Below, piece after piece: positions 1 through 64,000 of a DNA stretch of 64,000 bases. The position numbers and the translations under genes were made by a program. The DNA is from Pseudoclavibacter sp. AY1H1 (lineage in GTDB: Bacteria; Actinomycetota; Actinomycetes; Actinomycetales; Microbacteriaceae), in NCBI RefSeq assembly GCF_002931055.1, contig NZ_PSXX01000001.1, positions 372,001 through 436,000 on the forward strand, in the 5' to 3' direction. The notes under the pieces are model-generated. The model did no database searches. It worked only from the letters and a program-made list of their open reading frames with translations, and was not told the DNA's origin. The number at the start of each line of letters is the position of its first letter. Positions within the stretch are counted from its first letter, which is position 1.

Positions 1-1
1 C

Positions 2-2869
2 CTCAACGCCGTTTCGGGCGGCACCGCCGAGACGTACAAGTCCGTCGGCATGGTGCTCACGCAGACCGCGGGCCAGGGGAAGCTCACGACGGAGAACTGG
101 AACCAGCTCTCCGACGCGATCCCCGGCGCGAGCGGTCGACTGCAGGAAGCGCTCCTCAGCGCGGGCGCCTTCACGGGCAACTTCCGCGAGGAGATGGCCG
201 CCGGCGAGATCACCGCCGAGGAGTTCAACACGGCGCTGCTCGGGCTCGGCAACGACCCCGTCGCGGTCGAAGCGGCGAAGTCCGTCACCACGTTCGAGGG
301 CATGATCGGCAACCTGCAGGCCACCGTCGTCGGCGGCCTGTCGGACGCGATCACTGAACTGAAGCCCCAGATCGGCACGTTCATCGGGTTCTTCTCGGAC
401 ACCATCGAGGGCGCCGTGCCGATCCTCGTCGGCTTCGTGCAGGGCATCGCACCCCTCGGGGAAGCCGTCGGCGGGATCATCACGATCCTCACGACCGGCG
501 ACTTCCAGGGCGGCATCTTCGGCCTCGACGAAGACGCACCCGTGATCAGCTTCCTCTTCACGCTGCGCGAGTCCGCCCAGTCCGTGTTCGACATCCTCAC
601 GCAGGGAGACTTCACCGGCCCCATCTTCGGGCTCGAGGAGGACTCCGCGCTCGTCGGATTCTTCTTCAGCCTCCGAGATGCCGCACAGGGTGTCGTTGCG
701 TGGTTCCAGGACGCATCCACCGGCGCCGTCCCCGCCATCATGGAGGGCTTCCGCGGCGTCGGCGACGTGCTCGGCGGCATCATCTCGTTCGTCGACTCCA
801 ACAGCGACTGGCTCGTGCCCATGACCGTGGGCGTCATCGCGTTCGTCGCCGCCTACAAGGCAGTCGTGTTCGTCACCGGCGTCATGGCCGCGCTGCGGTC
901 CGGGACGATGCTCGCGACGGCTGCACAGTGGGCGCTGAACATCGCGATGAACGCGAACCCCATCGGGCTCATCATCGCGGGCGTCGCAGCCCTCACGGCC
1001 GGTCTCGTGTGGTTCTTCACGCAGACCGAGCTCGGGCAGCAGGTGTGGCAGAACATCGTCAGCTTCATCTCCACGGCCATCACCTGGCTGTGGGAGTCGG
1101 TGCTGAGCCCGGTGTTCACCGCCATCGGGGCGATCTTCACGTGGCTGTACGACAACGTGATCTCGCCCATCGTGGCGGGGATCGTCCTCTACGTGCAGGT
1201 GTGGGCCGCGATCTTCACCTGGCTGTGGGACAACGTCCTCTCGCCCGTGTTCACGGCCATCGGCGCGATCTTCTCCTGGATCTACAACAACGTCGTGATG
1301 CCGATCGTCACCGGCATCGTCATCCTCGTCCAAGCGTGGGCGGCGATCTTCAACTGGCTGTGGACGTCCGTGCTGTCGGTCGTCTTCGCGGCCGTCGGAG
1401 CGATCTTCAACTGGCTCTACACGAACGTCATCACGCCCATCGTGAACGGCGTCGTCGCGTACATGCAGCTGTGGGGGCAGATCTTCAACTGGCTCTACAC
1501 GAACGTCGTGTCGCCCGTCTTCACGGCGGTCGGAGCGGTGTTCACGTGGCTCTACGAGAACGTCATCACGCCGGTGTGGTCCGGGATTCAGTCCGCGATC
1601 TCCGTGGTCGCTGACTGGATCACGAACACCCTCTGGCCCGGAATCCAGTCGGTCATCGGCTTCATCGGTTCGGGATTCGAGTCGATGGGCTCCACCATCG
1701 CGACCGTCTGGGAGAACATCAAGAAGGCGGCCGTCGCGCCGATCAACTTCGTCATCGAGACCGTCTACAACGACGGCATCAAGACGCTGTTCGACGACAT
1801 CGCGGAAGCCGTCGGTCTCGACATTCGCATGCCGGAGGCCTCGCCGATCGCGTTCGCGCAGGGTGGCGTCCTTCCCGGCTACACGCCGGGTCGGGACGTG
1901 CACGAGTTCTACTCACCCACGGGTGGGCGGCTCGCGCTGTCCGGCGGTGAGGGCATCATCCGCCCGGACGCTCTCCGTGCGCTCGGCGGGAAGGCGTGGC
2001 TCGATTCCGTCAACGGCGCCCGAGGTTCCGCTGACGGCGTCGCGTTCGCAGGCGGTGGCATCTGGGACGACATCACCGGCGGAATCGCCGGGGCGGCCTC
2101 CTGGATCGGGGACGCGGTCGGGAACGTCGCGAAGATCATGTCGGACCCGTCCGGCGCGATCGACTCGCTCATCCGCACACCCGTGAAGGCGCTCCTCGAG
2201 TCCATCGGTGGCGGTTCCTTCGGGTCGATGGTCGCGGAGATCCCGCTCAAGGCCATCGACGGGATCGCGGAGTGGGCGCAGACCAACATCCTGCCGCCCT
2301 CACCGTCCGGCACTGGCAACTGGGCAGGGGGCATCACCCTCGAACGGCTGCAGCCGATCCTCGCGAAGTACCCGTCGCTGATGATCACCGACACCTACCG
2401 CGACCCGGCCTACAACGCCGCGGTCGGTGGCTCACCCACGAGCTACCACATGGATGCCACGAACCCCGCCGTCGACGTCGCCGGACCGTACTCGGTCATG
2501 GATGCGTTCGCGAACGAGGTGCGCAGCATCGGCGGGTGGCGGCAGATCCTCTGGGAAGTCGCCGGCCACTTCGACCACGTGCACGTCGCCAACCAGGGCG
2601 GCGTGTTCGGCGACCTCCCGACACGCACCTACGACTCCGGCGGCGTCCTCGAGCCCGGCCTGACCCTCGCCTACAACGGCACGGGGAAGCCGGAACCGAT
2701 CATGACGGCGGGCCAGTGGGAAGCGATCGAGAACTACGCCAACGGCAACACGAGCAACGCCGGCATGCCGTCCGAGCTCGTCATCGTCGATCAGGACGGT
2801 CAGCTCATCGGGCGCATGCGCGTCGAGGCCGCTGACGTGGCCGTGCGGACTCTTGAGGAGGTCGGATGA
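2..2869 (+). CDS. phage tail tape-measure protein, C-terminal part (5' end outside window)
   Basis: The frame is open from the left edge, so only the last 956 or so residues are present. This is the length-determining scaffold of a long non-contractile tail, which usually also takes part in DNA entry. The middle (about 800-1700) is very hydrophobic and tryptophan-rich and contains 45-residue tandem repeats. The part encoded at about 2330-2610 looks like an M15-type peptidase domain: a SYHMD motif followed by a Val-Asp, then an HFDHVHV motif, as in zinc D-Ala-D-Ala/L,D-peptidases. Such a domain could help the tail cross the peptidoglycan; that role is inferred. The last 80 residues resemble ordinary tape-measure C-termini. 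The stop overlaps the next start (ATGA), placing it first in the tail operon. Confidence 0.9.
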   Translation, partial: LNAVSGGTAETYKSVGMVLTQTAGQGKLTTENWNQLSDAIPGASGRLQEALLSAGAFTGNFREEMAAGEITAEEFNTALLGLGNDPVAVEAAKSVTTFEGMIGNLQATVVGGLSDAITELKPQIGTFIGFFSDTIEGAVPILVGFVQGIAPLGEAVGGIITILTTGDFQGGIFGLDEDAPVISFLFTLRESAQSVFDILTQGDFTGPIFGLEEDSALVGFFFSLRDAAQGVVAWFQDASTGAVPAIMEGFRGVGDVLGGIISFVDSNSDWLVPMTVGVIAFVAAYKAVVFVTGVMAALRSGTMLATAAQWALNIAMNANPIGLIIAGVAALTAGLVWFFTQTELGQQVWQNIVSFISTAITWLWESVLSPVFTAIGAIFTWLYDNVISPIVAGIVLYVQVWAAIFTWLWDNVLSPVFTAIGAIFSWIYNNVVMPIVTGIVILVQAWAAIFNWLWTSVLSVVFAAVGAIFNWLYTNVITPIVNGVVAYMQLWGQIFNWLYTNVVSPVFTAVGAVFTWLYENVITPVWSGIQSAISVVADWITNTLWPGIQSVIGFIGSGFESMGSTIATVWENIKKAAVAPINFVIETVYNDGIKTLFDDIAEAVGLDIRMPEASPIAFAQGGVLPGYTPGRDVHEFYSPTGGRLALSGGEGIIRPDALRALGGKAWLDSVNGARGSADGVAFAGGGIWDDITGGIAGAASWIGDAVGNVAKIMSDPSGAIDSLIRTPVKALLESIGGGSFGSMVAEIPLKAIDGIAEWAQTNILPPSPSGTGNWAGGITLERLQPILAKYPSLMITDTYRDPAYNAAVGGSPTSYHMDATNPAVDVAGPYSVMDAFANEVRSIGGWRQILWEVAGHFDHVHVANQGGVFGDLPTRTYDSGGVLEPGLTLAYNGTGKPEPIMTAGQWEAIENYANGNTSNAGMPSELVIVDQDGQLIGRMRVEAADVAVRTLEEVG
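1085..1592 (+). repeat. 135-bp tandem repeats inside the tape-measure gene
   Basis: Four units start at 1085, 1220, 1355 and 1490, exactly 135 bp (45 codons) apart; the last is incomplete. Each unit begins with a WLW or WLY motif, continues with a VxSPVFTAxGAIF-like segment and ends near QxWAAIF. Changing the unit number would change protein length in 45-residue steps, which in tape-measure proteins is expected to change tail length (known family principle; here inferred). Confidence 0.9.
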
Positions 2870-3597
2870 TCACGTTCCAGGCTCGCCACACGCAGCTCGC
2901 GACGGTGGTGACCGACGTCGTCCCTTCGGGGGTGGCGTACTCGGTCACCGCCGAGTCGGGCGGCGTGGACTGGCTGGTCGCGGAGGGGGTGGGGATCGGT
3001 GCCGCGGTTGCGGTGTCCGACCCCGCTGCGCCCGTCGACGAGCCGGTGACGTACACGACGAGGGTCGGGTCGACGGTGAAGTCCCGGCCGGGCGTCCGCG
3101 CTCACCGAGACGACGACACGATCGACACGATCCTCACTTCCGAGGACGGGCGTATCTCCGTGCCCGTCCTCTGGGAGGGTGACGCGGCCGTGACCATCGA
3201 CCCGCGGGCCACCTACGCGTATCCGCTGGCTTCCCGCTTCGCGGTGCAGCATCGGGCGCTCTCGTCGACGGCGCCCGCGTGGTCGTTCGAGTTCCGTGTC
3301 GACATCGACCAGGTCGCGGACGCGCGGAGGCTGCTCGAGACGGGCCGCTTCTGGGTGCTCCACATCCCGGAGCGCTGCGACGGCGGGTCGACGATCCCGC
3401 GGGTGATGCTCGCCGGCGTCGACGGCACCATCTCCGAATCGCGGTGGCCGTTGGGCCGCACGTACTCGGTCAAGCTGCAGCAGCTGCAGGCGCAGCAGAC
3501 GGGCCTCCCCGTGACGGCATGGGGCGACCCGGTCAGGCGGGTGTGGTCGGCGACGACAACGTTCGCCGGCATGCGGCGGAAAGTCAGGGGGGCGTGA
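2866..3597 (+). CDS. phage distal tail / minor tail protein
   Basis: A 243-aa protein whose ATG overlaps the tape-measure stop by 4 nt. Its place directly after the tape measure and its size suit a distal-tail (Dit-like) or first minor tail protein, which joins the tail tube to the adsorption apparatus. No enzymatic motif is visible. The N-terminal 60 residues are beta-rich, and there is a WSFEFRV segment near residue 140. The call rests mainly on gene order, since I do not recognise a specific family from sequence. Confidence 0.7.
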   Translation: MITFQARHTQLATVVTDVVPSGVAYSVTAESGGVDWLVAEGVGIGAAVAVSDPAAPVDEPVTYTTRVGSTVKSRPGVRAHRDDDTIDTILTSEDGRISVPVLWEGDAAVTIDPRATYAYPLASRFAVQHRALSSTAPAWSFEFRVDIDQVADARRLLETGRFWVLHIPERCDGGSTIPRVMLAGVDGTISESRWPLGRTYSVKLQQLQAQQTGLPVTAWGDPVRRVWSATTTFAGMRRKVRGA

Positions 3598-4556
3598 TGC
3601 TTGGTCTTCGCGTGGACTCATGGCGGGGCTCTGAGCGCCTCGAACGCGACCTGCCCGTCACGGGGTGGTCGTGGTCGGAGAAGGTCGGCGCGATGCCCTC
3701 AGGGCGCCTGACGGTGGACTTCCCGGCTGGCATGTACCCGACGGGCATGAACGACCCGCTGCGACCCGCAGGGCAGCTCCTGAGCGCCGAGATCATCCAG
3801 GACGGGCGCGCATACCCGCTGACGCCGTTCCGCATCACGGAGGCGTCTGAGGGCGTGAACGTGGTCGCGGACTCCGTAGACCTCGACATCGCCGAAGACC
3901 CGTGGCCGTTCCCGTCGTCCCCAGCGACCGGGGCGACGCTCCTGCGAGAGGCGGGTCGCCTCGCGGCTCCGCTCGTCGTGAGCCTCGCAGTCCCCGACGT
4001 CGCGCTCCCGCAAGGGCTGTCGTGGTCGGGGAAGCGGGATGAGGCGCTCATGGATCTCGCGGCGAGCCGTGGCCTGCGGTGGCAGCTCGAGTCGGACGGT
4101 TCACTGACGGCGGTGCCCCTCGGGAACCCCCTCGACCCGGAGCGCACGTACGAGCACGGCGTCGTCATGGACGCCCCGCAGAAGGCCAGCAGGTCGCGAG
4201 TGTCGAAGGCCACGGCCGTCCTGCCAGCGCAGGGCGACGAGCCCGCGCAGGTCGTCGTGCGGCGCCTGCTCGACGACGGCTACCAGCCTGACGTGTACGG
4301 CACGGTCGGGAAGGTCGAGCAGCTCCAGCAGGGCGCCACGCAGACGGACCTGCAGGCCGCCGCTGAGGCGATGCTCGCCGAGTCCGGCGGCACCAGAGAC
4401 GTCCGCATTCACCCCGACCCGACACTGCGCGCGGGCATGACGATCCGCGTGAAAGTTCCGCGCCTCGCCGGCACCGAGATCATCCTCGGCCGCGTCGTGT
4501 CGCACACCCTCACCTCCGCGGGTGAGCACTCGGTGACGTTGACGGAGGCGCGATGA
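3597..4556 (+). CDS. phage minor tail / baseplate hub-like protein
   Basis: A 319-aa protein. ATG 3597 was chosen because it overlaps the previous stop (TGATG) and gives a typical start (MLGLRVDSW); the frame is open further upstream, but that stretch lies inside the preceding gene. It resembles siphophage minor tail proteins that follow Dit and build the hub at the tail tip: a substrate-free beta-rich N-terminus, a central helical segment near residue 200, and a C-terminal domain ending in a heat-stable-looking VTLTEAR strand. It overlaps the following gene by 4 nt (ATGA). The function is inferred from position. Confidence 0.65.
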   Translation: MLGLRVDSWRGSERLERDLPVTGWSWSEKVGAMPSGRLTVDFPAGMYPTGMNDPLRPAGQLLSAEIIQDGRAYPLTPFRITEASEGVNVVADSVDLDIAEDPWPFPSSPATGATLLREAGRLAAPLVVSLAVPDVALPQGLSWSGKRDEALMDLAASRGLRWQLESDGSLTAVPLGNPLDPERTYEHGVVMDAPQKASRSRVSKATAVLPAQGDEPAQVVVRRLLDDGYQPDVYGTVGKVEQLQQGATQTDLQAAAEAMLAESGGTRDVRIHPDPTLRAGMTIRVKVPRLAGTEIILGRVVSHTLTSAGEHSVTLTEAR

Positions 4557-4876
4557 CGGACAACACCATCCACCGCATCTTCCGAGCGCGGACGCGCAGG
4601 CGCAGCGGCGAGACGGCCACGCTCGGCGGCACGGTCGAAGAGATCGGCGTGGGCCGCGTGAAGGTGCGCATCATGCCGGAGCTCGAGCCCGTGTGGGTGC
4701 GAGCGGACGGCATCACCGCGATCGGCGCGGTCGTCGAGGTCGTCGTCGGCACGGACGGGCGCCCCATCGGGCAGGCCACCCTCGAAGCCATCCCGGACTC
4801 CGCGACCATCGCGTACGTCGGCCCCACCGGGGACGTGCTGCGCAACCTCACCGAGCGTCTCGGCGCTCTCGAATGA
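4553..4876 (+). CDS. small phage baseplate-type protein
   Basis: A 107-aa protein starting at an ATGA overlap with the hub-like gene. After a basic first 20 residues it has a run of alternating beta-strand residues (GGTVEEIGVGRVKVRIM, then VEVVVGTDGRPIGQATL), suggesting a small OB-like barrel, as found in tail spike-base or gpV-type proteins. The C-terminus looks like a short helix. No enzymatic residues are recognisable. The assignment rests on fold impression and on its place among tail genes. Confidence 0.6.
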   Translation: MTDNTIHRIFRARTRRRSGETATLGGTVEEIGVGRVKVRIMPELEPVWVRADGITAIGAVVEVVVGTDGRPIGQATLEAIPDSATIAYVGPTGDVLRNLTERLGALE

Positions 4877-4890
4877 CTTGGAGCACCTGA

Positions 4891-5538
4891 ATGGCCTACA
4901 CCTACGGGACAACCCCCGTGCACGGCTACCCGACACCACTCGATGACACGCCCCTGGACGCGACGTCGTGGGCGAAGCTCGTCGACACCATCGGCGTCGG
5001 CGTGCCCATGGTGTGCGCGAGCGCCACCGAGCAGGCCGAGTACCTGGCCGCGGTCACCGCCGCAGGCATGGGCCCCTCAGTGCGGTCCATCGTCCGCGTC
5101 TGCCGCACGGACCTGAACGGCCTCATCATGCGCAACAACGGCACCGGGTGGATTCGGGACTCCTCCGGCAGCCTCAGCGTGTACGGGCAGACGACATCCT
5201 CAGCGACGGACACCTCGAACACGTCACGCCTCATCGGCGCGATCCCCGTCGACCTCCCGTGCGCCGCGGACCTCTCGGTGACCGCGGACGTTCTCGTGCG
5301 ACCTCCCGCCCTCCCTGCTGCCTGGGGTATCCGCGTGTGGTTGCAGGACGGCACGGGCCGTCAGCTCACGGAGAAGCGCCGCTACGGCCACAACATCGAC
5401 CAGCTGTTCTACGCCGTCATCACGTCCCCCGTGTCCATGCCAGCGGGCGCCGGACGAGTGGAGCTGTGGGGGTCCGTGGACCTGAACTCCGGCCCCATCA
5501 ACTGGTCGAACATCTCGATCGCCGCGCACTACGCGTGA
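4891..5538 (+). CDS. phage tail-tip / fibre-associated protein
   Basis: A 215-aa protein with a good ribosome site (GGAG, 7 nt before the ATG). The first 100 residues hold a helical stretch with an EQAEYLAAV motif followed by a segment like those that anchor tail fibres (TDLNGLIMRNNGTGW). The last 110 residues are beta-rich with carbohydrate-binding character (WGIRVWLQDGTG, GRVELWGSVDL). Position suggests a role in adsorption; no family name is certain. Confidence 0.6.
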   Translation: MAYTYGTTPVHGYPTPLDDTPLDATSWAKLVDTIGVGVPMVCASATEQAEYLAAVTAAGMGPSVRSIVRVCRTDLNGLIMRNNGTGWIRDSSGSLSVYGQTTSSATDTSNTSRLIGAIPVDLPCAADLSVTADVLVRPPALPAAWGIRVWLQDGTGRQLTEKRRYGHNIDQLFYAVITSPVSMPAGAGRVELWGSVDLNSGPINWSNISIAAHYA

Positions 5539-5564
5539 TCCACAACTACATCTAGGAGCACATC

Positions 5565-7097
5565 ATGGCTGAAACCCGCGCGGTGACCTGGAAGGTCAAC
5601 GACCCGCAGATGATCGGCGTCGACCTCCCGGTCGTGTTCACGCCCAAGTTCGTGAGCGAAGAGCGTGCGGGCGCGACGGTCCTCCCGATCCCTGTGCAGT
5701 CGGTCCTCGAGTCGGGGGTGCTGTCCGCGACGGCACTGCTCACCACGAGCGGCGAATGGGCGTGGCAGGTGACCGTCTACGCGCCCGGTCAGCGGTTCGC
5801 GTTCGACTTCCCTGTGCCAGCGGGCGCGACGCCACTCGATCTGACGACAGTGCCCATGATCCCGGCATGGCAGCCGTACGAGATGTGGCGCGGCGAGCTC
5901 CTGAACGCCGTCATCAAGGCGAAGGGAGACGGGTTCCGCAACCTGCGGGTGGACTCGTCTAACCAGCTCCTCGCGGACTACGTTCGCACCAACTCAGCTA
6001 CGGGCGGGGAGACGGTGACGACCGTCACGGCGGGGACGATCGCGACCGTCGCGGGTGGGCTCACTGCGGCGCAGCAGACGATCTTCGACGCGCAGACAGT
6101 GAAGCTCAATCAGCTCGACACGCAGTTCGTAACGCGCGCAGCGGGCGCGGTCGGCGCGGTCGTCGTCGCCCAGCCGGTCGCGCCGACGGAGACCACCCGC
6201 AACGGCGTGCCGGTCGTGTGGATCGATACGTCCGAGGGGAAGACGGTCATCACGCCGACCGCCCCCACGTTCACGATCACGAGCTACACCATCCCGACAC
6301 AGTCGGGCGTCTTCTACCGGGTGAACGGCACGACCCAAGCAGCCGGCACCTACACAGTCTCCGACGCCCGCACCCTGACCGTCAGGGCTGTCGCAGGATC
6401 AGGCTTCGTGCTCTACGGGACCTCCGAGTGGTCCTACACGTGGCTCGGCCCGACACCAACCCCCTCCGACGCGTACAAGAACGCCGTCCTTGCCTCCGGG
6501 CCGTCCGTGTATCTCCCGCTCGACGACGTCGCGGGGACGAGTGCCCCGCGCAATCTCGGTGCTGATGCGGTCACGGTTGCCGTGTCCGGGGGCGTGCAGC
6601 TCGGCGTTGCCGGCATCGGCGACGGCGTCCGGGCGGCGAAGATCACGGCCTCGACATCGGGGCGCGTCACCATCACGGGCATCTCCAAGCCAGCACGGAC
6701 CGTAGCGACCGTCGAGGCCATCGTGACGGTTCCCTCAGTGACCTCCGGGCAGGGGCGAGTGTTCGGCAGCTCGTCCGGTGGAATCAACATCGGCCTGTTC
6801 AACGCACGCCCGATCGCCGGCGGCGGCGGCACAGTGCTCGCCGACGGCTCGGTCGTCGGGCAACGCGTCCACATGATGGCGATTAAGAACGGAGGAAACC
6901 TCAACCTGTTCGTCAACGGACAGCAGGTCGGCGCGCCAATCGTGAACTCCACGAACGTCTCCATCAATGAGCTCGGCATCGGCTACAACGGCACGAACTC
7001 AGGCATCGACGTGACGGTCGCGGGCGCCGCGTACTACGACAAGGCGTTGACTCCAGCTGATGCGCTCGCCCACGCGCAGGCTGCGGGGCTCGCGTGA
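5565..7097 (+). CDS. phage tail fibre protein with C-terminal LamG-like domain
   Basis: A 510-aa protein with an AGGAG ribosome site before ATG 5565. The N-terminal 130 residues probably attach to the tail. Residues 130-210 are Thr/Ala/Gln-rich and could form a trimeric stalk. Residues 215-300 form a beta-rich linker. From about residue 305 (VLASGPSVYLPLDD) to the end there is a concanavalin/laminin-G-like jelly roll, with the typical LNLFVNGQQVG strand pair and a final AAYYDKALTPAD motif. Such domains bind sugars, so this is a likely receptor-binding fibre. It overlaps the next gene by 4 nt (GTGA). Confidence 0.75.
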   Translation: MAETRAVTWKVNDPQMIGVDLPVVFTPKFVSEERAGATVLPIPVQSVLESGVLSATALLTTSGEWAWQVTVYAPGQRFAFDFPVPAGATPLDLTTVPMIPAWQPYEMWRGELLNAVIKAKGDGFRNLRVDSSNQLLADYVRTNSATGGETVTTVTAGTIATVAGGLTAAQQTIFDAQTVKLNQLDTQFVTRAAGAVGAVVVAQPVAPTETTRNGVPVVWIDTSEGKTVITPTAPTFTITSYTIPTQSGVFYRVNGTTQAAGTYTVSDARTLTVRAVAGSGFVLYGTSEWSYTWLGPTPTPSDAYKNAVLASGPSVYLPLDDVAGTSAPRNLGADAVTVAVSGGVQLGVAGIGDGVRAAKITASTSGRVTITGISKPARTVATVEAIVTVPSVTSGQGRVFGSSSGGINIGLFNARPIAGGGGTVLADGSVVGQRVHMMAIKNGGNLNLFVNGQQVGAPIVNSTNVSINELGIGYNGTNSGIDVTVAGAAYYDKALTPADALAHAQAAGLA

Positions 7098-8359
7098 CCT
7101 GGAACGTGCACAACGGGTCAGCGTGGGTGCCGGCCAACCCGAAGGTGTCGATCAACGGCGCCTGGGTCGGCCCCACGAGCGGCCCGCCGGTGGCCCCGCT
7201 GAGGCAGGCTGCGATCAGGACGAAGGTTCCTACCGAGCCTCGCGGTTTCGGGGGCGCGACGCTCGTGTCGTTCCGAACTCGGCACACCGCGCCGCAGCAG
7301 ATCGTTGGGCCGCGGCTCGGCTACGCGAATGCGGCCGTCTCGAACGACATGACGGTCACCGCCGGCATCGAGCTGCTCGACGGCACGCTCAAGCCTGCGC
7401 TCTTCGGTGGCCTCACGAGCGCGACGATCCAGTACCAGAAGCACGTCCGCAGCGACGTCGTGGATCTGACCATCCCGGCGGGCGACTTCTTCGTGCGGAC
7501 GACGATGCAGGTCCCATCCGGCGGGCAGTTTGCTGGCCCCGCTCACGAGGTGCTCTCGCAGCCCCGCGGCGAGGCATTCGCCGCGGGAGTGAACTTCGCC
7601 CACGGCGGCACGGTGACGCCGTCGTACGGCACGTACCCGATCCTGCCGCTCGAGATCGTCGCGCCAACCACGCAGGTCTCCTTCGGCGTGGTCGGCGACT
7701 CGATCGCGATGGCGACTGGTGACCACCTCTGGGGGGCGAGCATCGGCGCGATGAGCGGCGGCTTCTTCGAGCGTGCTGCCATGACGGCGAACGTACCGAG
7801 CCGCCTCTACGGTCGAGGGGGAGAGGGCTTCAACGTCAGCGACGATGTCTTCACCCGCTACAACGGCTTCCCGGGGCTCGTGCATCTGCTCTGCGAGATC
7901 GGCACGAACGAGATGAACGCTTCCGTGCCGGGAGGGCCACGCGTCAACGCGTTGGCGTTCTGGAACAAGGTGAAGACCGTCAACCCGGGCATTCGCTTGT
8001 GGCAGTCAACGACCACGCCGTACACGTCGACGACGGATGGCTGGACGACGCTCGCCGGTCAGACCCTCGACCCGCGCTCGGTGGTGCATCCTGCGTGGAA
8101 CAACTGGCTCCGAGACGGCGCACCGATCTCCGGCGGCGCCCCGGCTTCAACGGGGAGCTCAGGCTCGATCCGTGTCGGGCAGTCCGGTCACCCGTTGGAG
8201 GGCATCGTCGAGATCGCCGACAACCTTGAGTCCGCTCGGAACAGCGGGAAGTTCCGCGTCGACAAGGGCGCGCTCACGGCGGACGGTATCCACCCGAACG
8301 ACCAGGGGCACATCCTCATGGCTGAACCGGTCGCGGCGTGGATGGCGAGCCTGAAGTAG
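7094..8359 (+). CDS. tail-associated SGNH/GDSL hydrolase
   Basis: A 421-aa protein starting at a GTG that overlaps the fibre gene stop. The first 190 residues are beta-rich and probably structural. The rest is an SGNH-type esterase: a VVGDSIA block I with the nucleophile Ser near residue 203, a GTNEMN block with the oxyanion Asn, and a final DGIHPNDQGH block carrying the catalytic Asp and His near residues 397 and 400. Such tail enzymes remove acyl groups from surface polysaccharides or teichoic acids during adsorption (known for the family; the substrate here is unknown). It is the last gene of the tail block. Confidence 0.85.
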   Translation: MTWNVHNGSAWVPANPKVSINGAWVGPTSGPPVAPLRQAAIRTKVPTEPRGFGGATLVSFRTRHTAPQQIVGPRLGYANAAVSNDMTVTAGIELLDGTLKPALFGGLTSATIQYQKHVRSDVVDLTIPAGDFFVRTTMQVPSGGQFAGPAHEVLSQPRGEAFAAGVNFAHGGTVTPSYGTYPILPLEIVAPTTQVSFGVVGDSIAMATGDHLWGASIGAMSGGFFERAAMTANVPSRLYGRGGEGFNVSDDVFTRYNGFPGLVHLLCEIGTNEMNASVPGGPRVNALAFWNKVKTVNPGIRLWQSTTTPYTSTTDGWTTLAGQTLDPRSVVHPAWNNWLRDGAPISGGAPASTGSSGSIRVGQSGHPLEGIVEIADNLESARNSGKFRVDKGALTADGIHPNDQGHILMAEPVAAWMASLK

Positions 8360-8365
8360 GCGCTC

Positions 8366-8551
8366 CTACCAGGCGCGAGAGTCCATGAAGGCTTGCTGAC
8401 ATTCGAGGGTGCACAGGTCGCTTCTGTTGGAGAGCACCTTGTCGCAGTGCTCGCACACCTCGGGCCGGTTGCGTCTCGCGATGAACCATCGGATCAGACG
8501 GTGGATCGGCAGCACGGCAGCTCCTGACTTCGGGGTGGCCTCATTATGCAC
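8366..8551 (-). CDS. small zinc-ribbon protein (DUF2116-like), antisense to the phage block
   Basis: A 61-aa protein from a GTG start with a GAGG ribosome site 10 nt upstream. The second half carries a Cys-x2-Cys (CEHC), ten residues, then Cys-x3-Cys (CTLEC). This spacing is typical of the short zinc ribbons grouped as DUF2116, and its preservation argues that the frame is real. The N-terminus is basic and partly hydrophobic. It is transcribed against the tail genes and sits between their end and the lysis cassette, the usual place of a 'moron'. Its role is unknown. Confidence 0.55.
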   Translation of the reverse strand: MHNEATPKSGAAVLPIHRLIRWFIARRNRPEVCEHCDKVLSNRSDLCTLECQQAFMDSRAW

Positions 8552-8557
8552 CGCTCA

Positions 8558-8586
8558 CCCGCCTCGCGCACCCGTGCGGGGCTTTT
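8558..8586 (+). terminator. candidate Rho-independent terminator before the lysis genes
   Basis: Arms CCCGC (8558-8562) and GCGGG (8576-8580) are followed by GCTTTT. It lies 24 nt before the endolysin start and overlaps the upstream region of the antisense zinc-ribbon gene. It would separate the tail transcript from the lysis transcript. Confidence 0.45.
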
Positions 8587-8609
8587 CTCATGCCCATAGG
8601 AGGCACAGC

Positions 8610-9413
8610 ATGACGTTCTCTAGCGTCGCTACCCGCATCTCGGGCAACGGCAACCAGCTCGGTCCACGCGGCCGCTCCGTGGATCACTTCGTCGTGCACC
8701 ACGCGGCCGACTCGTCGCTCGCCAACGTGCTCGCGATGATGTCGTCCGGCTCGCGTGAGGTGAGCGCGAACTACGTCGTGAAGGACGGCCAGATCGTCGG
8801 TGTCGTCCCCGAGGAGCATCGGGGATGGTCGCTCTCGTCTCCTGAGTGGGACGGCCGTTCGATCACCGTGGAGACCTGCAACTCGGCAACGGGGGACGCG
8901 TCCGGCTGGCCCATCTCGGAGCAGTCGTACGAGTCGCTCGCGAAGCTCATCGCCGACTGCGCGACCCGATACGGGTTCCCCATCAACCGAGACCGAGTGC
9001 TCGGCCATCGGGAGGTGTTCTCGCGGCACGGAGCGTCGTATGCGACTGCCTGCCCGGGCGGCATCGACCTCGATCGGCTCGTGCGCATGGCGAAGGAAGC
9101 GCAGAGCGGAGCCCGCCCAGCCCCCGCTACACCCGAACCGACCGTGGAGGAATCCATGTACGTCGTATTCGTCGCCGAGACCAAGAGCAACTGGCTCATC
9201 ACCCCGACTTTCGTGCGCAAGATCGTCGACCTGCCCGACGCGTCAGCGAAGGACACCATCGCGGGTATCGAGAAGCTCTCGAAGCCCAAGATCGTTCTCC
9301 CGTTCGGTGAGTTCTACGGCATCTGGTCGAACATCAACGCGGGCACCAAGGACGACTCTGCGACGGGCCGAGAGATCCGCGCCCTCGCAGAGCAGATCGC
9401 GGCGTCACGATGA
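8610..9413 (+). CDS. endolysin 1: N-acetylmuramoyl-L-alanine amidase (Amidase_2) with C-terminal module
   Basis: A 267-aa protein. ATG 8610 has a strong ribosome site (AGGAGG, 6 nt upstream); the open frame before it is non-coding. Residues 1-160 form an Amidase_2 (T7-lysozyme/PGRP-like) domain with zinc ligands visible as the FVVHH motif (His 30/31), GHRE (His 133) and a Cys in TACPGG (about 148). It cleaves the MurNAc-L-Ala bond of peptidoglycan for host lysis. A Pro-rich linker leads to an 85-residue module (183-267) repeated in the next gene. The module starts at a Met preceded in frame by GGAGG with 5-nt spacing, so it may also be made as a separate peptide. The stop overlaps the next ATG. 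Confidence 0.9.
   Translation: MTFSSVATRISGNGNQLGPRGRSVDHFVVHHAADSSLANVLAMMSSGSREVSANYVVKDGQIVGVVPEEHRGWSLSSPEWDGRSITVETCNSATGDASGWPISEQSYESLAKLIADCATRYGFPINRDRVLGHREVFSRHGASYATACPGGIDLDRLVRMAKEAQSGARPAPATPEPTVEESMYVVFVAETKSNWLITPTFVRKIVDLPDASAKDTIAGIEKLSKPKIVLPFGEFYGIWSNINAGTKDDSATGREIRALAEQIAASR
9156..9413 (+). repeat. shared lysin C-terminal module, copy 1
   Basis: This 258-bp segment encodes 85 residues beginning MYVVFVAETKSNW. It is nearly identical in DNA to 9935-10192, with the first 160 or so bases the same. An internal GGAGG lies 5 nt before its ATG. Confidence 0.95.
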
Positions 9414-10192
9414 AGCGCGTCTACGGCACAGAGGGCACCGGCCCGAAAGGCGCTGGCCGTTCGTCGGTCATGCTCGGCGATGACATCGCAGACCGCGTGC
9501 AGTGGGTGTCCAACGAGTTCGGTGCGGCAGGCAAGTCGTTCTCAGTGACGGACGGGTACCGCCCTGACGGGGTGCCCGCCGACTACTACGTCGACGACGC
9601 CTCGAAGACCAGCACGGGCGGCTTCAACCAGTGGTACGCCATCGGACAGCACAGGCGTCGTGGGGCTGCGTACGCGGCTCCTGTCGGCGGCTCGGACCAC
9701 GCGAAGACCGGCCCTGGTCAGGGCGCTATCGACTGCTCTGTGCAGGACATGGCGTTGCGCCACGAACTCATGGGCGTCGTCGGTCTCATCCAGACGGACT
9801 CCACGGAGAGCTGGCATTTCGCTGTCCGCCGGACCCCCGCCGCTTGGTGGGACCGCAGCAAGGTCACCTATCCCAACACCGTCACTCCCAAGCCCGCCCC
9901 CCAGTCAGCAGTAATCGACTTCCAGGAGGAAGCAATGTACGTCGTATTCGTCGCCGAGACCAAGAGCAACTGGCTCATCACCCCGACTTTCGTGCGCAAG
10001 ATCGTCGACCTGCCCGACGCGTCAGCGAAGGACACCATCGCGGGTATCGAGAAGCTCTCGAAGCCCAAGATCGTACTCCCGTTCGGTGAGTTCTACGGCA
10101 TCTGGTCGAATATCAACGCGGGCACGAAGGATGACTCGTCCACGGGTCGCGAGATTCAGGCCCTCGCGAAGCAGCTCGCCGCGAAGAGCTGA
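9410..10192 (+). CDS. endolysin 2: M15-like peptidase with the same C-terminal module
   Basis: A 260-aa protein translated from an ATG that overlaps the amidase stop by 4 nt. Residues 1-150 fit a zinc M15 (D,D-carboxypeptidase/L-Ala-D-Glu endopeptidase) fold: an SDHxxxGPGQGAID motif gives His 97 and Asp 108, and a SWHFAV motif gives His 136. The likely role is cutting peptide bonds in peptidoglycan, complementing the amidase. After a Pro-rich linker, residues 176-260 repeat the module of endolysin 1, again beginning at a Met with its own AGGAGG ribosome site. Two lysins of different chemistry sharing one binding module suggest domain duplication. Confidence 0.85.
   Translation: MKRVYGTEGTGPKGAGRSSVMLGDDIADRVQWVSNEFGAAGKSFSVTDGYRPDGVPADYYVDDASKTSTGGFNQWYAIGQHRRRGAAYAAPVGGSDHAKTGPGQGAIDCSVQDMALRHELMGVVGLIQTDSTESWHFAVRRTPAAWWDRSKVTYPNTVTPKPAPQSAVIDFQEEAMYVVFVAETKSNWLITPTFVRKIVDLPDASAKDTIAGIEKLSKPKIVLPFGEFYGIWSNINAGTKDDSSTGREIQALAKQLAAKS
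9935..10192 (+). repeat. shared lysin C-terminal module, copy 2
   Basis: This is the second copy of the 85-codon module. Differences from copy 1 cluster in the last third. AGGAGG lies 5 nt before the internal ATG at 9935. Confidence 0.95.
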
Positions 10193-10194
10193 CC

Positions 10195-10629
10195 GTGACA
10201 GCTCGCGTCTCGTTCGGGCGGTGGGCATGGCGCGAGCTGTCCATCCACCCGTACCTGAAAGCGCTCTACCTGCTCGTCTACCTGACAGCGATCCTGCTCG
10301 GCCTGGCCGCGCTCATCGCACCGCCAGCGTCGATCGAAGTGGAGATCGGGCCCGCCCTCACCGTCGCGTGGGGGTGGCTCTCGCTGCTCGCGGGAGTCGT
10401 CGGCGCATCCGCGGTCCTTCCGGGCTGGTGGTGGGCGGAGAAGTTCTCCTGCGGCCTCCTGCTGATGGGCCTCGCCATCTACCTCGGCACCGTCATCTAC
10501 GTGCAGAACACGTCGTCGGGCAACCGATGGGCGCAGATGACGCTGTTCAGCTTCGGCATCCTCCTCGCAGTGTTCCGCATCATCCAGACATGGAAGTACG
10601 CCTACGAGCCTCGACCGAAACTGAGGTAG
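10195..10629 (+). CDS. prophage membrane protein, about four TM segments
   Basis: A 144-aa protein from a GTG 2 nt after the lysin stop. Hydrophobic segments at about 22-43, 52-74, 80-101 and 112-130 suggest four transmembrane helices, with a basic C-terminal tail. Its position in the lysis cassette makes a lysis-related role (holin or holin partner) possible, but four-TM proteins of this type in actinophages are mostly uncharacterised. Confidence 0.7.
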   Translation: MTARVSFGRWAWRELSIHPYLKALYLLVYLTAILLGLAALIAPPASIEVEIGPALTVAWGWLSLLAGVVGASAVLPGWWWAEKFSCGLLLMGLAIYLGTVIYVQNTSSGNRWAQMTLFSFGILLAVFRIIQTWKYAYEPRPKLR

Positions 10630-10636
10630 CACGACG

Positions 10637-10960
10637 ATGGACCTCGAAACGCTCCGCGTCATCGGCGCACTCGCCACGACACTCGGCGTCGGAACGATCC
10701 TCCCTGCAGCCGCACGGCGCCTGTTCCAGCTGCTCACGGGTCGCGCCGCGCGGGAACGGAGCGAGGTCGACAAGGCATGGGAGGACGTCGAGAAGGCCCG
10801 CCGCCGCACCGAGCACTACGCGCGGCGCACTCGCAAGGTCGAAGAGTTCGCATCACTCCTCGTCCGCCGACTCATCGCCGCGCCCTGCGTCGACGAGAGC
10901 ACGATCCCGCCCTGGCCTGAGTACACGCCAGACACCGACAGCACCCCCACGAAGGAGTAA
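10637..10960 (+). CDS. prophage membrane-anchored coiled-coil protein
   Basis: A 107-aa protein with one N-terminal hydrophobic segment (residues 6-26) followed by a strongly charged helical stretch (about 38-80, rich in Arg/Glu/Lys) and a Pro-rich tail. The layout is like small spanin- or Rz-type proteins of lysis cassettes, but no sequence signature proves this. It lies between two membrane-protein genes in the same orientation. Confidence 0.6.
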   Translation: MDLETLRVIGALATTLGVGTILPAAARRLFQLLTGRAARERSEVDKAWEDVEKARRRTEHYARRTRKVEEFASLLVRRLIAAPCVDESTIPPWPEYTPDTDSTPTKE

Positions 10961-10964
10961 CCGA

Positions 10965-11198
10965 ATGTCCCACGCATCCCCATCCATCGAAGAGCGCTTC
11001 CCGACGTCCGTGTCGGCGGGCCCTCCCACCGACGAGCAGGTAGTGGCATCCGGCACGCTCCGGAAGGTGATCGTCGCTGCGGCAACCGCAGTGGATCGCC
11101 TCGTGCCCGCCGGCCGCGATAAGAGCATCGCGCTCACCGCCCTCGAAGACGCGCTCATGCGCGGCAACCGGGGCATCTTCAACCCACCGAAGGAGTGA
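10965..11198 (+). CDS. small protein resembling the Acb2/Tad1 hairpin domain (anti-CBASS/anti-Thoeris sponge candidate)
   Basis: A 77-aa protein from ATG 10965, 4 nt after the previous stop. The first 30 residues are polar. Residues about 31-72 form two helices joined by a short turn, ending in a pattern R-D-K-S-x-A-L-T-x-L-E-D-A-L-M-x-x-N. From memory this is the signature of the helical hairpin shared by the phage anti-defence proteins Acb2 and Tad1, which assemble into oligomers that capture cyclic-nucleotide signals of CBASS or Thoeris immunity. Small genes with this hairpin often sit near the lysis cassette of actinophages. Ligand binding here is an inference. Confidence 0.7.
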   Translation: MSHASPSIEERFPTSVSAGPPTDEQVVASGTLRKVIVAAATAVDRLVPAGRDKSIALTALEDALMRGNRGIFNPPKE

Positions 11199-11203
11199 CC
11201 CGC

Positions 11204-11686
11204 ATGGCCCTCATCCCTGAACCGATCGCGACTCAAGATCACGTCCGCTACCACCGCTTCGGCGGCGCACTCGTGCTGCTCGTCGTCGCCGCGGTGCTCG
11301 TCGTGCTGACGACGGGCGCCGCGCTCGCGCCGGCAGCGGCGACCGACGCCCCCATCATCGAGTTCACGCTCAGCTGGGTACTCATCCTGCAGCTGGTCAT
11401 CGGCTCGCTGTTGCCGATCCTGGTGGGGCTCGTCACGAAGGCGTCCTGGTCGGGTGGCGTGAAGGGAGTGCTGCTCGCGGCGCTCTCGTTCGCTACGTCG
11501 ATCGCGTCCTCGCTCCTGAACTCCGCCGAGACCGGCACCCCGTACGACATCGGCCAGGGCATCCTGCTCGGCTTCGCGACGTTCGTGACCGCCGTCGCCG
11601 TGCACTACGGCATTCTCAAGGGCTCGGGCATCTCGGCCGCCGCGCAGGCGTCCGGAGTCCACGACGGACCCAAGCACGCCGCCTGA
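11204..11686 (+). CDS. putative phage holin
   Basis: A 160-aa protein. ATG 11204 is preferred over GTG 11195 because AAGGAG stands 8 nt before it. Hydrophobic segments lie at about 21-42, 57-80, 88-105 and 122-138. A short polar stretch and the sequence ILKGSGISAAAQ follow near the C-terminus, a pattern I know from actinophage lysis-cassette membrane proteins commonly labelled holin. It would form the membrane lesions that release or activate the endolysins. It is the last gene of the lysis block. Confidence 0.7.
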   Translation: MALIPEPIATQDHVRYHRFGGALVLLVVAAVLVVLTTGAALAPAAATDAPIIEFTLSWVLILQLVIGSLLPILVGLVTKASWSGGVKGVLLAALSFATSIASSLLNSAETGTPYDIGQGILLGFATFVTAVAVHYGILKGSGISAAAQASGVHDGPKHAA

Positions 11687-11705
11687 GCCGCCCCACACGC
11701 GACTT

Positions 11706-11764
11706 CGCCCCCTCTCGCTGAAGCGATCCCGGACACCCGGGACGACGCTTCGCGGGAGGGGGCG
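11706..11764 (+). terminator. strong terminator after the lysis block
   Basis: Arms CGCCCCCTC (11706-11714) and GAGGGGGCG (11756-11764) enclose further inverted pairs (CGCTGAAGCG, CCCGGACACCCGGG). It closes the late operon before the toxin-antitoxin genes. Confidence 0.7.
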
Positions 11765-11864
11765 GTTTCGTCGTTCAGTCGGTTGCTGTAGACGCCGAGC
11801 GTGACCTGTACTATCCGTCTAAGCAGAGAGAACGCATGCAACGAGACGGGGGACGTGTTAGCTT

Positions 11865-12281
11865 GTGACTAAACAACAGGTCGCTAACGTCTTCGAGGGA
11901 AGCGACGTCGTCAGCATCGTCACTGCCACGGACGGTCGAGACTTCGTCGAGGAGTTCCTTGAGGCACTGGAGCCCAGGGAGAGGGCGAAGATCTATGCAT
12001 ACTTCGAATGGTTGCGAGATGGCCATCGCATCAAGTCGCCTGAGAACATGCGACACATCAAGGACGTGCACGACCCCACCGGGTGCGGTGCTCAGGTTCA
12101 TGAACTGAAACTCCATCAGAACGGTGGCCGCCGCTTGTATGTTGTCAAGTTCGAGAACCGCTGGTACGCAACGCACGGCGTACTCCGAAAGCCGCCCGAC
12201 AAGAAAGTGCGCACTGAGGCCTTGAAGGCTTTCTCAATTTTTAATGACGTGTCCATCGACGAAACCGATGAGGAGGAATAA
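11865..12281 (+). CDS. higB: RelE/HigB-type toxin
   Basis: A 138-aa protein from a GTG start (weak ribosome site). It matches the phage-derived Gp49-like/HigB branch of RelE toxins: a helical region (EEFLEALEPRERAKIYAYFEWL), then a beta-rich core VHELKLHQNGGRRLYVVKFENRW and the typical HGVLRKPPDKKVRTEAL end. Such toxins cut mRNA on the ribosome. Toxin before antitoxin is the HigBA order. The stop (TAATG) overlaps the antitoxin start by 1 nt. A possible -10 element (TACTAT) stands near 11811. Base composition is less GC-rich than in the neighbouring phage genes. Confidence 0.85.
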   Translation: MTKQQVANVFEGSDVVSIVTATDGRDFVEEFLEALEPRERAKIYAYFEWLRDGHRIKSPENMRHIKDVHDPTGCGAQVHELKLHQNGGRRLYVVKFENRWYATHGVLRKPPDKKVRTEALKAFSIFNDVSIDETDEEE

Positions 12282-12679
12282 TGTCTGCATTCGATCGGGA
12301 AGATCCCGAATTCAAGGCGATGTTGGCCGAAGAGGCTGCTATGTTGTCCGCTGCGGAATCCCTTTCAGCGGCCTTGGAGGAATCCGGGATGACACGGGCG
12401 GATCTTGCGCGTGCTCTCGGCGTTAGCCCCGCCGAGATTACTCACCGACTTCAAGGCGAGCGCAATATAACGGTCCGAACGCTTGCGGCAACTGCGCACT
12501 ATCTTGGACGCCGCATACGCATCGAGTTAGAACCGCCGTCCAACGAAGGGTCGCGCTCCCATGAGCGCGCCGCGGAGAGCGGCTACCGGCGGTGGAGTGC
12601 ACCGAAGGGGAGCAGTACAAAATTCGGTGAGGAGACGGGGCTCGCACGTCTGCGCCCACATGGGCTGGTGAATCACTGA
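12281..12679 (+). CDS. higA: HigA-type antitoxin, XRE family, with C-terminal extension
   Basis: A 132-aa protein with AGGAGG 5 nt before its ATG, inside the end of the toxin gene. Residues about 27-82 form an XRE/Cro helix-turn-helix (LSAALEESGMTRADLARALG then VSPAEITHRLQG). The remaining 47 residues are polar, basic and Trp-containing (GYRRWSAPKG) and are not needed for DNA binding. Such an extension is known as the chaperone-addiction region in HigA of SecB-dependent modules. It should neutralise HigB and repress the operon. It overlaps the third gene by a TGATG. Confidence 0.85.
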   Translation: MSAFDREDPEFKAMLAEEAAMLSAAESLSAALEESGMTRADLARALGVSPAEITHRLQGERNITVRTLAATAHYLGRRIRIELEPPSNEGSRSHERAAESGYRRWSAPKGSSTKFGEETGLARLRPHGLVNH

Positions 12680-13104
12680 TGGTGCGTTCTAACTCCATCC
12701 GTCTCGCTGACCCGAGGGTGTTGGACATCAGTGCAGCTTCGCGATCTGTGCCTGAACCCCACGCAGATTGGTATGTGGGAGTCGCTCCAATTGCGGACAC
12801 TCCCGAAGCGCGAGTTGTGATAGCCACCTTGCATGTACGAGGCAAATCAGGTGGCTGCGATGTCACCGTCGCCGCGCAGATGCTGCATCCGCGCGCGAGG
12901 AAGGTGACGACCGAAGAATTCCAGGAGGCTCTTGAACATTCCGATGCGCTGGAAGCGCTCTTCGATTTCGCTCGCATACAGGCGCGAGTGGTCATGGCGA
13001 TCGTTGAATCCGACGACCAGGTGCCCGTCGCGTCTCCAGAGCCGGAGTTCTCAACGTTAAATCCCGCTGGCGACGACGAGCCCGAGGAGATTGAGCCTCA
13101 GTAA
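12679..13104 (+). CDS. third gene of the higBA operon, possible SecB-like chaperone
   Basis: A 141-aa protein whose ATG overlaps the antitoxin stop, so translation is coupled. It has a beta-rich core (WYVGVAPIADTPEARVVIATL, then GGCDVTVAAQML), a long helix (about 85-117, ending LFDFARIQARVVMAIV) and an acidic Pro-rich tail. This order, and the helix followed by a short hydrophobic-proline stretch, recall SecB-like chaperones of toxin-antitoxin-chaperone modules such as Rv1955-1957. It is shorter than those, and the match is by impression only. It may instead be an unrelated phage protein. Confidence 0.5.
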   Translation: MVRSNSIRLADPRVLDISAASRSVPEPHADWYVGVAPIADTPEARVVIATLHVRGKSGGCDVTVAAQMLHPRARKVTTEEFQEALEHSDALEALFDFARIQARVVMAIVESDDQVPVASPEPEFSTLNPAGDDEPEEIEPQ

Positions 13105-13119
13105 AGTGACAGGTCATCG

Positions 13120-13155
13120 AAACCGCCCCATCTCCTTCGGGAGGTGGGGCGGTTT
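13120..13155. terminator. bidirectional terminator hairpin
   Basis: Nearly perfect 15-bp arms (AACCGCCCCATCTCC and its complement with one G-U pair) enclose a TTCG tetraloop. It serves the rightward toxin-antitoxin operon and the leftward HTH gene that ends at 13163. Confidence 0.9.
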
Positions 13156-13162
13156 CGTGCAT

Positions 13163-13369
13163 CTACGACTCGTGCGCCTGCGCGGCCTTGACGATGCGGC
13201 TGATGTGCATGGGTGAGAGGCCGACATCCTCGGCGATGTGCGCGCGTGGCATGCCTGCTGCGTGGGCGGCGAGGACGGCGGCTTCCCGATCGGCGTGCGC
13301 CTGAGCGAGACGTCGGGCGGCTGCCGCGAGCTTTCGGCTGTGCTCTTCGTCCTGCGGGCGACGCTTCAT
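13163..13369 (-). CDS. small helix-turn-helix protein
   Basis: A 68-aa basic protein. Residues 40-62 (MPRAHIAEDVGLSPMHISRIV) form a clear helix-turn-helix of the sigma-region-4/resolvase type; the first 38 residues are a charged helix. It likely binds DNA and may regulate the prophage. Its ATG overlaps the stop of the upstream 28-aa gene by 4 nt (ATGA on the minus strand), so the two are translationally coupled. Confidence 0.75.
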   Translation of the reverse strand: MKRRPQDEEHSRKLAAAARRLAQAHADREAAVLAAHAAGMPRAHIAEDVGLSPMHISRIVKAAQAHES

Positions 13370-13452
13370 CGGCGGTTGCGGACTGCAGTGACGAGCGCGG
13401 CGACGGCGACGGCGAGCGCAGCAATCCCGATGACGAGCGTGATGATTTCCAT
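13366..13452 (-). CDS. 28-aa single-TM protein
   Basis: A very short gene with a strong ribosome site (AAGGAG, 5 nt before the ATG). The product starts MEIITL, is one hydrophobic Ala/Val/Ile helix, and ends with a basic VRNRR tail. It resembles the 30-aa product at 13516-13608 in its MEII start, one TM helix and RNRR end. The stop overlaps the HTH gene start. It could be a membrane-active toxin peptide, a small holin-like or regulatory peptide. The function is unknown. Confidence 0.7.
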   Translation of the reverse strand: MEIITLVIGIAALAVAVAALVTAVRNRR

Positions 13453-13479
13453 GGTTGCTCCTTGTAACGTGGGAGGGGT

Positions 13480-13508
13480 GGCCCCCGGTGCTTGGTTCAC
13501 CGGGGGCC
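13480..13508 (-). terminator. terminator hairpin between the two tiny membrane-protein genes
   Basis: A perfect 11-bp stem GGCCCCCGGTG / CACCGGGGGCC with a 7-nt loop, just downstream (on the minus strand) of the 30-aa gene. Confidence 0.7.
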
Positions 13509-13515
13509 TCTCTGG

Positions 13516-13608
13516 TCAGTCCTTGCGCCTATTGCGCTTGGCTGTCTGCCAGAGGATGACGGCGGTCAGCAGGTTCACTGCCGCTGTCAGTAGGCCGATG
13601 ATCTCCAT
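13516..13608 (-). CDS. 30-aa single-TM protein
   Basis: The product starts MEIIGLL and forms one TM helix (about residues 4-21). It ends with a strongly basic tail (AKRNRRKD). A good ribosome site (AGGAGGG) lies 8 nt upstream, its first bases buried in the stem of the hairpin at 13619-13643. It shares start and end motifs with the 28-aa gene downstream, which suggests a duplication. Size, basic tail and a structured leader fit small membrane-toxin peptides, but no homologue is recognised. Confidence 0.7.
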   Translation of the reverse strand: MEIIGLLTAAVNLLTAVILWQTAKRNRRKD

Positions 13609-13618
13609 CGGTCTCCCT

Positions 13619-13643
13619 CCTGTCACCGTGTTTCGGTGACAGG
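13619..13643 (-). promoter_or_regulatory. leader hairpin overlapping the ribosome site of the 30-aa gene
   Basis: A perfect 10-bp stem CCTGTCACCG / CGGTGACAGG with a 5-nt loop. On the minus-strand RNA the 3' arm ends in AGG, the first part of the AGGAGGG ribosome site. Folding could limit translation of the 30-aa protein. Confidence 0.65.
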
Positions 13644-13649
13644 ATAAGT

Positions 13650-13687
13650 GTAACATCATGTTGCATAAAAGAGCAACACGATGTTGT
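13650..13687. promoter_or_regulatory. operator-like inverted repeat over a minus-strand promoter
   Basis: Arms 13650-13664 (GTAACATCATGTTGC) and 13673-13687 match inversely at 12 of 15 positions, and the left arm itself contains the palindrome AACATcATGTT. On the minus strand, TTGCTC and TACACT lie 18 nt apart within the repeat, a plausible -35/-10 pair for the tiny-gene transcript. A repressor probably binds here. Confidence 0.6.
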
Positions 13688-13718
13688 GCTTTTCGGGGTC
13701 TGGCCAAAGCTCGGGCAT

Positions 13719-14231
13719 TCACCAGCCCTTCTTCCTCGTCGCGCGCTGCGCCATGTGGAGCAGTGCGACCGAGAGCTCGGACGCGAGGCTCTGCGCCGCG
13801 AGCGCATCGCCCTCGAGCGTGACTGGGCCGCGGATTTGCGCGTTGCCGTGCGAGATCGCCCATTCCTTCTCGCTCATGGTTCCGACCTCGAGGGCGTGGC
13901 GCACCTCGGCTCGCACACCGCCTTCGGTGATCCACTGCAGCATCTCGAGCCACGCGTCGAACACCTCGAGCGGTTCGAGCAGGATCGGCTCGTACGTGTC
14001 GCCGTCGACGGTGGCCGGCGTCGGCGCGAGCTCGCCGTCGACGTCCCGCAGTGGGGGCGTCTCGCCCCAGAGGAGCCAGGACATGCCGTCGACGGGCTTC
14101 GTTGCCACCGGGCGCCAGCAGACGATGCGTTTCGTCCAGTTCCCGTCGACCCGCTCGCGGACCGTCTCGCACCGCAGCGCCAGCGACTCGAGGGCGACTT
14201 CGGCGGTGACCTGCACGGCTGGTTCGTTCAT
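13719..14231 (-). CDS. hypothetical prophage protein
   Basis: A 170-aa acidic protein with no recognised family. It has a beta-rich N-terminal half with several Trp residues (WTKRIVCW, SWLLWGE) and a helical second half (EVFDAWLEMLQWI, then a conserved-looking SLASELSVALLHMAQ helix), ending in a basic tail. The minus-strand frame is preferred over the two long plus-strand frames because it gives a balanced composition, while the others are Ser/Arg/His-rich. The ribosome site is weak. Confidence 0.6.
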   Translation of the reverse strand: MNEPAVQVTAEVALESLALRCETVRERVDGNWTKRIVCWRPVATKPVDGMSWLLWGETPPLRDVDGELAPTPATVDGDTYEPILLEPLEVFDAWLEMLQWITEGGVRAEVRHALEVGTMSEKEWAISHGNAQIRGPVTLEGDALAAQSLASELSVALLHMAQRATRKKGW

Positions 14232-14305
14232 GCCGTGGATGCTCGCACAGGCCGCCGACAGTGACCTCTCCGCGCATTGTCGGTGGTCGGTCGTAGCCTG
14301 CCGGC

Positions 14306-14593
14306 ATGCTCACTCACCTTGAGCGCAGCCTCCTCGAGTTCGAGGCAGCGCACCTCAGACACACCGCGGCGAAGCAGGAAGGCATCCGGCAGCACGGCTT
14401 CGCGTCGTCGCCCACGGCCTACTACACGATGCTTAGGGCGGTGCTCGCGAACCCCGAAGCGGTCGAGGCGTTCCCGCAGCTGGCCGCCTGGCACAAGCGG
14501 GCCGCCGACGCTCGCGCCGGGACGAAGGAACGTCGACGCATTGAGCGGATGGAGAGCGCTTCGCAGAGAGTAAGGAACGAGCTCGCGAGCTAG
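14306..14593 (+). CDS. DUF3263 family protein
   Basis: A 95-aa protein. Residues about 8-65 follow the DUF3263 pattern known from actinobacteria and their phages: an LLEFE start, an AKQEGIRQHG helix, a Y-Y-T-M-L-R motif, and a final Pro-x-Leu-x-x-W-H-K-R-like helix. The fold is likely a small helix-turn-helix, but the function is not known. It is the last gene before the attachment region and stands divergent from the 170-aa gene. Confidence 0.8.
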   Translation: MLTHLERSLLEFEAAHLRHTAAKQEGIRQHGFASSPTAYYTMLRAVLANPEAVEAFPQLAAWHKRAADARAGTKERRRIERMESASQRVRNELAS

Positions 14594-14606
14594 GCCCGTT
14601 TCAGGG

Positions 14607-14625
14607 TGTGGGCAAAATGTGGGCA
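14607..14625 (+). promoter_or_regulatory. arm-type integrase binding repeats (candidate)
   Basis: Two direct copies of TGTGGGCA start at 14607 and 14618, 11 bp apart (one helical turn), 75 bp from the tRNA end. Paired arm sites with this spacing are typical of phage tyrosine-integrase attachment regions. Confidence 0.55.
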
Positions 14626-14648
14626 GAGCGCCCAGCGACTGACCAGCG

Positions 14649-14690
14649 AAGGCCCCGACTTCCGCACCATTCCGGGGGAGTAGGGGCCTT
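14649..14690. terminator. hairpin between the prophage end and the tRNA gene
   Basis: Perfect 8-bp arms AAGGCCCC and GGGGCCTT with a 26-nt loop. It could end transcription of DUF3263 or of the tRNA. Confidence 0.5.
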
Positions 14691-14699
14691 GCTCGTGAG

Positions 14700-14774
14700 T
14701 AGGGCGGGTGGGACTCGAACCCACGCATCGTCCAGTTATGAGCCGGATGCCTTAACCAGCTTGGCTACCGCCCC
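14700..14774 (-). tRNA. tRNA-Met (anticodon CAU); prophage attachment site
   Basis: The reverse complement folds as a cloverleaf: acceptor GGGGCGG with CCGCCCU, a D-arm with GGTTAA, anticodon loop CUCAUAA, T-arm with GTTCGAGTC, discriminator A. No CCA is encoded. A CAU anticodon could also be tRNA-Ile2, but elongator Met is more likely. The 3' end faces the prophage, as expected when phage integration rebuilds the tRNA 3' part; the matching att copy lies outside the window. Confidence 0.9.
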
Positions 14775-14901
14775 AAGCGCTGTCGATTGTATCCAGAATT
14801 CGCGCACACGTGCGGTGGGCGACGGGCTCGACGGGCGCAGGTCTAGACTGATGCCCCAGAAGCGGGGTCGGAGCCGACCTCGGATGCATGAAAAGCAGGG
14901 G

Positions 14902-15516
14902 ATGATGAAGCGAGCTGAACAGCGAGCGCAGACGAGACAGGCGCTGCTCGAAGCGGCTTCGCTCGAGTTCGAGGCCAATGGCTATGCCGCCACAGTCCTC
15001 AGTGATATCTCGGACCGACTCGGCATGACCAAGGGAACGGTCTACTTCCACTTCCCGACGAAGGCGCTCCTCGCCAAGGCCGTCTCGGCGACCTGGACTG
15101 AGATGTGGGATGCAGAGATCGCTCGCTCCCGCGACCGCGGGCTCTCGCTCGACGAGCTCGAGTCACTGATGATCCGGATCGCAGAGCGGTTCCAGTCCGA
15201 TTCGCTCATGCGGGCCACGATCCGTCTGGTGCGCGAGCGCGAGCTCATCGAGGAAGAACTTCCGAGGCCTTTCGACGCCTGGCTCGAAGTGACCAAGGAA
15301 GCGCTGCAGGCGTCTCGGGAATCGGGGGTGCTCCGCGACGACATCGACGTCGACGCGGCCGCCTGGCAGGTGCTCGCGAACCTGGTCGGCATCCAGATGC
15401 TTATGCAGGATCTGAACGACGGCAGGAGCATCGTCGAGCGCGTTCGAGAGATGTGGGCGGTCCACCGCGTGACACTCGCGAACCCGGGCCGAACGGCTGA
15501 CGTCGCGTCGTCGTGA
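14902..15516 (+). CDS. TetR-family regulator, gamma-butyrolactone-receptor-like
   Basis: About 204 aa from ATG 14902; ATG 14884 and 14905 are also possible. Residues 6-52 are the TetR DNA-binding domain (TRQALLEAASLEFEANGY, then a GMTKGTVYFHFPTKALL recognition segment). The rest is the helical ligand domain. The motif IRLVRERELIEEEL, followed by a Trp and a late GIQMLMQDL helix, resembles the ScbR/ArpA gamma-butyrolactone receptors. It lies directly upstream of and parallel to an RND exporter gene and probably controls it, though binding of a butyrolactone is only a family-based guess. Confidence 0.8.
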   Translation: MMKRAEQRAQTRQALLEAASLEFEANGYAATVLSDISDRLGMTKGTVYFHFPTKALLAKAVSATWTEMWDAEIARSRDRGLSLDELESLMIRIAERFQSDSLMRATIRLVRERELIEEELPRPFDAWLEVTKEALQASRESGVLRDDIDVDAAAWQVLANLVGIQMLMQDLNDGRSIVERVREMWAVHRVTLANPGRTADVASS

Positions 15517-15656
15517 ACATGTGATCGAGACGGGGCGCCGACCTCGTCGCGAGGAGACAGCGATGCCGGCAAAGATCAGTCTCTAGTAGGGCATGAAACT
15601 CCCGGAACCAGTCCTTTCGGGTGATTCCGAGGATCTTCACGGTCGACAGTATGGGA

Positions 15657-15682
15657 GGGCGTCGGGTTGTCACCCGGCGCCC
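15657..15682 (+). promoter_or_regulatory. leader hairpin upstream of the RND gene
   Basis: An 11-bp stem GGGCGTCGGGT / ACCCGGCGCCC (one G-U pair) with a TGTC loop, 23 nt before the GTG start. It may be a leader structure or operator. Confidence 0.45.
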
Positions 15683-15704
15683 TGTCGCGTCGAAAGGTCC
15701 CTCT

Positions 15705-18700
15705 GTGTCTGTGCTCACTCGTCTGAGTCTCAAGTATCGAATTCTGATCGGACTGCTGACCGCTGCAATCGCGGCGGCCGGAATCATCTCGACGGCGCAG
15801 CTCAAGCAGGAGCTCATGCCGTCGGTGGAGGTCCCGCAGGGATTCGTGACGGCGACACTGACCGGGGCCTCGCCCGACGTCATGGTGACCGAGGTCACCG
15901 AGCCCATCGAGAACGCTCTCCGTGGCGTCTCGGAAGTGCAGTCCGTGACGTCGACGACGTCGGAGGGGTTCGCCCAGATCGTCGTCTCCTGGAGCTTCGA
16001 CGCTGACAAGACGCAGGTCGAGGCCGAGCTCCGATCCGCCGTCGAGTCGACGAAGTCGCTCCGCCCCGAGTCCTCTACGGCAGAGCTCAACACGTTCTCG
16101 CTCGACGCGCTCCCCGTGCTGACGCTCGGCGCATCCTCCGACACAGACACTGCGACGCTCTCGAAGACGCTCACCGACTCCGTGCTGCCCGCTCTCTCGC
16201 AGGTCGACGGAGTGCAGAACGTCGAAGTCTCCGGCACCCGCGAGGAGCGAGTGGAGATCAGCCTCCGCCAGGCGGACGTCGAAGCGCTCAAGATCGACAC
16301 CGCGTCGATCGAACCGACGCTCACTGCCGCTGGCATCGTGCTCCCCGCTGGAGACGTCACGAGCGGCACCGGGGAGATCTCCGTGCAGGTCGGGTCGCAG
16401 CTCAGCTCCCTGGATGCCATCCGCGCCCTCCCGTTCACGACGGAGGACTCGACCGTGCTGCTCTCGCAGTTCGCGGATGTCGACATCAAGGAGATCCCCG
16501 CGACCTCCATCTCCAGGGTCAACGGCGCGGAGACCCTGACGCTGAGTGTCACGAAGGCGTCCGACGCGAGCACGGTCTCCGTCGCGCACGGCGTCACGGA
16601 GAAGCTCGCAGAGGTCACACCCGGACTGCCCTCGAACGTCGTCTTCACGGAGATCGAGAACCAGGCACCGTACATCGAGCAGTCGATCCACGACCTCTCG
16701 GTCGAGGGTGGGCTCGGCCTCATCTTCGCCGTCCTCGTCATCTTCCTGTTCCTCGCCTCGTTCCGGTCGACGATCGTCGCGGCGATCTCGATCCCGATGT
16801 CCCTGCTCATCACGATGGTGGGCCTGAACGTGGGGGAGTACTCGCTCAACATCCTGACCCTCGGAGCGCTCACCATCGCGGTCGGACGAGTCGTGGACGA
16901 CTCGATCGTCGTGATCGAGAACATCAAGCGTCGGCAGGGTGACGGCGCCCTGACGATCGAGGGGATCGTGGGCTCCGTCGGCCAGGTCGCTGGCGCCATC
17001 ACCGCCTCGACGCTCACGACGGTCGCGGTCTTCCTCCCGATCGCGTTCGTCGGGGACATCGTCGGCCAGCTCTTCCGACCGTTCGCGGTGACGGTCTCCA
17101 TCGCGCTGGTCGCGTCCCTCGTCGTCGCGCTGACGATCGTCCCGGTGTTCGCGTACTGGATGCTGCGTCGCCCCTCGAAGCCCATGAAGCGCGAGCGGTT
17201 CGTCCGTGCGCGTGCAGCCCAGGCCGCCTGGACCGCACGCCAGGAGGAAGCAGCCGAGGGACGTTGGGCTCGTCGGTCGGCGAAGCTCGAGGCGAAGAAC
17301 GAGAAGCGGGAGCAGCGCGGGAAGTCAGCGCTGCCGGTCCCCACCGCCGCCCCCGGTGTCGTCGCGGCACGGGGCGATGGTGAGGAGGGATCGCCGTACG
17401 ACGGACTGCAGCGAGCCTTCGTGCCCATCCTCGACGCGACCCTGCGGCACCCACGCCGCACGATCGCGGCCGCGCTCGCCCTGCTGCTGCTCACCGGCAT
17501 CGGCGCAACCGCGCTCCGTAGCGACTTCCTCGGCAGCATGGGTGATGAGACGGTCCTCGTCGAGCAGAAGCTCCCGCAGGGCACGACCATCGACGAGAGC
17601 TTGGCGGGCGCCGAGAAGCTCGAGGCCGTCCTCGCCACGAAGGGGAGCGTCGAGACGTTCGTGAGCTCCATCGGGGCCGGCGGTGCTGGCGGATTCGGGG
17701 GCGGTGACGCAGAGAGCACCTCGATCACCGTGATCCCCGCAGAGGGGCAGGATGCGGAGACGGTCGCCAACAGTCTGCGCTCGGACTTCGGCGGGCTCAG
17801 CGATGTCGGCGAGGTGACCGTGACCACTGCGGCTTCCTCAGCTCTGGCATCGGACGTTCAACTCGCAATCCAGGGCAACGACGCGGACTCGCTGAGCCAG
17901 GCGGCCACGCAGCTCGGCGATGCCGTCAAGGACCTCCCCGGCGTGACGGCGGTCTCGAACGACCTCAGCACGGGCGGCAACGTGGTCATGGTCGACGTCG
18001 ACCGCAGCAAGGCGGCCGGCTACGGCTATACGCAGGCGACCGTCGGCCAGGCGGTCTCCGCCGCGCTGACCGGGACCCCGCTCGGCACGGTGCGCCTCGA
18101 GGGCGTCGACCGCGACATCGTGATCGCGCCGACGCAGGGGCCAGTCGCTCTCGACCAGCTCGCCCTCATGCAGCTTCCCGTGACGGCGGTGCAGCAGCAG
18201 CGTGCCATCACCGACGCGACGGACGCGTTCACGGAGGAACAGGAGACGAAGGCCGAGGAGCAGGAGGCTGAGGCGGTCGAGCAGATGCAGGAGACCGTCG
18301 ACGACGCCGTCGAGGCTCGGGACACGGTGTCCGCGCAGCTCGGCGAGCTGCAGACCCAGCTCGCGACGCTGCAGACGGCGCCGCTGACCCCAGCGGTTCC
18401 CGACGCCGGCTCCAGCATGACCCCGGAGCAGGCGGCGCAGGCGGAACGGGACGCGCAGATCGCCGCCCTGACCGAAGCGATCGAGCAGGCAGAATCGGGC
18501 ATCGAGCAGGCCAACGCCGGTGTCGACGCGGCCGTCAAGGCTCAGGAGGACATGGCGGCTCAGTCGCTCGAGGCAAAGGAGCTGCAGGCCAGGCAGGAAG
18601 GGCTCGCCGACACGAAGGCGACGCCCATCCGGCTCGGAGACATCGCAGAGGTCCGCGAGGAGGCGACCCCTGGCGCGATCACCCGCAACGACGGCGCGCG

Positions 18701-19430
18701 CCAGGTCACGGTCTCGGTCACTCCGGCCGAGGGGCAGTTGGGAACCGTCACGCAGGCCGTCTACGCGGCGACCGACGGTCTCGAGCTTCCCGCCGGTGTC
18801 ACGTTCGTCGTCGGAGGTGCGTCCGCCGACCAGGACGAGTCGTTCCAGCAGCTCGGCATGGCGATGCTCCTCGCCATCGTGCTCGTGTTCCTCATCATGG
18901 TGGCGACCTTCCGCAGCCTGATGCAGCCGCTCATCCTGCTCGTCTCGGTGCCGTTTGCCGCCACGGGAGCGGTGGCACTGCTCCTGCTCACGGATACGCC
19001 GCTCGGCCTGCCGTCGCTCATCGGACTCCTCATGCTGATCGGGATCGTGGTCACGAATGCAATCGTGCTCATCGACCTCATCAACCACATCAGGGAACGT
19101 GGTTCGAGCGTGCACGACGCGATCGTGCACGGGACGAGGCTGCGCCTCCGTCCGATCCTCATGACCGCTGCGGCGACGATCTTCGCGCTCGTGCCGATGT
19201 CGCTTGGCCTGACCGGGGGTGGCGTGTTCATCTCCAAGCCGCTCGCCATCGTCGTGATCGGCGGCCTGATCAGCTCGACGCTGCTCACGCTGGTGCTGGT
19301 CCCCGTCCTCTACTCCAGCGTCGAGCGCCGGAACGATCGACGGGCTGCCAAGCGCGCGGCTCGCAGGGAGCGCAAGGCCGAGGCGGCCGCCGAGAAGACG
19401 GCAATCGCCGCGGCTCCCGCCGGAAGCTGA
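15705..19430 (+). CDS. RND-family efflux permease with inserted coiled-coil hairpin
   Basis: A 1241-aa inner-membrane proton-driven exporter. GTG 15705 was chosen because AAAGG lies 8-9 nt upstream and the frame then begins at the usual cytoplasmic start (VSVLTRLSLKYR) before TM1. The order is TM1, a large extracellular loop, TM2-6, a second loop, TM8-12. The proton-relay pair of acidic residues in TM4 is visible (GRVVDDSIVVIENI, Asp 398/399). It is longer than the usual 1030-1070 aa because of a basic cytoplasmic linker (about 489-566) and an Ala/Glu/Gln-rich coiled-coil in the second loop (about 841-966). Two helices of that coiled-coil are separated by a Pro-rich turn. No adaptor or outer-membrane partner is nearby, as expected for a monoderm. 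Confidence 0.9.
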   Translation: MSVLTRLSLKYRILIGLLTAAIAAAGIISTAQLKQELMPSVEVPQGFVTATLTGASPDVMVTEVTEPIENALRGVSEVQSVTSTTSEGFAQIVVSWSFDADKTQVEAELRSAVESTKSLRPESSTAELNTFSLDALPVLTLGASSDTDTATLSKTLTDSVLPALSQVDGVQNVEVSGTREERVEISLRQADVEALKIDTASIEPTLTAAGIVLPAGDVTSGTGEISVQVGSQLSSLDAIRALPFTTEDSTVLLSQFADVDIKEIPATSISRVNGAETLTLSVTKASDASTVSVAHGVTEKLAEVTPGLPSNVVFTEIENQAPYIEQSIHDLSVEGGLGLIFAVLVIFLFLASFRSTIVAAISIPMSLLITMVGLNVGEYSLNILTLGALTIAVGRVVDDSIVVIENIKRRQGDGALTIEGIVGSVGQVAGAITASTLTTVAVFLPIAFVGDIVGQLFRPFAVTVSIALVASLVVALTIVPVFAYWMLRRPSKPMKRERFVRARAAQAAWTARQEEAAEGRWARRSAKLEAKNEKREQRGKSALPVPTAAPGVVAARGDGEEGSPYDGLQRAFVPILDATLRHPRRTIAAALALLLLTGIGATALRSDFLGSMGDETVLVEQKLPQGTTIDESLAGAEKLEAVLATKGSVETFVSSIGAGGAGGFGGGDAESTSITVIPAEGQDAETVANSLRSDFGGLSDVGEVTVTTAASSALASDVQLAIQGNDADSLSQAATQLGDAVKDLPGVTAVSNDLSTGGNVVMVDVDRSKAAGYGYTQATVGQAVSAALTGTPLGTVRLEGVDRDIVIAPTQGPVALDQLALMQLPVTAVQQQRAITDATDAFTEEQETKAEEQEAEAVEQMQETVDDAVEARDTVSAQLGELQTQLATLQTAPLTPAVPDAGSSMTPEQAAQAERDAQIAALTEAIEQAESGIEQANAGVDAAVKAQEDMAAQSLEAKELQARQEGLADTKATPIRLGDIAEVREEATPGAITRNDGARQVTVSVTPAEGQLGTVTQAVYAATDGLELPAGVTFVVGGASADQDESFQQLGMAMLLAIVLVFLIMVATFRSLMQPLILLVSVPFAATGAVALLLLTDTPLGLPSLIGLLMLIGIVVTNAIVLIDLINHIRERGSSVHDAIVHGTRLRLRPILMTAAATIFALVPMSLGLTGGGVFISKPLAIVVIGGLISSTLLTLVLVPVLYSSVERRNDRRAAKRAARRERKAEAAAEKTAIAAAPAGS

Positions 19431-19432
19431 CG

Positions 19433-19468
19433 CAGGGTGGTGCCGCGCAGCAGCGCGGCGCCACCCTG
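19433..19468 (+). terminator. terminator after the RND gene
   Basis: A 16-bp stem (one G-U pair) CAGGGTGGTGCCGCGC with an AGCA loop, starting 3 nt after the stop codon. There is no clear U-run. Confidence 0.75.
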
Positions 19469-19533
19469 AGCCGATGTGACGCGAGTCGGCGGCAGAATTC
19501 GGCAAGCTCCGACGATCGGGAGAGAATAGCCGG

Positions 19534-20679
19534 ATGCATCCGATAGCCGCCCGTGCCCAGCTCGCGACCGCCCACCGCATCGTGGTCAAGATCGGCTCCT
19601 CATCGCTCACGGGCGCCGACGGGCACCTGAACCTCGAAGCCCTGCGCTCGCTCGTGCAGGTCATCGCGGATCGCCACGACAAGGGACTCCAGACCCTCCT
19701 CGTCACCTCGGGCGCGGTCGCCGCCGGCATCGGGCCCCTCGGTCTCCCATCGAGGCCGCGCGACGTGGCGACTGCCCAGGCTGCCGCCTCCGTCGGGCAG
19801 GGGATGCTCGTGGCCCGGTACGCAGAGGCGTTCGCGGATCGAGCCATCACGGTCGGGCAGATCCTGCTCACGGCAGAGGACACCGTGCGGCGCACCCGCT
19901 ACAAGAACGCGCAGCGATCGCTCGAGCGCCTGTTCAGGCTCGCGGTCGTGCCGATCGTGAACGAGAACGACGCGGTCGTGACCGATGAGCTCCGCTTCGG
20001 TGACAACGACCGGCTCGCCGCGCTGGTCGCCCAGCTCGTCGGGGCCGACGCGCTTGTCCTGCTCACGGACGTCGACGGCCTGTACGACGGCCCGCCCAGC
20101 CGCGAGGGCACACGGCGCATCTCCGAGGTGCTCGGCCCGAGCGATCTTGAAGGCATCGAGGTCTCCGGCAGGGGCAGCGACGTCGGAACGGGTGGCATGC
20201 TCACCAAGCTCGAGTCGGTCTCCATCGCCACGGGATCGGGCATGCCCGTCGTGTTGACGAAGGCGGAGAACGCGCGCGCGGCCATCGACGGGGAGCGTGT
20301 CGGCACGTGGTTCGCCCCGACCGGGAAGCGATCGTCGCGCAAGCGGCTCTGGATCGCCCACGCCGCGCGGGTGCAGGGCAAGATCGTGCTCGACGACGGC
20401 GCCGTCGACGCCGTGCTCGGTGGGCGAGCCTCGCTGCTGGCTGCCGGAATCGTGGGCGTCGAGGGCGAGTTCGTCGCCGGCGACCCGGTCGAGCTGGTCT
20501 CGAAGGAGGGCGTCGTCATCGCACGAGGCCTCAGCGGCTTCGATGCCGTCGAGATCCCCGACATGCTCGGGCAGTCGTCGAGTTCGCTGCGCGAGTCGCT
20601 TGGGACCGGGTACGACCGCGAGGTCATCCATCGCGACGACCTGGTGCTCGTGCGCCCGAAGGGGATCCGCGTCGGCTGA
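19534..20679 (+). CDS. proB: glutamate 5-kinase
   Basis: A 381-aa cytosolic enzyme making gamma-glutamyl phosphate from glutamate and ATP, the first step of proline synthesis. The N-terminal amino-acid-kinase domain (about 1-255) shows the [13 protein letters not shown] loop, a [10 protein letters not shown] motif, the [12 protein letters not shown] substrate segment and [12 protein letters not shown]. The C-terminal PUA domain (about 275-365) holds [10 protein letters not shown] and [11 protein letters not shown]. The length is that of the usual two-domain enzyme. proA follows after 32 nt, so the two are probably co-transcribed. Confidence 0.97.
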
Positions 20680-20711
20680 GGGCGACCGCTCGCGGCGTAG
20701 AATGCTCTGTC

Positions 20712-22031
20712 ATGACGATCTTGCAGGGTGAGCGCGCGGACACGGCGGACCAGGGCGACGCGGACGAGCTGGCGAGCACCGCCATCATCGAGCTCGCCGA
20801 GCGGGCACGGGCGGCATCGCGCGTGCTGGCTCGATCGACGCGTGCGCAGAAGGACGGGGCGCTCGTCGCCCTCGCGGAGGCCCTCGTGCGTGCGACGCCC
20901 GAGATCCTCGCCGGCAATGCGCAGGACCTCGAGCGCGGGCGCGTCTCGGGCATGTCCGAAGGTCTCCTCGACCGTCTCGCACTGGACGAGTCCCGCATTC
21001 GAGCGATCGCCGACTCCCTGCTCGAGGTCGCGGCGCTGCCCGACCCCGTCGGTGCAGTCGTCCGAGGATCGACCCTGGCCAATGGGCTCCGACTCCGACA
21101 GCTGCGTGTTCCGATGGGGGTCATCGGTGTCATCTACGAGGCCCGTCCCAACGTCACCGTCGACGTCGCCGGGCTCGCGCTGAAGAGCGGCAACGCCGTG
21201 CTCCTCCGCGGCGGATCCGCCGCCGAGCACTCCAACTCGGCCATCATCGGCACGCTTCGGTCGGCACTGGATGCGTACGGGCTGCCCGCCGATCTCGTGC
21301 AGTCGATCGACGAGTACGGCCGCCCCGGAGCCCGCGCACTCATGCGAGCCCGCGGGCACGTCGACCTCGTCGTCCCTCGTGGCGGTGCCGGTCTCATCCA
21401 GACCGTCGTCCGCGAGTCTCGAGTTCCCGTCATCGAGACGGGAGTCGGCAACTGCCACGTCTTCGTCGACAGCACCGCCGAGCTCGACATGGCGCTCGAG
21501 ATCCTCATCAACTCGAAGACGCACCGAGTCGGCGTCTGCAACGCGGCAGAGACCCTGCTGGTGCACTCGGATGCGGCAGAGGCGTTTCTCCCCGGCGCCC
21601 TCGCGGCGCTTGCTGAGCGCGGGGTCCGCATCCATGGCGACGACCGCACGAGGGCCGTGGCGCCTCAGGGTGTCGAGGTGCTCGAGGCGACACACGATGA
21701 CTGGGCGACGGAGTACCTCGACTACGAGATCGCAGTGCGAGTCGTCGACGACTTCGATGAGGCGCTCGTGCACATCCGCGAGTTCAGCACTGGCCACACC
21801 GAGGCGATCGTCACGAGCTCGCTGCAGGCCGCAGAGCGCTTCACCGCTGAGGTCGACGCCGCAGCCGTCATCGTGAACGCGTCGACGCGCTTCACGGATG
21901 GCGGCCAGTTCGGGCTCGGCGCCGAGCTGGGCATCTCGACCCAGAAGCTGCACGCTCGCGGGCCGATGGGGCTCGAAGAGCTCACGACGACGAAGTGGGT
22001 TGTCACGGGCGACGGCCAGATTCGCGCCTGA
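20712..22031 (+). CDS. proA: gamma-glutamyl phosphate reductase
   Basis: A 439-aa cytosolic NADPH enzyme of the aldehyde-dehydrogenase superfamily that reduces gamma-glutamyl phosphate to glutamate semialdehyde, the second step of proline synthesis. ATG 20712 was chosen because it gives the usual length and leaves the proB gene intact. Visible are the [15 protein letters not shown] motif, a cofactor region with [14 protein letters not shown], and the catalytic Cys 276 in the [13 protein letters not shown] motif. A late [19 protein letters not shown] motif is typical of ProA. It is in a pair with proB. Confidence 0.97.
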
Positions 22032-22125
22032 GCTGCGGCACCTCCCGCGCGAAGATCAGTCCAGGTGATGACGCGTTCCGTCAGGCTCGCCGCGTAGCCT
22101 GATCGGAGACGTTGAAGGGACGATC

Positions 22126-22596
22126 ATGACCAGCACCCCACTGCCCATCGAGAACCAGCCGTCGAACTTCGACCAGCACGACGCCTTCGCCCAGGCGCCG
22201 AGCACGGAACGCCCCCAGGGCCTCGACCGAGTCTTCCTCGGTGAGCTCGAGGTGTCCCGAGATCGCATCTCGGGTCCGTACGGCTCCCTCCCGACGGAGG
22301 GCTCGACCGTGTTCGTCACGAACATGTCGCGCGTCGAGCGTGCCATCCCGACGTGGGCGATCATCGTCGCGATCGCCGGGTTCTTCGTCCTGACGATCTT
22401 CAGCCTCCTGTTCCTGCTGGTGAAGGAGGATCGCGTCGTCGGCGGATACGAGGTCCGCATTTCGAATCCGACGGGAACGCTCACGAGCTTCGTGCCGGTT
22501 GATGCGCGCTCCGCCGCCTGGATCTGGCAGGACCTCCAGGGCCGTGCGGCCGCCGCGCGGGAGCTCATCGCGTCGGTAACTTCCACCGTTCGCTGA
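22126..22596 (+). CDS. single-TM membrane protein
   Basis: A 156-aa protein with a disordered polar N-terminus (1-70), one strong TM helix (about 76-99, WAIIVAIAGFFVLTIFSLLF) and a soluble beta-type C-terminal domain that ends in a conserved-looking WIWQDLQGRAAAARELI helix. I recognise the type from related actinobacteria as a conserved hypothetical, but no function is known. It stands between proA and the glucan phosphorylase gene without overlap. Confidence 0.7.
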   Translation: MTSTPLPIENQPSNFDQHDAFAQAPSTERPQGLDRVFLGELEVSRDRISGPYGSLPTEGSTVFVTNMSRVERAIPTWAIIVAIAGFFVLTIFSLLFLLVKEDRVVGGYEVRISNPTGTLTSFVPVDARSAAWIWQDLQGRAAAARELIASVTSTVR

Positions 22597-22648
22597 CGTT
22601 CATCTCGGCGACGCGGTGGCGCCGTGTTTCGGCGCTACGCTGGAGCGC

Positions 22649-25198
22649 GTGAAGGCCTACGACTCGCTGTCCGTATCCACTGTTCTCCCTCCTGAGCTCG
22701 CGCCGCTGCGCACTCTCGCCAAGAATCTGCGCTGGTCCTGGCGCTCGAGCGCTGAACGGCTCTTCGCCGGCATCGACGAGCAGCTGTGGCGAGCGTGCGG
22801 CCGCAATCCCATCGTGATGCTTCGCTCACTTCCGGCATCCCGCGTCGCCGAGCTCGCGGCAGATCCCGAGTTCGTCGCGCGGCTCGGTCACGAAGCCGAG
22901 GATCTCTCGGCCTACCTCGACAGCGACCGCTGGTTCCACAAGCACACGCGGGGTACCGCGGACGAGGCGACGAGCGTTGCCTACTTCTCGATGGAGTTCG
23001 GGATCACGGAGTCGCTCCCCGTCTACTCCGGCGGTCTCGGTGTGCTCGCGGGCGACCATCTCAAGAGCGCAAGCGACCTCGGGGCGCCGATCATCGGCGT
23101 CGGCCTCCTCTACACCTACGGGTACTTCTCGCAGACCTTGTCTCGCGAGGGATGGCAGCAGGAGGCTTACGCGGAGCATCCGCCGAAGGACCTCGCCGTC
23201 GATCCCGTGTTGGACGCGTCGGGTGCCCAGTCCCGCGTCTCTCTTGCCTTCCCGGACGGGCGGACGCTCGAGATCGCACTCTGGGAGGCCCAGGTCGGCA
23301 CTGTGCCGTTACTGCTCCTCGACACGAACCTTCCGGAGAACCCTGAGGATCTCCGCGCGATCACGGATCGGCTCTACGGTGGAGACGCCGAGCACCGCAT
23401 CCGGCAGGAGCTGGTGCTCGGCGTCGGCGGAGTACGAGCCGTGCAGGCGTACGCGGAACTCAACGGACGCCGGCAGCCGACCGTCTTCCACCTCAACGAG
23501 GGGCACGCGGGCTTCTCGGGCGTCGAGCGCATCGGTCAGCTGATGGCTGGCGGCGAGACGTTCGAAACCGCGCTCGCCGCAGTGCGGTCGAGCACCGTCT
23601 TCACGACGCACACGCCGGTTCCCGCCGGCATCGACCGCTTCGACGCACATCTCGTGCAGCGCTACCTCGGCTCGTCCGGCGGTCTGACCCTGGTGCCTGA
23701 CGTTCCGCTGGCACGCATCATGGAGCTCGGGGCGGAAGACGACCCTGGCCGCTTCAACATGGCGCACCTCGGTCTCCGCCTCGCGCAGTACGCCAACGGC
23801 GTCGCGAAGCTGCATGGCGTCGTGTCCCGAGGCATGTTCGCCAAGCTGTATCCGGGTGTGGCCGCAGAGGAAGTCCCGATCGGCTCGATCACCAACGGCG
23901 TCCACATCCCGAGCTGGACCCGCCCGTCGATGCTCCGGGTCATCGAAGCCATGAACGGCGGACGCGAGCTCGCGACGTCCGGCACGTGGAACCACCCGGA
24001 GGCGGTCGGCGCCGAGGAGCTCTGGCGCATCCGCGGTGAGCTGCGGGCCGAGCTCGTCAGACGGGCCCGCGAATCAGTTCGCGCCTCGTGGCAGGCGCGA
24101 GGCGCACAGGACGCGGAACTCGGCTGGATCCGAGACGTGCTGGATCCCGAGCGGCTCACGATCGGCTTCGCTCGTCGAGTCTCGACCTACAAGCGCCTCA
24201 CCCTCATGCTGCAGGACCGAGATCGGCTCGCCCGCATCCTCAACAATCCCGATCGTCCCGTCCAGTTCGTCATCGCCGGCAAGGCGCATCCCGCCGATAT
24301 GGGCGGCAAGCAGCTCTTGCAGGAGCTGGTGAACTTCGCCGATGAGGCGGGGGTTCGCGACCGCATCGTGTTCCTCCCCGACTACAACGTCGCGATCGCG
24401 AAGCACCTCGTGGCCGGCAGCGATGTGTGGCTGAACAACCCCGTGCGTCCACAGGAGGCATCCGGCACCTCGGGCATGAAGGCCGTCATGAACGGGTGCC
24501 TGACGTTCTCGATCTCAGATGGCTGGTGGGATGAGATGGCGGACGACGCTGTCGGGTGGACGATTCCTGACACCAGCGGAGTCGATGAGCGCACGCGTGA
24601 CGCTCTTGAGGCCGGTGCGCTCTACGACATCCTCGAGCACGAGATCGCGCCGCTGTTCTACGCGCGCGATGAGCGGGGCCTTCCTGTCGAGTGGGTAGAG
24701 AAGGTCCGCCGTTCCGTGTCGGTTGTCGGCCCGAAGGTCGCCGCCGAGCGCATGGTGCGGGACTACGTCACCGACCTCTACCTGCCTGCGGGCCGTTCGG
24801 CACGCGTTGCCTCCGACCTCGTCGCTACACGCTCGTTCGCGACTTGGCTCGGCGACGTGCGGGCGGCCTGGCCGGGCGTCCGCGTCGCGTCCGTGGTCGC
24901 GGAGAACCGCGAGCCGAAGGCGGGGGAGAGCGTCCGTCTCTCGGCAAGAGTCGAACTCGGCGGGCTGAGTACTGACGACGTCCTCGTCGAAGCCGTCGTG
25001 GGTGCTCCCGACGCCGAGGGTGAGCTGCAGAGTACTCGGATCGTCGAGATGCGGCCTGCCCACGAGGGGGGATCGACGTTTGTCGTCGACGTTCCGATCG
25101 ACGAGCCTGGACTGCTCGGCTACACCGTCCGGGTGCAGCCGAGGCACGCGTTCCTGCAGGCTTCGGCCGAGCTGGGACTGGTCCGTCTCCCCGTGTAG
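22649..25198 (+). CDS. glgP: alpha-glucan (glycogen/maltodextrin) phosphorylase
   Basis: An 849-aa cytosolic GT35 enzyme that releases glucose-1-phosphate from alpha-1,4-glucans with phosphate. GTG 22649 gives the usual start (KAYDSLSVSTVLPPEL). An N-terminal DUF3417-like region (about 10-120) marks the actinobacterial long type. Next come an AYFSMEFGITESLPVYSGGLG motif, a FHLNEGHAGF site and a VFTTHTPVPAGIDRF motif. The pyridoxal-phosphate lysine is Lys 611 in ASGTSGMKAVMNG. The C-terminal 110 residues are beta-rich (Ig-like). A hairpin follows the gene. Confidence 0.95.
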   Translation: MKAYDSLSVSTVLPPELAPLRTLAKNLRWSWRSSAERLFAGIDEQLWRACGRNPIVMLRSLPASRVAELAADPEFVARLGHEAEDLSAYLDSDRWFHKHTRGTADEATSVAYFSMEFGITESLPVYSGGLGVLAGDHLKSASDLGAPIIGVGLLYTYGYFSQTLSREGWQQEAYAEHPPKDLAVDPVLDASGAQSRVSLAFPDGRTLEIALWEAQVGTVPLLLLDTNLPENPEDLRAITDRLYGGDAEHRIRQELVLGVGGVRAVQAYAELNGRRQPTVFHLNEGHAGFSGVERIGQLMAGGETFETALAAVRSSTVFTTHTPVPAGIDRFDAHLVQRYLGSSGGLTLVPDVPLARIMELGAEDDPGRFNMAHLGLRLAQYANGVAKLHGVVSRGMFAKLYPGVAAEEVPIGSITNGVHIPSWTRPSMLRVIEAMNGGRELATSGTWNHPEAVGAEELWRIRGELRAELVRRARESVRASWQARGAQDAELGWIRDVLDPERLTIGFARRVSTYKRLTLMLQDRDRLARILNNPDRPVQFVIAGKAHPADMGGKQLLQELVNFADEAGVRDRIVFLPDYNVAIAKHLVAGSDVWLNNPVRPQEASGTSGMKAVMNGCLTFSISDGWWDEMADDAVGWTIPDTSGVDERTRDALEAGALYDILEHEIAPLFYARDERGLPVEWVEKVRRSVSVVGPKVAAERMVRDYVTDLYLPAGRSARVASDLVATRSFATWLGDVRAAWPGVRVASVVAENREPKAGESVRLSARVELGGLSTDDVLVEAVVGAPDAEGELQSTRIVEMRPAHEGGSTFVVDVPIDEPGLLGYTVRVQPRHAFLQASAELGLVRLPV

Positions 25199-25219
25199 GA
25201 GATCGCTCCTGGGTGGCGG

Positions 25220-25252
25220 CGCCGAAAGTAATGACAGGCTTGTCATTCGGCG
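25220..25252. promoter_or_regulatory. palindrome between glgP and the DUF3145 gene
   Basis: AATGACA-GGCT-TGTCATT (25230-25247) is a perfect 7-bp inverted repeat flanked by CGCCG and CGGCG. It may be the glgP terminator or an operator for the downstream gene. Confidence 0.5.
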
Positions 25253-25375
25253 TCGTCGTCGGGCATAATTCAAGTGACGACAGAAATGTCGACGTCTGGT
25301 AAACGATGCAGTTCGCATCCATTCATCACGTGATCGTTGGGGAAGACGAATCACCAAACGAATGGAGGAGAACTC

Positions 25376-25882
25376 ATGGTTGCACCGAACGCAGGAGGGG
25401 TGCTCTACGTGCACTCCTCTCCTAAGGCGCTTTGCCAGCACGTCGAGTGGGGTGTCGGTCGCGCCCTCGGGTACGCCGTCAACCTTCCCTGGATCGACCA
25501 ACCGGTCATTCCAGGGCAGTTGCGTGCGGAGTTCACCTGGGAAGGCGAGCCTGGCGCTGGGGCGGCCATCGCGTCGCACCTGCGCGGCTGGGCCCACCTT
25601 CGCTTCGAAGTCACCGAGGACGCGCGTCCTGGCGTCGATGGCGGTCGCTGGATGCACACGCCTGAGCTTGGTATCTACTACGCCCAGACGGATGCCTCTG
25701 GCGGCGTCGTGGTTCCGGAAGATCGCGTTCGGTACGCGATGGAGATCGCTGGCGGCAACGCCTCCGAGCTCCACCGCGAGCTGCGCCTCGCGCTTGGGCA
25801 GGCTTGGGACGACGAGTTGGAGCCTTTCCGCATCGCCGGCGACGAGAGTCCCGTCGTGTGGATGCACCACCGAGTCGGCTAG
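25376..25882 (+). CDS. DUF3145 family protein
   Basis: A 168-aa protein. ATG 25376 has GGAGGAG 6 nt upstream and starts with MVAPNAGGVLYVHSS, the typical DUF3145 beginning. Further family features are the SPKALCQHVEWGVGRAL segment and the end with ESPVVWMHHRVG. DUF3145 is found widely in actinobacteria and is of unknown function. Its 5' region of 177 nt holds the palindrome noted above. It converges on the fatty-acid cluster with a shared terminator. Confidence 0.9.
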   Translation: MVAPNAGGVLYVHSSPKALCQHVEWGVGRALGYAVNLPWIDQPVIPGQLRAEFTWEGEPGAGAAIASHLRGWAHLRFEVTEDARPGVDGGRWMHTPELGIYYAQTDASGGVVVPEDRVRYAMEIAGGNASELHRELRLALGQAWDDELEPFRIAGDESPVVWMHHRVG

Positions 25883-25941
25883 GCCCGCCAAGCGGATGGT
25901 CCGCTGAGAGGCGGACCGGAAGCTGTTCTCGACACTCCAAG

Positions 25942-25979
25942 ACTGTGGCCCCTCAGGTTCTCACCTGAGGGGCCACAGT
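25942..25979. terminator. bidirectional terminator between DUF3145 and fabF
   Basis: A perfect 16-bp stem ACTGTGGCCCCTCAGG with a 6-nt loop, placed between the convergent genes; T/A-rich flanks are short. A second, weaker hairpin (GGTCCGC/GCGGACC) lies at about 25898-25917. Confidence 0.9.
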
Positions 25980-26021
25980 TCTTGCTGCCGGACGTCGAGG
26001 CGGCCGGCAGAGGGGGAGGAT

Positions 26022-27263
26022 CTACACTCCGCGGAACGCGACGACGGCGTTGTGCCCGCCGAAGCCGAACGAGGTCGAGATGGCGACCTTGCCCGGTGCG
26101 TCGAAGGGACGCGGCTCGGTGACGACGTCGAGGTGGATCGCGGGGTCCTGCTCGTTGAGGTTGATCGTCGGGGGCAGTGTCCCCTCCGAGAGGGCAAGCA
26201 CGGTGAACATGGCCTCGAGGGCTCCCGCGCCGCCGAGCAGGTGGCCTGTGGACGCCTTGGTCGCGGAGACGGGAATGGAGGCGAGGTGCTCGCCGAAGAC
26301 CGACTTCAGCGCCGTGAACTCAGCGATGTCGCCGACGGGCGTCGAGGTGGCGTGTGCGTTGATGTGCGTGACGTCCTCGACGGACACACCGGCCTGGCCC
26401 AGTGCGGCGGTGATCGCTCGTGCCGCCCCGGTGCCCTCTGGGTCCGGTGCCGTGATGTGGTGTGCATCCGCCGTGACGCCCCCGCCGATGAGCTCAGCGT
26501 AGATGCGCGCACCGCGCGCGAGCGCGTGCTCCTCGGTCTCGAGCACGAGCGCCGCAGCACCCTCGCCCAGGACGAAGCCGTCTCGGCTCACGTCGTAGGG
26601 ACGTGACGCGTGCGATGGGTCGTCGTTGCGCTTCGACAGGGCCTGCATCGCCGCGAAGGAGGCGACAGGGAGCGGGTGGATTGCCGCCTCGGAGCCACCG
26701 GCGACGACGACATCGGCGAGGCCCTGCTGGAGGTGCTCGTAGGCGTCTGCGATGGCTTCCGTGCTGGATGCGCATGCTGAGACGACCGTGCGAACACCGG
26801 CGCGGGCCTTGATGTCCATGCCGATCGCTGCTCCTGGGCCGTTCGGCATGAGCATGGGGACGGTGAGCGGCATGACCCGGCGCGGGCCCTTCTCGCGGAG
26901 CGTGTCCCAGGCGTCGAGGAGCGTCCAGACTCCGCCGATGCCGGTTGCCCAGTCGACGAGGAGGCGTTCGGCGGGGATATCGCCGACGGTGAGGCCTGCA
27001 TCGGCGAAGGCCTCACGGCCCGCGATGAGCGCGAACTGGCTTGAGGGGTCGAGGCGCTTGGCCTCGTGGCGGGGGAGTACCTCGCTTGCCGGGACCTTTG
27101 CGGTCGCGGCGAATTCGATGGGGATCTCGTACTTCGCGACCCATTCGGCCTCGAGTGTGCGAGCTCCTGATTCACCGGCGAGGAGCGCTTCCCAGGTGCT
27201 GCGGGCGGTGCCGCCCAGCGGGGAAGTCGCACCGATGCCGGTGACGACGATTTTCTTGGTCAT
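26022..27263 (-). CDS. fabF: beta-ketoacyl-ACP synthase II
   Basis: A 413-aa cytosolic condensing enzyme that elongates acyl-ACP with malonyl-ACP in type II fatty-acid synthesis. The thiolase fold shows active-site Cys 164 in a VVSACASSTEAI motif, the first His in INAHATSTPVGD, and the second in the ATKASTGHLLGGAG motif. The end SFGFGGHNAVVAF is typical. It is the last gene of the fabD-fabH-acpP-fabF set and is separated from acpP by 90 nt that contain a perfect hairpin. Confidence 0.97.
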   Translation of the reverse strand: MTKKIVVTGIGATSPLGGTARSTWEALLAGESGARTLEAEWVAKYEIPIEFAATAKVPASEVLPRHEAKRLDPSSQFALIAGREAFADAGLTVGDIPAERLLVDWATGIGGVWTLLDAWDTLREKGPRRVMPLTVPMLMPNGPGAAIGMDIKARAGVRTVVSACASSTEAIADAYEHLQQGLADVVVAGGSEAAIHPLPVASFAAMQALSKRNDDPSHASRPYDVSRDGFVLGEGAAALVLETEEHALARGARIYAELIGGGVTADAHHITAPDPEGTGAARAITAALGQAGVSVEDVTHINAHATSTPVGDIAEFTALKSVFGEHLASIPVSATKASTGHLLGGAGALEAMFTVLALSEGTLPPTINLNEQDPAIHLDVVTEPRPFDAPGKVAISTSFGFGGHNAVVAFRGV

Positions 27264-27310
27264 GACAACTGCTCCTGAATGAACTGGGGCGAAGGTGAGA
27301 CAGTCACTAA

Positions 27311-27336
27311 GAGTGGGCGGCAGAAGCCGCCCACTC
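27311..27336 (-). terminator. hairpin between acpP and fabF
   Basis: A perfect 11-bp stem GAGTGGGCGGC / GCCGCCCACTC with an AGAA loop, 18 nt beyond the acpP stop. It could act as a partial terminator or an mRNA-stabilising end that lets ACP be made in excess over FabF. Confidence 0.6.
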
Positions 27337-27353
27337 GAAGTGAGGGATCGTCC

Positions 27354-27599
27354 TTAGGACGCTGCGACGATGAAATTGACGGCGTCGCCCACGGTCTTGA
27401 GGTTTGCAACCTCGTCGTCCGGGATCTTGACGTCGAACTTCTCTTCAGCGTTGACGACGATCGTCATCATGGAGATCGAGTCGATGTCGAGGTCGTCGGT
27501 GAAAGACTTCTCAACGGTGACCGTGTCAGCCGCGATTCCGGTCTCGTCGTTTACGAGCTCAGCGAGTCCCGCGAGAACTTCGTCGTTGGTAAGTGCCAT
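27354..27599 (-). CDS. acpP: acyl carrier protein
   Basis: An 81-aa acidic four-helix carrier. Ser 41 in the DLDIDSISMM motif is the 4'-phosphopantetheine attachment site. The acyl chain grows on this protein during fatty-acid synthesis. It has GGAGA upstream as ribosome site. Genes fabH and fabD lie upstream, fabF downstream. Confidence 0.97.
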   Translation of the reverse strand: MALTNDEVLAGLAELVNDETGIAADTVTVEKSFTDDLDIDSISMMTIVVNAEEKFDVKIPDDEVANLKTVGDAVNFIVAAS

Positions 27600-27688
27600 G
27601 GTGTTTCTCCTTGATTGTCAATGACCGAGCCAAGTGTATTGGTCGGCGGGGGTGCGTGGGGGAGGCGTGCGGTGACTTCTGGGGCCCG

Positions 27689-28699
27689 TTAGGGCAGGAC
27701 GACGACCTGGGCGCCGTACACGAGGCCCGCGCCGAAGCCGATCTGGAGGGCGAGTCCGCCCGACAGCTCGGGGTTCTCCTCGAGCAGGCGATGCGTCGCG
27801 AGGGGCACGGAAGCGGCCGATGTGTTGCCGGTCGTTGCGATGTCACGGGCGATGATGACGTGGTCGGGCAGCGCGAGCTGCTTGGCGAACTCGTCGACGA
27901 TGCGCATGTTCGCCTGGTGCGGGATGAACGCGGAGAGCTGATCGGCGGTCACGCCTGCTTCTTCCAGCGCGCGGCGCGCGACCTTCGCCATGTCCCAGAC
28001 GGCCCAGCGGAAGACGCTCGGCCCGTCTTGGCGGAGTGTCGGCCACTCGGAGCCGCCCTGGCGGTAGTCCTGCAGGCTCGCGTTCATGGAGACGGCTTCC
28101 CAGCGGGACCCATCGGAGCCGAGGATCGACTTGGAGATGCCGGGAGCGTCGCTCGGGCCGATGATCGCAGCCCCCGCGCCGTCGCCGAGCAGGAAGGAGA
28201 TCGTGCGGTCCGTGGGGTCGATGAGGTCCGACAGCTTCTCGGTGCCGACGACCAGGACATGCTCGGCGACTCCAGTGCGAACCAGCGCATCCGCCTGCGC
28301 GACGGCGTAGCAGTAGCCGGCGCACGCGGCGTTGAGGTCGTAGGCAGCAGCCGGCGTCGCACCGACCAGGTCGGCGAGGCGCGCAGCGAGCGACGGGGTC
28401 TGCATCTCGTTGCTGATGGTCGCGACGATGACGGCGCCGATGCGGCTCGGGTCGATGCCCGAGCGTTCGATGGCCTCGCGTGAGGCGTCGACGGCGAGAT
28501 CGAGCGCGCTCGTCTCCTCGTTCGCTCGAACACGGGTGATGACTCCCGTGCGCTGGCGGATCCACTCGTCAGACGAGTTGATCGGCTCGATGATCTCCGA
28601 GTTCGGGACGACGCGCTCGCCGCGGGCGGCGCCCATGGCGAGGATGCGCGTGTACTGCGCGCCCGTCGACTGCACAAGGGTCGGTGTTGCTGTGGTCAT
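27689..28699 (-). CDS. fabH: beta-ketoacyl-ACP synthase III
   Basis: A 336-aa enzyme that starts fatty-acid synthesis by condensing an acyl-CoA primer with malonyl-ACP. In Gram-positives with branched fatty acids it usually prefers branched primers. The triad is visible: Cys 126 in NAACAGYCY, His in FIPHQANMRI, Asn in TTGNTSAAS. The N-terminus has 14 residues more than the core (LAMGAARGERVVPN). 39 nt separate it from fabD. Confidence 0.96.
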   Translation of the reverse strand: MTTATPTLVQSTGAQYTRILAMGAARGERVVPNSEIIEPINSSDEWIRQRTGVITRVRANEETSALDLAVDASREAIERSGIDPSRIGAVIVATISNEMQTPSLAARLADLVGATPAAAYDLNAACAGYCYAVAQADALVRTGVAEHVLVVGTEKLSDLIDPTDRTISFLLGDGAGAAIIGPSDAPGISKSILGSDGSRWEAVSMNASLQDYRQGGSEWPTLRQDGPSVFRWAVWDMAKVARRALEEAGVTADQLSAFIPHQANMRIVDEFAKQLALPDHVIIARDIATTGNTSAASVPLATHRLLEENPELSGGLALQIGFGAGLVYGAQVVVLP

Positions 28700-28738
28700 G
28701 CGAGTCCTCTCGAGGATGCTCTTGGCAGTTCGGTGTGC

Positions 28739-29674
28739 TCAGGCGTCGGCCGCGATGCGTTCGCGTGCCACGTCGAGGTCTGCGGGAGTGGAGAGTGCGA
28801 GGGTCGGGGTTCCCTTGAGTGCTCGCTTCGCGAGTCCGCTCAGGGTGCCGGCCGGGGCGAGCTCGATGAGCGAGGTGACTCCGGCGTCAGCGAAGGAGCG
28901 CATGCAGGCGTCCCAGCGCACTGGCTGCGCGAGCTGCCGGATGAGGGCCGCACGGAACTCCACTCCGTCGGTGACGACCGAGCCGGTCTCGTTCGACCAG
29001 ATCGTGCGGACGGGGTCTCGGACCTCGAAGTGCTCAGCATCCGCGGTCAGCGTCGTGCGCGCCTGCTCCATGTAGCGGGTGTGGAAGGCGCCTGCCACCT
29101 TGAGCGGGATCACGCGTGTTCCTGGTGCGGGCTCGCTGCGGAGCGCCGCGAGTGCCTCGGGTGCGCCGGCCGCGACGATCTGTCCGCCGCCGTTGAAGTT
29201 GGCGGGGGTGAGGTCGAGTTCCGCGAGGCGTGCGAGAACCACGTCCTCGTCACCGCCGAGAACCGCGCTCATGCTGGTGGGAGTGGCGGCGGCGTCCTGT
29301 GCCATCAGCTGCGAACGGCGCGCGACGAACCGCATCGCAGTGTCGGCGTCGAAGATTCCCGCCGCGTAGGCGGCCGTGATCTCGCCGACGGAGTGGCCGG
29401 CGACCCCACCGATCGCCGCTGCCGCGCCGGGGATCTCCATGAGGGAGTTCCAGGCGAGGATGCCGGCGGCGACGATGAGGGGCTGTGCGACTGCGGTGTC
29501 GCGGATCGTGTCGGCGTCAGACTCCGTGCCGTGCTTCACGAGGTCGATGCCGGACGAGGCGGACAGCTGCTCGAGGGTGTCTCGGTTCCTGGTGTCTTCG
29601 ATCCAGGGGAGCAGGAAGCCTGGAGTCTGGGAACCCTGGCCTGGGCAGGTGACGACAATCATGGATTCCATCAT
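28739..29674 (-). CDS. fabD: malonyl-CoA:ACP transacylase
   Basis: A 311-aa enzyme that loads malonate onto ACP. The GQGSQ motif near the N-terminus and the nucleophile Ser 95 in GHSVGEITA are clear; the His follows in an AGAFHTRYME motif. ATG 29674 has only a weak ribosome site; Met 5 is an alternative start. It is the first gene of the fatty-acid set and stands 66 nt downstream of the regulator gene. Confidence 0.95.
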   Translation of the reverse strand: MMESMIVVTCPGQGSQTPGFLLPWIEDTRNRDTLEQLSASSGIDLVKHGTESDADTIRDTAVAQPLIVAAGILAWNSLMEIPGAAAAIGGVAGHSVGEITAAYAAGIFDADTAMRFVARRSQLMAQDAAATPTSMSAVLGGDEDVVLARLAELDLTPANFNGGGQIVAAGAPEALAALRSEPAPGTRVIPLKVAGAFHTRYMEQARTTLTADAEHFEVRDPVRTIWSNETGSVVTDGVEFRAALIRQLAQPVRWDACMRSFADAGVTSLIELAPAGTLSGLAKRALKGTPTLALSTPADLDVARERIAADA

Positions 29675-29740
29675 GACAGCACCTGAGCGTTCAGCCCTGT
29701 AGCAACAGTCCCAAGAACTCGAAAGATCATTAGAGGTTTT

Positions 29741-30985
29741 CTAGTGCGAAGTGCGGCGGCTGCGTCGAGCCACGTTGCTTGCGGGGGTTCCGCCCGACTG
29801 GCGGCGGGGTTCTGGCTGCTTCGGCTCGGCGATGTTCCCGAGGATCAGCGCGCACTGGAGGATGAGCGCCTCTCGCGGTCCGGTGGCGTCCCAGCCGATG
29901 ACCTCGCTGACGCGCTTGAGGCGGTAGCGGACCGTGTTGGGGTGCACGAAGAGCTCGCGGGCCGTCGCCTCGAGCGAACGTCCGTTGTCGAGGTAGCACC
30001 AGAGCGTCGTCAGCAGGTCGCTCTGGTGATCGGCGAGTGGCCTGAAGACCCTCGCTACGAGCGTCTGCCGTGCGAGCGGGTCGCCCGCGAGGGCACGTTC
30101 TGGGAGGAGCTCGTCGGCCAGCATGGGGCGCTGCGCCTTCCTCCACGCACCCGCCACTGCGAAGCCGGCGAGCGCGGCGCGGGCGCTGCGAGAGGCCTCG
30201 ACCACGCTCGGCACGGGCGGGCCGAGGACGAGGCGGCCGTCGCCGAAGCTGGGCTCCAGCCGCTCGGCGATCTCCATGAAGGGCACCTGCTCGCCTTCGT
30301 CCCCTTCACCGGTGGGGTGGGCTCGACCGATGACGAGCACCAGCCGACCTCCCTGCACGCCGACGAGGAGGTCGACCTTGTTGTGGCGCGCCGTCCGGCG
30401 GATCTGGTCGACCTCGAGGATCCTCGGGGTCGTCCCGACGAGCACGCTGACCTCGCCGTGCCCGTGCCAGCCGAGCGCGGCGATACGGCTCGGGAGCTCG
30501 TCGTCGTGCTCGCCGGTGAGGATCGAGTCGACGACGAGCGCCTCGAGGCGCGCATCCCACAGGCCTCTGGCCTCGGCCGCGCGTGCGTACACGTCGGCCG
30601 CGGCGAACGCGATATCTCGCGAGTACTTCAGCACCGCTTCACGCACGTCGCCGTCGGTCAGCTTCGTGCGCTCCTCAACGACCTCCACGACAACCCGGAT
30701 GAGCTGCAGCGTCTGCTGCAGGCTCACCGAGCGGAGGAGCTCTCGAGGTGCCGAGTCGAACACGTCGGCCGCCACCCATGGGGTGGCAGTCGGGTCTTCG
30801 AACCAGGCGATGAAGGATGAGATGCCCGACTGGGCGACGAGGCCTACGGCACTACGTCGCCCAGGGGGCATGTCACCGAACCAGGGAAGGGTGTCTTCCA
30901 AGCGCTTCACCGTTGCGGTCGAGAGCTCTCCCGAGATCGATCGCAGCCAGTTGAGCGTCTGTTCCTTCGTGCGTGGAGCGGGCAT
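29741..30985 (-). CDS. PucR/CdaR-type regulator of fatty-acid synthesis (FasR-like)
   Basis: A 414-aa protein from ATG 30985; the longer open frame upstream lies in the aceE end and is not coding-like. The N-terminal and middle parts (about 1-300) are the sensor-like GGDEF-related region typical of PucR proteins. The C-terminus (about 325-385) has a helix-turn-helix of the PucR type: a YLDNGRSLEATARELFVHPN motif, then NTVRYRLKRVSEV. In Streptomyces the equivalent gene beside fabD is FasR, an activator of the fabD operon. Position and architecture support that role here. Confidence 0.85.
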   Translation of the reverse strand: MPAPRTKEQTLNWLRSISGELSTATVKRLEDTLPWFGDMPPGRRSAVGLVAQSGISSFIAWFEDPTATPWVAADVFDSAPRELLRSVSLQQTLQLIRVVVEVVEERTKLTDGDVREAVLKYSRDIAFAAADVYARAAEARGLWDARLEALVVDSILTGEHDDELPSRIAALGWHGHGEVSVLVGTTPRILEVDQIRRTARHNKVDLLVGVQGGRLVLVIGRAHPTGEGDEGEQVPFMEIAERLEPSFGDGRLVLGPPVPSVVEASRSARAALAGFAVAGAWRKAQRPMLADELLPERALAGDPLARQTLVARVFRPLADHQSDLLTTLWCYLDNGRSLEATARELFVHPNTVRYRLKRVSEVIGWDATGPREALILQCALILGNIAEPKQPEPRRQSGGTPASNVARRSRRTSH

Positions 30986-31025
30986 GATTCCGAACTGTGA
31001 GGAGGCGAGCAGGGGAGGAGCGCTG

Positions 31026-33770
31026 TTAGGCGTCTCCGCCCGCGCTGCCGCTCGTGCCGGCCTTCGGGTTGTGGAGGTCGTACTTGTCGATGGCCTCCTG
31101 CACGACCGAACGGTCGATCTTGCCCTGCGTCGCGAGGCGCTCGAGAGCACGAACGACGACGGAGTGGCTGTCGATCAGGTAGTACCGACGTGCGGCGGGA
31201 CGCGTGTCGGAGATGCCGAAGTCGTCGGCACCGAGCGTCGTGAAGTCGTTCTTCACGAACGGACGGATCTGGTCCTGAACCGCGTGCGAGAAGTCGCTCA
31301 CGGCGATGACGGGGCCTTCCGACGCCTGGAGCTTGTCCGTGACGAAGGGAACCTTGGGCTCCTCGTTCGGGTGCGTCCAGTTGTACTCCTCGGCACGGAG
31401 GCCGTCGCGACGGAGCTCGTTCCAGGACGTGACCGACCAGACTTCAGCCGCAACACCCCAGTCCTTCTCCAGGAGCTCCTGCGCTTCGAGGATCCACGGC
31501 ACACCGACACCCGAGGCGAGCAGCTGGACGCGCGGTCCCTGCGCTTCGGTTCCCTTGAGGTAGTAGATGCCCTTGAGGATGCCCTCGACGTCCACGTTCT
31601 CCGGCTCAGCTGGCTGAGCCATCGGCTCGTTGTACACCGTGAGGTAGTACATGACGTTCGGGTCCTGCTTCGGGTTCTCCGACTGGGAATCCGGGCCGTA
31701 CATCCGCTCGATACCCGCTTGCATGATGTGTGCGAGCTCGTAGGCGAAGGCGGGGTCGTAGGTGACGACTGCCGGGTTGGTGGCTGCGATGATCGGCGAG
31801 TGGCCGTCCATGTGCTGCAGGCCCTCGCCGGCGAGCGTCGTGCGCCCGGCCGTGGCTCCGATGAGGAAGCCGCGCGTGAGCTGGTCTGCCGCCGCCCACA
31901 TGGCGTCGGCGGTGCGCTGGAACCCGAACATGGAGTAGTACATGTAGATCGGGATCATCGCCTCGCCGTGCGTCGAGTACGACGAACCGGCTGCCGTGAA
32001 CGCGCCCATGGCGCCGGCCTCGTTGATGCCGACGTGGTTGATCTGCCCCTGCTCGCTCTCGCGGTAGGCGAGGAGCAGCTCGCGGTCGACCGACATGTAG
32101 TGCTGGCCGTTCGGGTTGTAGATCTTCGCGGTCGGGAAGAACGCGTCGACGCCGAAGGTGCGGGCCTCGTCCGGGATGATCGGGACGATGCGCGACCCGA
32201 AGTCCTTGGACCGCATGAGGTCCTTGAGGAGGCGGACGAACGCCATCGTCGAAGCGATCTCCTGCGTGCCGGAGCCCTTCTTGATGGACGCGTAGGTCTT
32301 GTCGTCCGGGACGGCGATCTGCGTGAACTTCGAGCGACGCTCCGGCACGAACCCGCCGAGCTCGCGGCGACGCTCCTGCATGTACTGGATCGCCTCGTTG
32401 TCGGGACCCGGGTTGTAGTACGGGGGCTGGTAGACGTCGGCCTCGAGCGCTGCATCCGAGATCGGGATGTGCAGCTGGTCGCGGAACGCCTTCAGGTCGG
32501 GAAGCGTGAGCTTCTTCATCTGGTGCGTCGCGTTGCGGCCCTCGAAGTGCGGTCCGAGACCGTAGCCCTTGATGGTGTGCGCGAGGATGACGGTCGGCTG
32601 TCCCTTGTGCTCGGTCGCCGCCTTGTACGCCGCGTAGACCTTGCGGTAGTCGTGGCCGCCTCGCTTCAGGCCCCAGATCTCGTCGTCGCTGTAGTTCTCG
32701 ACGAGCTTGAGCGCCTCGGGGTCGCGTCCGAAGAAGTTCTCGCGAACGAATCCGCCCGACTCGGTCTTGTACGTCTGGAAGTCGCCATCGGGCGTCTCGT
32801 TCATCAGGGTGCGCAGCGCGCCCTTGTCGTCGCGCTCGAGGAGCGAGTCCCACTCGCGACCCCAGACGACCTTGATGACGTGCCAGCCGGCGCCGCGGAA
32901 GAAGCTCTCGAGCTCCTGGATGATCTTGCCATTGCCGCGAACCGGGCCGTCGAGGCGCTGCAGGTTGCAGTTGACGACGAAGGTGAGGTTGTCGAGGTTC
33001 TGGTTGGCTGCGACCTGCAGCTGTCCGCGCGACTCGACCTCATCCATCTCGCCGTCGCCGAGGTAGGCCCAGACGTGCGAGCCGGAGGCGTCCTTCATGC
33101 CGCGGTTGGTGAGGTACTTGTTGAACTGTGCCTGCCAGATCGCGTTGAGCGGCCCGATGCCCATCGAGACAGTCGGGAACTGCCAGAAGTCCTTCATGAG
33201 GCGGGGGTGCGGGTACGACGGCATGCCGTGCGGGGCAGCGGACTGCTCCTGGCGGAAGCCGTCGAGCTGCTCGGCGCTGATCTGCCCCTGCAGGAAGGCG
33301 CGCGAGTAGTTGCCGGGGGAGGCGTGCCCCTGGAAGAAGACCTGGTCGGGCCCGTCCGCGTGGTCGTAGCCCTTGAAGAAGTGGTTCAGACCCACTTCGT
33401 AGAGGGTCGCCTGCGAGGCGTAGGAGGAGATGTGGCCGCCGACGGCGACCCCTTCGCGCTGCGCGCGCTGCACCGTCATGGCCGCGTTCCAGCGGATCCA
33501 TGAGCGGTAGGTGCGCTCCAGCGACTCGTCACCTGGGAACTCTGGCTCGTCCTCGGGCGCAATCGAGTTCACGTAATCGGTGGTTGGAACCATGGGAACG
33601 CCGAGGTGGCGCTCCCGAGACCGCTCAAGAAGGCTGAGCATGATGTCTCGTCCGCGCTGGTGTCCCTGCGCGTCTACGACCGCATCGAGCGATTCGCGCC
33701 ATTCGGCGGTCTCCTCGGGGTCGCTGTCAACGTAATGCTCTGAGTACGGATCCTGGTTGTTAACAGCCAC
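31026..33770 (-). CDS. aceE: pyruvate dehydrogenase E1, homodimeric type
   Basis: A 914-aa thiamine-diphosphate enzyme that decarboxylates pyruvate and passes the acetyl group to the E2 lipoyl domain, feeding acetyl-CoA to the neighbouring fatty-acid genes. GTG 33770 is preferred over ATG 33782 because GAGGT lies 5 nt upstream and the product then starts [13 protein letters not shown]. Visible are the ThDP/Mg site [13 protein letters not shown] with its later Asn, a [16 protein letters not shown] motif with the catalytic His, and a [11 protein letters not shown] motif. Only 40 nt separate it from the regulator. Confidence 0.97.
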
Positions 33771-33938
33771 CGTCGACCTCATTTCGTTCCGGGTTCGTCA
33801 CGTCTATGGCGCGCGCCAGGTTATGACGCGCAGTCCACCGGCTAGCCTATCTTTGGTTTGTGCGATGCACACGCAGGTTGGCGTGAATCCTTGTCGAAGC
33901 GCGCACAACCGAACATCGCCGTCGGAGAGGGCCTGATC

Positions 33939-34433
33939 GTGAGCGAATTCGCGCCGCCGCTTGAGCCCATTTCTCTGGTCGACCACCGGGGTGGGATGGG
34001 CGTGGTGGCCGGGCCGGCACCGTCATCGCGGCTCGTCGTGTTCGTTCCCATGGCATTCACGCCCGTGTGCGCCGACGAGATCTCCGACCTCGCCCAGCTG
34101 GTGAGTGAAGCCCGGAATCGGCCCGAGTGGGGCTCCGCGCTCGAGGCTCCCGAGGTGCTCGTCGTCTCGACCGACAGCTCAGCTGCGCTGCGAGCGTGGC
34201 TCGTCGAGCTCGGCGCGGATGCACTCCTCACCGGCTGCAGCGACTTCTGGCCGCACGGTTCGGCTGCCCGTGCGTATGGTGCGTTCGACGAGGCCGCTGG
34301 CACCGCGACGCGACGCTCATTCCTCGTCAGGGCCGACGGCAGCCACCGGGTTGCCGCATCCGCGCGCCCCGGTGAGGCCCGCGTTCGATCGGACCACGCG
34401 GCCGCGCTACACTTGCTCGCCGAGGGCCTTTAG
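33939..34433 (+). CDS. peroxiredoxin (AhpE-like)
   Basis: A 164-aa thioredoxin-fold enzyme reducing hydroperoxides. GTG 33939 was chosen with GGAGAGGG upstream, starting MSEFAPPLEPISLVD. The peroxidatic Cys 44 sits in a FVPMAFTPVCADE motif (Pro-x3-Thr-x2-Cys form); a second Cys near residue 108 may resolve. It is divergent from aceE. The stop codon lies 8 nt inside the following tRNA-Val gene. Confidence 0.9.
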   Translation: MSEFAPPLEPISLVDHRGGMGVVAGPAPSSRLVVFVPMAFTPVCADEISDLAQLVSEARNRPEWGSALEAPEVLVVSTDSSAALRAWLVELGADALLTGCSDFWPHGSAARAYGAFDEAAGTATRRSFLVRADGSHRVAASARPGEARVRSDHAAALHLLAEGL

Positions 34434-34496
34434 CTCAGCTGGTAGAGCGCCACGTTTACACCGTGGATGTCGTCGGTTCGATCCCGGCAGGGCCCA
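34424..34496 (+). tRNA. tRNA-Val (anticodon UAC)
   Basis: Acceptor GGGCCTT with AGGGCCC, D-arm GCTC-AGCTGGTAGAGC, anticodon loop TTTACAC, T-loop TTCGATC; CCA is encoded at 34497-34499. The first 10 bases overlap the end of the peroxiredoxin gene. Confidence 0.97.
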
Positions 34497-34713
34497 CCAC
34501 TCCGTATCCCTGGTCAGGGCCATCTGCGTTTCCGTCCACTTCAGGAGCGCAGCGGTGGTTCCCAGCGGGAACGTGTCTTCGGTCAAGGAACCTGACATCG
34601 ACTTCACGCCCCAGAAGAGTGCGCCCCGGACGACCAGGGCCCCGGCGCAGTCCATACGAGAGCGCCGCTGGCTCGACAGATGAGAGGCAGCGGCGCGGTC
34701 GTGATCTTGTCGA

Positions 34714-34971
34714 CTAATAGGACAGCGTGACCTTGGACTTCCACACATTGCCGCTCTTGGCGCAGGTCGTTCGGAACGCGGCGTCATAGCCGTTGCCGCC
34801 CTGGCGGGCCATGTAGCGGTCGGCGTAGTGCTCGCACAGCTGGAACGAGGGGCCCGTCACGTAGGCGTAGGCGACTCCGGCCTGCGCGGGCGCCGCGGCG
34901 GTGACTGCGCCAGCGGCGAGCATGATCGCTCCAACGACCCCGCCGACGATCTTCTTCGTTGTGGAACCCAT
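34714..34971 (-). CDS. small secreted protein
   Basis: An 85-aa protein with a signal peptide: basic start (STTKK), hydrophobic core VGGVVGAIMLAAGAVTAAA and an AQA-type cleavage site near residue 31. The mature 54 residues contain two Cys, likely a disulphide, and several aromatic residues (Tyr, Trp). It is probably an exported small protein of the cell envelope; no family is recognised. A ribosome site (GAGGAG) lies upstream. Confidence 0.75.
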   Translation of the reverse strand: MGSTTKKIVGGVVGAIMLAAGAVTAAAPAQAGVAYAYVTGPSFQLCEHYADRYMARQGGNGYDAAFRTTCAKSGNVWKSKVTLSY

Positions 34972-35205
34972 GGTGTCTCCTCACTCGGCTCTGTCCTGGT
35001 GCCACGACCATATCGGCGCCCAGCGATCCGTCGCCAGGGAAGTTCTGCCCGTTCCGCTGGGGACTCGCCCGGAGTCTGACTCAAGTTCTGGGACACCCCG
35101 TGACCGGCCGTGACAGTGGCGCACACATATCCATCGCCCCTCGAAGGGGAACACTCATGGGCGCACCCGCGCTCGCTTCGGGCGTCCGACCTGTACCGTC
35201 GAAGC

Positions 35206-35565
35206 ATGAATCTCGAGGCGGGGGAAGAGAATGTGGTCCCAGACTTGCCACCTCGCTCTTCAGTGCCGGTGGGGGCAGAGCGCACCGACTCGTCAGGCAT
35301 CGTGTGGAGGGCCGGAGTCGACGCCTGGGAGCGAGTCCCGGAACGCCACGGAATGGGTCTCTTCTTGAACGGGCGCCGCGCCGGGATATTCCGTGCTGTG
35401 GCTTTGGTGTCCGTGCTGGCAGTCATCTTTCTCGTGCCGCTCGTCGAAGCCTGGTGGATGAAAGTCCTGGTTTTCGCCCTCTGCGCCGTGCCGTTCTTCC
35501 TCGCAGTCGGGATCACCCGATGGGCGATCGTCAGAGACTCCAGGAACCCGGTGGACGAGCAGTAG
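35206..35565 (+). CDS. two-TM membrane protein
   Basis: A 119-aa protein. The first 55 residues are polar. Hydrophobic segments at about 59-79 and 85-105 form two TM helices separated by a short loop, with a polar tail. ATG 35206 was chosen, since the frame upstream lacks a good start. No family is recognised. Confidence 0.55.
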   Translation: MNLEAGEENVVPDLPPRSSVPVGAERTDSSGIVWRAGVDAWERVPERHGMGLFLNGRRAGIFRAVALVSVLAVIFLVPLVEAWWMKVLVFALCAVPFFLAVGITRWAIVRDSRNPVDEQ

Positions 35566-35957
35566 ACCTAGCCCTGAGCGGTTGGCAGAAGAGCACGTCG
35601 GTTGCCGGTGATCGCGCACGCTTCGGCGGTGAGAGTCGGGGCCCTCGCAGGTTGCTGAGAGACAGGTCCTGGGGCGCGTATCGATGGAGGCCGCGCGCAT
35701 CTGGGTGCACGACACCGCGAGGCCTTCATCGTGCTTCCGATGTAACCCGTGGCGCTCGGGGATGGAGGAGCACCTGCGGATCGAGCTTGGGGAAGCAACG
35801 GAACCAGCATCACCTGGTAATTCACTTTCCAAGGCCGGTCTGTAGTGAAGGCCTTGGCCGTCGATCCCGCGACAGCCAGGTTCTATCCTGCGCCAAGGGG
35901 ACCTGAGAAATCTTCGCGCGTGCTGGACTCTGCACAAGAGAGTGAAACGAGTTCCAC
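35566..35957. other. gene-poor stretch
   Basis: I see no convincing gene. A 54-codon plus-strand frame at about 35683-35847 has an IWVHDTARPSSCF segment, but its codon composition is not typical. It may be decayed DNA, plus the promoter of the AraC gene. Confidence 0.4.
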
Positions 35958-36848
35958 GTGCCCCAATCATCCCCACTCGGGTATGCCCGTCTCCAGGCTC
36001 GGGAATCCAAAGACAGCGTTCACTTTGCCGCGTTACTCAACAGCACCGGCATCACGCTGGTCGACACGGAACATGCCGAGAGCTACAGCATCTCAGCGCT
36101 CCGAGGTCCATCCTTCATCTGTGCGTGGGCCAGCGTCCCCGCATCGAGCTACCAAGTGCACCGGATGGGAACGTCGATCGAGTCGCGGACCTTGTTCGTC
36201 TTCGCGAACGCCGGTCAGGTCCACGTCGGGTTGGACGGGCAGACGGTGCCGCTCGCCCGCGGGGAGGTGTCTGCCGTCGCCCCGGGGAGCTCAACCATCG
36301 AGCTCATCGCTGCGGGTGAGCGGACCGAGGTCATCCTGTTCAGCATCGACTTGCCGGTTGCCGGGCGCGGCGATTCTGCTTCTCCCTTGGAAGGCATCAC
36401 GCGGCTCGTCGACCCAACGCTCAACACGTTCGTCTTCACAGCCTGCTACGGCCTCTCGCAGGCACCCACGCCAGTGTCCAAGGCGACCGCGGACACGATT
36501 GAACACGCTGCCGCAACCCTCGCCCGAGGCCTGCTGGCGCGCATGGCTCACCTGCAGGAGCCCGACCTCTACCTGGCCTCCTTGAGGCACATCCGTCTGC
36601 ATGCTGCTGACGCCAGCCTCACCCCCGTCTCTCTCGCAGATCGGTTCAAGGTCTCGACGCGCAAGCTGCAGGTTCGCTACAACCAGGAAGGCGACACTGT
36701 CGTCTCCGCCATCAGACGAAGCCGGGCGGTCATCGCGCGCAGCATCTGGCAACAGGAGCCCTCCCTCGCCGCATCGGTCGTCGCCTCGAGGTCGGGGTTC
36801 GCGTCCGCTCGGGGCCTGCGACGCGCACTCGCCGAACTCCCCGACTGA
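35958..36848 (+). CDS. AraC-type transcriptional regulator
   Basis: A 296-aa protein from GTG 35958. The N-terminal 190 residues are a cupin-like ligand or sensing domain. Residues about 205-290 form the AraC-type double helix-turn-helix: ASLTPVSLADRFKVSTRKLQ as the first, and LAASVVASRSGFASARGLRR as the second with the conserved Gly-Phe. It is likely to control a neighbouring surface-protein gene or a stress response. No effector can be named. Confidence 0.8.
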   Translation: MPQSSPLGYARLQARESKDSVHFAALLNSTGITLVDTEHAESYSISALRGPSFICAWASVPASSYQVHRMGTSIESRTLFVFANAGQVHVGLDGQTVPLARGEVSAVAPGSSTIELIAAGERTEVILFSIDLPVAGRGDSASPLEGITRLVDPTLNTFVFTACYGLSQAPTPVSKATADTIEHAAATLARGLLARMAHLQEPDLYLASLRHIRLHAADASLTPVSLADRFKVSTRKLQVRYNQEGDTVVSAIRRSRAVIARSIWQQEPSLAASVVASRSGFASARGLRRALAELPD

Positions 36849-36941
36849 GGTTGCCCACAAGACCGGGCTCGTGGGCGCACCACACCATGTTGGACGGGAG
36901 GTTTTCGAACCCGGTCGCGTGCGGTTGCTCGCCCTGCCACC

Positions 36942-38066
36942 TCAGACGCACCAGCTCAGTGAGATGTAGCCCGCGTGCCCACGAGCGGCCCCCGACAGGA
37001 GACCGGAAGGTGCAAGCACGTAGTTGCTGATGGGAGTGCCGAGGGCAGTCGCCGCGCGGTACGAAGAGCCAGCGGCTCCGGTGCCGGTGGAGATGGTGAG
37101 ACGGGTGGTGCCGGTGAACTGCGACCCAACCATTCCTCCACCTCCGCCCCCTGCGTAGCCGCCGCCCCCGCCACCGGCGGAAGCGGCGAAGGAGCCCCCG
37201 CCGTTGTTCAGCCGGGCGGCACCGTTGCCGCCATTGCCGCCGCCGTTGGAGCCGAGCCCGAAGTTCTGACCGTTCGACCCCTCGACCCTGGTCGGCGGTC
37301 CCCAGTTGCCATTGGCGACCCGATACTGGGCCGTGCCACCGCGCGTGCCGCCGACAGGGCCATCCGCGGCGGTGGCAGGGTTCACCGCGAGTCCCGGAGC
37401 GGTGGAGTTCACCCTGCCGACCGCGCCGACACGTCCGTTGGGGGCGGAGCTACCGGCGTTCGCTGTCCCGTAGTTGAATCCAGTCGTCGCGTCCGGTGCC
37501 TGATACACGGTCGTCTGCTGCGTCGAGCCTTGAACGGTCTCTCGTACGGCGGAACCGCCTCCTCCGCCGGAGACCACGAGCGGAGTCCCACCGAGCGCTC
37601 CGAGCAGGAGTGCGCTGCCGCCACCACCGGCACCCGCAGGGCCACCAGGGTTGTCGCGGGGGCCGGGCGTCGAGTTTCCCCCACTGCCGTACCCAGTTCC
37701 GCCGGCGGCCGTGGTGCCGTCTGTCTTCACCTCGCCGCCCTGCCCGACCACGATCCCGAAGGTACGCTGCGCGACCGTGGCGTTGGTGGGCAGCGTGATG
37801 CGCCCACTGGAATTCGCCCCCTGGCCGCCAGCGACGGTGGAGCCCGCACCGCCCCCGGCACCCCGCACAACGAAATCGACGTACCTCGCCCCAGCGGGCA
37901 CTGTGAAGGTGGTCAGCTGTCCGGCGGTGCTGAAGACCTGGCTGGCCGTCGTGCACGTCGATGCCGCCGCGACTGGAACTGCCGTTGCTGTTGCCAGCAC
38001 GGGGAGGCTCCATGCCGCCCCGCGCAGAATGCTGCGCCGGCCATGGTCTTTTGCGTCACCTGTCAT
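36942..38066 (-). CDS. Tat-exported glycine-rich surface protein
   Basis: A 374-aa protein from ATG 38066. The first 40 residues form a twin-arginine signal (GRRSILRGAAW, hydrophobic core, AAAS site). The mature part starts with an FTVPAGARYVDFVVRGAGGG motif, the start of a Gly_rich_2-type domain, and continues with long Gly/Ser/Ala runs, ending in an AGYISLSW strand. Such proteins are secreted and often adhesin- or matrix-like. It is divergent from the Tat-exported protein at 38439. A single internal Cys pair seems likely near the N- and C-ends. Confidence 0.8.
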   Translation of the reverse strand: MTGDAKDHGRRSILRGAAWSLPVLATATAVPVAAASTCTTASQVFSTAGQLTTFTVPAGARYVDFVVRGAGGGAGSTVAGGQGANSSGRITLPTNATVAQRTFGIVVGQGGEVKTDGTTAAGGTGYGSGGNSTPGPRDNPGGPAGAGGGGSALLLGALGGTPLVVSGGGGGSAVRETVQGSTQQTTVYQAPDATTGFNYGTANAGSSAPNGRVGAVGRVNSTAPGLAVNPATAADGPVGGTRGGTAQYRVANGNWGPPTRVEGSNGQNFGLGSNGGGNGGNGAARLNNGGGSFAASAGGGGGGYAGGGGGGMVGSQFTGTTRLTISTGTGAAGSSYRAATALGTPISNYVLAPSGLLSGAARGHAGYISLSWCV

Positions 38067-38438
38067 GTGTTCTCTCGCTTTTCTCGAGTCGTGGGGGACG
38101 CGGCTCGCGTGAGAGCGGCACGTGCGCATTCGGAACTGCTGCTCATCCTGGGGAGATCCGCGCGGGAATGCGACGGGTGATCTCCTGACTGCGGATAAGC
38201 GACGATTTTCTGCGCAAAATGTCCCGCACGCTTCTTTGTCGTTCCGTGGGGACTTCGAGCGAGTGCGTCACCGAAGAGCTGTAGACAGAGGCGCGTGAGT
38301 TGATGTCAGTGCGGTTCGGTGTCGTGAACAGGCACCCGAGCGGACCGCTGGCGACACAAAAACGCACGCAACCGACGAAATTCCGCATCTCAGCGCCGAA
38401 AAGCACTTCTGCGCCCCCCGCGTTGTTACTTTTCCCGC
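38067..38438. other. divergent intergenic region
   Basis: A 372-nt space between two divergent Tat-exported protein genes. No confident gene is seen; a few A/T-rich patches (GATTTTCTGCGCAAAATG near 38195-38222) may hold promoters. Confidence 0.45.
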
Positions 38439-39122
38439 ATGAACCCACGTGAAACCGCGCACCAGCCTTCAGGCACGCATCTCTCCCGGCGCAACATCGT
38501 GACAGCAGGGGCTTGGTCCGTGCCGATCCTGGTCTCGGCCATCTCCTCTCCGCTTGCCTCCGCATCCCGTGAGCCTCGCGTGGATCCGACGGTCACGCGT
38601 GTGAGCTCGGGAGGCAGCACGACGCAACCGTACGATCAGTCTCCTTTGCGGTATGAAGCGACCGGCACGTCGGCAAATTCGGCTATATACCAGGACAACA
38701 GCGCCTATAACACGCGCATCTACGTTCGCAATAACGGTCCGGAAACGATGCCAGCGGGGTCGACGCTCACCATTTCGATTGTCGTATATCCCGCCTCAGG
38801 CGCGTACATCGACATCTCCGCATTCCAATCCGGTACCGCGGCACTTGGTATCAACAGCTCCACTATGACGGGTGGAGCGTTGACGTTCTCGGGCCCTTCC
38901 GGATCCAGCGGTGGGTCAATGAATCGGGTCTTCACCATCAATCGCCCTATCCCATCGGGATCGGAGTTCATGATCCAGATCGCGTTCAATATCGCCGACA
39001 TTAGCGCCGAGCGGCAGCAGGGCGGTCTCAGCGCCCGAATCACAGCCCCAACTGGAACCGTCGATACGAACACAGGCAACAACGTGCGCATCAGCGCGGG
39101 CGACGTGTACTACGTGCGCTAG
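38439..39122 (+). CDS. Tat-exported secreted protein
   Basis: A 227-aa protein with a twin-arginine signal (SRRNIVTAGAW, then a hydrophobic core and an ASA site near residue 43). The mature 180 residues are Ser/Thr/Asn-rich and beta-rich (IYVRNNGPETMPAGSTLT, then FTINRPIPSGSEFMIQIAF), resembling DUF11/CARDB-type immunoglobulin repeats of surface proteins. It has no Cys or visible catalytic motif. The start has a poor ribosome site. It is divergent from the glycine-rich protein and probably shares regulation with it. Confidence 0.75.
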   Translation: MNPRETAHQPSGTHLSRRNIVTAGAWSVPILVSAISSPLASASREPRVDPTVTRVSSGGSTTQPYDQSPLRYEATGTSANSAIYQDNSAYNTRIYVRNNGPETMPAGSTLTISIVVYPASGAYIDISAFQSGTAALGINSSTMTGGALTFSGPSGSSGGSMNRVFTINRPIPSGSEFMIQIAFNIADISAERQQGGLSARITAPTGTVDTNTGNNVRISAGDVYYVR

Positions 39123-39163
39123 CCGCGTTCCTTCAGGGGTTCGAGGAGCGTCTTCACCGAGCA

Positions 39164-39223
39164 GAACGCCCCCGCGCAGGCTTGTGAGCTCCCACGCTTG
39201 CCAGGCGAAGCGCGGGGGTGTTC
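39164..39223. terminator. long inverted repeat, candidate terminator
   Basis: Arms GAACGCCCCCGCGC (39164-39177) and GCGCGGGGGTGTTC (39210-39223) match at 13 of 14 positions with a 32-nt loop, between the convergent genes ending at 39122 and 39363. Confidence 0.5.
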
Positions 39224-39362
39224 GCGGTCCGCAGTCTTCACCGGCACCGGAGCGCTCGCCAGCGAGCACGAAGAATGCGCTGGTTTCGAGAGCACTCGTG
39301 GCGCTCGGCTCTCCAGCGGATCACGCCGAGTGAGGTGAAGCCTCAAGCAGGCGGCACACCCG

Positions 39363-39834
39363 CTACCCGAGGGGCGCGTTCATACTGGCTGCCCAGTCGC
39401 GGATCGCTCGACGCTCACTGTCGCCGCAGATGTACCCGTAGGCGCTTTCAGTGACCCCATCGCTCAGGGTCCAGTCGTTGAAGTAGCTATGGGCGTAGCA
39501 GTCGGCCATTGCTTCTTTGCTGCCCTGGAACAGGCCCTGGAGGAGGAGCGGTTGATAGCCGCCGGTCGTCCGGGTAACGCGTGTCGTCTGCCTTCTGGAA
39601 CACGTGCGCGAGCTCATGCACAGTGGTCATCTTGCTGTGCCCGGCCGCGTCGACGATGCCTTCGCTGACAGACCCGCCCGCATTCACTTGGCGAGCCTGC
39701 GCATCGGCAACGCGCTGCTCCAGCTCCGCGCGGAACGTGCTTGTCTGGGAGGCGATGCTCTCGACGGAGTACACGCTGAGGTTTGGGTCCACCATCTTGG
39801 CGTCCTGGTCTTCCCTCCAGTCGAACAGCACCAC
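39363..39834 (-). pseudogene. frameshifted metallopeptidase-like gene
   Basis: Two overlapping frames together make one protein. Frame one (39487-39834) carries a zinc HELAH motif (TTVHELAHVFQKADDTRY). The second frame (39363-39617) continues with a GGYQPLLLQGLFQGSKEAMAD segment, whose Glu/Asp could be the third zinc ligand, then a Cys-containing tail. Around 39565 one extra C in a GACGACCGGCGGC stretch joins them. The 5' end also lacks a convincing start and signal peptide, so more is missing or frameshifted. It resembles small secreted DUF4157-like or putative peptidase domains. Confidence 0.6.
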
Positions 39835-39953
39835 GAGGGGCTCAACCGGGCATCGCTCGCCTCATCGTGTGCCCGTGTTCACGGGAGCAGAACCGTGGTG
39901 CACTCGCCGCGGGTCACTGTCAGCTGTGAGTGCCCAGTAACTAACATGTGGGC

Positions 39954-40484
39954 ATGACCTCTCAGATGCCGTTCATTCGAGCCACATTCTCCGGCGCCCT
40001 CGTCAACCCGGCAGGAAACGGGTACGTGCCAGGAAACGTGGAGGTCAGCGACGGTTGGGTGACGCTCTGGGCACTCACGCCAGACGGGTGGACGGTCGTG
40101 GTTCGTGCGCCAGCGCCAGAGGTGAGCGTCAGGTCGACCGCGCAGAAGATCCGCCTCTCCGTCGGCGGACGGCAGTACCTGCTCCTCGCTGACCCCGATG
40201 CCGTGATTCGCGCGCTCGGGTACAGCACGGCCGGGGCCGTCGCGGCCGTCCTCGACCGACCGGTTGCGGGAGCCGCAGCCGACGTCGGAGCCCTCCGGAA
40301 CCAGATCTCGGCTGCCAACTCGTGGAATGTGGGCGGAGGTCCGCAGTTCCTCGATGCCGCACGACAGTCCGGAGCGCGCGTCTCGCGGCTCGGGTACGGG
40401 GCGATCGCAGCGATCGGATGCGGAGCCGGCATCGCCGCGGTGCTGCTCGTCACCGTCATCACGGTCCTCATCATCACGCTCTGA
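39954..40484 (+). CDS. tail-anchored membrane protein A
   Basis: A 176-aa protein. ATG 39954 is preferred over GTG 39948. The first 140 residues are soluble and beta-rich (VEVSDGWVTLWALTPDGWTVVV, possibly a PH-like or barrel fold), followed by a Gly/Ala-rich linker and one C-terminal TM helix (about 150-172). The same layout recurs in the next gene. No function is recognised. Confidence 0.65.
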   Translation: MTSQMPFIRATFSGALVNPAGNGYVPGNVEVSDGWVTLWALTPDGWTVVVRAPAPEVSVRSTAQKIRLSVGGRQYLLLADPDAVIRALGYSTAGAVAAVLDRPVAGAAADVGALRNQISAANSWNVGGGPQFLDAARQSGARVSRLGYGAIAAIGCGAGIAAVLLVTVITVLIITL

Positions 40485-40536
40485 CGGACCCCAGCGCTGC
40501 CCCGTGCGGTGACGCCGTCAGGCCTATGCTGACCCG

Positions 40537-41058
40537 GTGCACATCACCGAACGTTTCGCGGGGCTCGTCGAAGCCGAACTTGCCGACAAGCCCTTCGCGG
40601 TCGTCCGAGTACAAGGCGGCTTTGACGTCGGCTTCGCACTCGCTGATGCCCGGTGGGTGAGCATCCTCGCGGTCAACGACGTTCGCGACAGCATCACGTA
40701 CAACGTTCGAGTGAACGAGCGCGCGGGGAAGTTCAGCATCAACGACACCCTGCGTCGGATCAGCTGGAGCGCCGGGGTGTCAGGAATGGTCCCTCGACTC
40801 GGCTTCTCGATGTCGTACCAGTCGGGCCGGGTCAAGTACGGTCGCGTGATCCAGCTCGGCGTCGCGCCTGGTGGGTTCGAGGTGGCGTTCAGCCCCGAGG
40901 AGGAACGGGCTCGCATCAGAGCGATCGGGCAGGAGCTCGGTCTGAAGCCAGGGCTGAGCAGGTCTGCCCTGATCGGGCTTTGGACTGCTGGCGGGGTCAT
41001 CGGTCTGTGCATCCTCGGCGCGGCGATCGCGCTCATCATCCAAGCGTTCCTCGGGTAG
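40537..41058 (+). CDS. tail-anchored membrane protein B
   Basis: A 173-aa protein from GTG 40537. A soluble part (1-140, with a GGFDVGFALADARWVS motif and a helical EEERARIRAIGQEL stretch) is followed by one C-terminal TM helix (145-167). It is 52 nt downstream of tail-anchored protein A in the same direction, and the two may be a duplicated pair or partners. No family is recognised. Confidence 0.65.
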   Translation: MHITERFAGLVEAELADKPFAVVRVQGGFDVGFALADARWVSILAVNDVRDSITYNVRVNERAGKFSINDTLRRISWSAGVSGMVPRLGFSMSYQSGRVKYGRVIQLGVAPGGFEVAFSPEEERARIRAIGQELGLKPGLSRSALIGLWTAGGVIGLCILGAAIALIIQAFLG

Positions 41059-41512
41059 CGCCGCCGGACGCCGACCGACCTCCGGCAACACATTCGAGCG
41101 CCTGCGTGGGGCCGTTGTGCGCGCATCCGGACGTCCTTGTGCAGCAGCTCTGTCCAGGCCAGACGGGCTTTCCGAATGCAAGGTGAGTCAGATTCGTTGG
41201 TCCTGCCGGCCTCGAGAACAAGCGAGATACTGGGCCTGCTTGAGAAGTCACTCGCGCTTGTCTGGCGGACGAAAGAAAAGCCCACGCTTACGGCATCCTC
41301 AGGCCTTTTCGCGGATTGGTGGATGTTGAGCAGTGAACACGCATGAGCGACGAGGGCGGCCTCTGCCTCAACCGGGGAGCATCCAACGCACAGAAGGGAA
41401 CAAGGGGGCCCAGAGTCGGGGACGACGATGTGATGGAACGTGAGAGCGGATGTTTCTGTGCGTACTTGACGACACCACCGCTCTTAGGGCTTATGCCTAC
41501 TGCGCGCCGGTG
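41059..41512. other. gene-poor stretch
   Basis: I see no convincing gene on either strand in this 454-nt space. Short open frames present are Cys/Arg/Ser-rich in composition and lack ribosome sites. It lies between the end of tail-anchored protein B and the convergent CPBP gene. Confidence 0.5.
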
Positions 41513-42058
41513 TCAGTTCAGCAGCAATCCTGCGCACACGTTTGCCGCTGCATGCACAAGTGCCCCGGGCACGAAGGTCCCCGTCTTCTCACGCAACCAG
41601 CCGAGAATCCAAGCGGCCGCAAATTGGGCCGGGATGACAGGCCAGGCGCGGATATCGACCAGCAGAATCCCGAGGTGCGGCACGACGAACACCAGGGACT
41701 GCAACAGGTTTCCTTTCTGGAAGCCGAGTCGACGCGAGAGGACGCCTCCGAGAAGACCGCGGAAAAGAATCTCCTCGCCGAAAGCGCGCAGTACGACGCT
41801 GAGCGCGACTCCCAGGGAAGTGAGACGAGCAACTGACACGCCAGGGGCATCAACGACCTCAGCTGGCACCGAGACAATCGCCAGCCAACCCGCGAAGAGC
41901 AGCGGGAAGAGGAGGAGACCTGCCCACGCATAGCCGTTCGCCGACCCCCACGTTAGTCCGAGTTGCAGGCGTGCGGCAGCGAGCGTCCGATTCTCACCGC
42001 GCGACTGAACGAATAAGTAGATCGCCGCGGGGAGACAAAACAGCACGAACTCGAACAT
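41513..42058 (-). CDS. CPBP-family intramembrane protease
   Basis: A 181-aa multi-pass membrane protein. TM helices lie at about 1-18, 44-63, 75-92, 118-136 and 150-175. The CPBP/Abi motifs are present: EEILFRG (Glu 95/96, Arg 100), a His in VVPHLG, and a His in the ALVHAAANV end. Such proteins process prenylated or other membrane peptides, or protect against bacteriocins. The neighbourhood does not show which. Confidence 0.85.
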   Translation of the reverse strand: MFEFVLFCLPAAIYLFVQSRGENRTLAAARLQLGLTWGSANGYAWAGLLLFPLLFAGWLAIVSVPAEVVDAPGVSVARLTSLGVALSVVLRAFGEEILFRGLLGGVLSRRLGFQKGNLLQSLVFVVPHLGILLVDIRAWPVIPAQFAAAWILGWLREKTGTFVPGALVHAAANVCAGLLLN

Positions 42059-42530
42059 GTCCCAAACCTATCGGCGATACTGCCCACGTGGCCCCCGCGA
42101 GTTTGAGCGCCGGCGTGCTCATCCCAGCGCTCACTTGACCGCAGATGATCGAGTGGCGGTGCAGGAGAGCTAGCAACTCCTCCAAGGTCCGCCATTAGTG
42201 CGAGCACAGGGCAGTAGCTGCCTCCATCGAGGTCGCCGGTCGCGCCGGCGTGAGTCCGGTCCTCGTGATGACGAAGAGCGGCACACCACCCAGTCCGATG
42301 GCCACGGGCATCGCGACGAAGGTCGGAGTCCACGATTGTGCACGACACAGACGACGGTTGTGGTCGCCAGTTCGAGGGCGACGCCAGCAAGACACCCCGA
42401 AGCGCCAGCAGTGGCGTTGTGATCCACCAGTCCACGCTCCAGAAATGGACACCGAGCAGCGAAGTCCGCACAGGCCCGGAATCTACGGCGTATCCCAGCA
42501 AGGCGCTCGACGGCTCGTCGCTGGTCCTGA
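42059..42530 (-). pseudogene. possible remnant of a membrane-protein gene
   Basis: No intact gene is visible. On the minus strand a hydrophobic, Trp-rich stretch (about 42380-42520, with WSVDWWITTPLLALRG) continues in another frame as FVAMPVAIGLGGVPLFVIT (about 42240-42310). This looks like decayed transmembrane coding DNA. The evidence is weak. Confidence 0.3.
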
Positions 42531-43313
42531 TCAGGGCAGGTCGAGTTCCCACTCGCCCCGCTGGGAGACGAAGATCAGTGAAGGACCGGCCGCGAGCTCT
42601 CCTCGGAAGTCGGCATCCCTGCGCTGCTCGCTGACTGCCTCGTACGGTGTCTCTCCACCGCCGGTGCCGTCTGCGCCCGAGCGGTACTCCGTGATCGACA
42701 TGCCGACCCCGGTGTCCGGCTTCACGCCCGTGAACGCGCCGCCCGGACCGTCGTAGAGATACGCGCCGTACCCCGTCCCGGATTCGGGGAGCTGGGGCGC
42801 AGAGTCGATGGGGCGAACGGTGACCTCCCAGGCTCCGTCGGCGTCGACGAGCAGTGCCGAGGGCGGCTCGTTCGCTGCCCACCACATCGTCTGGCCGGCG
42901 AAGGAAGTCGGGTCTGCTGTATAGCCCTCGATGCTCGTGTCGAGCAGGATCATCCCGAGAGCACCCTCGGAGTCCTCGGACCACAGCGTCAGGGGTGCGC
43001 TGCCGTCATAGGCGACGTCGATGATGCCGGAACGGGCCTTGGAGACCTCGGCGGGCAGCTCGACGCGCAGCTCGCCGGTGCCGCTCGACGTGTACTCATC
43101 GAATGTTCCGAAGGTCTCGGAAGCCCACTCGGCGGAGTCGGCCGCGGGAGCGAGCGAGGACGGTGGCGGAGGCGCGGAGTCTGTTTCCTGATTCTCAGGG
43201 GGCGCCACCGACGAGCATCCGGCCAGCACAACTGCTGCCGCGAGCAACGCGATCAAGAGCTGAGGACGTGCTCCGGCGCTTCGTCGAGAACTCGCTCCTG
43301 GACTTCGGCGCAT
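42531..43313 (-). CDS. secreted lipoprotein
   Basis: A 260-aa protein with a basic N-terminus, hydrophobic core and lipobox VLAGC at Cys 33, so it is anchored outside the membrane. A Pro/Ser-rich linker (40-65) leads to a soluble beta-rich domain of about 190 residues with several Trp and Asp, perhaps two related halves. No enzyme motif is seen. Function unknown. Confidence 0.75.
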   Translation of the reverse strand: MRRSPGASSRRSAGARPQLLIALLAAAVVLAGCSSVAPPENQETDSAPPPPSSLAPAADSAEWASETFGTFDEYTSSGTGELRVELPAEVSKARSGIIDVAYDGSAPLTLWSEDSEGALGMILLDTSIEGYTADPTSFAGQTMWWAANEPPSALLVDADGAWEVTVRPIDSAPQLPESGTGYGAYLYDGPGGAFTGVKPDTGVGMSITEYRSGADGTGGGETPYEAVSEQRRDADFRGELAAGPSLIFVSQRGEWELDLP

Positions 43314-43456
43314 GCTCTGAGCCTAGAGAAGTTGGAACATCATGGCGAGGGGTCTGTCTGCGCTCAAGAATCGTCGGCTCACCCTCAGTCCTTGCCGTCC
43401 GGCCTTCGTTAGGGTGGCACGGACCTGTATGGGCAGCGACAGCTCAGGAGAAGATC

Positions 43457-43996
43457 ATGCCGAATCGAGCACACCGCGCCGAGGAGGAATCGCTCGCCGA
43501 CTTCCTCGTGGATTACACCCCCGTCGAGGCGAAGTTCGCGTTGTCTACCGGCGACACTCCGCTCCTTCGAGCGATGCTGAATGCCGATCTGCTCGCCCGT
43601 GTCGGCATCGCGGAACGGCTCCTCGACGACGGCGCGGATGCCGCGGTCACGCTCGGGTCGGGGCTCAACGCCCTGCACCTGCTCTTCTCGAACCGAGAGC
43701 ACGACCTCGACAGGGAAGCGGTGCTCGTCGGCCGACTCATCGCGGGCGGTGCCGACCCGAATGCGGTGTCCAAACGCCAGGGGCCGCCACTGCTCGTCAT
43801 GATCGACTCGGGGATGGCGTCGCTTGCCGGGGTAGGCGCTGTCATCGACGCGATCACCGAGTCGACGACGATCGACCTCGAGGTGCTCGTCAACCGCAAG
43901 GGGAGACCGCGGAAGACGCTGCGTGACGAGATCGCGAGCACTCCGTGGCACCTTCCGGAGGTGAGGGAGCGCTTGGGGATTCCGCAGGATCAGTGA
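43457..43996 (+). CDS. ankyrin-repeat-like protein
   Basis: A 179-aa protein. ATG 43457 has GGAG 8 nt upstream; the open frame before it overlaps the lipoprotein gene and is not used. Two helix-turn-helix units resemble ankyrin repeats (ERLLDDGADAAVTLGSGLNALH, then GRLIAGGADPNAVSKRQGPP), with a further helical end. It is probably a cytosolic binding protein; the partner is unknown. Confidence 0.75.
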   Translation: MPNRAHRAEEESLADFLVDYTPVEAKFALSTGDTPLLRAMLNADLLARVGIAERLLDDGADAAVTLGSGLNALHLLFSNREHDLDREAVLVGRLIAGGADPNAVSKRQGPPLLVMIDSGMASLAGVGAVIDAITESTTIDLEVLVNRKGRPRKTLRDEIASTPWHLPEVRERLGIPQDQ

Positions 43997-44081
43997 GGGC
44001 CGCTGACGCCGCGACCGGAGAGACCAGCCGTTCTCGCAGGAGTCCGGGCTTCGTCAGGTGGCAAGATGCGCGTTTCTCGTC

Positions 44082-44501
44082 TCAGCCTCCGACCGCGTAG
44101 ACGTTGTTCGAGACCTGGGTCGCGTGGCTCGGCGCATCGTGCCCGTCCGGGACTACGAAGAACGTGGGTCCGCCTCCGGTACCTGTCGTCATCGTGCCGC
44201 CGGGCCCAGCGCATCCGTTGACCCAGTCGTCAGCGTTCGCGTAGGCGAGCAGGCAGACCGCGAGGTCGTCGGATCCAGCGCTCAACCAGAGGTCGGTACC
44301 GGCGTAGTGTCCGACCCACCGAACGGTGTCGGCGTCGAACTCATCCAGGGCATACTCGGGGAGGTCGGCGGGTACAACCTTGTCAGCTGGCGGTGCCTCG
44401 TCGAGGTCGGCGTAGGTGGATGCTGCGGCTGAGCACGCGGAGGTCGCTCCAAGCAGGAGTGCAGCGCCAGCGAGGGTGAGCGCCTTCGGAGTGCGTGACA
44501 T
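44082..44501 (-). CDS. small lipoprotein
   Basis: A 139-aa protein with a lipobox-like TSAC at Cys 23 after a hydrophobic core. The mature domain has a WVGHYAGTDLWLSAG strand pair and a GCAGPGGTM motif with two Cys that may pair. I recognise no family. Confidence 0.7.
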   Translation of the reverse strand: MSRTPKALTLAGAALLLGATSACSAAASTYADLDEAPPADKVVPADLPEYALDEFDADTVRWVGHYAGTDLWLSAGSDDLAVCLLAYANADDWVNGCAGPGGTMTTGTGGGPTFFVVPDGHDAPSHATQVSNNVYAVGG

Positions 44502-44513
44502 CTCCCCATGCTG

Positions 44514-45014
44514 TCACGGGCGACTCCTCAGTGCCTCGAGGTACCGCCGAGTCATCCCCGTCTGCACGCGCCGCGCGATCGGACCGCCGATGCGCGTGAA
44601 CCAGCGACCCGGAGCCGAGAACGCCACGATGCTGAACACGACCTCATCCGTCTCGGTCAAGCGGACCTCGAACCGTTCCTCACCTCGTTCCGGATGCCCG
44701 GGCAGCGTCCCATATGCGAAGCCACAGGAGGTCGAGGTGCGCTCGGCCCAGACGACGAGGCAGGGGATTCGGAACCGCAGCGGCCCGATGCGCAACCGCA
44801 TGACCACGCGCGTGCCCTCGCGAAGCGGGACATCGGAGAGCTGAACCTCGGCTCCTGCTCGGCGCTGCGCCTGTCCTTCGAGCAGCTCGATGGCTGCCCG
44901 CTCGAACGTGCCGCGCCCGTGCCCGATGACGAGCGACTCGCGGACGTGGCGGTAGCCGCTCGGCAGCCTCTTCTCGGCGGTTGCGCCGACCTCCGCGTAG
45001 GTGAGCTCGGACAT
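44514..45014 (-). CDS. DUF1990 family protein
   Basis: A 166-aa protein with the DUF1990 features: LTYAEVGAT start, the GHGRGTFERAA motif, an IPCLVVW strand, a Cys-Gly-Phe-x-Tyr-Gly-Thr-Leu-Pro-Gly-His-Pro-x-x-Gly-Glu-Glu segment, and the end RRYLEALR. The fold is SRPBCC-like, ligand unknown. It is 6 nt downstream of the SUKH gene and probably co-transcribed with it. Confidence 0.9.
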   Translation of the reverse strand: MSELTYAEVGATAEKRLPSGYRHVRESLVIGHGRGTFERAAIELLEGQAQRRAGAEVQLSDVPLREGTRVVMRLRIGPLRFRIPCLVVWAERTSTSCGFAYGTLPGHPERGEERFEVRLTETDEVVFSIVAFSAPGRWFTRIGGPIARRVQTGMTRRYLEALRSRP

Positions 45015-45020
45015 CGGGCG

Positions 45021-46067
45021 TCAGTAGTTCGCGGGCTCGTCGACCGCGGACGCAGAGACGACCGCGGCGATCTGCATGCCCTCTGTAGCGCTCGTGAACA
45101 ACGCCACGAACAGGTCGTCGCCTACTGGCCAGAGGTCGACGTGCTCGATCGACGTCACCACCAGCTTGTTTGCCGCCCAGGAGTCCTTCGCTGGCGCTTC
45201 AGCCCGCGGGGCGCCCCATGCCGCGATGAACGCGGACCGCACGTCACTCATCAGGCTGGCGAGGGTCGTCTCTTCGTCGAGCCCGGTCGGCTCCCGCCCC
45301 GTGATGATCTCCAGCTCGTGCCCCCAGGCTGCGGTCGTCAGCCGCAGTCCATCGAGTCGACGGAAGCGGATGCCGTCGATACGCGGTTCGTGGAGCAGCT
45401 TCCTGCAGGCCGAGACGACCGCACCGATGTCCGCGGACGGCAAGACGAACGGGGTGGTGTCCGGCCCCGGTGCGGGACCCCCGGCCGGGACTTCCTGCTC
45501 CTCGCCCTTGACCTCACCGACCCAGGCGTCGAAGGGGTCCGGCTCGCGGACCGACCACTCCGGTGGCACCGAGACATCGAACTCCTGCTCGACCCAGGCG
45601 CGGAACTCTGCGAGGGCAGCTACCGATTCGGCGTCTTCGTCGATGGGTGCTTCGCCGATGGAGTAGCTGTTCAGCTCCAGGTAGCCGATGGCCAGGAGGC
45701 GGAGGAAGTCGACGGCGTCGTCAGCGGCGAAGAGTCGCTCGCCCTCGGAGCCGAGGACGACCACGCGCACCTCGTCGGAAGGGTCTCGCCAGAGCGCCGC
45801 GAAGCCTCCGGTTCCGTCGGTCTGGCCGAGGGGGAACAGTCGGTCGTGTCCGTTCTCTCCTGGCTCGAACCAGCCGGTGAGCGTCTCGGTGGGGGAGAAG
45901 GTGATGCCGAGCTCTGCCGTTCCGGCGTACGGAGTCAGGAAGTAGCCGTGCTTGTTCTCGAACCCCCACCCCTGAGCCTCCATCCACGTCCAGGCCCGTT
46001 CGAGGGGCTCCGGGATGCTCATCTCCGGCGGGAGCTTCGGTGTGAGGAGCTGTGAGAGTTTCGACAT
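45021..46067 (-). CDS. SUKH (SMI1/KNR4)-domain protein
   Basis: A 348-aa acidic cytosolic protein. Residues about 10-160 match the SUKH pattern: a W-F-x-P segment, a FPLGQTDGTGGFAALWR motif, a VVVLGSEGE strand, and a final AVDFLRLLAIGYLEL helix. The second half (about 195-348) is a further alpha/beta domain. SUKH proteins are often immunity proteins against polymorphic toxins, but none is seen here, and the extra domain makes a general regulatory role equally possible. Confidence 0.75.
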   Translation of the reverse strand: MSKLSQLLTPKLPPEMSIPEPLERAWTWMEAQGWGFENKHGYFLTPYAGTAELGITFSPTETLTGWFEPGENGHDRLFPLGQTDGTGGFAALWRDPSDEVRVVVLGSEGERLFAADDAVDFLRLLAIGYLELNSYSIGEAPIDEDAESVAALAEFRAWVEQEFDVSVPPEWSVREPDPFDAWVGEVKGEEQEVPAGGPAPGPDTTPFVLPSADIGAVVSACRKLLHEPRIDGIRFRRLDGLRLTTAAWGHELEIITGREPTGLDEETTLASLMSDVRSAFIAAWGAPRAEAPAKDSWAANKLVVTSIEHVDLWPVGDDLFVALFTSATEGMQIAAVVSASAVDEPANY

Positions 46068-46129
46068 GGCTCAAGCATGCCTGCGTCGTTTGAATGAGTT
46101 CGGAGAATGAAGCTGCGTCCGGACGACGA

Positions 46130-46168
46130 GAGCCCCGCCCCACACTTCGTGGGACGGGGCAGGGGCTC
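46130..46168 (-). terminator. terminator of the ohrR-ohr-oxidoreductase operon
   Basis: A long stem GAGCCCCGCCCCAC with its complement, one A bulge on each side, and an ACTTC loop, just after the oxidoreductase stop. Confidence 0.85.
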
Positions 46169-46176
46169 GGCGGGAG

Positions 46177-47154
46177 CTACGGGCGGAGTAGCACCTTGCC
46201 GACACGGCCGGAGGTGAGGCTCGCCTCGACCGCATCCGTGATCTTCTCGAATGGGAACACCTCGGCTACAGGAACCGTTAGCTGACCAGATCCGAGGTGC
46301 TGGAGCAGCTCCCCGAACAGGCGCTGCTTGAGGCCGGCGTCGATGGACTGGCTGACCTTGCTGCCCCAGAATCCGCGCACCGTGGCCTGCTTGAAGATGA
46401 CGTCACCGGAGGACAGCTCGAGCGTGGGGGACGCCATGGCGCCGAAGACGACGAGCTCGCCGTTCTCGGCGAGGAGCGAGAGCACCTCGCCGGCGGACTT
46501 GCCGCCCACCGACTCGATGCCGACCTTGATGGGTGCGCCGCCCGTGATCTCGGCGACCCGGTCCCGCCAGCCCTCGGAGCTGGTCGCGACGATGCGCTCG
46601 ATGCCCTGCTCGCGCAGCTCCTCCACGCCCTCGTCACGGCGCACGAGGCCGACGACGTTCACGCCTCGCGCGGCTCCGAGCTGCGCGATCATGCGGCCGA
46701 CCGCGCCATTCGCGGCGTTCTGCACGAGCCAGTCGCCGCGCTCGAGGCCAAGCGACTCGAGCAGGCTGATGGCGCTGAAGGGCATCGCGACGAGCTGCGC
46801 GGCCGCTTCGTCCGGGACGGAATCCGGCACGGGGACGAGGCCGGCAGCCGGGGTGGTCACGTACTCGGCCCAAGCGCCGAACGACCCGCCAGTGGCGACC
46901 CGCTGCCCGACAGCCAGCGAATCGACCCCGGCGCCGAGCGCGTCGACGATGCCGACGGCCTCGGTTCCGGCCCGCGCCGGCAGCTCCGGCTTGAAGCCGT
47001 AGGTTCCACGCACGGTCCAGAGGTCGTGGTTGTGGATGGGGGAGAGCAGGATCCGCAGGCGCACCTCGCCGGGGCCGGGCTGCGGAAGCTCGTGATCCTC
47101 GACGGTCAGGACGTCCTGGGGTTCTCCGAAAGTGGAGTGGGTGATGGTGCGCAT
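46177..47154 (-). CDS. zinc-type alcohol/quinone oxidoreductase (MDR superfamily)
   Basis: A 325-aa NAD(P)H-dependent enzyme of the medium-chain reductase family without obvious zinc ligands. The GroES-like half runs to about residue 120, then a Rossmann domain with QNAANGAVGRMIAQL. It most resembles the enoyl-reductase/quinone-reductase branch. It starts 2 nt after the ohr stop and is part of the ohrR operon, so it probably helps in handling oxidised lipids or quinones. Confidence 0.85.
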   Translation of the reverse strand: MRTITHSTFGEPQDVLTVEDHELPQPGPGEVRLRILLSPIHNHDLWTVRGTYGFKPELPARAGTEAVGIVDALGAGVDSLAVGQRVATGGSFGAWAEYVTTPAAGLVPVPDSVPDEAAAQLVAMPFSAISLLESLGLERGDWLVQNAANGAVGRMIAQLGAARGVNVVGLVRRDEGVEELREQGIERIVATSSEGWRDRVAEITGGAPIKVGIESVGGKSAGEVLSLLAENGELVVFGAMASPTLELSSGDVIFKQATVRGFWGSKVSQSIDAGLKQRLFGELLQHLGSGQLTVPVAEVFPFEKITDAVEASLTSGRVGKVLLRP

Positions 47155-47156
47155 GT

Positions 47157-47579
47157 TCAGTCCTCCGAGACTGTGATCGTGACGTCGATGTTGCCGCGGG
47201 TGGCGTTCGAGTAGGGGCAGACCTGGTGGGCGGCGTCGGCGAGTGCCTGTGCTTCGTCATGTCCCAGGTTCGGGATCACGACTTCCAGCAGCACGGCGAG
47301 CTGGAATCCTCCTTCGCCGTTCGGCCCGATGTGCACGCGGCCGCCGACGCTCGAGTCTCGAACGTCGACCTTCTTGCCTCTGGCGACGGCGTGCAGTGCC
47401 GAGTGGAAGCAGGCCGCGTATCCTGCGGCGAAGAGCTGTTCGGGGTTCGCGCCGCCGCCTGGCCCGCCCATCTCCTTGGGGATGGCCATCGTGAGGTCGA
47501 CGGTGCCGTCGCTCGTGACGACGCGACCGTCTCGTCCCTGGCCGGTCGAGAGCGCTTCCGCGGTGTAGAGCACGTCCAC
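47157..47579 (-). CDS. ohr: organic hydroperoxide resistance protein (OsmC/Ohr)
   Basis: A 140-aa thiol peroxidase that reduces organic hydroperoxides with lipoyl-type donors. The two catalytic cysteines are Cys 57 (GYAACFHSAL) and Cys 122 (HQVCPYSNATRGN), with the Arg and Glu of the family nearby. It is in an operon with ohrR (2 nt upstream) and the oxidoreductase. Confidence 0.95.
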   Translation of the reverse strand: MDVLYTAEALSTGQGRDGRVVTSDGTVDLTMAIPKEMGGPGGGANPEQLFAAGYAACFHSALHAVARGKKVDVRDSSVGGRVHIGPNGEGGFQLAVLLEVVIPNLGHDEAQALADAAHQVCPYSNATRGNIDVTITVSED

Positions 47580-47581
47580 AG

Positions 47582-48040
47582 CTAGTCCTTCTTTCCTTGT
47601 GATTCCGCCTGTGCGGCGGTGGTTTGCATGGTCTCAGTCAGGTGCTGCAGCGTGCGCAGGAGCGCCGCCGCCGATTCCTGGCTGTCGAGGCCGGTCCCCG
47701 CGGCGATGCGGGCCGGGATGTGCGAGAGCTGTCCGCGCAATGCGGTGCCGCGCTCGGCGAGTGCGACCACGACGACTCGTTCGTCACCTCGACGTCGTTC
47801 GCGGGTGATGAGTCCTGCATCCGCCATGCGCTTCAGGAGCGGTGAGAGGGTGCCGGAGTCGAGCTGCAGGAGCTCCCCGAGGGAGCTCACCGATTGCTCG
47901 CCGTCGTTCCAGAGGATCACGAGCACGAGGTACTGCGGATACGTGATGCCGACTGGCTCGAGCAGCTTGCGGTAGGCCTGCGTCGTGGCGCGGCTTGCGG
48001 CGTAGAGGGAGAAGCAGATCATCTCGTCGGTTACCGGCAT
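47582..48040 (-). CDS. ohrR: OhrR, MarR-family peroxide-sensing repressor
   Basis: A 152-aa winged-helix repressor. ATG 48040 was chosen over an upstream start at 48073 because the latter overlaps the operator. The redox-sensing Cys 9 sits in the EMICFSLYAASRA motif. The winged helix covers about 45-110 (SVSSLGELLQLDSGTLSPLLKR, then RRRGDERVVVVAL). Oxidation by organic hydroperoxides releases the operator. Confidence 0.93.
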   Translation of the reverse strand: MPVTDEMICFSLYAASRATTQAYRKLLEPVGITYPQYLVLVILWNDGEQSVSSLGELLQLDSGTLSPLLKRMADAGLITRERRRGDERVVVVALAERGTALRGQLSHIPARIAAGTGLDSQESAAALLRTLQHLTETMQTTAAQAESQGKKD

Positions 48041-48055
48041 GGATAAAGCATTGCA

Positions 48056-48076
48056 CACAACTAAGTTGTGCACAAC
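48056..48076. promoter_or_regulatory. OhrR operator
   Basis: CACAACT-A-AGTTGTG (48056-48070) is a perfect palindrome, and GTTGTGCACAAC (48065-48076) is a second one overlapping it. They lie 16 nt before the ohrR start on the minus strand, where the promoter must be. Confidence 0.85.
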
Positions 48077-48248
48077 TCAATCTGGGAAGAGATCAACGCT
48101 TGCCCACGTGGCGGCTCAGGTCAGGTCTGGACTGGACTGGCAGAGCCGTTTGCGCCGGGCCTCGGCACGACGGCAAGAAGGCCACCTGCGCGGCCGGGGA
48201 ACCGTGACCTGAACGTAGCCGTTCGGCCCGATCAGAGGGGATAGATTG

Positions 48249-48716
48249 ATGGCTCCCCAACACGGAGGAGCGCCTGTGGCCCGCCCGTCGTCGAACAAGC
48301 GTCGCAGCCCCGGAGCGAGCGGCGCGAAGCGCGTCCGAACGACCACGCGGGCAGGTCGCGGGAATGCCCGCCCGCCGCGCGTCGGCTCGACGACAGCGAA
48401 GCGGAGCCAGCCGCCCCGCCGGCAGAACTCCTCCGCGCGGACTGCGACGCGTGCGAAGCGTTCGCCGAGCGCGCGCCGCGCGACTCCCTGGTGGACGCAG
48501 CCGACGACCGTGACCTCATCGCTCCGCTATCCCCGCCTCGCGGCGGCCGGCTTCCTGCTGGTTGTCACCGCCGTCACGCTCGCCGCCACGTTCGGAATCC
48601 TGTGGCTGTTCGTCCCCGACGTCGCTCTGCGCACCCTCGAGCAGTGCATCCAGTTCGGGACGCGCCTCGTGGGTCTCGGCCAGACCATGGTCGACGCCGT
48701 GGCTCGGCTGCTCTGA
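48249..48716 (+). CDS. basic N-terminal, single-TM protein
   Basis: About 155 aa from ATG 48249. The first 85 residues are Arg/Ser/Thr/Pro-rich and probably disordered. One strong TM helix follows (about 100-123), then a helical tail. It is not a known family, and the extreme N-terminal composition leaves some doubt about the frame. The ribosome site is weak. Confidence 0.5.
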   Translation: MAPQHGGAPVARPSSNKRRSPGASGAKRVRTTTRAGRGNARPPRVGSTTAKRSQPPRRQNSSARTATRAKRSPSARRATPWWTQPTTVTSSLRYPRLAAAGFLLVVTAVTLAATFGILWLFVPDVALRTLEQCIQFGTRLVGLGQTMVDAVARLL

Positions 48717-48806
48717 CCGACCGCGGTCTTCCGCTCGCCCACCGTGCTCGTGCGACCGTACGGGGCCTCGACGAACGGGTGACGTCAGCGAGGGGATGCC
48801 CGCAGT

Positions 48807-49487
48807 TCAGAGCCGAGGGCGGATCGTGGAGGCGACTCGCTGCTGAACTGTCGCTCCGAGCAGGCCGCGGAATCGCGAGGCCCACCAGACGAGCGACGCG
48901 GCCGCGATGAGGGCGACGAGGAGGCCCACGACGTGGAGCGCCAGGAGAGCCATGCCGCGCTCCGGCAGCAGGAAGCCGTATGGCACCCACCCGTCAGTCG
49001 CGCCTCGCAGCAGCACGACGAGCATCCACAGGAGCGGGTAGGGGAGCACGAGCCAGAGCCCACGCCACGGGAGTGGGCGGCGATCTCCGACGATCAGCCA
49101 GTCGAGGACCACGTAGGCGGGGAAGACCACGTGCAGGATGGCGCTCACCCAGGGAGGTGCGGAGCCCGTACCAGGGACGAGGGCGTTGTAGATCACCCCG
49201 ACGATGATCATGCAGCTCGTGGCGATCGCACGCAGCAGGGTGAGCCAATTTGGGGCCGTGCGCCCGCGGACAGCGAGGACGCCAGCGGCGATGAGGAGCA
49301 GACTCGTGAACAGGCTCGTCTGATTCGTGAAGTAGCCGAAGAAGTCGAACGGGTTGTCGTCGCCGACCTCGATCCTGCCCGCGTAGGTGAACCCGAGCAG
49401 CCCGATGATGCCGAGCCCGACGACGATCCGCAGCGCAGCGACAAGGGCAGGCGCCCTCGCGGTCGTCGTCTTCGGAGTGCTCGTCAC
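48807..49487 (-). CDS. Pr6Pr-type membrane protein
   Basis: A 226-aa protein from GTG 49487 with six TM helices (about 12-33, 47-67, 78-98, 110-130, 140-160, 180-203). The NPFDFFGYFTNQTSLFTS motif and the LHVVFPAYVVLDWLI motif are those of the Pr6Pr family, conserved in actinobacteria and of unknown function. It is divergent from the kinase-like gene. Confidence 0.85.
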   Translation of the reverse strand: MTSTPKTTTARAPALVAALRIVVGLGIIGLLGFTYAGRIEVGDDNPFDFFGYFTNQTSLFTSLLLIAAGVLAVRGRTAPNWLTLLRAIATSCMIIVGVIYNALVPGTGSAPPWVSAILHVVFPAYVVLDWLIVGDRRPLPWRGLWLVLPYPLLWMLVVLLRGATDGWVPYGFLLPERGMALLALHVVGLLVALIAAASLVWWASRFRGLLGATVQQRVASTIRPRL

Positions 49488-49551
49488 CTGCGTCAGCCTA
49501 GGGCCGCGCGGCTGACACGTGACTGCGACCGGCCCATCTACGATCGGGACC

Positions 49552-50583
49552 GTGACCGACGACTCCCTCCTTCGCGACCAAGCAGCCCCCGACTCGCCCG
49601 AAGCCGGGTTGGCCGATGCCATCGATGAGGTCCTCGAGGCCGCGACGACGCTGCTCCTCGAGCGTGGCGACGCCGCCGTCGAGGATGGGCAGCTTGATCC
49701 GGTGTTCCGAGCCCACGTCGTCGGCATCCTCACAGAGGCGTGGACGAGGTTGGCCGGTCTCCGCGACTACGGGCACCTGCAAGCGCCCGCCGCAATGGAT
49801 CTGGGCCTCATGCAGGCGACCGCCGATGTCCTCCTGTCGCAGGGATTGCACCCAGCGCAGCCCCTCGTCTCGGCGAACCTCCTGTTCGAGACCGCGCTCC
49901 CCGTCTTCGCGGGTCGCCTTCCTGTGCCGACCGTGACCGTCGCGCTCGTCCTGCACGCGAGCGTCTTCGGCAGGTTCGTCCCTGGTGCGCTCGCCTACGC
50001 CGAGACGCTGCGCACCCAGCTCTCCGGCGTCCAGCGAGTGGCCGAGCTCAGGCTGGCTCGCCAGCTTCGCGAGACCGTGCTGCCCTCGCTTGCCGGCGAT
50101 GACGCTGCCCTCGTGGAGGCGATGGCCTGGGATCTGGAGCGTCCCGCCCCCGCAGGCTTCCCGGATGCCCTCATGGACTACGCCGCGCACGAGCTGGCGG
50201 GCGCGGCTCCCGTCGAGGTCACGGAGATCGGGACGAGGGGCGCGGTATCGGCGCCAGCCGCCGAAGAGCTCCACGCGATCGCCGTCGAGGCGATCCGGAA
50301 CGCCCGGCGGCATGCAGGGGCGAGCCGCATCGACGTGGTCGTGCTCTGGCGGCCCTCCACGCTGGTGCTCACGGTCACCGATGACGGCACCGGCGCCGCA
50401 GCGCCCCTCGAGCAGCTCGCGGCGACCACGTTCGGGGTCGCATCCATGCGCCAGCGCGCAGCGCTGGTGCACGCCCGCATCCGCTTCGAGACGGACGAGA
50501 CCGGAACGACCGTGACCATCACCTGCCCGACGACGGCTGGCCCGGAGACGACCCCGGAAACGAGCGCGGACGCCCGAGCCTGA
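49552..50583 (+). CDS. orphan histidine-kinase-like ATPase
   Basis: A 343-aa protein from GTG 49552; GTG 49519 is also possible. The last 110 residues are a HATPase_c domain like that of NarX/DesK kinases: AIAVEAIRNARRHAGAS (N box), LTVTDDGTGA (G1), FGVASMRQRAAL (G2) and TTVTITCP. The N-terminal 230 residues are helical but lack a clear His-containing dimerisation motif and TM helices. No response-regulator gene is adjacent. It may be a cytosolic kinase or anti-sigma-like ATPase. Confidence 0.7.
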   Translation: MTDDSLLRDQAAPDSPEAGLADAIDEVLEAATTLLLERGDAAVEDGQLDPVFRAHVVGILTEAWTRLAGLRDYGHLQAPAAMDLGLMQATADVLLSQGLHPAQPLVSANLLFETALPVFAGRLPVPTVTVALVLHASVFGRFVPGALAYAETLRTQLSGVQRVAELRLARQLRETVLPSLAGDDAALVEAMAWDLERPAPAGFPDALMDYAAHELAGAAPVEVTEIGTRGAVSAPAAEELHAIAVEAIRNARRHAGASRIDVVVLWRPSTLVLTVTDDGTGAAAPLEQLAATTFGVASMRQRAALVHARIRFETDETGTTVTITCPTTAGPETTPETSADARA

Positions 50584-50618
50584 GGCCCGGGCGCCCGCTC
50601 CCGTGGGACAGGGGAGCC

Positions 50619-51512
50619 CTACGGTGTCGGCATGCCGCCGTTCACGTTCAGTGTCTCGCCGAGCACATAGCTCGACTCGGGCGACGCGAGGAAGACGTAA
50701 GCGGGCGCAAGCTCAGCCGGCTGACCCATGCGGCCGAGCGGTGTGTCCTCGCCGAACTCCTCGACCTTCTCCGGCGGCTGCCCGTCGGTGACCTGCAGAG
50801 GCGTCCAGATCGGTCCGGGGGCGACGGCGTTCACGCGGATGCCCTTGGGCGCGAGCTGCTGGGCGAGCGCCTTCGTGAAGGCGTTGATGGTCGCCTTCGT
50901 CGACGCGTAGTCGACGAGGATGGCCGCGGGCGAGTAGGCCTGGATCGACGTCGTGTTGATGATCGTCGAACCCGGCGGGAGGTGGGGGATCGCGGCCTTG
51001 GAGATCTCGAACATCGCGTAGACGTTGACCTTGAACGTCTCGTCGAACTGCTCGCTCGTGAGCGTCGTGAGGTCTTCGTTGAAGATCTGCTTGCCCGCGT
51101 TGTTGACGAGGATGTCGAGTCCGCCGAGCTTCGCGACCGCCGCATCCGCGAGGCCCTTGACATACTTGTCGTCGGTCAGGTCGCCGGGGAGCTGCACCAC
51201 GTTGACGCCCGCGTCCTGGGCGATGGCGGTGATCCGGTCGGCGTCCTCCTGCTCCTCGGGCAGGTAGGCGATGGCGACGTCGGCGCCTTCGCGGGCGAAT
51301 GCGATGACCGTGGCCGCCCCGATGCCGGAGTCGCCGCCGGTCACGAGCGCGCGACGCCCCTTGAGGCGCCCGGATCCCTCGTAGGTGCTCTCACCAAGGT
51401 CCGCCGTGTCGCGGAGCTTCGAGTCGAGGCCCGGCTCGGTCTGGTCGTCGGAGTTCGGCGAGATCTCGCTGTAGAGCTTGGTGGGGTCGGTGAAGGTGTA
51501 CTGATTTGCCAT
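50619..51512 (-). CDS. short-chain dehydrogenase/reductase (YghA-type)
   Basis: A 297-aa NAD(P)-dependent enzyme. The 45-residue N-terminal extension with a typical YTFTDPTKLY start, the GGDSGIGAA cofactor motif, the NNAGKQ motif and the YASTKATI catalytic Tyr/Lys are characteristic of stress-associated 'extended' SDRs such as YghA/YhdF. The substrate is not known. It is the last gene in a block with a second SDR, SMP-30 and GH15. Confidence 0.9.
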   Translation of the reverse strand: MANQYTFTDPTKLYSEISPNSDDQTEPGLDSKLRDTADLGESTYEGSGRLKGRRALVTGGDSGIGAATVIAFAREGADVAIAYLPEEQEDADRITAIAQDAGVNVVQLPGDLTDDKYVKGLADAAVAKLGGLDILVNNAGKQIFNEDLTTLTSEQFDETFKVNVYAMFEISKAAIPHLPPGSTIINTTSIQAYSPAAILVDYASTKATINAFTKALAQQLAPKGIRVNAVAPGPIWTPLQVTDGQPPEKVEEFGEDTPLGRMGQPAELAPAYVFLASPESSYVLGETLNVNGGMPTP

Positions 51513-51564
51513 GTTCGTCTCCTGTACGTGGTGTCTGTCGTGGTGTGCGGGCGCCGAGCGGCGG

Positions 51565-52365
51565 CTAGATCGTCGCGACCGAGCCCGAGTCGACCCGGTA
51601 GTTCGAGCCGTTCACGAACGAGGCCCGGTCTGAGCAGAGGAAGGTGATGACGGAGGCGACCTCGCTCGGCTCGCCGCGGCGGCCCAGCTCCATGTACGGT
51701 CGCTCCTCGTCGAGGAACGACTCGATCGCCTCGTCGACGTCCGTGCCGAGCTCCTTGGCGCGCTTCTCCATCATCGCGTCGGTCATCGGCGTCGAGATGA
51801 AGGCCGGGGAGACCGCGTTCACGAGCAGTCCCTCCGACGCGTAGCTGCGCGAGAGTCCTTTGGAGAGCGCGAGGATGCCGGCCTTCGCCGCGCAGTAGGG
51901 AAGCTCGTCGTCGTAGGGCTGCACCGCATCCTCAGAGGCGAGGAACACGATCCTGCCCCAACCGCCCTTGCGGAGCGAGGGGAGGAACTGCCGGACGAGC
52001 CGGACGGGACCGAGCAGGTCGATCTCGACGGTCTTCGTCCATCCCTCGTCGTCGATCTCGTGGAATAGCCCCTGCGCCCCGGTGATCCCCGCGGACTGCA
52101 CGAGGATGTCGATGTCGCCCACGTGCTCCTGCACGAAGCCGTGCAGTTCGGCGAGCTCATCGAGTCGGGTGATGTCGGCCGCGTGCGCGAACAGCCTGCC
52201 GTCCGGCGCCTCGAGCTTGGCGGCCGCCTCCGCGAGTGCGTCCGGGTCCTTGTCGCTCAGGACGACGATCGCGCCCTCGTCGAGCAGCTGCCTGGCGGTC
52301 TCCCAGCCGATGCCGGAGTCCCCTCCGGTGATGAGTGCCTTCTTGCCGGTAATGCCGAGATCCAT
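51565..52365 (-). CDS. short-chain dehydrogenase/reductase
   Basis: A 266-aa enzyme from ATG 52365 with GGAG 9 nt upstream. The ITGGDSGIG cofactor motif, the QSAGITGAQ motif and the active-site YCAAKAG are present. The C-terminus (YRVDSGSVATI) is typical of FabG-like SDRs acting on sugars or hydroxy acids. It lies 52 nt upstream of the second SDR gene and 61 nt downstream of the SMP-30 gene, in the same direction. Confidence 0.9.
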   Translation of the reverse strand: MDLGITGKKALITGGDSGIGWETARQLLDEGAIVVLSDKDPDALAEAAAKLEAPDGRLFAHAADITRLDELAELHGFVQEHVGDIDILVQSAGITGAQGLFHEIDDEGWTKTVEIDLLGPVRLVRQFLPSLRKGGWGRIVFLASEDAVQPYDDELPYCAAKAGILALSKGLSRSYASEGLLVNAVSPAFISTPMTDAMMEKRAKELGTDVDEAIESFLDEERPYMELGRRGEPSEVASVITFLCSDRASFVNGSNYRVDSGSVATI

Positions 52366-52426
52366 GTGCGTGTCTCCAGTCTTGGTTCGAGAAGTGACGT
52401 GCGTGGGGAAGAGAAGAATGAGGGGG

Positions 52427-53317
52427 TCACTGCGGGCTCGCGGATGCCCCGAAGACGTTGGCGGGGCGACCGTGACCGACGCCTTCGATGGCGAAGATCG
52501 AGCCGCTGAGGGGTGCGTCGACGAGGTCGCTCTCGGTGAGGTTCTCTCGCGCCGTTCCGACGAACAGCGTCGAGAGCCCGTCGCCGCCGAAGGCGACGGA
52601 CGTGACATTCGGCGCCGGAAGGGTGAGGTCACCCAGCGGCGACGCGCTCGCGTCCCAGTGCGCCACGCGTCCAGCCCCGTAGATGCCGTTCCAGAACGAG
52701 CCGTCGACGTCCCTGGCCAGCCCGTCCGAGTTGCGCCCGTGGATAAACGGCTCCAGCTCGCCGAGGTCGTCGGGGCCAGGGCCGTAGCTCGCCCGGTAGA
52801 CGGTCTGCGTCGACGTGTCGGTCACGAAGATCGTGTCGCCGGAGTCGCTCCATTCGAGGCCGTTCGTCGTGTGGAACCCACCGAGGAGCAGTCGGACGGT
52901 GCCGTCGGCGTCGAAGGTGTACAGGGCTCCATCCGCCGCGGGCGACGTGGTGTTCATCGACCCGACGACGAAGCGGCCGAACGGGTCGACCTTGCCCTCG
53001 TTGAAGCGGATGCCACCGTGGGAGTGGACGACGGAGGCGATGGTCTTCTGCAGCTCACCGTCCGGCCCGAGCACGACGATGCGGTCCTGGAGCGACGCCA
53101 CGAAGCCACCCCCGGCGGCTGGCTGCACGGCGCTGACCGGGGCGGGGAGAGCGGAGACTCGGTCGTCGCTGCCGTCGCGAGCCCCGTCGAGCCTCGCCCG
53201 ATGGAAGGTGCCCATCGTGATATCGACCCAGGCGAGTTCGGAGGTGCGAGCATCCCACCAGATGCTCTCGACGAGCACCGAGCGCAGCTCGCGGAAGACG
53301 GTCGGTTCACTGGTCAT
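52427..53317 (-). CDS. SMP-30/gluconolactonase-type lactonase
   Basis: A 296-aa six-bladed beta-propeller. The metal ligands appear as the Glu of ESIWWDARTSEL, the Asn of HTTNGLEWS and the Asp of SDGLARDVDGSFW. The enzyme probably opens sugar lactones. Its start overlaps the end of the GH15 gene by 11 nt, and the SDR gene follows, which suits an oxidation-lactone hydrolysis sequence. Confidence 0.9.
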   Translation of the reverse strand: MTSEPTVFRELRSVLVESIWWDARTSELAWVDITMGTFHRARLDGARDGSDDRVSALPAPVSAVQPAAGGGFVASLQDRIVVLGPDGELQKTIASVVHSHGGIRFNEGKVDPFGRFVVGSMNTTSPAADGALYTFDADGTVRLLLGGFHTTNGLEWSDSGDTIFVTDTSTQTVYRASYGPGPDDLGELEPFIHGRNSDGLARDVDGSFWNGIYGAGRVAHWDASASPLGDLTLPAPNVTSVAFGGDGLSTLFVGTARENLTESDLVDAPLSGSIFAIEGVGHGRPANVFGASASPQ

Positions 53318-55115
53318 CTGTGGCTTCTTCCGGTGCGAGCTGTCTGATCAGGAGGGCGGCGTTGATGAGCGCGAGGTGGCTGAGCGCCTGCGGGAGGTTG
53401 CCCCAGAAGGCACCGTCGCCGGTGGCGATCATCTCGGCGAGCAGCCCGACGTCGTTGGTCTGCTCGACGAGCTCGTCCATTGCCGCGATCGCCTCCGAGG
53501 AACGGCCGACGCAGGCGAGCGCCGAGACCCGCCAGAAGGCGCAGGCGACGAAGGTGTGCTCTTCGCTGGCGACTCCCGAGTACCGGTAGAGGAGAGCGCC
53601 GTGGCCGAGTTCCCTGCTCAGTGCGTCGATGGTGGACGACATGCGCTCACCGCGATCGAAGCCGCTCGGCGCGTGGAGCAGCACAGAGGCGTCGAGGCGA
53701 TCCGAGCCGGGATGCATGACGTAGCTGGCGAGCTCCTCAGACCAGCAGTGCTCCAGCGTCCACGCTCGGATGCGCTCCCGTTCCGCTCGCCAGCGGTCGA
53801 CGTCTCCTTCGATGTGCGCGCCCTCCGCGAGCGCGATCGCGTCGTTGAGCGCTTGCCAGCACCCCATCTTGGAGGAGGTGTAGTGCTGTTCTTCGCCGAG
53901 TTCCCACATTCCTGCGTCTCGCTTGCGCCAGTCGTCGCAGGCCTTGTCGGCCACCTTGGCGAGGAGTCGTGCGGTTTCGACGTCGAGGAGGTTGCCGTCT
54001 TCGACATAGGTGCGGCTGATGGCGATGAGGTCGCCGTAGATGCCGAGCTGCAGCTGCCCTTGCGCGGGGTTTCCCGTCACGACGGGGCCGTTGCCGCGCC
54101 ATCCGGGGACGTCGTACTTCTCGACGCCCGCGCACGTCTCGCCGTTGAGCGAGTACATGACGTAGATGTCCGGGCCCTGCTCGCGGATGGTGCGCAGCAG
54201 CCAGGAGATGGCCGCGTGCGTCTCCTCTCTGAGTCCGAACCAGACGAGGGCGTGCGCGGTGTAGGCGAGGTCGCGGATCCAGGCGAACCGGTAGTCCCAG
54301 TTCTTGCCGCCTGCCGGGTTCTCGGGCAGCGACGACGTCCCCGCCGCGGCGATAGCACCCGTGGGACTGTAGATGAGGAGCTTCAGCGCCAGCGCGCTGC
54401 GCTGCACCTGCTTGGACCATGGGCCTTCATAGGAGAACTCCTCGGACCAGCTCAGCCAGCTCTCGATGGTTCGGTCGATGCCCTTGTCGACGTTCTCCGG
54501 CTCGGGAACGCGGAGGGGCTCACCCTCGGTGGCGGTCAGGACCAGCAGGTGCCGCGAGTCGAGGGCGGTCGTGAACCCGCCGCGGAGCTCGACCTCCTCC
54601 GCGCCGCTGCGCGGGTCGGCGCTCTCGGGGCCGTGCTCGCTGCCGACGACGGCGAGGGAGAGCTCGCCGCAGCGGATGATGGTGTGCTGACCGACGCGGT
54701 CGAGCCACGGGGATCTGGTGCCGAGCATCGTGCCGGGTACGACGCGCCAGGTGAACTCGACGCTGCCTTCGATGCCGTCGATTCGTCGGGCGAGCTCGGC
54801 CCAGGGCAGGCGCCCGGCGACGCCCGTGACCATGGCGTCGGTGACGCGTGCCACACCGCTCTCGCTCGTGTAGGTGGTCTCGAGCACGTTGGTCTGCTCG
54901 ATGTAGCGCCTCGTGGACGTGAAGTCGCCCGCGGGGGTCAGCTCGACGTACCCGCCGGTCTTGTCGTCGAGAAGGCGCGCGAAGACGGGGAGCGAGTCGA
55001 GGTTGGGCAGCGGCAGCCAGTCGACGCGTCCGTCGGGTGTGACGAGGGCGATGGTGCGCCCGTCGCCTATGGCGGCGTAGTCGCGAAGGGGGAATCCGGG
55101 GGGAGTCTGCGTCAT
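53307..55115 (-). CDS. glycoside hydrolase family 15 protein (glucoamylase/trehalase-like)
   Basis: About 602 aa from ATG 55115; GTG 55124 is also possible. An N-terminal beta-sandwich (1-240) precedes an (alpha/alpha)6 barrel. It shows the NWDYRFAWIRDLAYT motif, a catalytic acid Glu in GMWELGEEQHYTSSKMGC, and a second acidic motif in ASEEHTFVACAFWR. It is cytosolic, with no signal peptide. The family includes trehalases and glucoamylases, and the actual substrate is unknown. It is the first gene of the block with SMP-30 and two SDRs. Confidence 0.9.
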   Translation of the reverse strand: MTQTPPGFPLRDYAAIGDGRTIALVTPDGRVDWLPLPNLDSLPVFARLLDDKTGGYVELTPAGDFTSTRRYIEQTNVLETTYTSESGVARVTDAMVTGVAGRLPWAELARRIDGIEGSVEFTWRVVPGTMLGTRSPWLDRVGQHTIIRCGELSLAVVGSEHGPESADPRSGAEEVELRGGFTTALDSRHLLVLTATEGEPLRVPEPENVDKGIDRTIESWLSWSEEFSYEGPWSKQVQRSALALKLLIYSPTGAIAAAGTSSLPENPAGGKNWDYRFAWIRDLAYTAHALVWFGLREETHAAISWLLRTIREQGPDIYVMYSLNGETCAGVEKYDVPGWRGNGPVVTGNPAQGQLQLGIYGDLIAISRTYVEDGNLLDVETARLLAKVADKACDDWRKRDAGMWELGEEQHYTSSKMGCWQALNDAIALAEGAHIEGDVDRWRAERERIRAWTLEHCWSEELASYVMHPGSDRLDASVLLHAPSGFDRGERMSSTIDALSRELGHGALLYRYSGVASEEHTFVACAFWRVSALACVGRSSEAIAAMDELVEQTNDVGLLAEMIATGDGAFWGNLPQALSHLALINAALLIRQLAPEEATDDQ

Positions 55116-55325
55116 GAGGGTCACGACGCTACGGGAAGGCTCGGTCCGCTCCGTGGGAGTTTCCTCCGCGTGCCTGAGCGCCTGCCGCTACTCGTGAGCG
55201 CGCATGGTTAACGGGTCGCTCGCCTGGTGTCAACCCTCCTGTGACCTCACGGTCGGCGTGCGTAGCGTGCTGTGGACCGGGGAGTGCAGCATCCCGCCGT
55301 TGGGTATGGCTGGAGGGAGAACAGG

Positions 55326-56396
55326 GTGCTCGAGTTCATGGGCAGGATCGGGGTCGACGCCGACTTCTGGGACGGCAGCGCCCGGCTCCTCGAGGCCGCC
55401 GAGGAGTGCGCAGGGGACGCCCCGCAGATGCTCGGCGCCCTGCGCGAGCTCCCTCCTGTCCCAGTGCCTGGACGCGGTCGCACTCGCTCGCTGCTGCATC
55501 TGCTGTCGAGCATCGCCGCGATCGATCTCACCGCCGCCCGTGTCGTCGAGCCGCACTTCGACGCCGCCGCGATCCTCGCGCAGACGGGGGCGGAAGTCGG
55601 ACGCGGTGAAGCCTGGGGTGTCTTCGCTTCTGCGTCGCCGGTGGCTGTCCGCTGGCTTCCGGGGGCAGACTCGCACAGCGTGGCCGAGGGTGCAGACGCT
55701 GAGCTGACCGGCACCAAGCGCTGGTGCTCGCTCGCAGCGAAACTCGATCGCGCCCTCGTCACCGCGTCGGATTCGATGGGGGAGTGGATGTTCGTGGTCG
55801 ACCTCCGGCAGGCGGCGGTGGTGCCGCGCGGCGGCGGGGCACCCTTGACCGGCCTCCGTGGAGTGCCGAGCGGGCCGGTCGATCTCCACTCGGCGACTGC
55901 GAGAGCCGTGGGGGATGTCGCCGACTGGTACACCTCGCGTCCGGGGTTCGCTTGGGGTGGGATCGCCGTTGCCGCCGTGTGGTTCGGGGGAGCGGTGGCC
56001 CTCGGGCGTGCGCTCGAACGCGCTGTGGGCGGCAGGGAACCGGACCAGCTCGGTCTCGCCTGGCTCGGTGAGGCAGATCGTCTGCTGCACGGCGTCCAGG
56101 TCCAGCTCGACGACGCCGCCGACCGCATCGACGCGGGGAGCGCCGACTGGGCGCTTGCTCAACGGGTGCGCGGGAACACCGCCTCCGCCTGTTGGCGCCT
56201 GCTGGCACTCTGCGGAGAGGCCATGGGGCCTGGCCCCCTCGCCTTCGACGCCACGCACGCACGACGGGTCGCCGACCTCACCATGTATCTCAGCCAGCAT
56301 CACGGAGCCCGCGACGACGCAGCTCACGGGCAGCAGCTCGCGGCCGCGCTGCACCGCTCCTCCGAAGCCCCATCGATCTCGGGGGACGACTCGTGA
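55326..56396 (+). CDS. acyl-CoA dehydrogenase-like protein
   Basis: A 356-aa protein from GTG 55326 with GGAGGGAG 7 nt upstream. The ADAELTGTKRWCSLAA segment matches the beta-barrel of acyl-CoA dehydrogenases, and the last 130 residues match the C-terminal helical bundle (AVAAVWFGGAVALGRALE, then NTASACWRLLALCGEAMG). It is somewhat short, and no catalytic Glu is obvious. It may act as a flavin hydroxylase-like oxidase instead. It is the first gene of a five-gene operon with 4-nt overlaps. Confidence 0.85.
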   Translation: MLEFMGRIGVDADFWDGSARLLEAAEECAGDAPQMLGALRELPPVPVPGRGRTRSLLHLLSSIAAIDLTAARVVEPHFDAAAILAQTGAEVGRGEAWGVFASASPVAVRWLPGADSHSVAEGADAELTGTKRWCSLAAKLDRALVTASDSMGEWMFVVDLRQAAVVPRGGGAPLTGLRGVPSGPVDLHSATARAVGDVADWYTSRPGFAWGGIAVAAVWFGGAVALGRALERAVGGREPDQLGLAWLGEADRLLHGVQVQLDDAADRIDAGSADWALAQRVRGNTASACWRLLALCGEAMGPGPLAFDATHARRVADLTMYLSQHHGARDDAAHGQQLAAALHRSSEAPSISGDDS

Positions 56397-57880
56397 TCGG
56401 CGCCGCATCGGTGGAGTTCACGCATCTGGACACGGGGACACCAGAGGCAGCCTGGCGGGAAGCCGGTATCGAGCACCTTCCGACCCTCGCGCTGGAAGAT
56501 GCACTCGGTCCGGAGACGCTGCTCATCGTCGGAGCCGCGCACCCCGACGACGAGTGCCTCGGCGCCGCCGGCCTCATCCTCAGGGCACTCGCGGCCGGAG
56601 CCGCCGTGCGCGTCCTGCTGTGCACCTGGGGCGAGGCCTCGCACCCAGCTTCGCCGAGCGTCCAGCCCCCGGCGCTCGCCGAGCTGCGACGAGCAGAGTT
56701 CCACGAGGCACTCCGACGGCTCCGCACGAGTCCGTCCGCGGGGTCCGAGGCCACCGGCGGCCAGACGGGCTCCATCGAGTCGGTCGAGCTCGGCCTCGGC
56801 GACGGCCAGCTCTCGCAGTCCACCGACCTCATCGCAGACGCCGCAGCGAAGATGGTCCGGGATTCGCCGGCACAGCGTGTCGTCATCGCCGCGCCCTACC
56901 GGAGAGACGGACACACGGATCACGACACCGTCGGTGCCGCGCTCGCGCGGGCCGCCGCCGAGTCCGGCGCGCTGCTCCTCGAGTTTCCGATCTGGTTCTG
57001 GCACTGGGCACACCCCGCGCGCGACAGCGAGTGGCGTCACTGGATGCGACTTCCACTCGCTGCGGCGGAGACCAAGGCCAAGGCGGCCGCCCTCGACGCG
57101 CATGTCTCGCAGCTGTACGCGCTCTCCAACGAGATCGGCGATGAGACGGTGCTCGGGGCCAGCCAGGTCGAGCACTTCTCGAGGAGCTTCGAGGTCTTCC
57201 GGGTGACGGCGAGCGCGACGCGCGACGCCGGCTCGGCGAGTCACACGTTCGATGGCGTCCATGCAGACGCGGACGACCCTTGGGACCTTCGATCCAGCTG
57301 GTACGAGCGGCGCAAGCTCGCCCTCATGGTCGGGATGCTGCCCGACGAGACATACCGGCGCGCCCTCGAGATCGGCTGCTCCATCGGCGAGAGCACCGCA
57401 GCACTCGCTGTGCGGTGCGATCACCTGCTCGCCGTCGACGCGAGTGCCACCGCCCTCGGCCTCGCCGCGGCGAGACTCGCCGATCTCACGGGCGTCGATC
57501 TGGCCAAGGCAACCCTGCCGCACGAATGGGACAGACTCGGTCTCGGACCCGGTCAGCTCGATCTCGTCATCGTCTCCGAGACCGGCTACTACCTGGCGGA
57601 GGACGAGCTCTGCGAGCTCCTCGCCAACTCCCGCCGAGCCCTCTCGCCGACCGGCGTGCTCGTACTCTGCCACTGGCGTGGTCCGATCGACGGCTGGCCG
57701 CTCGACGGCGACCGAGTGCACGCCCTCGCAGCACGACTCGGCATGCGCAGCCTCGCCTCCTACTCAGAGGACGAGACCCTCATCGATATCTACGAGAACG
57801 GGATGCCGCCGAGCGGTGGCTCCTGCTTCGCCGCCGCTGCAGCCTCTGGTGCGCAGCAGTCTGCGAGCGCTGCCGGATGA
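56393..57880 (+). CDS. PIG-L deacetylase / NodS-like methyltransferase fusion
   Basis: A 495-aa two-domain protein; GTG 56393 overlaps the previous stop. Residues about 40-260 are a zinc PIG-L/LmbE deacetylase: AAHPDDECLGAAG (His 50, Asp 53) and a DGHTDHDTVG motif. Residues about 293-480 are a class I SAM methyltransferase: WDLRSSWYERRKLAL, then ALEIGCSIGESTAALA (motif I) and a LDLVIVSETGYYL motif, as in the NodS family that N-methylates a deacetylated amino sugar. A combined sequence of deacetylation and N-methylation is the natural reading. The fusion is known as an annotated type in actinobacteria, but the product is unknown to me. Confidence 0.92.
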   Translation: MIGAASVEFTHLDTGTPEAAWREAGIEHLPTLALEDALGPETLLIVGAAHPDDECLGAAGLILRALAAGAAVRVLLCTWGEASHPASPSVQPPALAELRRAEFHEALRRLRTSPSAGSEATGGQTGSIESVELGLGDGQLSQSTDLIADAAAKMVRDSPAQRVVIAAPYRRDGHTDHDTVGAALARAAAESGALLLEFPIWFWHWAHPARDSEWRHWMRLPLAAAETKAKAAALDAHVSQLYALSNEIGDETVLGASQVEHFSRSFEVFRVTASATRDAGSASHTFDGVHADADDPWDLRSSWYERRKLALMVGMLPDETYRRALEIGCSIGESTAALAVRCDHLLAVDASATALGLAAARLADLTGVDLAKATLPHEWDRLGLGPGQLDLVIVSETGYYLAEDELCELLANSRRALSPTGVLVLCHWRGPIDGWPLDGDRVHALAARLGMRSLASYSEDETLIDIYENGMPPSGGSCFAAAAASGAQQSASAAG

Positions 57881-58707
57881 CGGTGACGAGTCCAGTGAGC
57901 GGTTCGGCGACCGGTGCGGGGAACTCGCGCACCCCCATCCGCGATCTGCGGATCGTGGTGCCCGCTCGCGACGAAGCGGAGACGCTGGCCGAGTGCCTCG
58001 CCGCGTTGACGGTCGCGATGGACTCGATCCGCTGCGCGAGCGCAGGTGTTCGGGTGCAGCTGGTCCTCGTCCTGGACAGCTGCCGCGACGCGAGCGCGCG
58101 GATCGCGGCCCGAGCCTCCGAGCGGGACGAGCGCATCCGCGTGATCGAGGGCCTGCACGGCTCTGTCGGCGAAGCCAGACGAGCGGGGGTGAGGGCCGCC
58201 CTCAGCCTCAGCTCCGGGGGCGACCCGACAGCCGTCGACCCGACCTCGACGTGGATCGCCTCCACCGATGCCGACTCCGCCGTGCCGCGGGGCTGGCTGC
58301 TCACACAGCTCGAGTTCGCCGACGCAGGCATCGACCTCCTGCTGGGGACGGTGAACGTCGAACCCCAGTCGGATGCTCCGCACGTCGAGGCCGGGTGGCG
58401 TCGGGACTACTCGAGCGTCGAAGGGCACCCGCACATCCACGGTGCCAACCTCGGCGTCCGGGCCTCGGCCTACCTCGCCGCCGGTGGGTTCCCTCCGATC
58501 CGGGAACACGAGGACACCGGCCTCGCCGCCGCGGTCAGCGCGTGCGGCTTCACCGTGCATTCGACGGCTAGCTCACCCGTCCTGACATCGGGACGGCAAC
58601 GCGGACGCACGCCGGGCGGCTTCGCTGGCTACCTGGAAGACCTGTGCGCCCCGAATCTCGAGCCACGAGACAATCGGGATACGGCAAGCGAGAGGAGCAG
58701 GGCATGA
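57877..58707 (+). CDS. family-2 glycosyltransferase
   Basis: A 276-aa protein with an ATGA overlap with the previous gene. A GT-A fold begins with RDLRIVVPARDEAETLAECL; the metal-binding DXD motif is STDADS near residue 130, and the acceptor region has a HGANLGVRASAYLAAGGF motif. It transfers a sugar to a small acceptor and has no TM helix. It overlaps the next gene (ATGA). Confidence 0.9.
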   Translation: MTVTSPVSGSATGAGNSRTPIRDLRIVVPARDEAETLAECLAALTVAMDSIRCASAGVRVQLVLVLDSCRDASARIAARASERDERIRVIEGLHGSVGEARRAGVRAALSLSSGGDPTAVDPTSTWIASTDADSAVPRGWLLTQLEFADAGIDLLLGTVNVEPQSDAPHVEAGWRRDYSSVEGHPHIHGANLGVRASAYLAAGGFPPIREHEDTGLAAAVSACGFTVHSTASSPVLTSGRQRGRTPGGFAGYLEDLCAPNLEPRDNRDTASERSRA

Positions 58708-59231
58708 CAACGGCACGAGGATTCGACCACGACGTCTACGCGGGGTATCTCAACGCGCACCTCCTGGCCTCGGAGGCGGGGCTGCGCGCATTCAAGTCAG
58801 CCAAGGCAACGTGGGCCGGATCGCCGCACGAGCAGACGATGCGGTTGCTCATCGCCCACATCGCGGCCGACCGCCGCGACCTGGCGTCGCTCATCGATCA
58901 GCTCGGCTACCGCGAGTCATTCCTGAAGCTCTGGCTCACGAACGCGGCGCGCGTGGCCGGCACATTCAACCCGGTGAACATCCTGCGCCTCAGGCAGCGC
59001 CCGAGCACGCAGCTCGAACTCGACACCCTCACCGGCATGGTGCGCGCCAAGCTCTCCATGTGGGAGGCGCTCATCGCAGTGCAGCCCCGGGACCCGCGAC
59101 TCGTGCTCTCCGGCTTGCAGGAACTCGAAGCGCGTGCGCACACCCAGATCGAGCTCATCCAGAGCATCAGCCGCGACTCCGTCGAGGAACGATTCCTCGA
59201 GCAGGACCCACGGGCGGGCGCAGGGCGGTGA
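58704..59231 (+). CDS. helical protein of the same operon, ferritin-like
   Basis: A 175-aa protein of mostly long helices (TMRLLIAHIAADRRDLASLI, then QLELDTLTGMVRAKLSMWEALI), resembling four-helix DUF or ferritin-like proteins, but clear iron ligands are not seen. It begins and ends in 4-nt overlaps with its neighbours, so it is part of the operon. Function unknown. Confidence 0.75.
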   Translation: MTTARGFDHDVYAGYLNAHLLASEAGLRAFKSAKATWAGSPHEQTMRLLIAHIAADRRDLASLIDQLGYRESFLKLWLTNAARVAGTFNPVNILRLRQRPSTQLELDTLTGMVRAKLSMWEALIAVQPRDPRLVLSGLQELEARAHTQIELIQSISRDSVEERFLEQDPRAGAGR

Positions 59232-60655
59232 GCCGCCGAGCGGTTGTCGTCGGGGCGGGTCCCAACGGACTCACAGCTGCAGCGCTCCTTGCGAGGCGCG
59301 GCGTCGAGGTCACCGTGTACGAGCGGGACCCCCAGATCGGAGGAGCGGCGAGGTCCGCCGAGCTGTTCGGGCCCGGTTTCGTGAGCGACCTCGGGGCTGC
59401 GGCGCATCCCTTCGGCGTCGCGAGCCCGGCGTTTCGCGAGCTTGAGCTCGAGCAGAACGGGCTCGAATGGGTGCAGCCCGAGATCCCGATGGCGCACCCG
59501 CTGCCAGGCGGCCGCGCGGCGATGCTGCACAGGGACATCGAACGCACGGCCCAGGAGCTCGGCGTCGACGGCCCCAACTGGCGACGCCTGCACGAGCACT
59601 TCTCGCACCATCCCTTCGAGACGGTGGAGAACGCGATGGGTCCGCTCCTGCGAATTCCCCCGCATCCCGTCGACATGGTGCGACTCGGGGTCTTGGGGGC
59701 CCTGCCGGCGGCGACGCTCGCGAACCTCGTCTTCCGAAGCGGCGCGGCCAAGGCACTCCTCGCCGGCTCCTCGGCGCACGCGACGCTGCCGCTCACCCGA
59801 CCGCTGACATCGGCGTTCGGCATCGCCTTCGGCGCCCTCGGCCACAGCACCGGGTGGCCCGTGGCGAAGGGCGGATCGGCGAGCATCACGGATGCGCTCG
59901 CCAGGGTGCTGCTCGCCAACGGCGGCCGCATCGAGACCAACGCAGAGGTCACCGACCTTCGCGACCTCCCGCGGGCTGACGCCGTCCTCCTCGACCTCAC
60001 GCCGAAGCAGATCCTCCGCATCGCCCCCGAGCAGCTGGAGTCGCGCTATGCCGCTCACCTCGCACGATGGAAGTATGGGGCTGGCGTGCACAAGATCGAC
60101 TACCTGCTCGACGGGCCCGTGCCGTGGGAGGACGCGCGGGTCGCGTCCGCCGGCACCGTGCACGTCGGCGGGGAGTTCCGGCAGATCATCGAGGCCGAAC
60201 GCGACATCAACCGCGGGCGCATGCCGGAGAAGCCGTTTGTCATGGTCACGCAGCAATCTGCTGCGGACGCGAGCAGGACACACGATGGCAGGCAGGTCCT
60301 CTGGTCGTACGCGCACGTCCCGAACGGGACAGCGCTCGACGTGCGCCCAGCCCTCGAAGCACAGATCGAACGCTTCGCGCCAGGATTCGCAGACGTGGTC
60401 CTCGAACGTCGAGAGTGGTCGCCGAGCGCGCTCGAAGCGTGGAACCCGAACCTGGTCGGCGGTGACATCGGCGGCGGTTCGATGGCGGGCACGCAGCAGC
60501 TGTTCCGGCCGGCGCCCTCGCTGCATCCCTACCGCGCCGGACGACGGGGACTCTACGTGTGCTCGTCGTCGACGCCGCCCGGGGGCGGGGTCCACGGCAT
60601 GCCGGGTCTGCACGCTGCACGCGCCGTGATGCGCGATTGGGCACGCCGCGACTGA
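59228..60655 (+). CDS. FAD-dependent oxidoreductase (CrtI-like)
   Basis: A 475-aa flavoprotein from a GTG overlapping the previous stop. The VVVGAGPNGLTAAALLARRG dinucleotide motif, the YERDPQIGGAARS segment and the C-terminal CSSSTPPGGGVHGMPGLHAA motif are those of phytoene-desaturase-like enzymes. The substrate may be an isoprenoid or another lipid. It is the last gene of the overlapping operon. Confidence 0.9.
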   Translation: MSRRAVVVGAGPNGLTAAALLARRGVEVTVYERDPQIGGAARSAELFGPGFVSDLGAAAHPFGVASPAFRELELEQNGLEWVQPEIPMAHPLPGGRAAMLHRDIERTAQELGVDGPNWRRLHEHFSHHPFETVENAMGPLLRIPPHPVDMVRLGVLGALPAATLANLVFRSGAAKALLAGSSAHATLPLTRPLTSAFGIAFGALGHSTGWPVAKGGSASITDALARVLLANGGRIETNAEVTDLRDLPRADAVLLDLTPKQILRIAPEQLESRYAAHLARWKYGAGVHKIDYLLDGPVPWEDARVASAGTVHVGGEFRQIIEAERDINRGRMPEKPFVMVTQQSAADASRTHDGRQVLWSYAHVPNGTALDVRPALEAQIERFAPGFADVVLERREWSPSALEAWNPNLVGGDIGGGSMAGTQQLFRPAPSLHPYRAGRRGLYVCSSSTPPGGGVHGMPGLHAARAVMRDWARRD

Positions 60656-60685
60656 GCCGTCGGCGCGTCCCGCTACGGTAGACGC

Positions 60686-61624
60686 ATGCATCCACCAGTC
60701 ACCGGTCCCCAGCACGAGGTTGTGAGCGGACGAGTCCGCGTCAAGGTCGGCCGGGTCGCTGCGGTGCTCCGTTCCCTCGAGGTCGGCGGCGTGCAGCTCG
60801 TCGAGGACTTCGGCGACGATGTCCTCCCACCCTTCGGCGCTGGCCTGACGCTGTTCCCCTGGCCGAACAGGGTCAGGGATGGCCGATGGGCGCACGACGG
60901 GAAGACGCAGCAGCTCGACATCACGGAGCCAAGCAAGGGCAATGCCTCGCATGGTCTTCTGCGCAACACGGAGTACGCGGTCGTCGGAGAGACAGGCTCG
61001 GGCCTCGAACTCTCCGCGACGGTGTTCCCGCAGCACGGCTGGCCCTTCACGCTCCGCCACACGGTGCGGTACGAGGCCGTCGACGACGGCCTCGTCGTCA
61101 CGCACACGGTCGCCAATCTCGGCACGCAGAAGGCGCTCTTCGCGGTCGGAGCTCACCCGTACTTCCGCGTCGGAGAGGAGCCGATCGCCGATCTCGTCGT
61201 CAGCGCCGACCTCGTCGAGCGCGTGCTGCTCGATGATCGACTGCTCCCGGTCGGAACCGAGCCCGTCGTGTCGGGAGGAACGTTCGACCTTCGTGCGGGT
61301 CGCAGGGTGGGCGATCTCGACCTCAACTACGCCTTCCGCGTCCGCCCTTCCGGTGACCGCACGCTGCTGACCGTCGAGTCCGCGGCCGGGGCCCGCCTCG
61401 AGCTCTGGGGCGACGCCGACTTCCGGCACCTCCAGCTCTACACGCCCGCCGACTTCCCCCGCCCCGAAGAGCACCACGGAGGCACTGGTCTTGCGTTCGC
61501 CGCGGAGCCGATGACGTCACCACCGGACGCCCTCAATTCGGGCGTCGACCTCATCGAGCTCGACGTCGCGCAGGTCTGGAGCAGTTCGTGGGGAGTTCGC
61601 TTCTCACCGGCAGACGAGAGCTGA
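60686..61624 (+). CDS. galM: aldose 1-epimerase
   Basis: A 312-aa beta-sandwich enzyme interconverting alpha and beta anomers of sugars. The catalytic His residues are in a NASHGLLR motif and in GAHPYFR, and the Glu in LAFAAEPMT near the C-terminus. It lies 30 nt downstream of the flavoprotein and ends 2 nt from the convergent LacI-type gene. The actual sugar is unknown. Confidence 0.9.
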   Translation: MHPPVTGPQHEVVSGRVRVKVGRVAAVLRSLEVGGVQLVEDFGDDVLPPFGAGLTLFPWPNRVRDGRWAHDGKTQQLDITEPSKGNASHGLLRNTEYAVVGETGSGLELSATVFPQHGWPFTLRHTVRYEAVDDGLVVTHTVANLGTQKALFAVGAHPYFRVGEEPIADLVVSADLVERVLLDDRLLPVGTEPVVSGGTFDLRAGRRVGDLDLNYAFRVRPSGDRTLLTVESAAGARLELWGDADFRHLQLYTPADFPRPEEHHGGTGLAFAAEPMTSPPDALNSGVDLIELDVAQVWSSSWGVRFSPADES

Positions 61625-61626
61625 GC

Positions 61627-62673
61627 TCAGACGCCCTTGCCCGAAGAACGGCGGACGACGAGCCGCGGTTCGACGAGCAGTTCCTGCGGCAGCGATTCGC
61701 TGCCCGCCTCGGCCTCGATGAGCCACCTCGCGGCTTCTCGTCCGATGACCCCGTTGTGCGGGTCGACGGAGGTGAGCGAGACACCGGCGATGGATGCGAG
61801 GAACGAGTTGTCGTAGCCCGTGAGCGCCACGTCGTCCGTCGTCAGGCCGCGCTCCTCGAGCGCACGTTGTACGCCGAGGGCGGCAAGGTCGTTTGGTGCG
61901 ATGATCGCGGTCGGCGGGGTCGCACGGGACAGCAGGCTCGTCGCCGCGACGTAGCCTCCGAGCTCGGTGAAGTCGCTCTCCTGGACCTGCACGTGTCCGG
62001 CGAGTCCGTGCGCCGTCATCGCTTCCTCGTACGCTTCCGCCCGGCTGCGGCCGGCGGCGGCAAGCCCTCCGAGATGCGCGATGTCGCGGTGGCCGAGGGA
62101 GGTCAGGTGCTCGACCAGGAGGGCGAGGCCCTTGCGGTCGTCGGTACGCACGCAGCCCGCGTTCGGCAGCCCTTCGGCAAGGCCGGATGCCACGACGACG
62201 GGACGATCCTCCGCGAGAGCACCGAGCGAGGCGGCATCAGGAAGGGAGCCGGCGATGAGGACGCTCCTCGGCCGCAGATCGCTGAGCGTCGCGATCGTGC
62301 CCTCGTCGAGCTGGCGCACGGTCCCAGACTCGGGCAGCACGGCGGTTGTCATCAGCCCGCGCCGACCCGCCCGGTCGAACTCCAGGCTCGCCGCGTCGAT
62401 GATCTCCGCGAACACGGGGTTGATCGGGTCTGCCACGAGAATCCCGATGAAGTCGCTCATGTTGGTCGCCAGCGACCTGGCCAGCAGATTCGGTCGGAAC
62501 CCCAGCTCGTCGGCGGCTGCGAGCACACGGCTCTTCCGCGCCTCGCTGACCTTCTCCGGATCGCTGTACACGAGCGAGACGAGCGACTTGGACACGCCGG
62601 CAACCGCCGCCACGTCGCGAATCGTAGGACGCTTTGCGGGATTTGGGACAGCACGACGCTGTTGCTCTGACAA
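61627..62673 (-). CDS. LacI-family transcriptional regulator
   Basis: A 348-aa protein. The TTG start at 62673 is chosen because AGGAG lies 6 nt upstream and the next Met is internal. The LacI DNA-binding domain (PTIRDVAAVAGVSKSLVSLVYSD) occupies residues 16-70, and a periplasmic-binding-protein-like ligand domain follows (about 75-340), ending with a typical PRLVVRRSS segment. It likely represses a sugar pathway, perhaps including the adjacent galM. The effector cannot be named. Confidence 0.92.
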   Translation of the reverse strand: MSEQQRRAVPNPAKRPTIRDVAAVAGVSKSLVSLVYSDPEKVSEARKSRVLAAADELGFRPNLLARSLATNMSDFIGILVADPINPVFAEIIDAASLEFDRAGRRGLMTTAVLPESGTVRQLDEGTIATLSDLRPRSVLIAGSLPDAASLGALAEDRPVVVASGLAEGLPNAGCVRTDDRKGLALLVEHLTSLGHRDIAHLGGLAAAGRSRAEAYEEAMTAHGLAGHVQVQESDFTELGGYVAATSLLSRATPPTAIIAPNDLAALGVQRALEERGLTTDDVALTGYDNSFLASIAGVSLTSVDPHNGVIGREAARWLIEAEAGSESLPQELLVEPRLVVRRSSGKGV

Positions 62674-62787
62674 GAGGTCTCCTGGGGGAAACTCTGGGAG
62701 AAGGGCTCCGGGGGAGGGAGCTTCGGAGTGCTAACACTACGCGGAAAGTGCGGCACCGGACGGCAGCACCGCCGGTAGAATCGCCCC

Positions 62788-63612
62788 ATGGTGACCCGAC
62801 TGCGCGACGTGCTCATTTTCGGAGAGCGGAACTGGCCCTCGTCAGGAGCGGAGTCCTGGGACTCGGTCGGTCTCGTCTCCGGCGCGCTCGACGCTGAGGT
62901 GGGCCGCATCCTCCTCGCAGTCGATGCCGCCCAGCTGACCGTGAGTGAAGCCGTCGACACATCCGCCGACCTCCTGCTCGTGCATCATCCGCTGCTTCTG
63001 CGAGGCGTCACGACCGTGGCGGAGTCGAGCGCGAAGGGCTCGCTCCTCGCGCAGCTCATCCGCGCGGACTGCGCGCTTCTCGCAGCGCACACGAACGCCG
63101 ACGTCGTGGAGACCGGCACGTCGGCGGCACTCGCCGCTGCGCTCCGGCTCGAGCAGGTCACGCCGATCGTGCCGTCCGCAGACAACCTCGACCGCGGCCT
63201 CGGACGCGTCGGCGTCCTCCCGCAGCCCATGACGCTCGGGGCGCTCGCACGGGCTCTCGCGGGCATACTGCCGGCAACCGCGACGGGGATCCGAGCAGCG
63301 GGCTCCTTCGACCGCCTCGTCGAGACCGTCGCGCTGTGCGGCGGAGCCGGCGACTCGCTGCTCGAGGACCCGAAGGTCGTCGGGGCCGACGTCTACATCA
63401 CGAGCGATCTTCGCCACCACCCGGCCTCGGAGTCGCTCGAGCAGACACTCGCACGCGGTCGGGGGCCCGCACTCATCGACACCTCGCACTGGGCGAGCGA
63501 GTGGCTGTGGCTCGACCATGCTGCTCGTGAGCTGCGCGCGGAATTCCCGCAACTCGACGTCGAGGTGTCCGAGCTCCGCACCGACCCGTGGGAGTTCGCC
63601 ATTCCCCAGTAG
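62788..63612 (+). CDS. Nif3-like dinuclear metal centre protein
   Basis: A 274-aa protein of the Nif3/YbgI (GTP cyclohydrolase I type 2-like) family. Metal ligands are in LLVHHPLLLRG, AHTNADV, and the end motifs TSDLRHH and DTSHWASEW. ATG 62788 follows a CCCC stretch with only a weak ribosome site. Its exact reaction is unresolved. It stands just before the zinc-ribbon gene, a common order in actinobacteria. Confidence 0.9.
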   Translation: MVTRLRDVLIFGERNWPSSGAESWDSVGLVSGALDAEVGRILLAVDAAQLTVSEAVDTSADLLLVHHPLLLRGVTTVAESSAKGSLLAQLIRADCALLAAHTNADVVETGTSAALAAALRLEQVTPIVPSADNLDRGLGRVGVLPQPMTLGALARALAGILPATATGIRAAGSFDRLVETVALCGGAGDSLLEDPKVVGADVYITSDLRHHPASESLEQTLARGRGPALIDTSHWASEWLWLDHAARELRAEFPQLDVEVSELRTDPWEFAIPQ

Positions 63613-63678
63613 TGCGCGGCGGGCCACGTGCGCGCCCTGCGCGGGCGGCACACGACTTCACGACAGAATGAGGGAACT

Positions 63679-63717
63679 ATGAACGACAACCAAGACATGA
63701 ACCGGGGCCAGGCATGA
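63679..63717 (+). CDS. 12-codon upstream frame coupled to the zinc-ribbon gene
   Basis: A start with GAGGG 5 nt upstream opens a 12-residue frame (MNDNQDMNRGQA) whose stop overlaps the next ATG by 4 nt (ATGA). It could be a leader peptide that couples translation, or a false frame. Confidence 0.4.
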   Translation: MNDNQDMNRGQA

Positions 63718-64000
63718 AGGCCAGCGAAGCAGACCAGCGCCGTCTGCTCGACCTGGCCGAGGTCGACACCAAGCGCCGCCGTGTGCAGCACGTCGCGAAG
63801 AACCTGCCAGAGCAGCACCACCTGAACGCCCTCGACGAGGAACGGACGAAGCACCGCGCTGAGGTCGTGCAGCTGCTCGGGCAGCTCGAGGACTCGCGCA
63901 GCGAACTCAAGAAGATCGAGTCGGATGTGGAGACTGTCGAGGCGCGTCTGAAGCGCGACAACGACCGGCTGCAGGGTGCGTCGAGCCGGAAGGACATCGA
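63714..64000 (+). CDS. coiled-coil zinc-ribbon protein (C4-type), N-terminal part, runs off the window
   Basis: The first 95 residues are a long coiled coil (LLDLAEVDTKRRRVQHVAKN, then LGQLEDSRSELKKIESDVE), typical of the actinobacterial protein with a C-terminal C4 zinc ribbon (Rv2229c-like) found beside Nif3-like genes. The zinc ribbon itself lies beyond 64,000. ATG 63714 was chosen from its overlap with the short frame; function is unknown. Confidence 0.75.
   Translation, partial: MKASEADQRRLLDLAEVDTKRRRVQHVAKNLPEQHHLNALDEERTKHRAEVVQLLGQLEDSRSELKKIESDVETVEARLKRDNDRLQGASSRKDI

Follow-up and report, generated by a model that had tools for sequence, protein, structure and literature searches.

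The window, a 64,000-nt stretch of Pseudoclavibacter sp. AY1H1 (contig NZ_PSXX01000001.1), contains five consecutive genes on the forward strand spanning positions 55326-60655, with each gene sharing 4 nt with the next (Table 1). The overlap letters, from gene 1 to gene 5 in turn, are GTGA, ATGA, ATGA and GTGA, and together with the coordinates they confirm the five overlapping genes and four stop/start junctions described in the sequence-only reading that preceded this work.

Table 1. Positions of the five genes and neighbouring features in the window
Feature	Coordinates	Strand	Remark
Neighbour: SDR oxidoreductase, presumably YghA-like	50619..51512	-	
Neighbour: SMP-30/gluconolactonase family protein	52427..53317	-	
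Divergent neighbour: GH15, trehalase-like N-terminal domain	53307..55124	-	PF00723 + PF19291
Intergenic stretch separating the cassette from the divergent GH15 gene; putative promoter region by position	55125..55325	.	gene positions
Core gene 1: ACAD-fold flavoprotein, 356 aa, predicted oxidation step	55326..56396	+	start GTG
Core gene 2: fusion of an N-deacetylase (PIG-L family) and a SAM methyltransferase (MT; NodS family)	56393..57880	+	start GTG
Core gene 3: GT2 glycosyltransferase, TDAD motif, membrane helix not predicted	57877..58707	+	start ATG
Accessory gene 4: helical protein, 175 aa, separate module	58704..59231	+	start ATG
Accessory gene 5: CrtO/CrtI/amine-oxidase-like FAD flavoprotein, paired with gene 4 in some loci	59228..60655	+	start GTG

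Gene 2 encodes a PIG-L domain at about residues 45-230 (74.5 bits; Pfam cut-off 28.2) and a NodS-family MT domain at about residues 290-470 (PF05401, 48.1 bits; cut-off 24). In PIG-L/LmbE enzymes the HxDDE and HxDH motifs are zinc-binding and catalytic. HPDDE and H-x-D-H are invariant in 21/21 fused PIG-L/MT sequences, and in a mixed PIG-L set the H, D, D and E residues and H-x-D-H are invariant in 17/17, though the Pro is not. MshB and BshB1, deacetylases of the mycothiol and bacillithiol pathways, share the PIG-L family and a chemistry of small GlcN conjugates, and MshB structures match the profile of the fusion (E about 5e-14 to 8e-14). However, the cassette domain falls far short of both NCBIfam equivalog cut-offs (MshB 25.9 versus 224.35 bits, BshB1 31.9 versus 182.5), and the five proteins include no cysteine ligase and no further family of the thiol pathways. 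The MT domain aligns with NodS (3OFJ) over profile positions 274-409 (E 3.4e-23), and its catalytic residues are conserved across aligned relatives, though it scores only 51 bits against the cut-off of 300 for the NodS equivalog (NF041650). Its nearest solved relative is PDB 4ISC, ‘Methyltransferase’ (E 1.1e-57), which probably belongs to the same subfamily but spans the MT domain only (164 residues). Gene 3 matches Glycos_transf_2 at 41.9 bits (Pfam cut-off 23.3). Its GT-A family 2 residues, the DxD motif (D131, D133) and the acidic pair after it (E212, D213), are invariant in 19/19 sequences, QxxRW is absent from all 19, and the 19-residue mean hydropathy reaches at most 1.72 (1.35 in the window protein), with no membrane helix predicted.

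The gene 1 protein scores 18.2 bits against PF02770, below the Pfam cut-off of 33.3; 21 of the 28 members of its family alignment, the window protein among the 28, match PF02770 at E <= 0.01, and its AF2 model has a complete acyl-CoA dehydrogenase (ACAD) fold (pLDDT 89). Comparison by Foldseek and VIA gives Z of about 30 for this model against dehydrogenases and against the group D flavin monooxygenases alike, the latter including DszC/TdsC, MsuC and the amino-sugar enzymes KijD3 and nitrososynthase DnmZ (TdsC 30.9, KijD3 29.9, DnmZ 29.5; 29.4-30.9 for the monooxygenase set). On whether the family is nearer in sequence to monooxygenases or to dehydrogenases the profiles disagree: a broad one finds DszC as its top match (E 9.5e-18), the actinobacterial one CarC and ACADs proper. 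The catalytic Glu of the MCAD/SCAD-type site was found in 0/82 readable loci of 83 (one locus has a gap), the residues there being His in 67, Ala in 5, Gly in 3, Asn in 3 and Arg, Lys, Val and Ser in one each; this C-terminal column was mapped by HHalign through an alignment stretch of low confidence, and two loci (L025 and L125) have a Glu one position before it. At the IVD-type site, placed at what we take, from the alignments of the actinobacterial profile and from IVD numbering, to be the equivalent position, the catalytic Glu is found in 0/83 loci (82 Gly, 1 Asp). Since Glu is absent at both known sites, ordinary acyl-CoA dehydrogenation is unlikely, and we infer that the protein is more likely an oxygenase than a CoA-ester dehydrogenase. 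It shares with the group D monooxygenases both the fold and the missing dehydrogenase Glu, but differs from them in its equal structural similarity to dehydrogenases, in a conserved motif of its own (RQHH or RQxxPD) and in having no reductase partner, as no flavin reductase or ETF gene belongs to the cassette. The initial family calls are thus borne out for the first three genes: an ACAD-like protein (by the PF02770 matches and the modelled fold), a PIG-L/NodS-like fusion (both domains above Pfam cut-offs) and a family-2 glycosyltransferase (Pfam match and conserved acidic residues).

Genes 1-3, carrying the four activities ACAD-fold flavoprotein, PIG-L, MT and GT2, are a conserved cassette. 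Across 297 Micrococcales genomes, a PIG-L/MT gene lies within 3 kb on the same strand at 84 of the 87 strong ACAD places, 84 of the 88 PIG-L/MT places adjoin an ACAD gene, and both genes are present in 84 genomes. The order of genes 1-3 is identical in 60 of the 62 loci holding all three (window counted), and their grouping is therefore not due to chance. The cassette is also found in alpha-, beta- and gammaproteobacteria, partially in Deinococcus, Rubrobacter and Nostoc, and often on plasmids. Many Actinobacteria encode PIG-L and MT as a fusion, and most proteobacterial loci seen have them as separate adjoining genes (the cassette genes are separate neighbours in Acinetobacter, Pandoraea, Comamonas, Legionella and others); PIG-L, MT and GT2 form a single protein in three loci (L021, L023 and L030). 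In Rubrobacter, a NodB-type polysaccharide deacetylase (PF01522) occupies the expected PIG-L place. Incomplete sets include Paraburkholderia D15, with only MT and GT, and Deinococcus proteolyticus, with only MT and a GT on the other strand, while in several alphaproteobacteria the GT is different, reversed or absent. In the open-access literature, we found no description of the cassette or its product.

Frequent neighbours of the cassette are catalase, Ku/LigD, Zn-alcohol dehydrogenase and trehalose genes. Stress-family neighbours were present in 13/33 case and 0/33 control windows (p = 2.8e-5, an optimistic value because the same loci served both to choose the stress families and to test them). 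Among 21 annotated plasmid loci, 10 have catalase, Ku/LigD or trehalose/alpha-glucan genes in view and 11 show no catalase, Ku/LigD or trehalose genes. In the alphaproteobacterial general stress regulon, as described for Sphingomonas melonis Fr1 (PMC6599016), Ku, GlgX, catalases, a Zn-dependent alcohol dehydrogenase and a glycosyltransferase operon are among the genes that depend on EcfG, and genes of these kinds also neighbour the cassette; the likeness is one of gene kinds, not an identification of that operon (#3505-3509) as the cassette.

Our preferred reading, to which we give about even credence as a whole, is that genes 1-3 are a mobile biosynthetic cassette with genes 4-5 as a lineage-specific addition, and that the cassette encodes a soluble pathway whose product, formed under stress, is an amino-sugar glycoside that is N-methylated and oxidised. 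First, the soluble GT2 would take an N-acetylated amino sugar from its donor, probably a UDP-sugar, and attach it to a small soluble acceptor. The PIG-L domain, whose motifs are kept, would then take off the N-acetyl group of this presumed substrate, and the fused NodS-like domain would N-methylate the freed amine. Last, the ACAD-fold flavoenzyme, having lost its Glu, would oxidise the resulting compound; oxygenation is likelier here than dehydrogenation of a CoA ester, and the site may be the nitrogen, as with the sugar N-oxygenases that share this fold. What results would be a protective amino-sugar glycoside in the cytoplasm, made in stress or stationary phase and in some lineages perhaps built on a trehalose-related acceptor. 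More tentatively, and with considerable doubt, this multi-phylum, often plasmid-borne four-enzyme cassette may make stress metabolites of an undescribed class: amino-sugar glycosides, N-methylated, flavin-oxidised and possibly N-oxygenated, that are built on trehalose in some lineages.

A comparable set of activities is known from rhizobial NodB/NodS/NodC, which make the Nod-factor backbone: an N-acetyl amino sugar is deacetylated and then N-methylated by NodS, together with a GT2, NodC, a processive chitin synthase of the membrane with QxxRW. The cassette likewise combines a deacetylase, a NodS-family MT and a GT2, but has PIG-L for NodB, a GT2 lacking QxxRW for NodC and an added ACAD-fold enzyme. 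That these three activities go together, as the sequence-only reading supposed, is supported by the fusions, the adjacency, the kept motifs and the Rubrobacter deacetylase swap; Nod-factor chemistry proper is not, given the missing QxxRW and the lack of any match to NodA or an acyltransferase family among the five window proteins in Pfam and NCBIfam (for gene 5, among the best 25 of 130 NCBIfam matches).

The cassette is widespread in soil, plant-associated, marine and clinical isolates, often near survival genes, and a protective solute or signal made by it would be a new molecule for bacterial stress responses. It offers a directly testable example of an ACAD-fold enzyme without the catalytic base, and the PIG-L-MT-GT2 fusion makes most of the chemistry accessible on a single protein. 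If the N-oxygenated reading is true, the antibiotic sugar N-oxygenases would have in this ACAD-fold enzyme a relative from primary metabolism.

There are other possible explanations for the cassette. It may modify a cell-surface glycan or glycolipid, the deacetylated, methylated sugar being one residue of a polysaccharide or head group made by several glycosyltransferases; we regard this as doubtful, though worth serious consideration. Additional glycosyltransferase genes do adjoin the cassette in Novosphingobium, Sphingobium, Jiella and Knoellia/Janibacter-type loci, the ACAD-PIGL-MT trio stands with another GT in some alphaproteobacteria, and Roseomonas has a gene of the LTA-synthase family about 4 kb upstream, Deinococcus proteolyticus a UDP-galactopyranose mutase gene near MT. 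Apart from these last two, however, no polymerase, flippase or lipid-carrier genes were seen in the annotated stretches, some loci have a single GT2 only, and the PIG-L-MT-GT2 fusion and the absence of membrane helices in the tested GT2 relatives fit a small diffusible substrate better.

A modified trehalose of the amino-trehalose or glucosaminyl-trehalose type, acting as a compatible solute, is an unlikely product. Comamonas endophytica has otsA-ACAD-PIGL-MT-GT2-otsB in one run, otsA directly adjoins ACAD in C. antarctica, Legionella lytica has otsB-GH65-PIGL-MT-GT2-ACAD, and in Acinetobacter towneri otsA/otsB lie about 2 kb from the cassette. In favour of this product are also the GH15 gene divergent from the window cassette (such genes occur in 3/33 case and 0/33 control windows) and the scarcity of OtsA on plasmids (361 of 72,556 plasmid records). 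Yet trehalose genes stand beside the cassette in a minority of loci only, OtsA being near it in just 1/40 Micrococcales and 2/24 plasmid loci examined, and as general stress genes they may merely be co-regulated.

Less probable still is a pathway to an acylated amino sugar in which the ACAD truly dehydrogenates or desaturates an acyl or thioester group. Isovaleryl-CoA dehydrogenase matches the gene 1 fold at Z 31.4, CarC and genuine ACADs head the ranking by the actinobacterial profile, in which DszC is tenth, and structure and profile matches include ColB1, whose PDB title names dehydrogenation of carrier-bound cysteine. Against this, Glu stands at neither catalytic position in readable loci, and the five genes include neither an acyltransferase nor a CoA ligase or carrier protein. 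The missing acyltransferase and fatty-acyl-CoA dehydrogenase Glu also speak against the acylated or lipid product first proposed for the locus.

Genes 4 and 5 are a module separate from the cassette. For gene 4 no Pfam family was found above cut-off, and its AF2 model, though weak (pLDDT 65.3), is helical as described earlier. Gene 5 exceeds the Pfam cut-offs for NAD_binding_8, DAO and Amino_oxidase; among the best 25 of its 130 NCBIfam matches, CrtO is the top at 114 bits (cut-off 1000) and crtI_fam scores 44.6 (cut-off 238.1). Because the best score is so far under its cut-off, the ‘CrtI-like’ label stands for a generic resemblance. Gene 4 homologues occupy 41 places in the 297 Micrococcales genomes, and the one in the window is alone in having a cassette within 10 kb on either strand; this distance test is limited by assembly breaks, since 16 of the 24 genomes carrying both have them on different contigs (8 on one contig). 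Gene 5 adjoins gene 4 in 1 of 29 other gene-4 loci (L052), with flanks of about 1.5 kb examined. One pathway of all five genes, helical protein and CrtO-like flavoprotein included, is very unlikely. In its favour are the 4-nt overlaps, the presence close to the cassette of a weak match to gene 4 in L143 (1e-6) and of a flavoprotein resembling gene 5 in L133 (1e-110), and a cassette frequency above expectation in gene-4 genomes (24 of 41). Outside the 297-genome sample, four other Pseudoclavibacter loci have the same five-gene order, with the gene 4-5 pair after the cassette, and in Glutamicibacter and Arthrobacter the pair lies near it on the opposite strand, which also favours a link.

The ACAD-fold flavoprotein of the window (ACAD, acyl-CoA dehydrogenase), a PIG-L deacetylase fused to a NodS-like methyltransferase (MT) and a family 2 glycosyltransferase (GT2) form a conserved unit of four enzymes, gene 2 being a fusion, with intact PIG-L, MT and GT2 motifs. 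The sequence-only reading had joined these genes with the two that follow into one operon for a possible sugar-amine or lipid tailoring pathway. The 4-base overlaps that it described at every junction of genes 1-5 (55326-60655) are present, and its pathway idea is partly right. The unity of all five genes found no support in a co-occurrence test in 297 Micrococcales genomes, and the pathway boundaries should be set at 55326-58707. Past the GH15 gene, further from the cassette (genes 1-3), an SMP-30 protein and a pair of SDR oxidoreductases are encoded; the host genome is 4.2 Mb in size.

Coordinates of features in the window and in three fetched plasmid loci
Feature	Location	Coordinates	Strand	Remark
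Gene 1, ACAD	Window	55326-56396	+	
Gene 2, PIG-L/MT fusion	Window	56393-57880	+	
Gene 3, GT2	Window	57877-58707	+	
Gene 4, helical protein	Window	58704-59231	+	
Gene 5, flavoprotein	Window	59228-60655	+	
GH15 enzyme with trehalase-like N-terminal domain	Window	53307-55124	-	Upstream of cassette
ORF	Window	36942-38129	-	
ORF	Window	38439-39122	+	
Cassette with otsA and otsB	L218, Comamonas endophytica	7607-12575		
Gene set with PF01522 deacetylase	L048, Rubrobacter indicoceani	6945-11596		
PIG-L-adjacent ACAD	L045, Deinococcus radiodurans	3172-5511		

Across the 297 Micrococcales genomes, 84 of 87 strong ACAD places have a same-strand PIG-L/MT gene no more than 3 kb away, and an ACAD neighbour is found at 84 of 88 strong PIG-L/MT places. 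These counts were restricted to strong matches (the weakest being 9.4e-47 for ACAD and 3.4e-38 for PIG-L/MT) and used typed-in coordinates. Weaker matches were omitted, as were second fragments where a gene was split or broken. The exceptions are a contig break (genome G023), ACAD without a strong PIG-L/MT match (G014 and one copy in G228) and PIG-L/MT without ACAD (G124, G152 and G166). G228 carries two cassettes and a third ACAD copy that lacks a strong PIG-L/MT neighbour. All three genes were detected in 62 of 63 loci, window included, in the order ACAD, PIG-L/MT, GT2 in 60 of the 62 (GT2 comes first in L144 and L145); these locus counts and those of the ACAD columns hold at least two duplicates, as L109/L033 and L110/L027, with contigs of equal length, are apparently the same genomes.

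The degree of fusion varies. Full-length PIG-L/MT fusions occur in 5 of 10 Pseudoclavibacter genomes, and in another genome of the genus (G009) PIG-L and MT are separate genes, both divergent, and the ACAD match is weak. The two are likewise separate in Actinopolyspora, Halosaccharopolyspora and Kitasatospora, and in the proteobacterial loci where both were seen, while in Citricoccus (L021, L023) and Micrococcus (L030) PIG-L, MT and GT2 share a single open frame of 717-729 residues. A collection of 72,556 plasmid records gave 46 that match the Acinetobacter ACAD, 68 that match the Sulfitobacter MT and 59 that match the window fusion, with Nostoc among the matches (MT and ACAD about 0.9 kb apart). 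Incomplete sets were seen in Paraburkholderia D15 (MT and GT only) and Deinococcus proteolyticus (MT and a GT on the opposite strand); PIG-L is reversed and about 3 kb off in Cupriavidus basilensis, and in Bradyrhizobium, Jiella and Komagataeibacter the GT next door points the other way. One Acinetobacter baumannii record (NZ_CP077849.1), listed as a plasmid in PLSDB, has a chromosomal size of 3.66 Mb, and a cluster of resistance genes is found about 4.5 kb from its cassette.

The PIG-L residues H, D, D and E and the H-x-D-H motif are invariant in 21 of 21 sequences and in 17 of 17 of a second set. A DPW motif, a Gly, a Tyr and two Glu residues are unchanged in all of 20 MT sequences. Of solved structures, 4ISC (E 1.1e-57) and NodS (E 3.4e-23) come closest. 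In GT2, the DxD and the Glu-Asp pair that follows are invariant in 19 sequences, QxxRW is absent from all 19, and the peak 19-residue hydropathy mean is 1.72 in L120 and 1.35 in the window. On the Rubrobacter indicoceani plasmid, the order is polysaccharide deacetylase (PF01522), ACAD, MT, FAD oxidoreductase and GT, and the window PIG-L query found no match in the 18.5-kb stretch. There a NodB-type deacetylase replaces PIG-L, a single case that fits a sugar-deacetylation step, and the pyridine-nucleotide oxidoreductase between MT and GT is possibly the electron donor of the ACAD. We infer an amino sugar as the substrate, and the methyl group would be placed on nitrogen.

The cassette flavoenzyme has the ACAD fold without the usual base. 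Its AF2 model (mean pLDDT 89.3) gives VIA Z values of about 30 alike with isovaleryl-CoA dehydrogenase (31.4), TdsC (30.9), MsuC (29.9), KijD3 (29.9) and DnmZ (29.5), differences below 1 being treated as ties. In an HHalign comparison with 20 acyl-CoA dehydrogenases of the genus (E 2e-10), the catalytic Glu of the latter falls on His326, a column uncertain by about one residue because the alignment end appears only at a relaxed -mact of 0.05. The reference sequences, from 20 of 21 loci tried and selected by their YEGT motif, replaced a one-sequence template of host acyl-CoA dehydrogenases that had been uninformative. Of 86 loci examined, 83 had an ACAD row (none came from L031, L216 and L226), with one row kept per locus out of 85 rows. 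The His326 column holds His in 67 of these 83 loci, Glu in none and a gap in one; L025 and L125 have a Glu one residue ahead of it. The other known catalytic position, the IVD-type site, placed by eye with the isovaleryl-CoA dehydrogenase numbering, is Gly in 82 of 83 loci and Asp in one. Profile rankings disagree on the class of the enzyme, with DszC on top for a broad profile and CarC for an actinobacterial one; we favor an oxygenase as the probable function. A review (PMC6165268) that has a sugar N-oxygenase structure among its references ascribes to group D flavin monooxygenases a common domain also present in acyl-CoA dehydrogenases. In Deinococcus radiodurans the PIG-L-adjacent ACAD, on a plasmid, has 779 residues, of which the first ~400 lack any Pfam family match.

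Stress genes are frequent neighbours of the cassette. We compared 33 pairs of 19-20-kb case and control windows placed 100 kb apart on the same contig, these being the ones among 40 case windows whose contig allowed a control (G228 supplies two). At 150 bits, and with the families of the query proteins verified, catalase was found in 5 case versus 0 control windows, Zn-alcohol dehydrogenase in 8 versus 0, and SDR and GH15 in 3 versus 0 each; any of the four occurred in 13/33 versus 0/33, where p = 2.8e-5 is exploratory because the families were chosen from the very loci tested. SDR at 100 bits gave 4/33 versus 1/33. GT4 neighbours were counted in 6/33 versus 1/33, SMP-30 in 2 versus 0 and the second SDR of the window in 1 versus 0. 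One candidate for a frequent neighbour, an ABC ATPase that looked UgpC-type by eye, showed no enrichment (1/33 versus 4/33, 100 bits). With proteobacterial queries, run on the full 40 case windows and the 33 controls, catalase was found at 6/40 Micrococcales loci versus 0/33, LigD at 3 versus 0 and Ku at 2 versus 0.

Among 21 annotated plasmid loci, hand-picked for diversity rather than randomly, catalase, Ku/LigD or trehalose/alpha-glucan genes are within view in 10 (Acinetobacter towneri, Sulfitobacter, two Novosphingobium, Paraburkholderia, Comamonas, Cupriavidus basilensis, Bradyrhizobium, Roseivivax and Legionella lytica) and not in 11 (Kitasatospora, Pandoraea, Deinococcus radiodurans, Deinococcus proteolyticus, Roseomonas, Rubrobacter, Sphingobium, Jiella, Komagataeibacter, Paracoccus and Sphingomonas). 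Genes for spore photoproduct lyase and PRC-barrel proteins are present at the Kitasatospora locus, and a CsbD gene at that of Pandoraea. The cassette on the plasmid of Comamonas endophytica stands between otsA and otsB, with all genes touching or nearly so; otsA also adjoins the ACAD in Comamonas antarctica, and trehalose synthesis genes lie ahead of the cassette in Legionella lytica and close by in Acinetobacter towneri. As a general rule the trehalose link has no support in Micrococcales, where OtsA is close to 1 of 40 loci. No tie to the cassette was found in the available parts of studies on desiccation genes of Curtobacterium (PMC12029717) and A. baumannii (PMC6181384).

The proposed product is a stress metabolite, small and soluble. 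In the strongest rival reading, favored by the extra glycosyltransferases at some loci, the cassette decorates a surface glycan. Assignments to carotenoids, low-molecular-weight thiols and Nod factors were rejected on cut-offs or absent partners. No description of the cassette was found in an open-access library that leaves out most subscription papers and all preprints, where one may exist; as far as could be checked, the enzyme families are each known and their combination is undescribed.

Genes 4 and 5 belong to a separate module. Homologues of gene 4, helical and without a Pfam family, occur at 41 places across the 297 genomes. A cassette is present within 10 kb, on either strand, at one of these places, that of the window itself, and within 20 kb at two. 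Broken assemblies limit this distance test, since 16 of the 24 genomes with both have them on different contigs (8 on one contig). An initial same-strand test gave identical counts; the either-strand repeat covered 71 of 88 PIG-L/MT places, the 17 omitted being in genomes without a gene-4 match. Against a clean split speak the excess of cassettes in gene-4 genomes (24/41, Fisher p = 2.8e-5), a weak gene-4 match close to the cassette in L143 and a gene-5-like flavoprotein in L133. Gene 4 yielded an AF2 model too weak for a structure search, and no common partner was seen by eye in the flanking ORFs of seven loci. In Pseudoclavibacter, Glutamicibacter and Arthrobacter, gene 4 has the flavoprotein next to it, as it does in 1 of 29 other fetched gene-4 loci (L052). 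Elsewhere in the window, the two tabulated ORFs start with twin-arginine-like signal sequences, as judged by eye, and look secreted.
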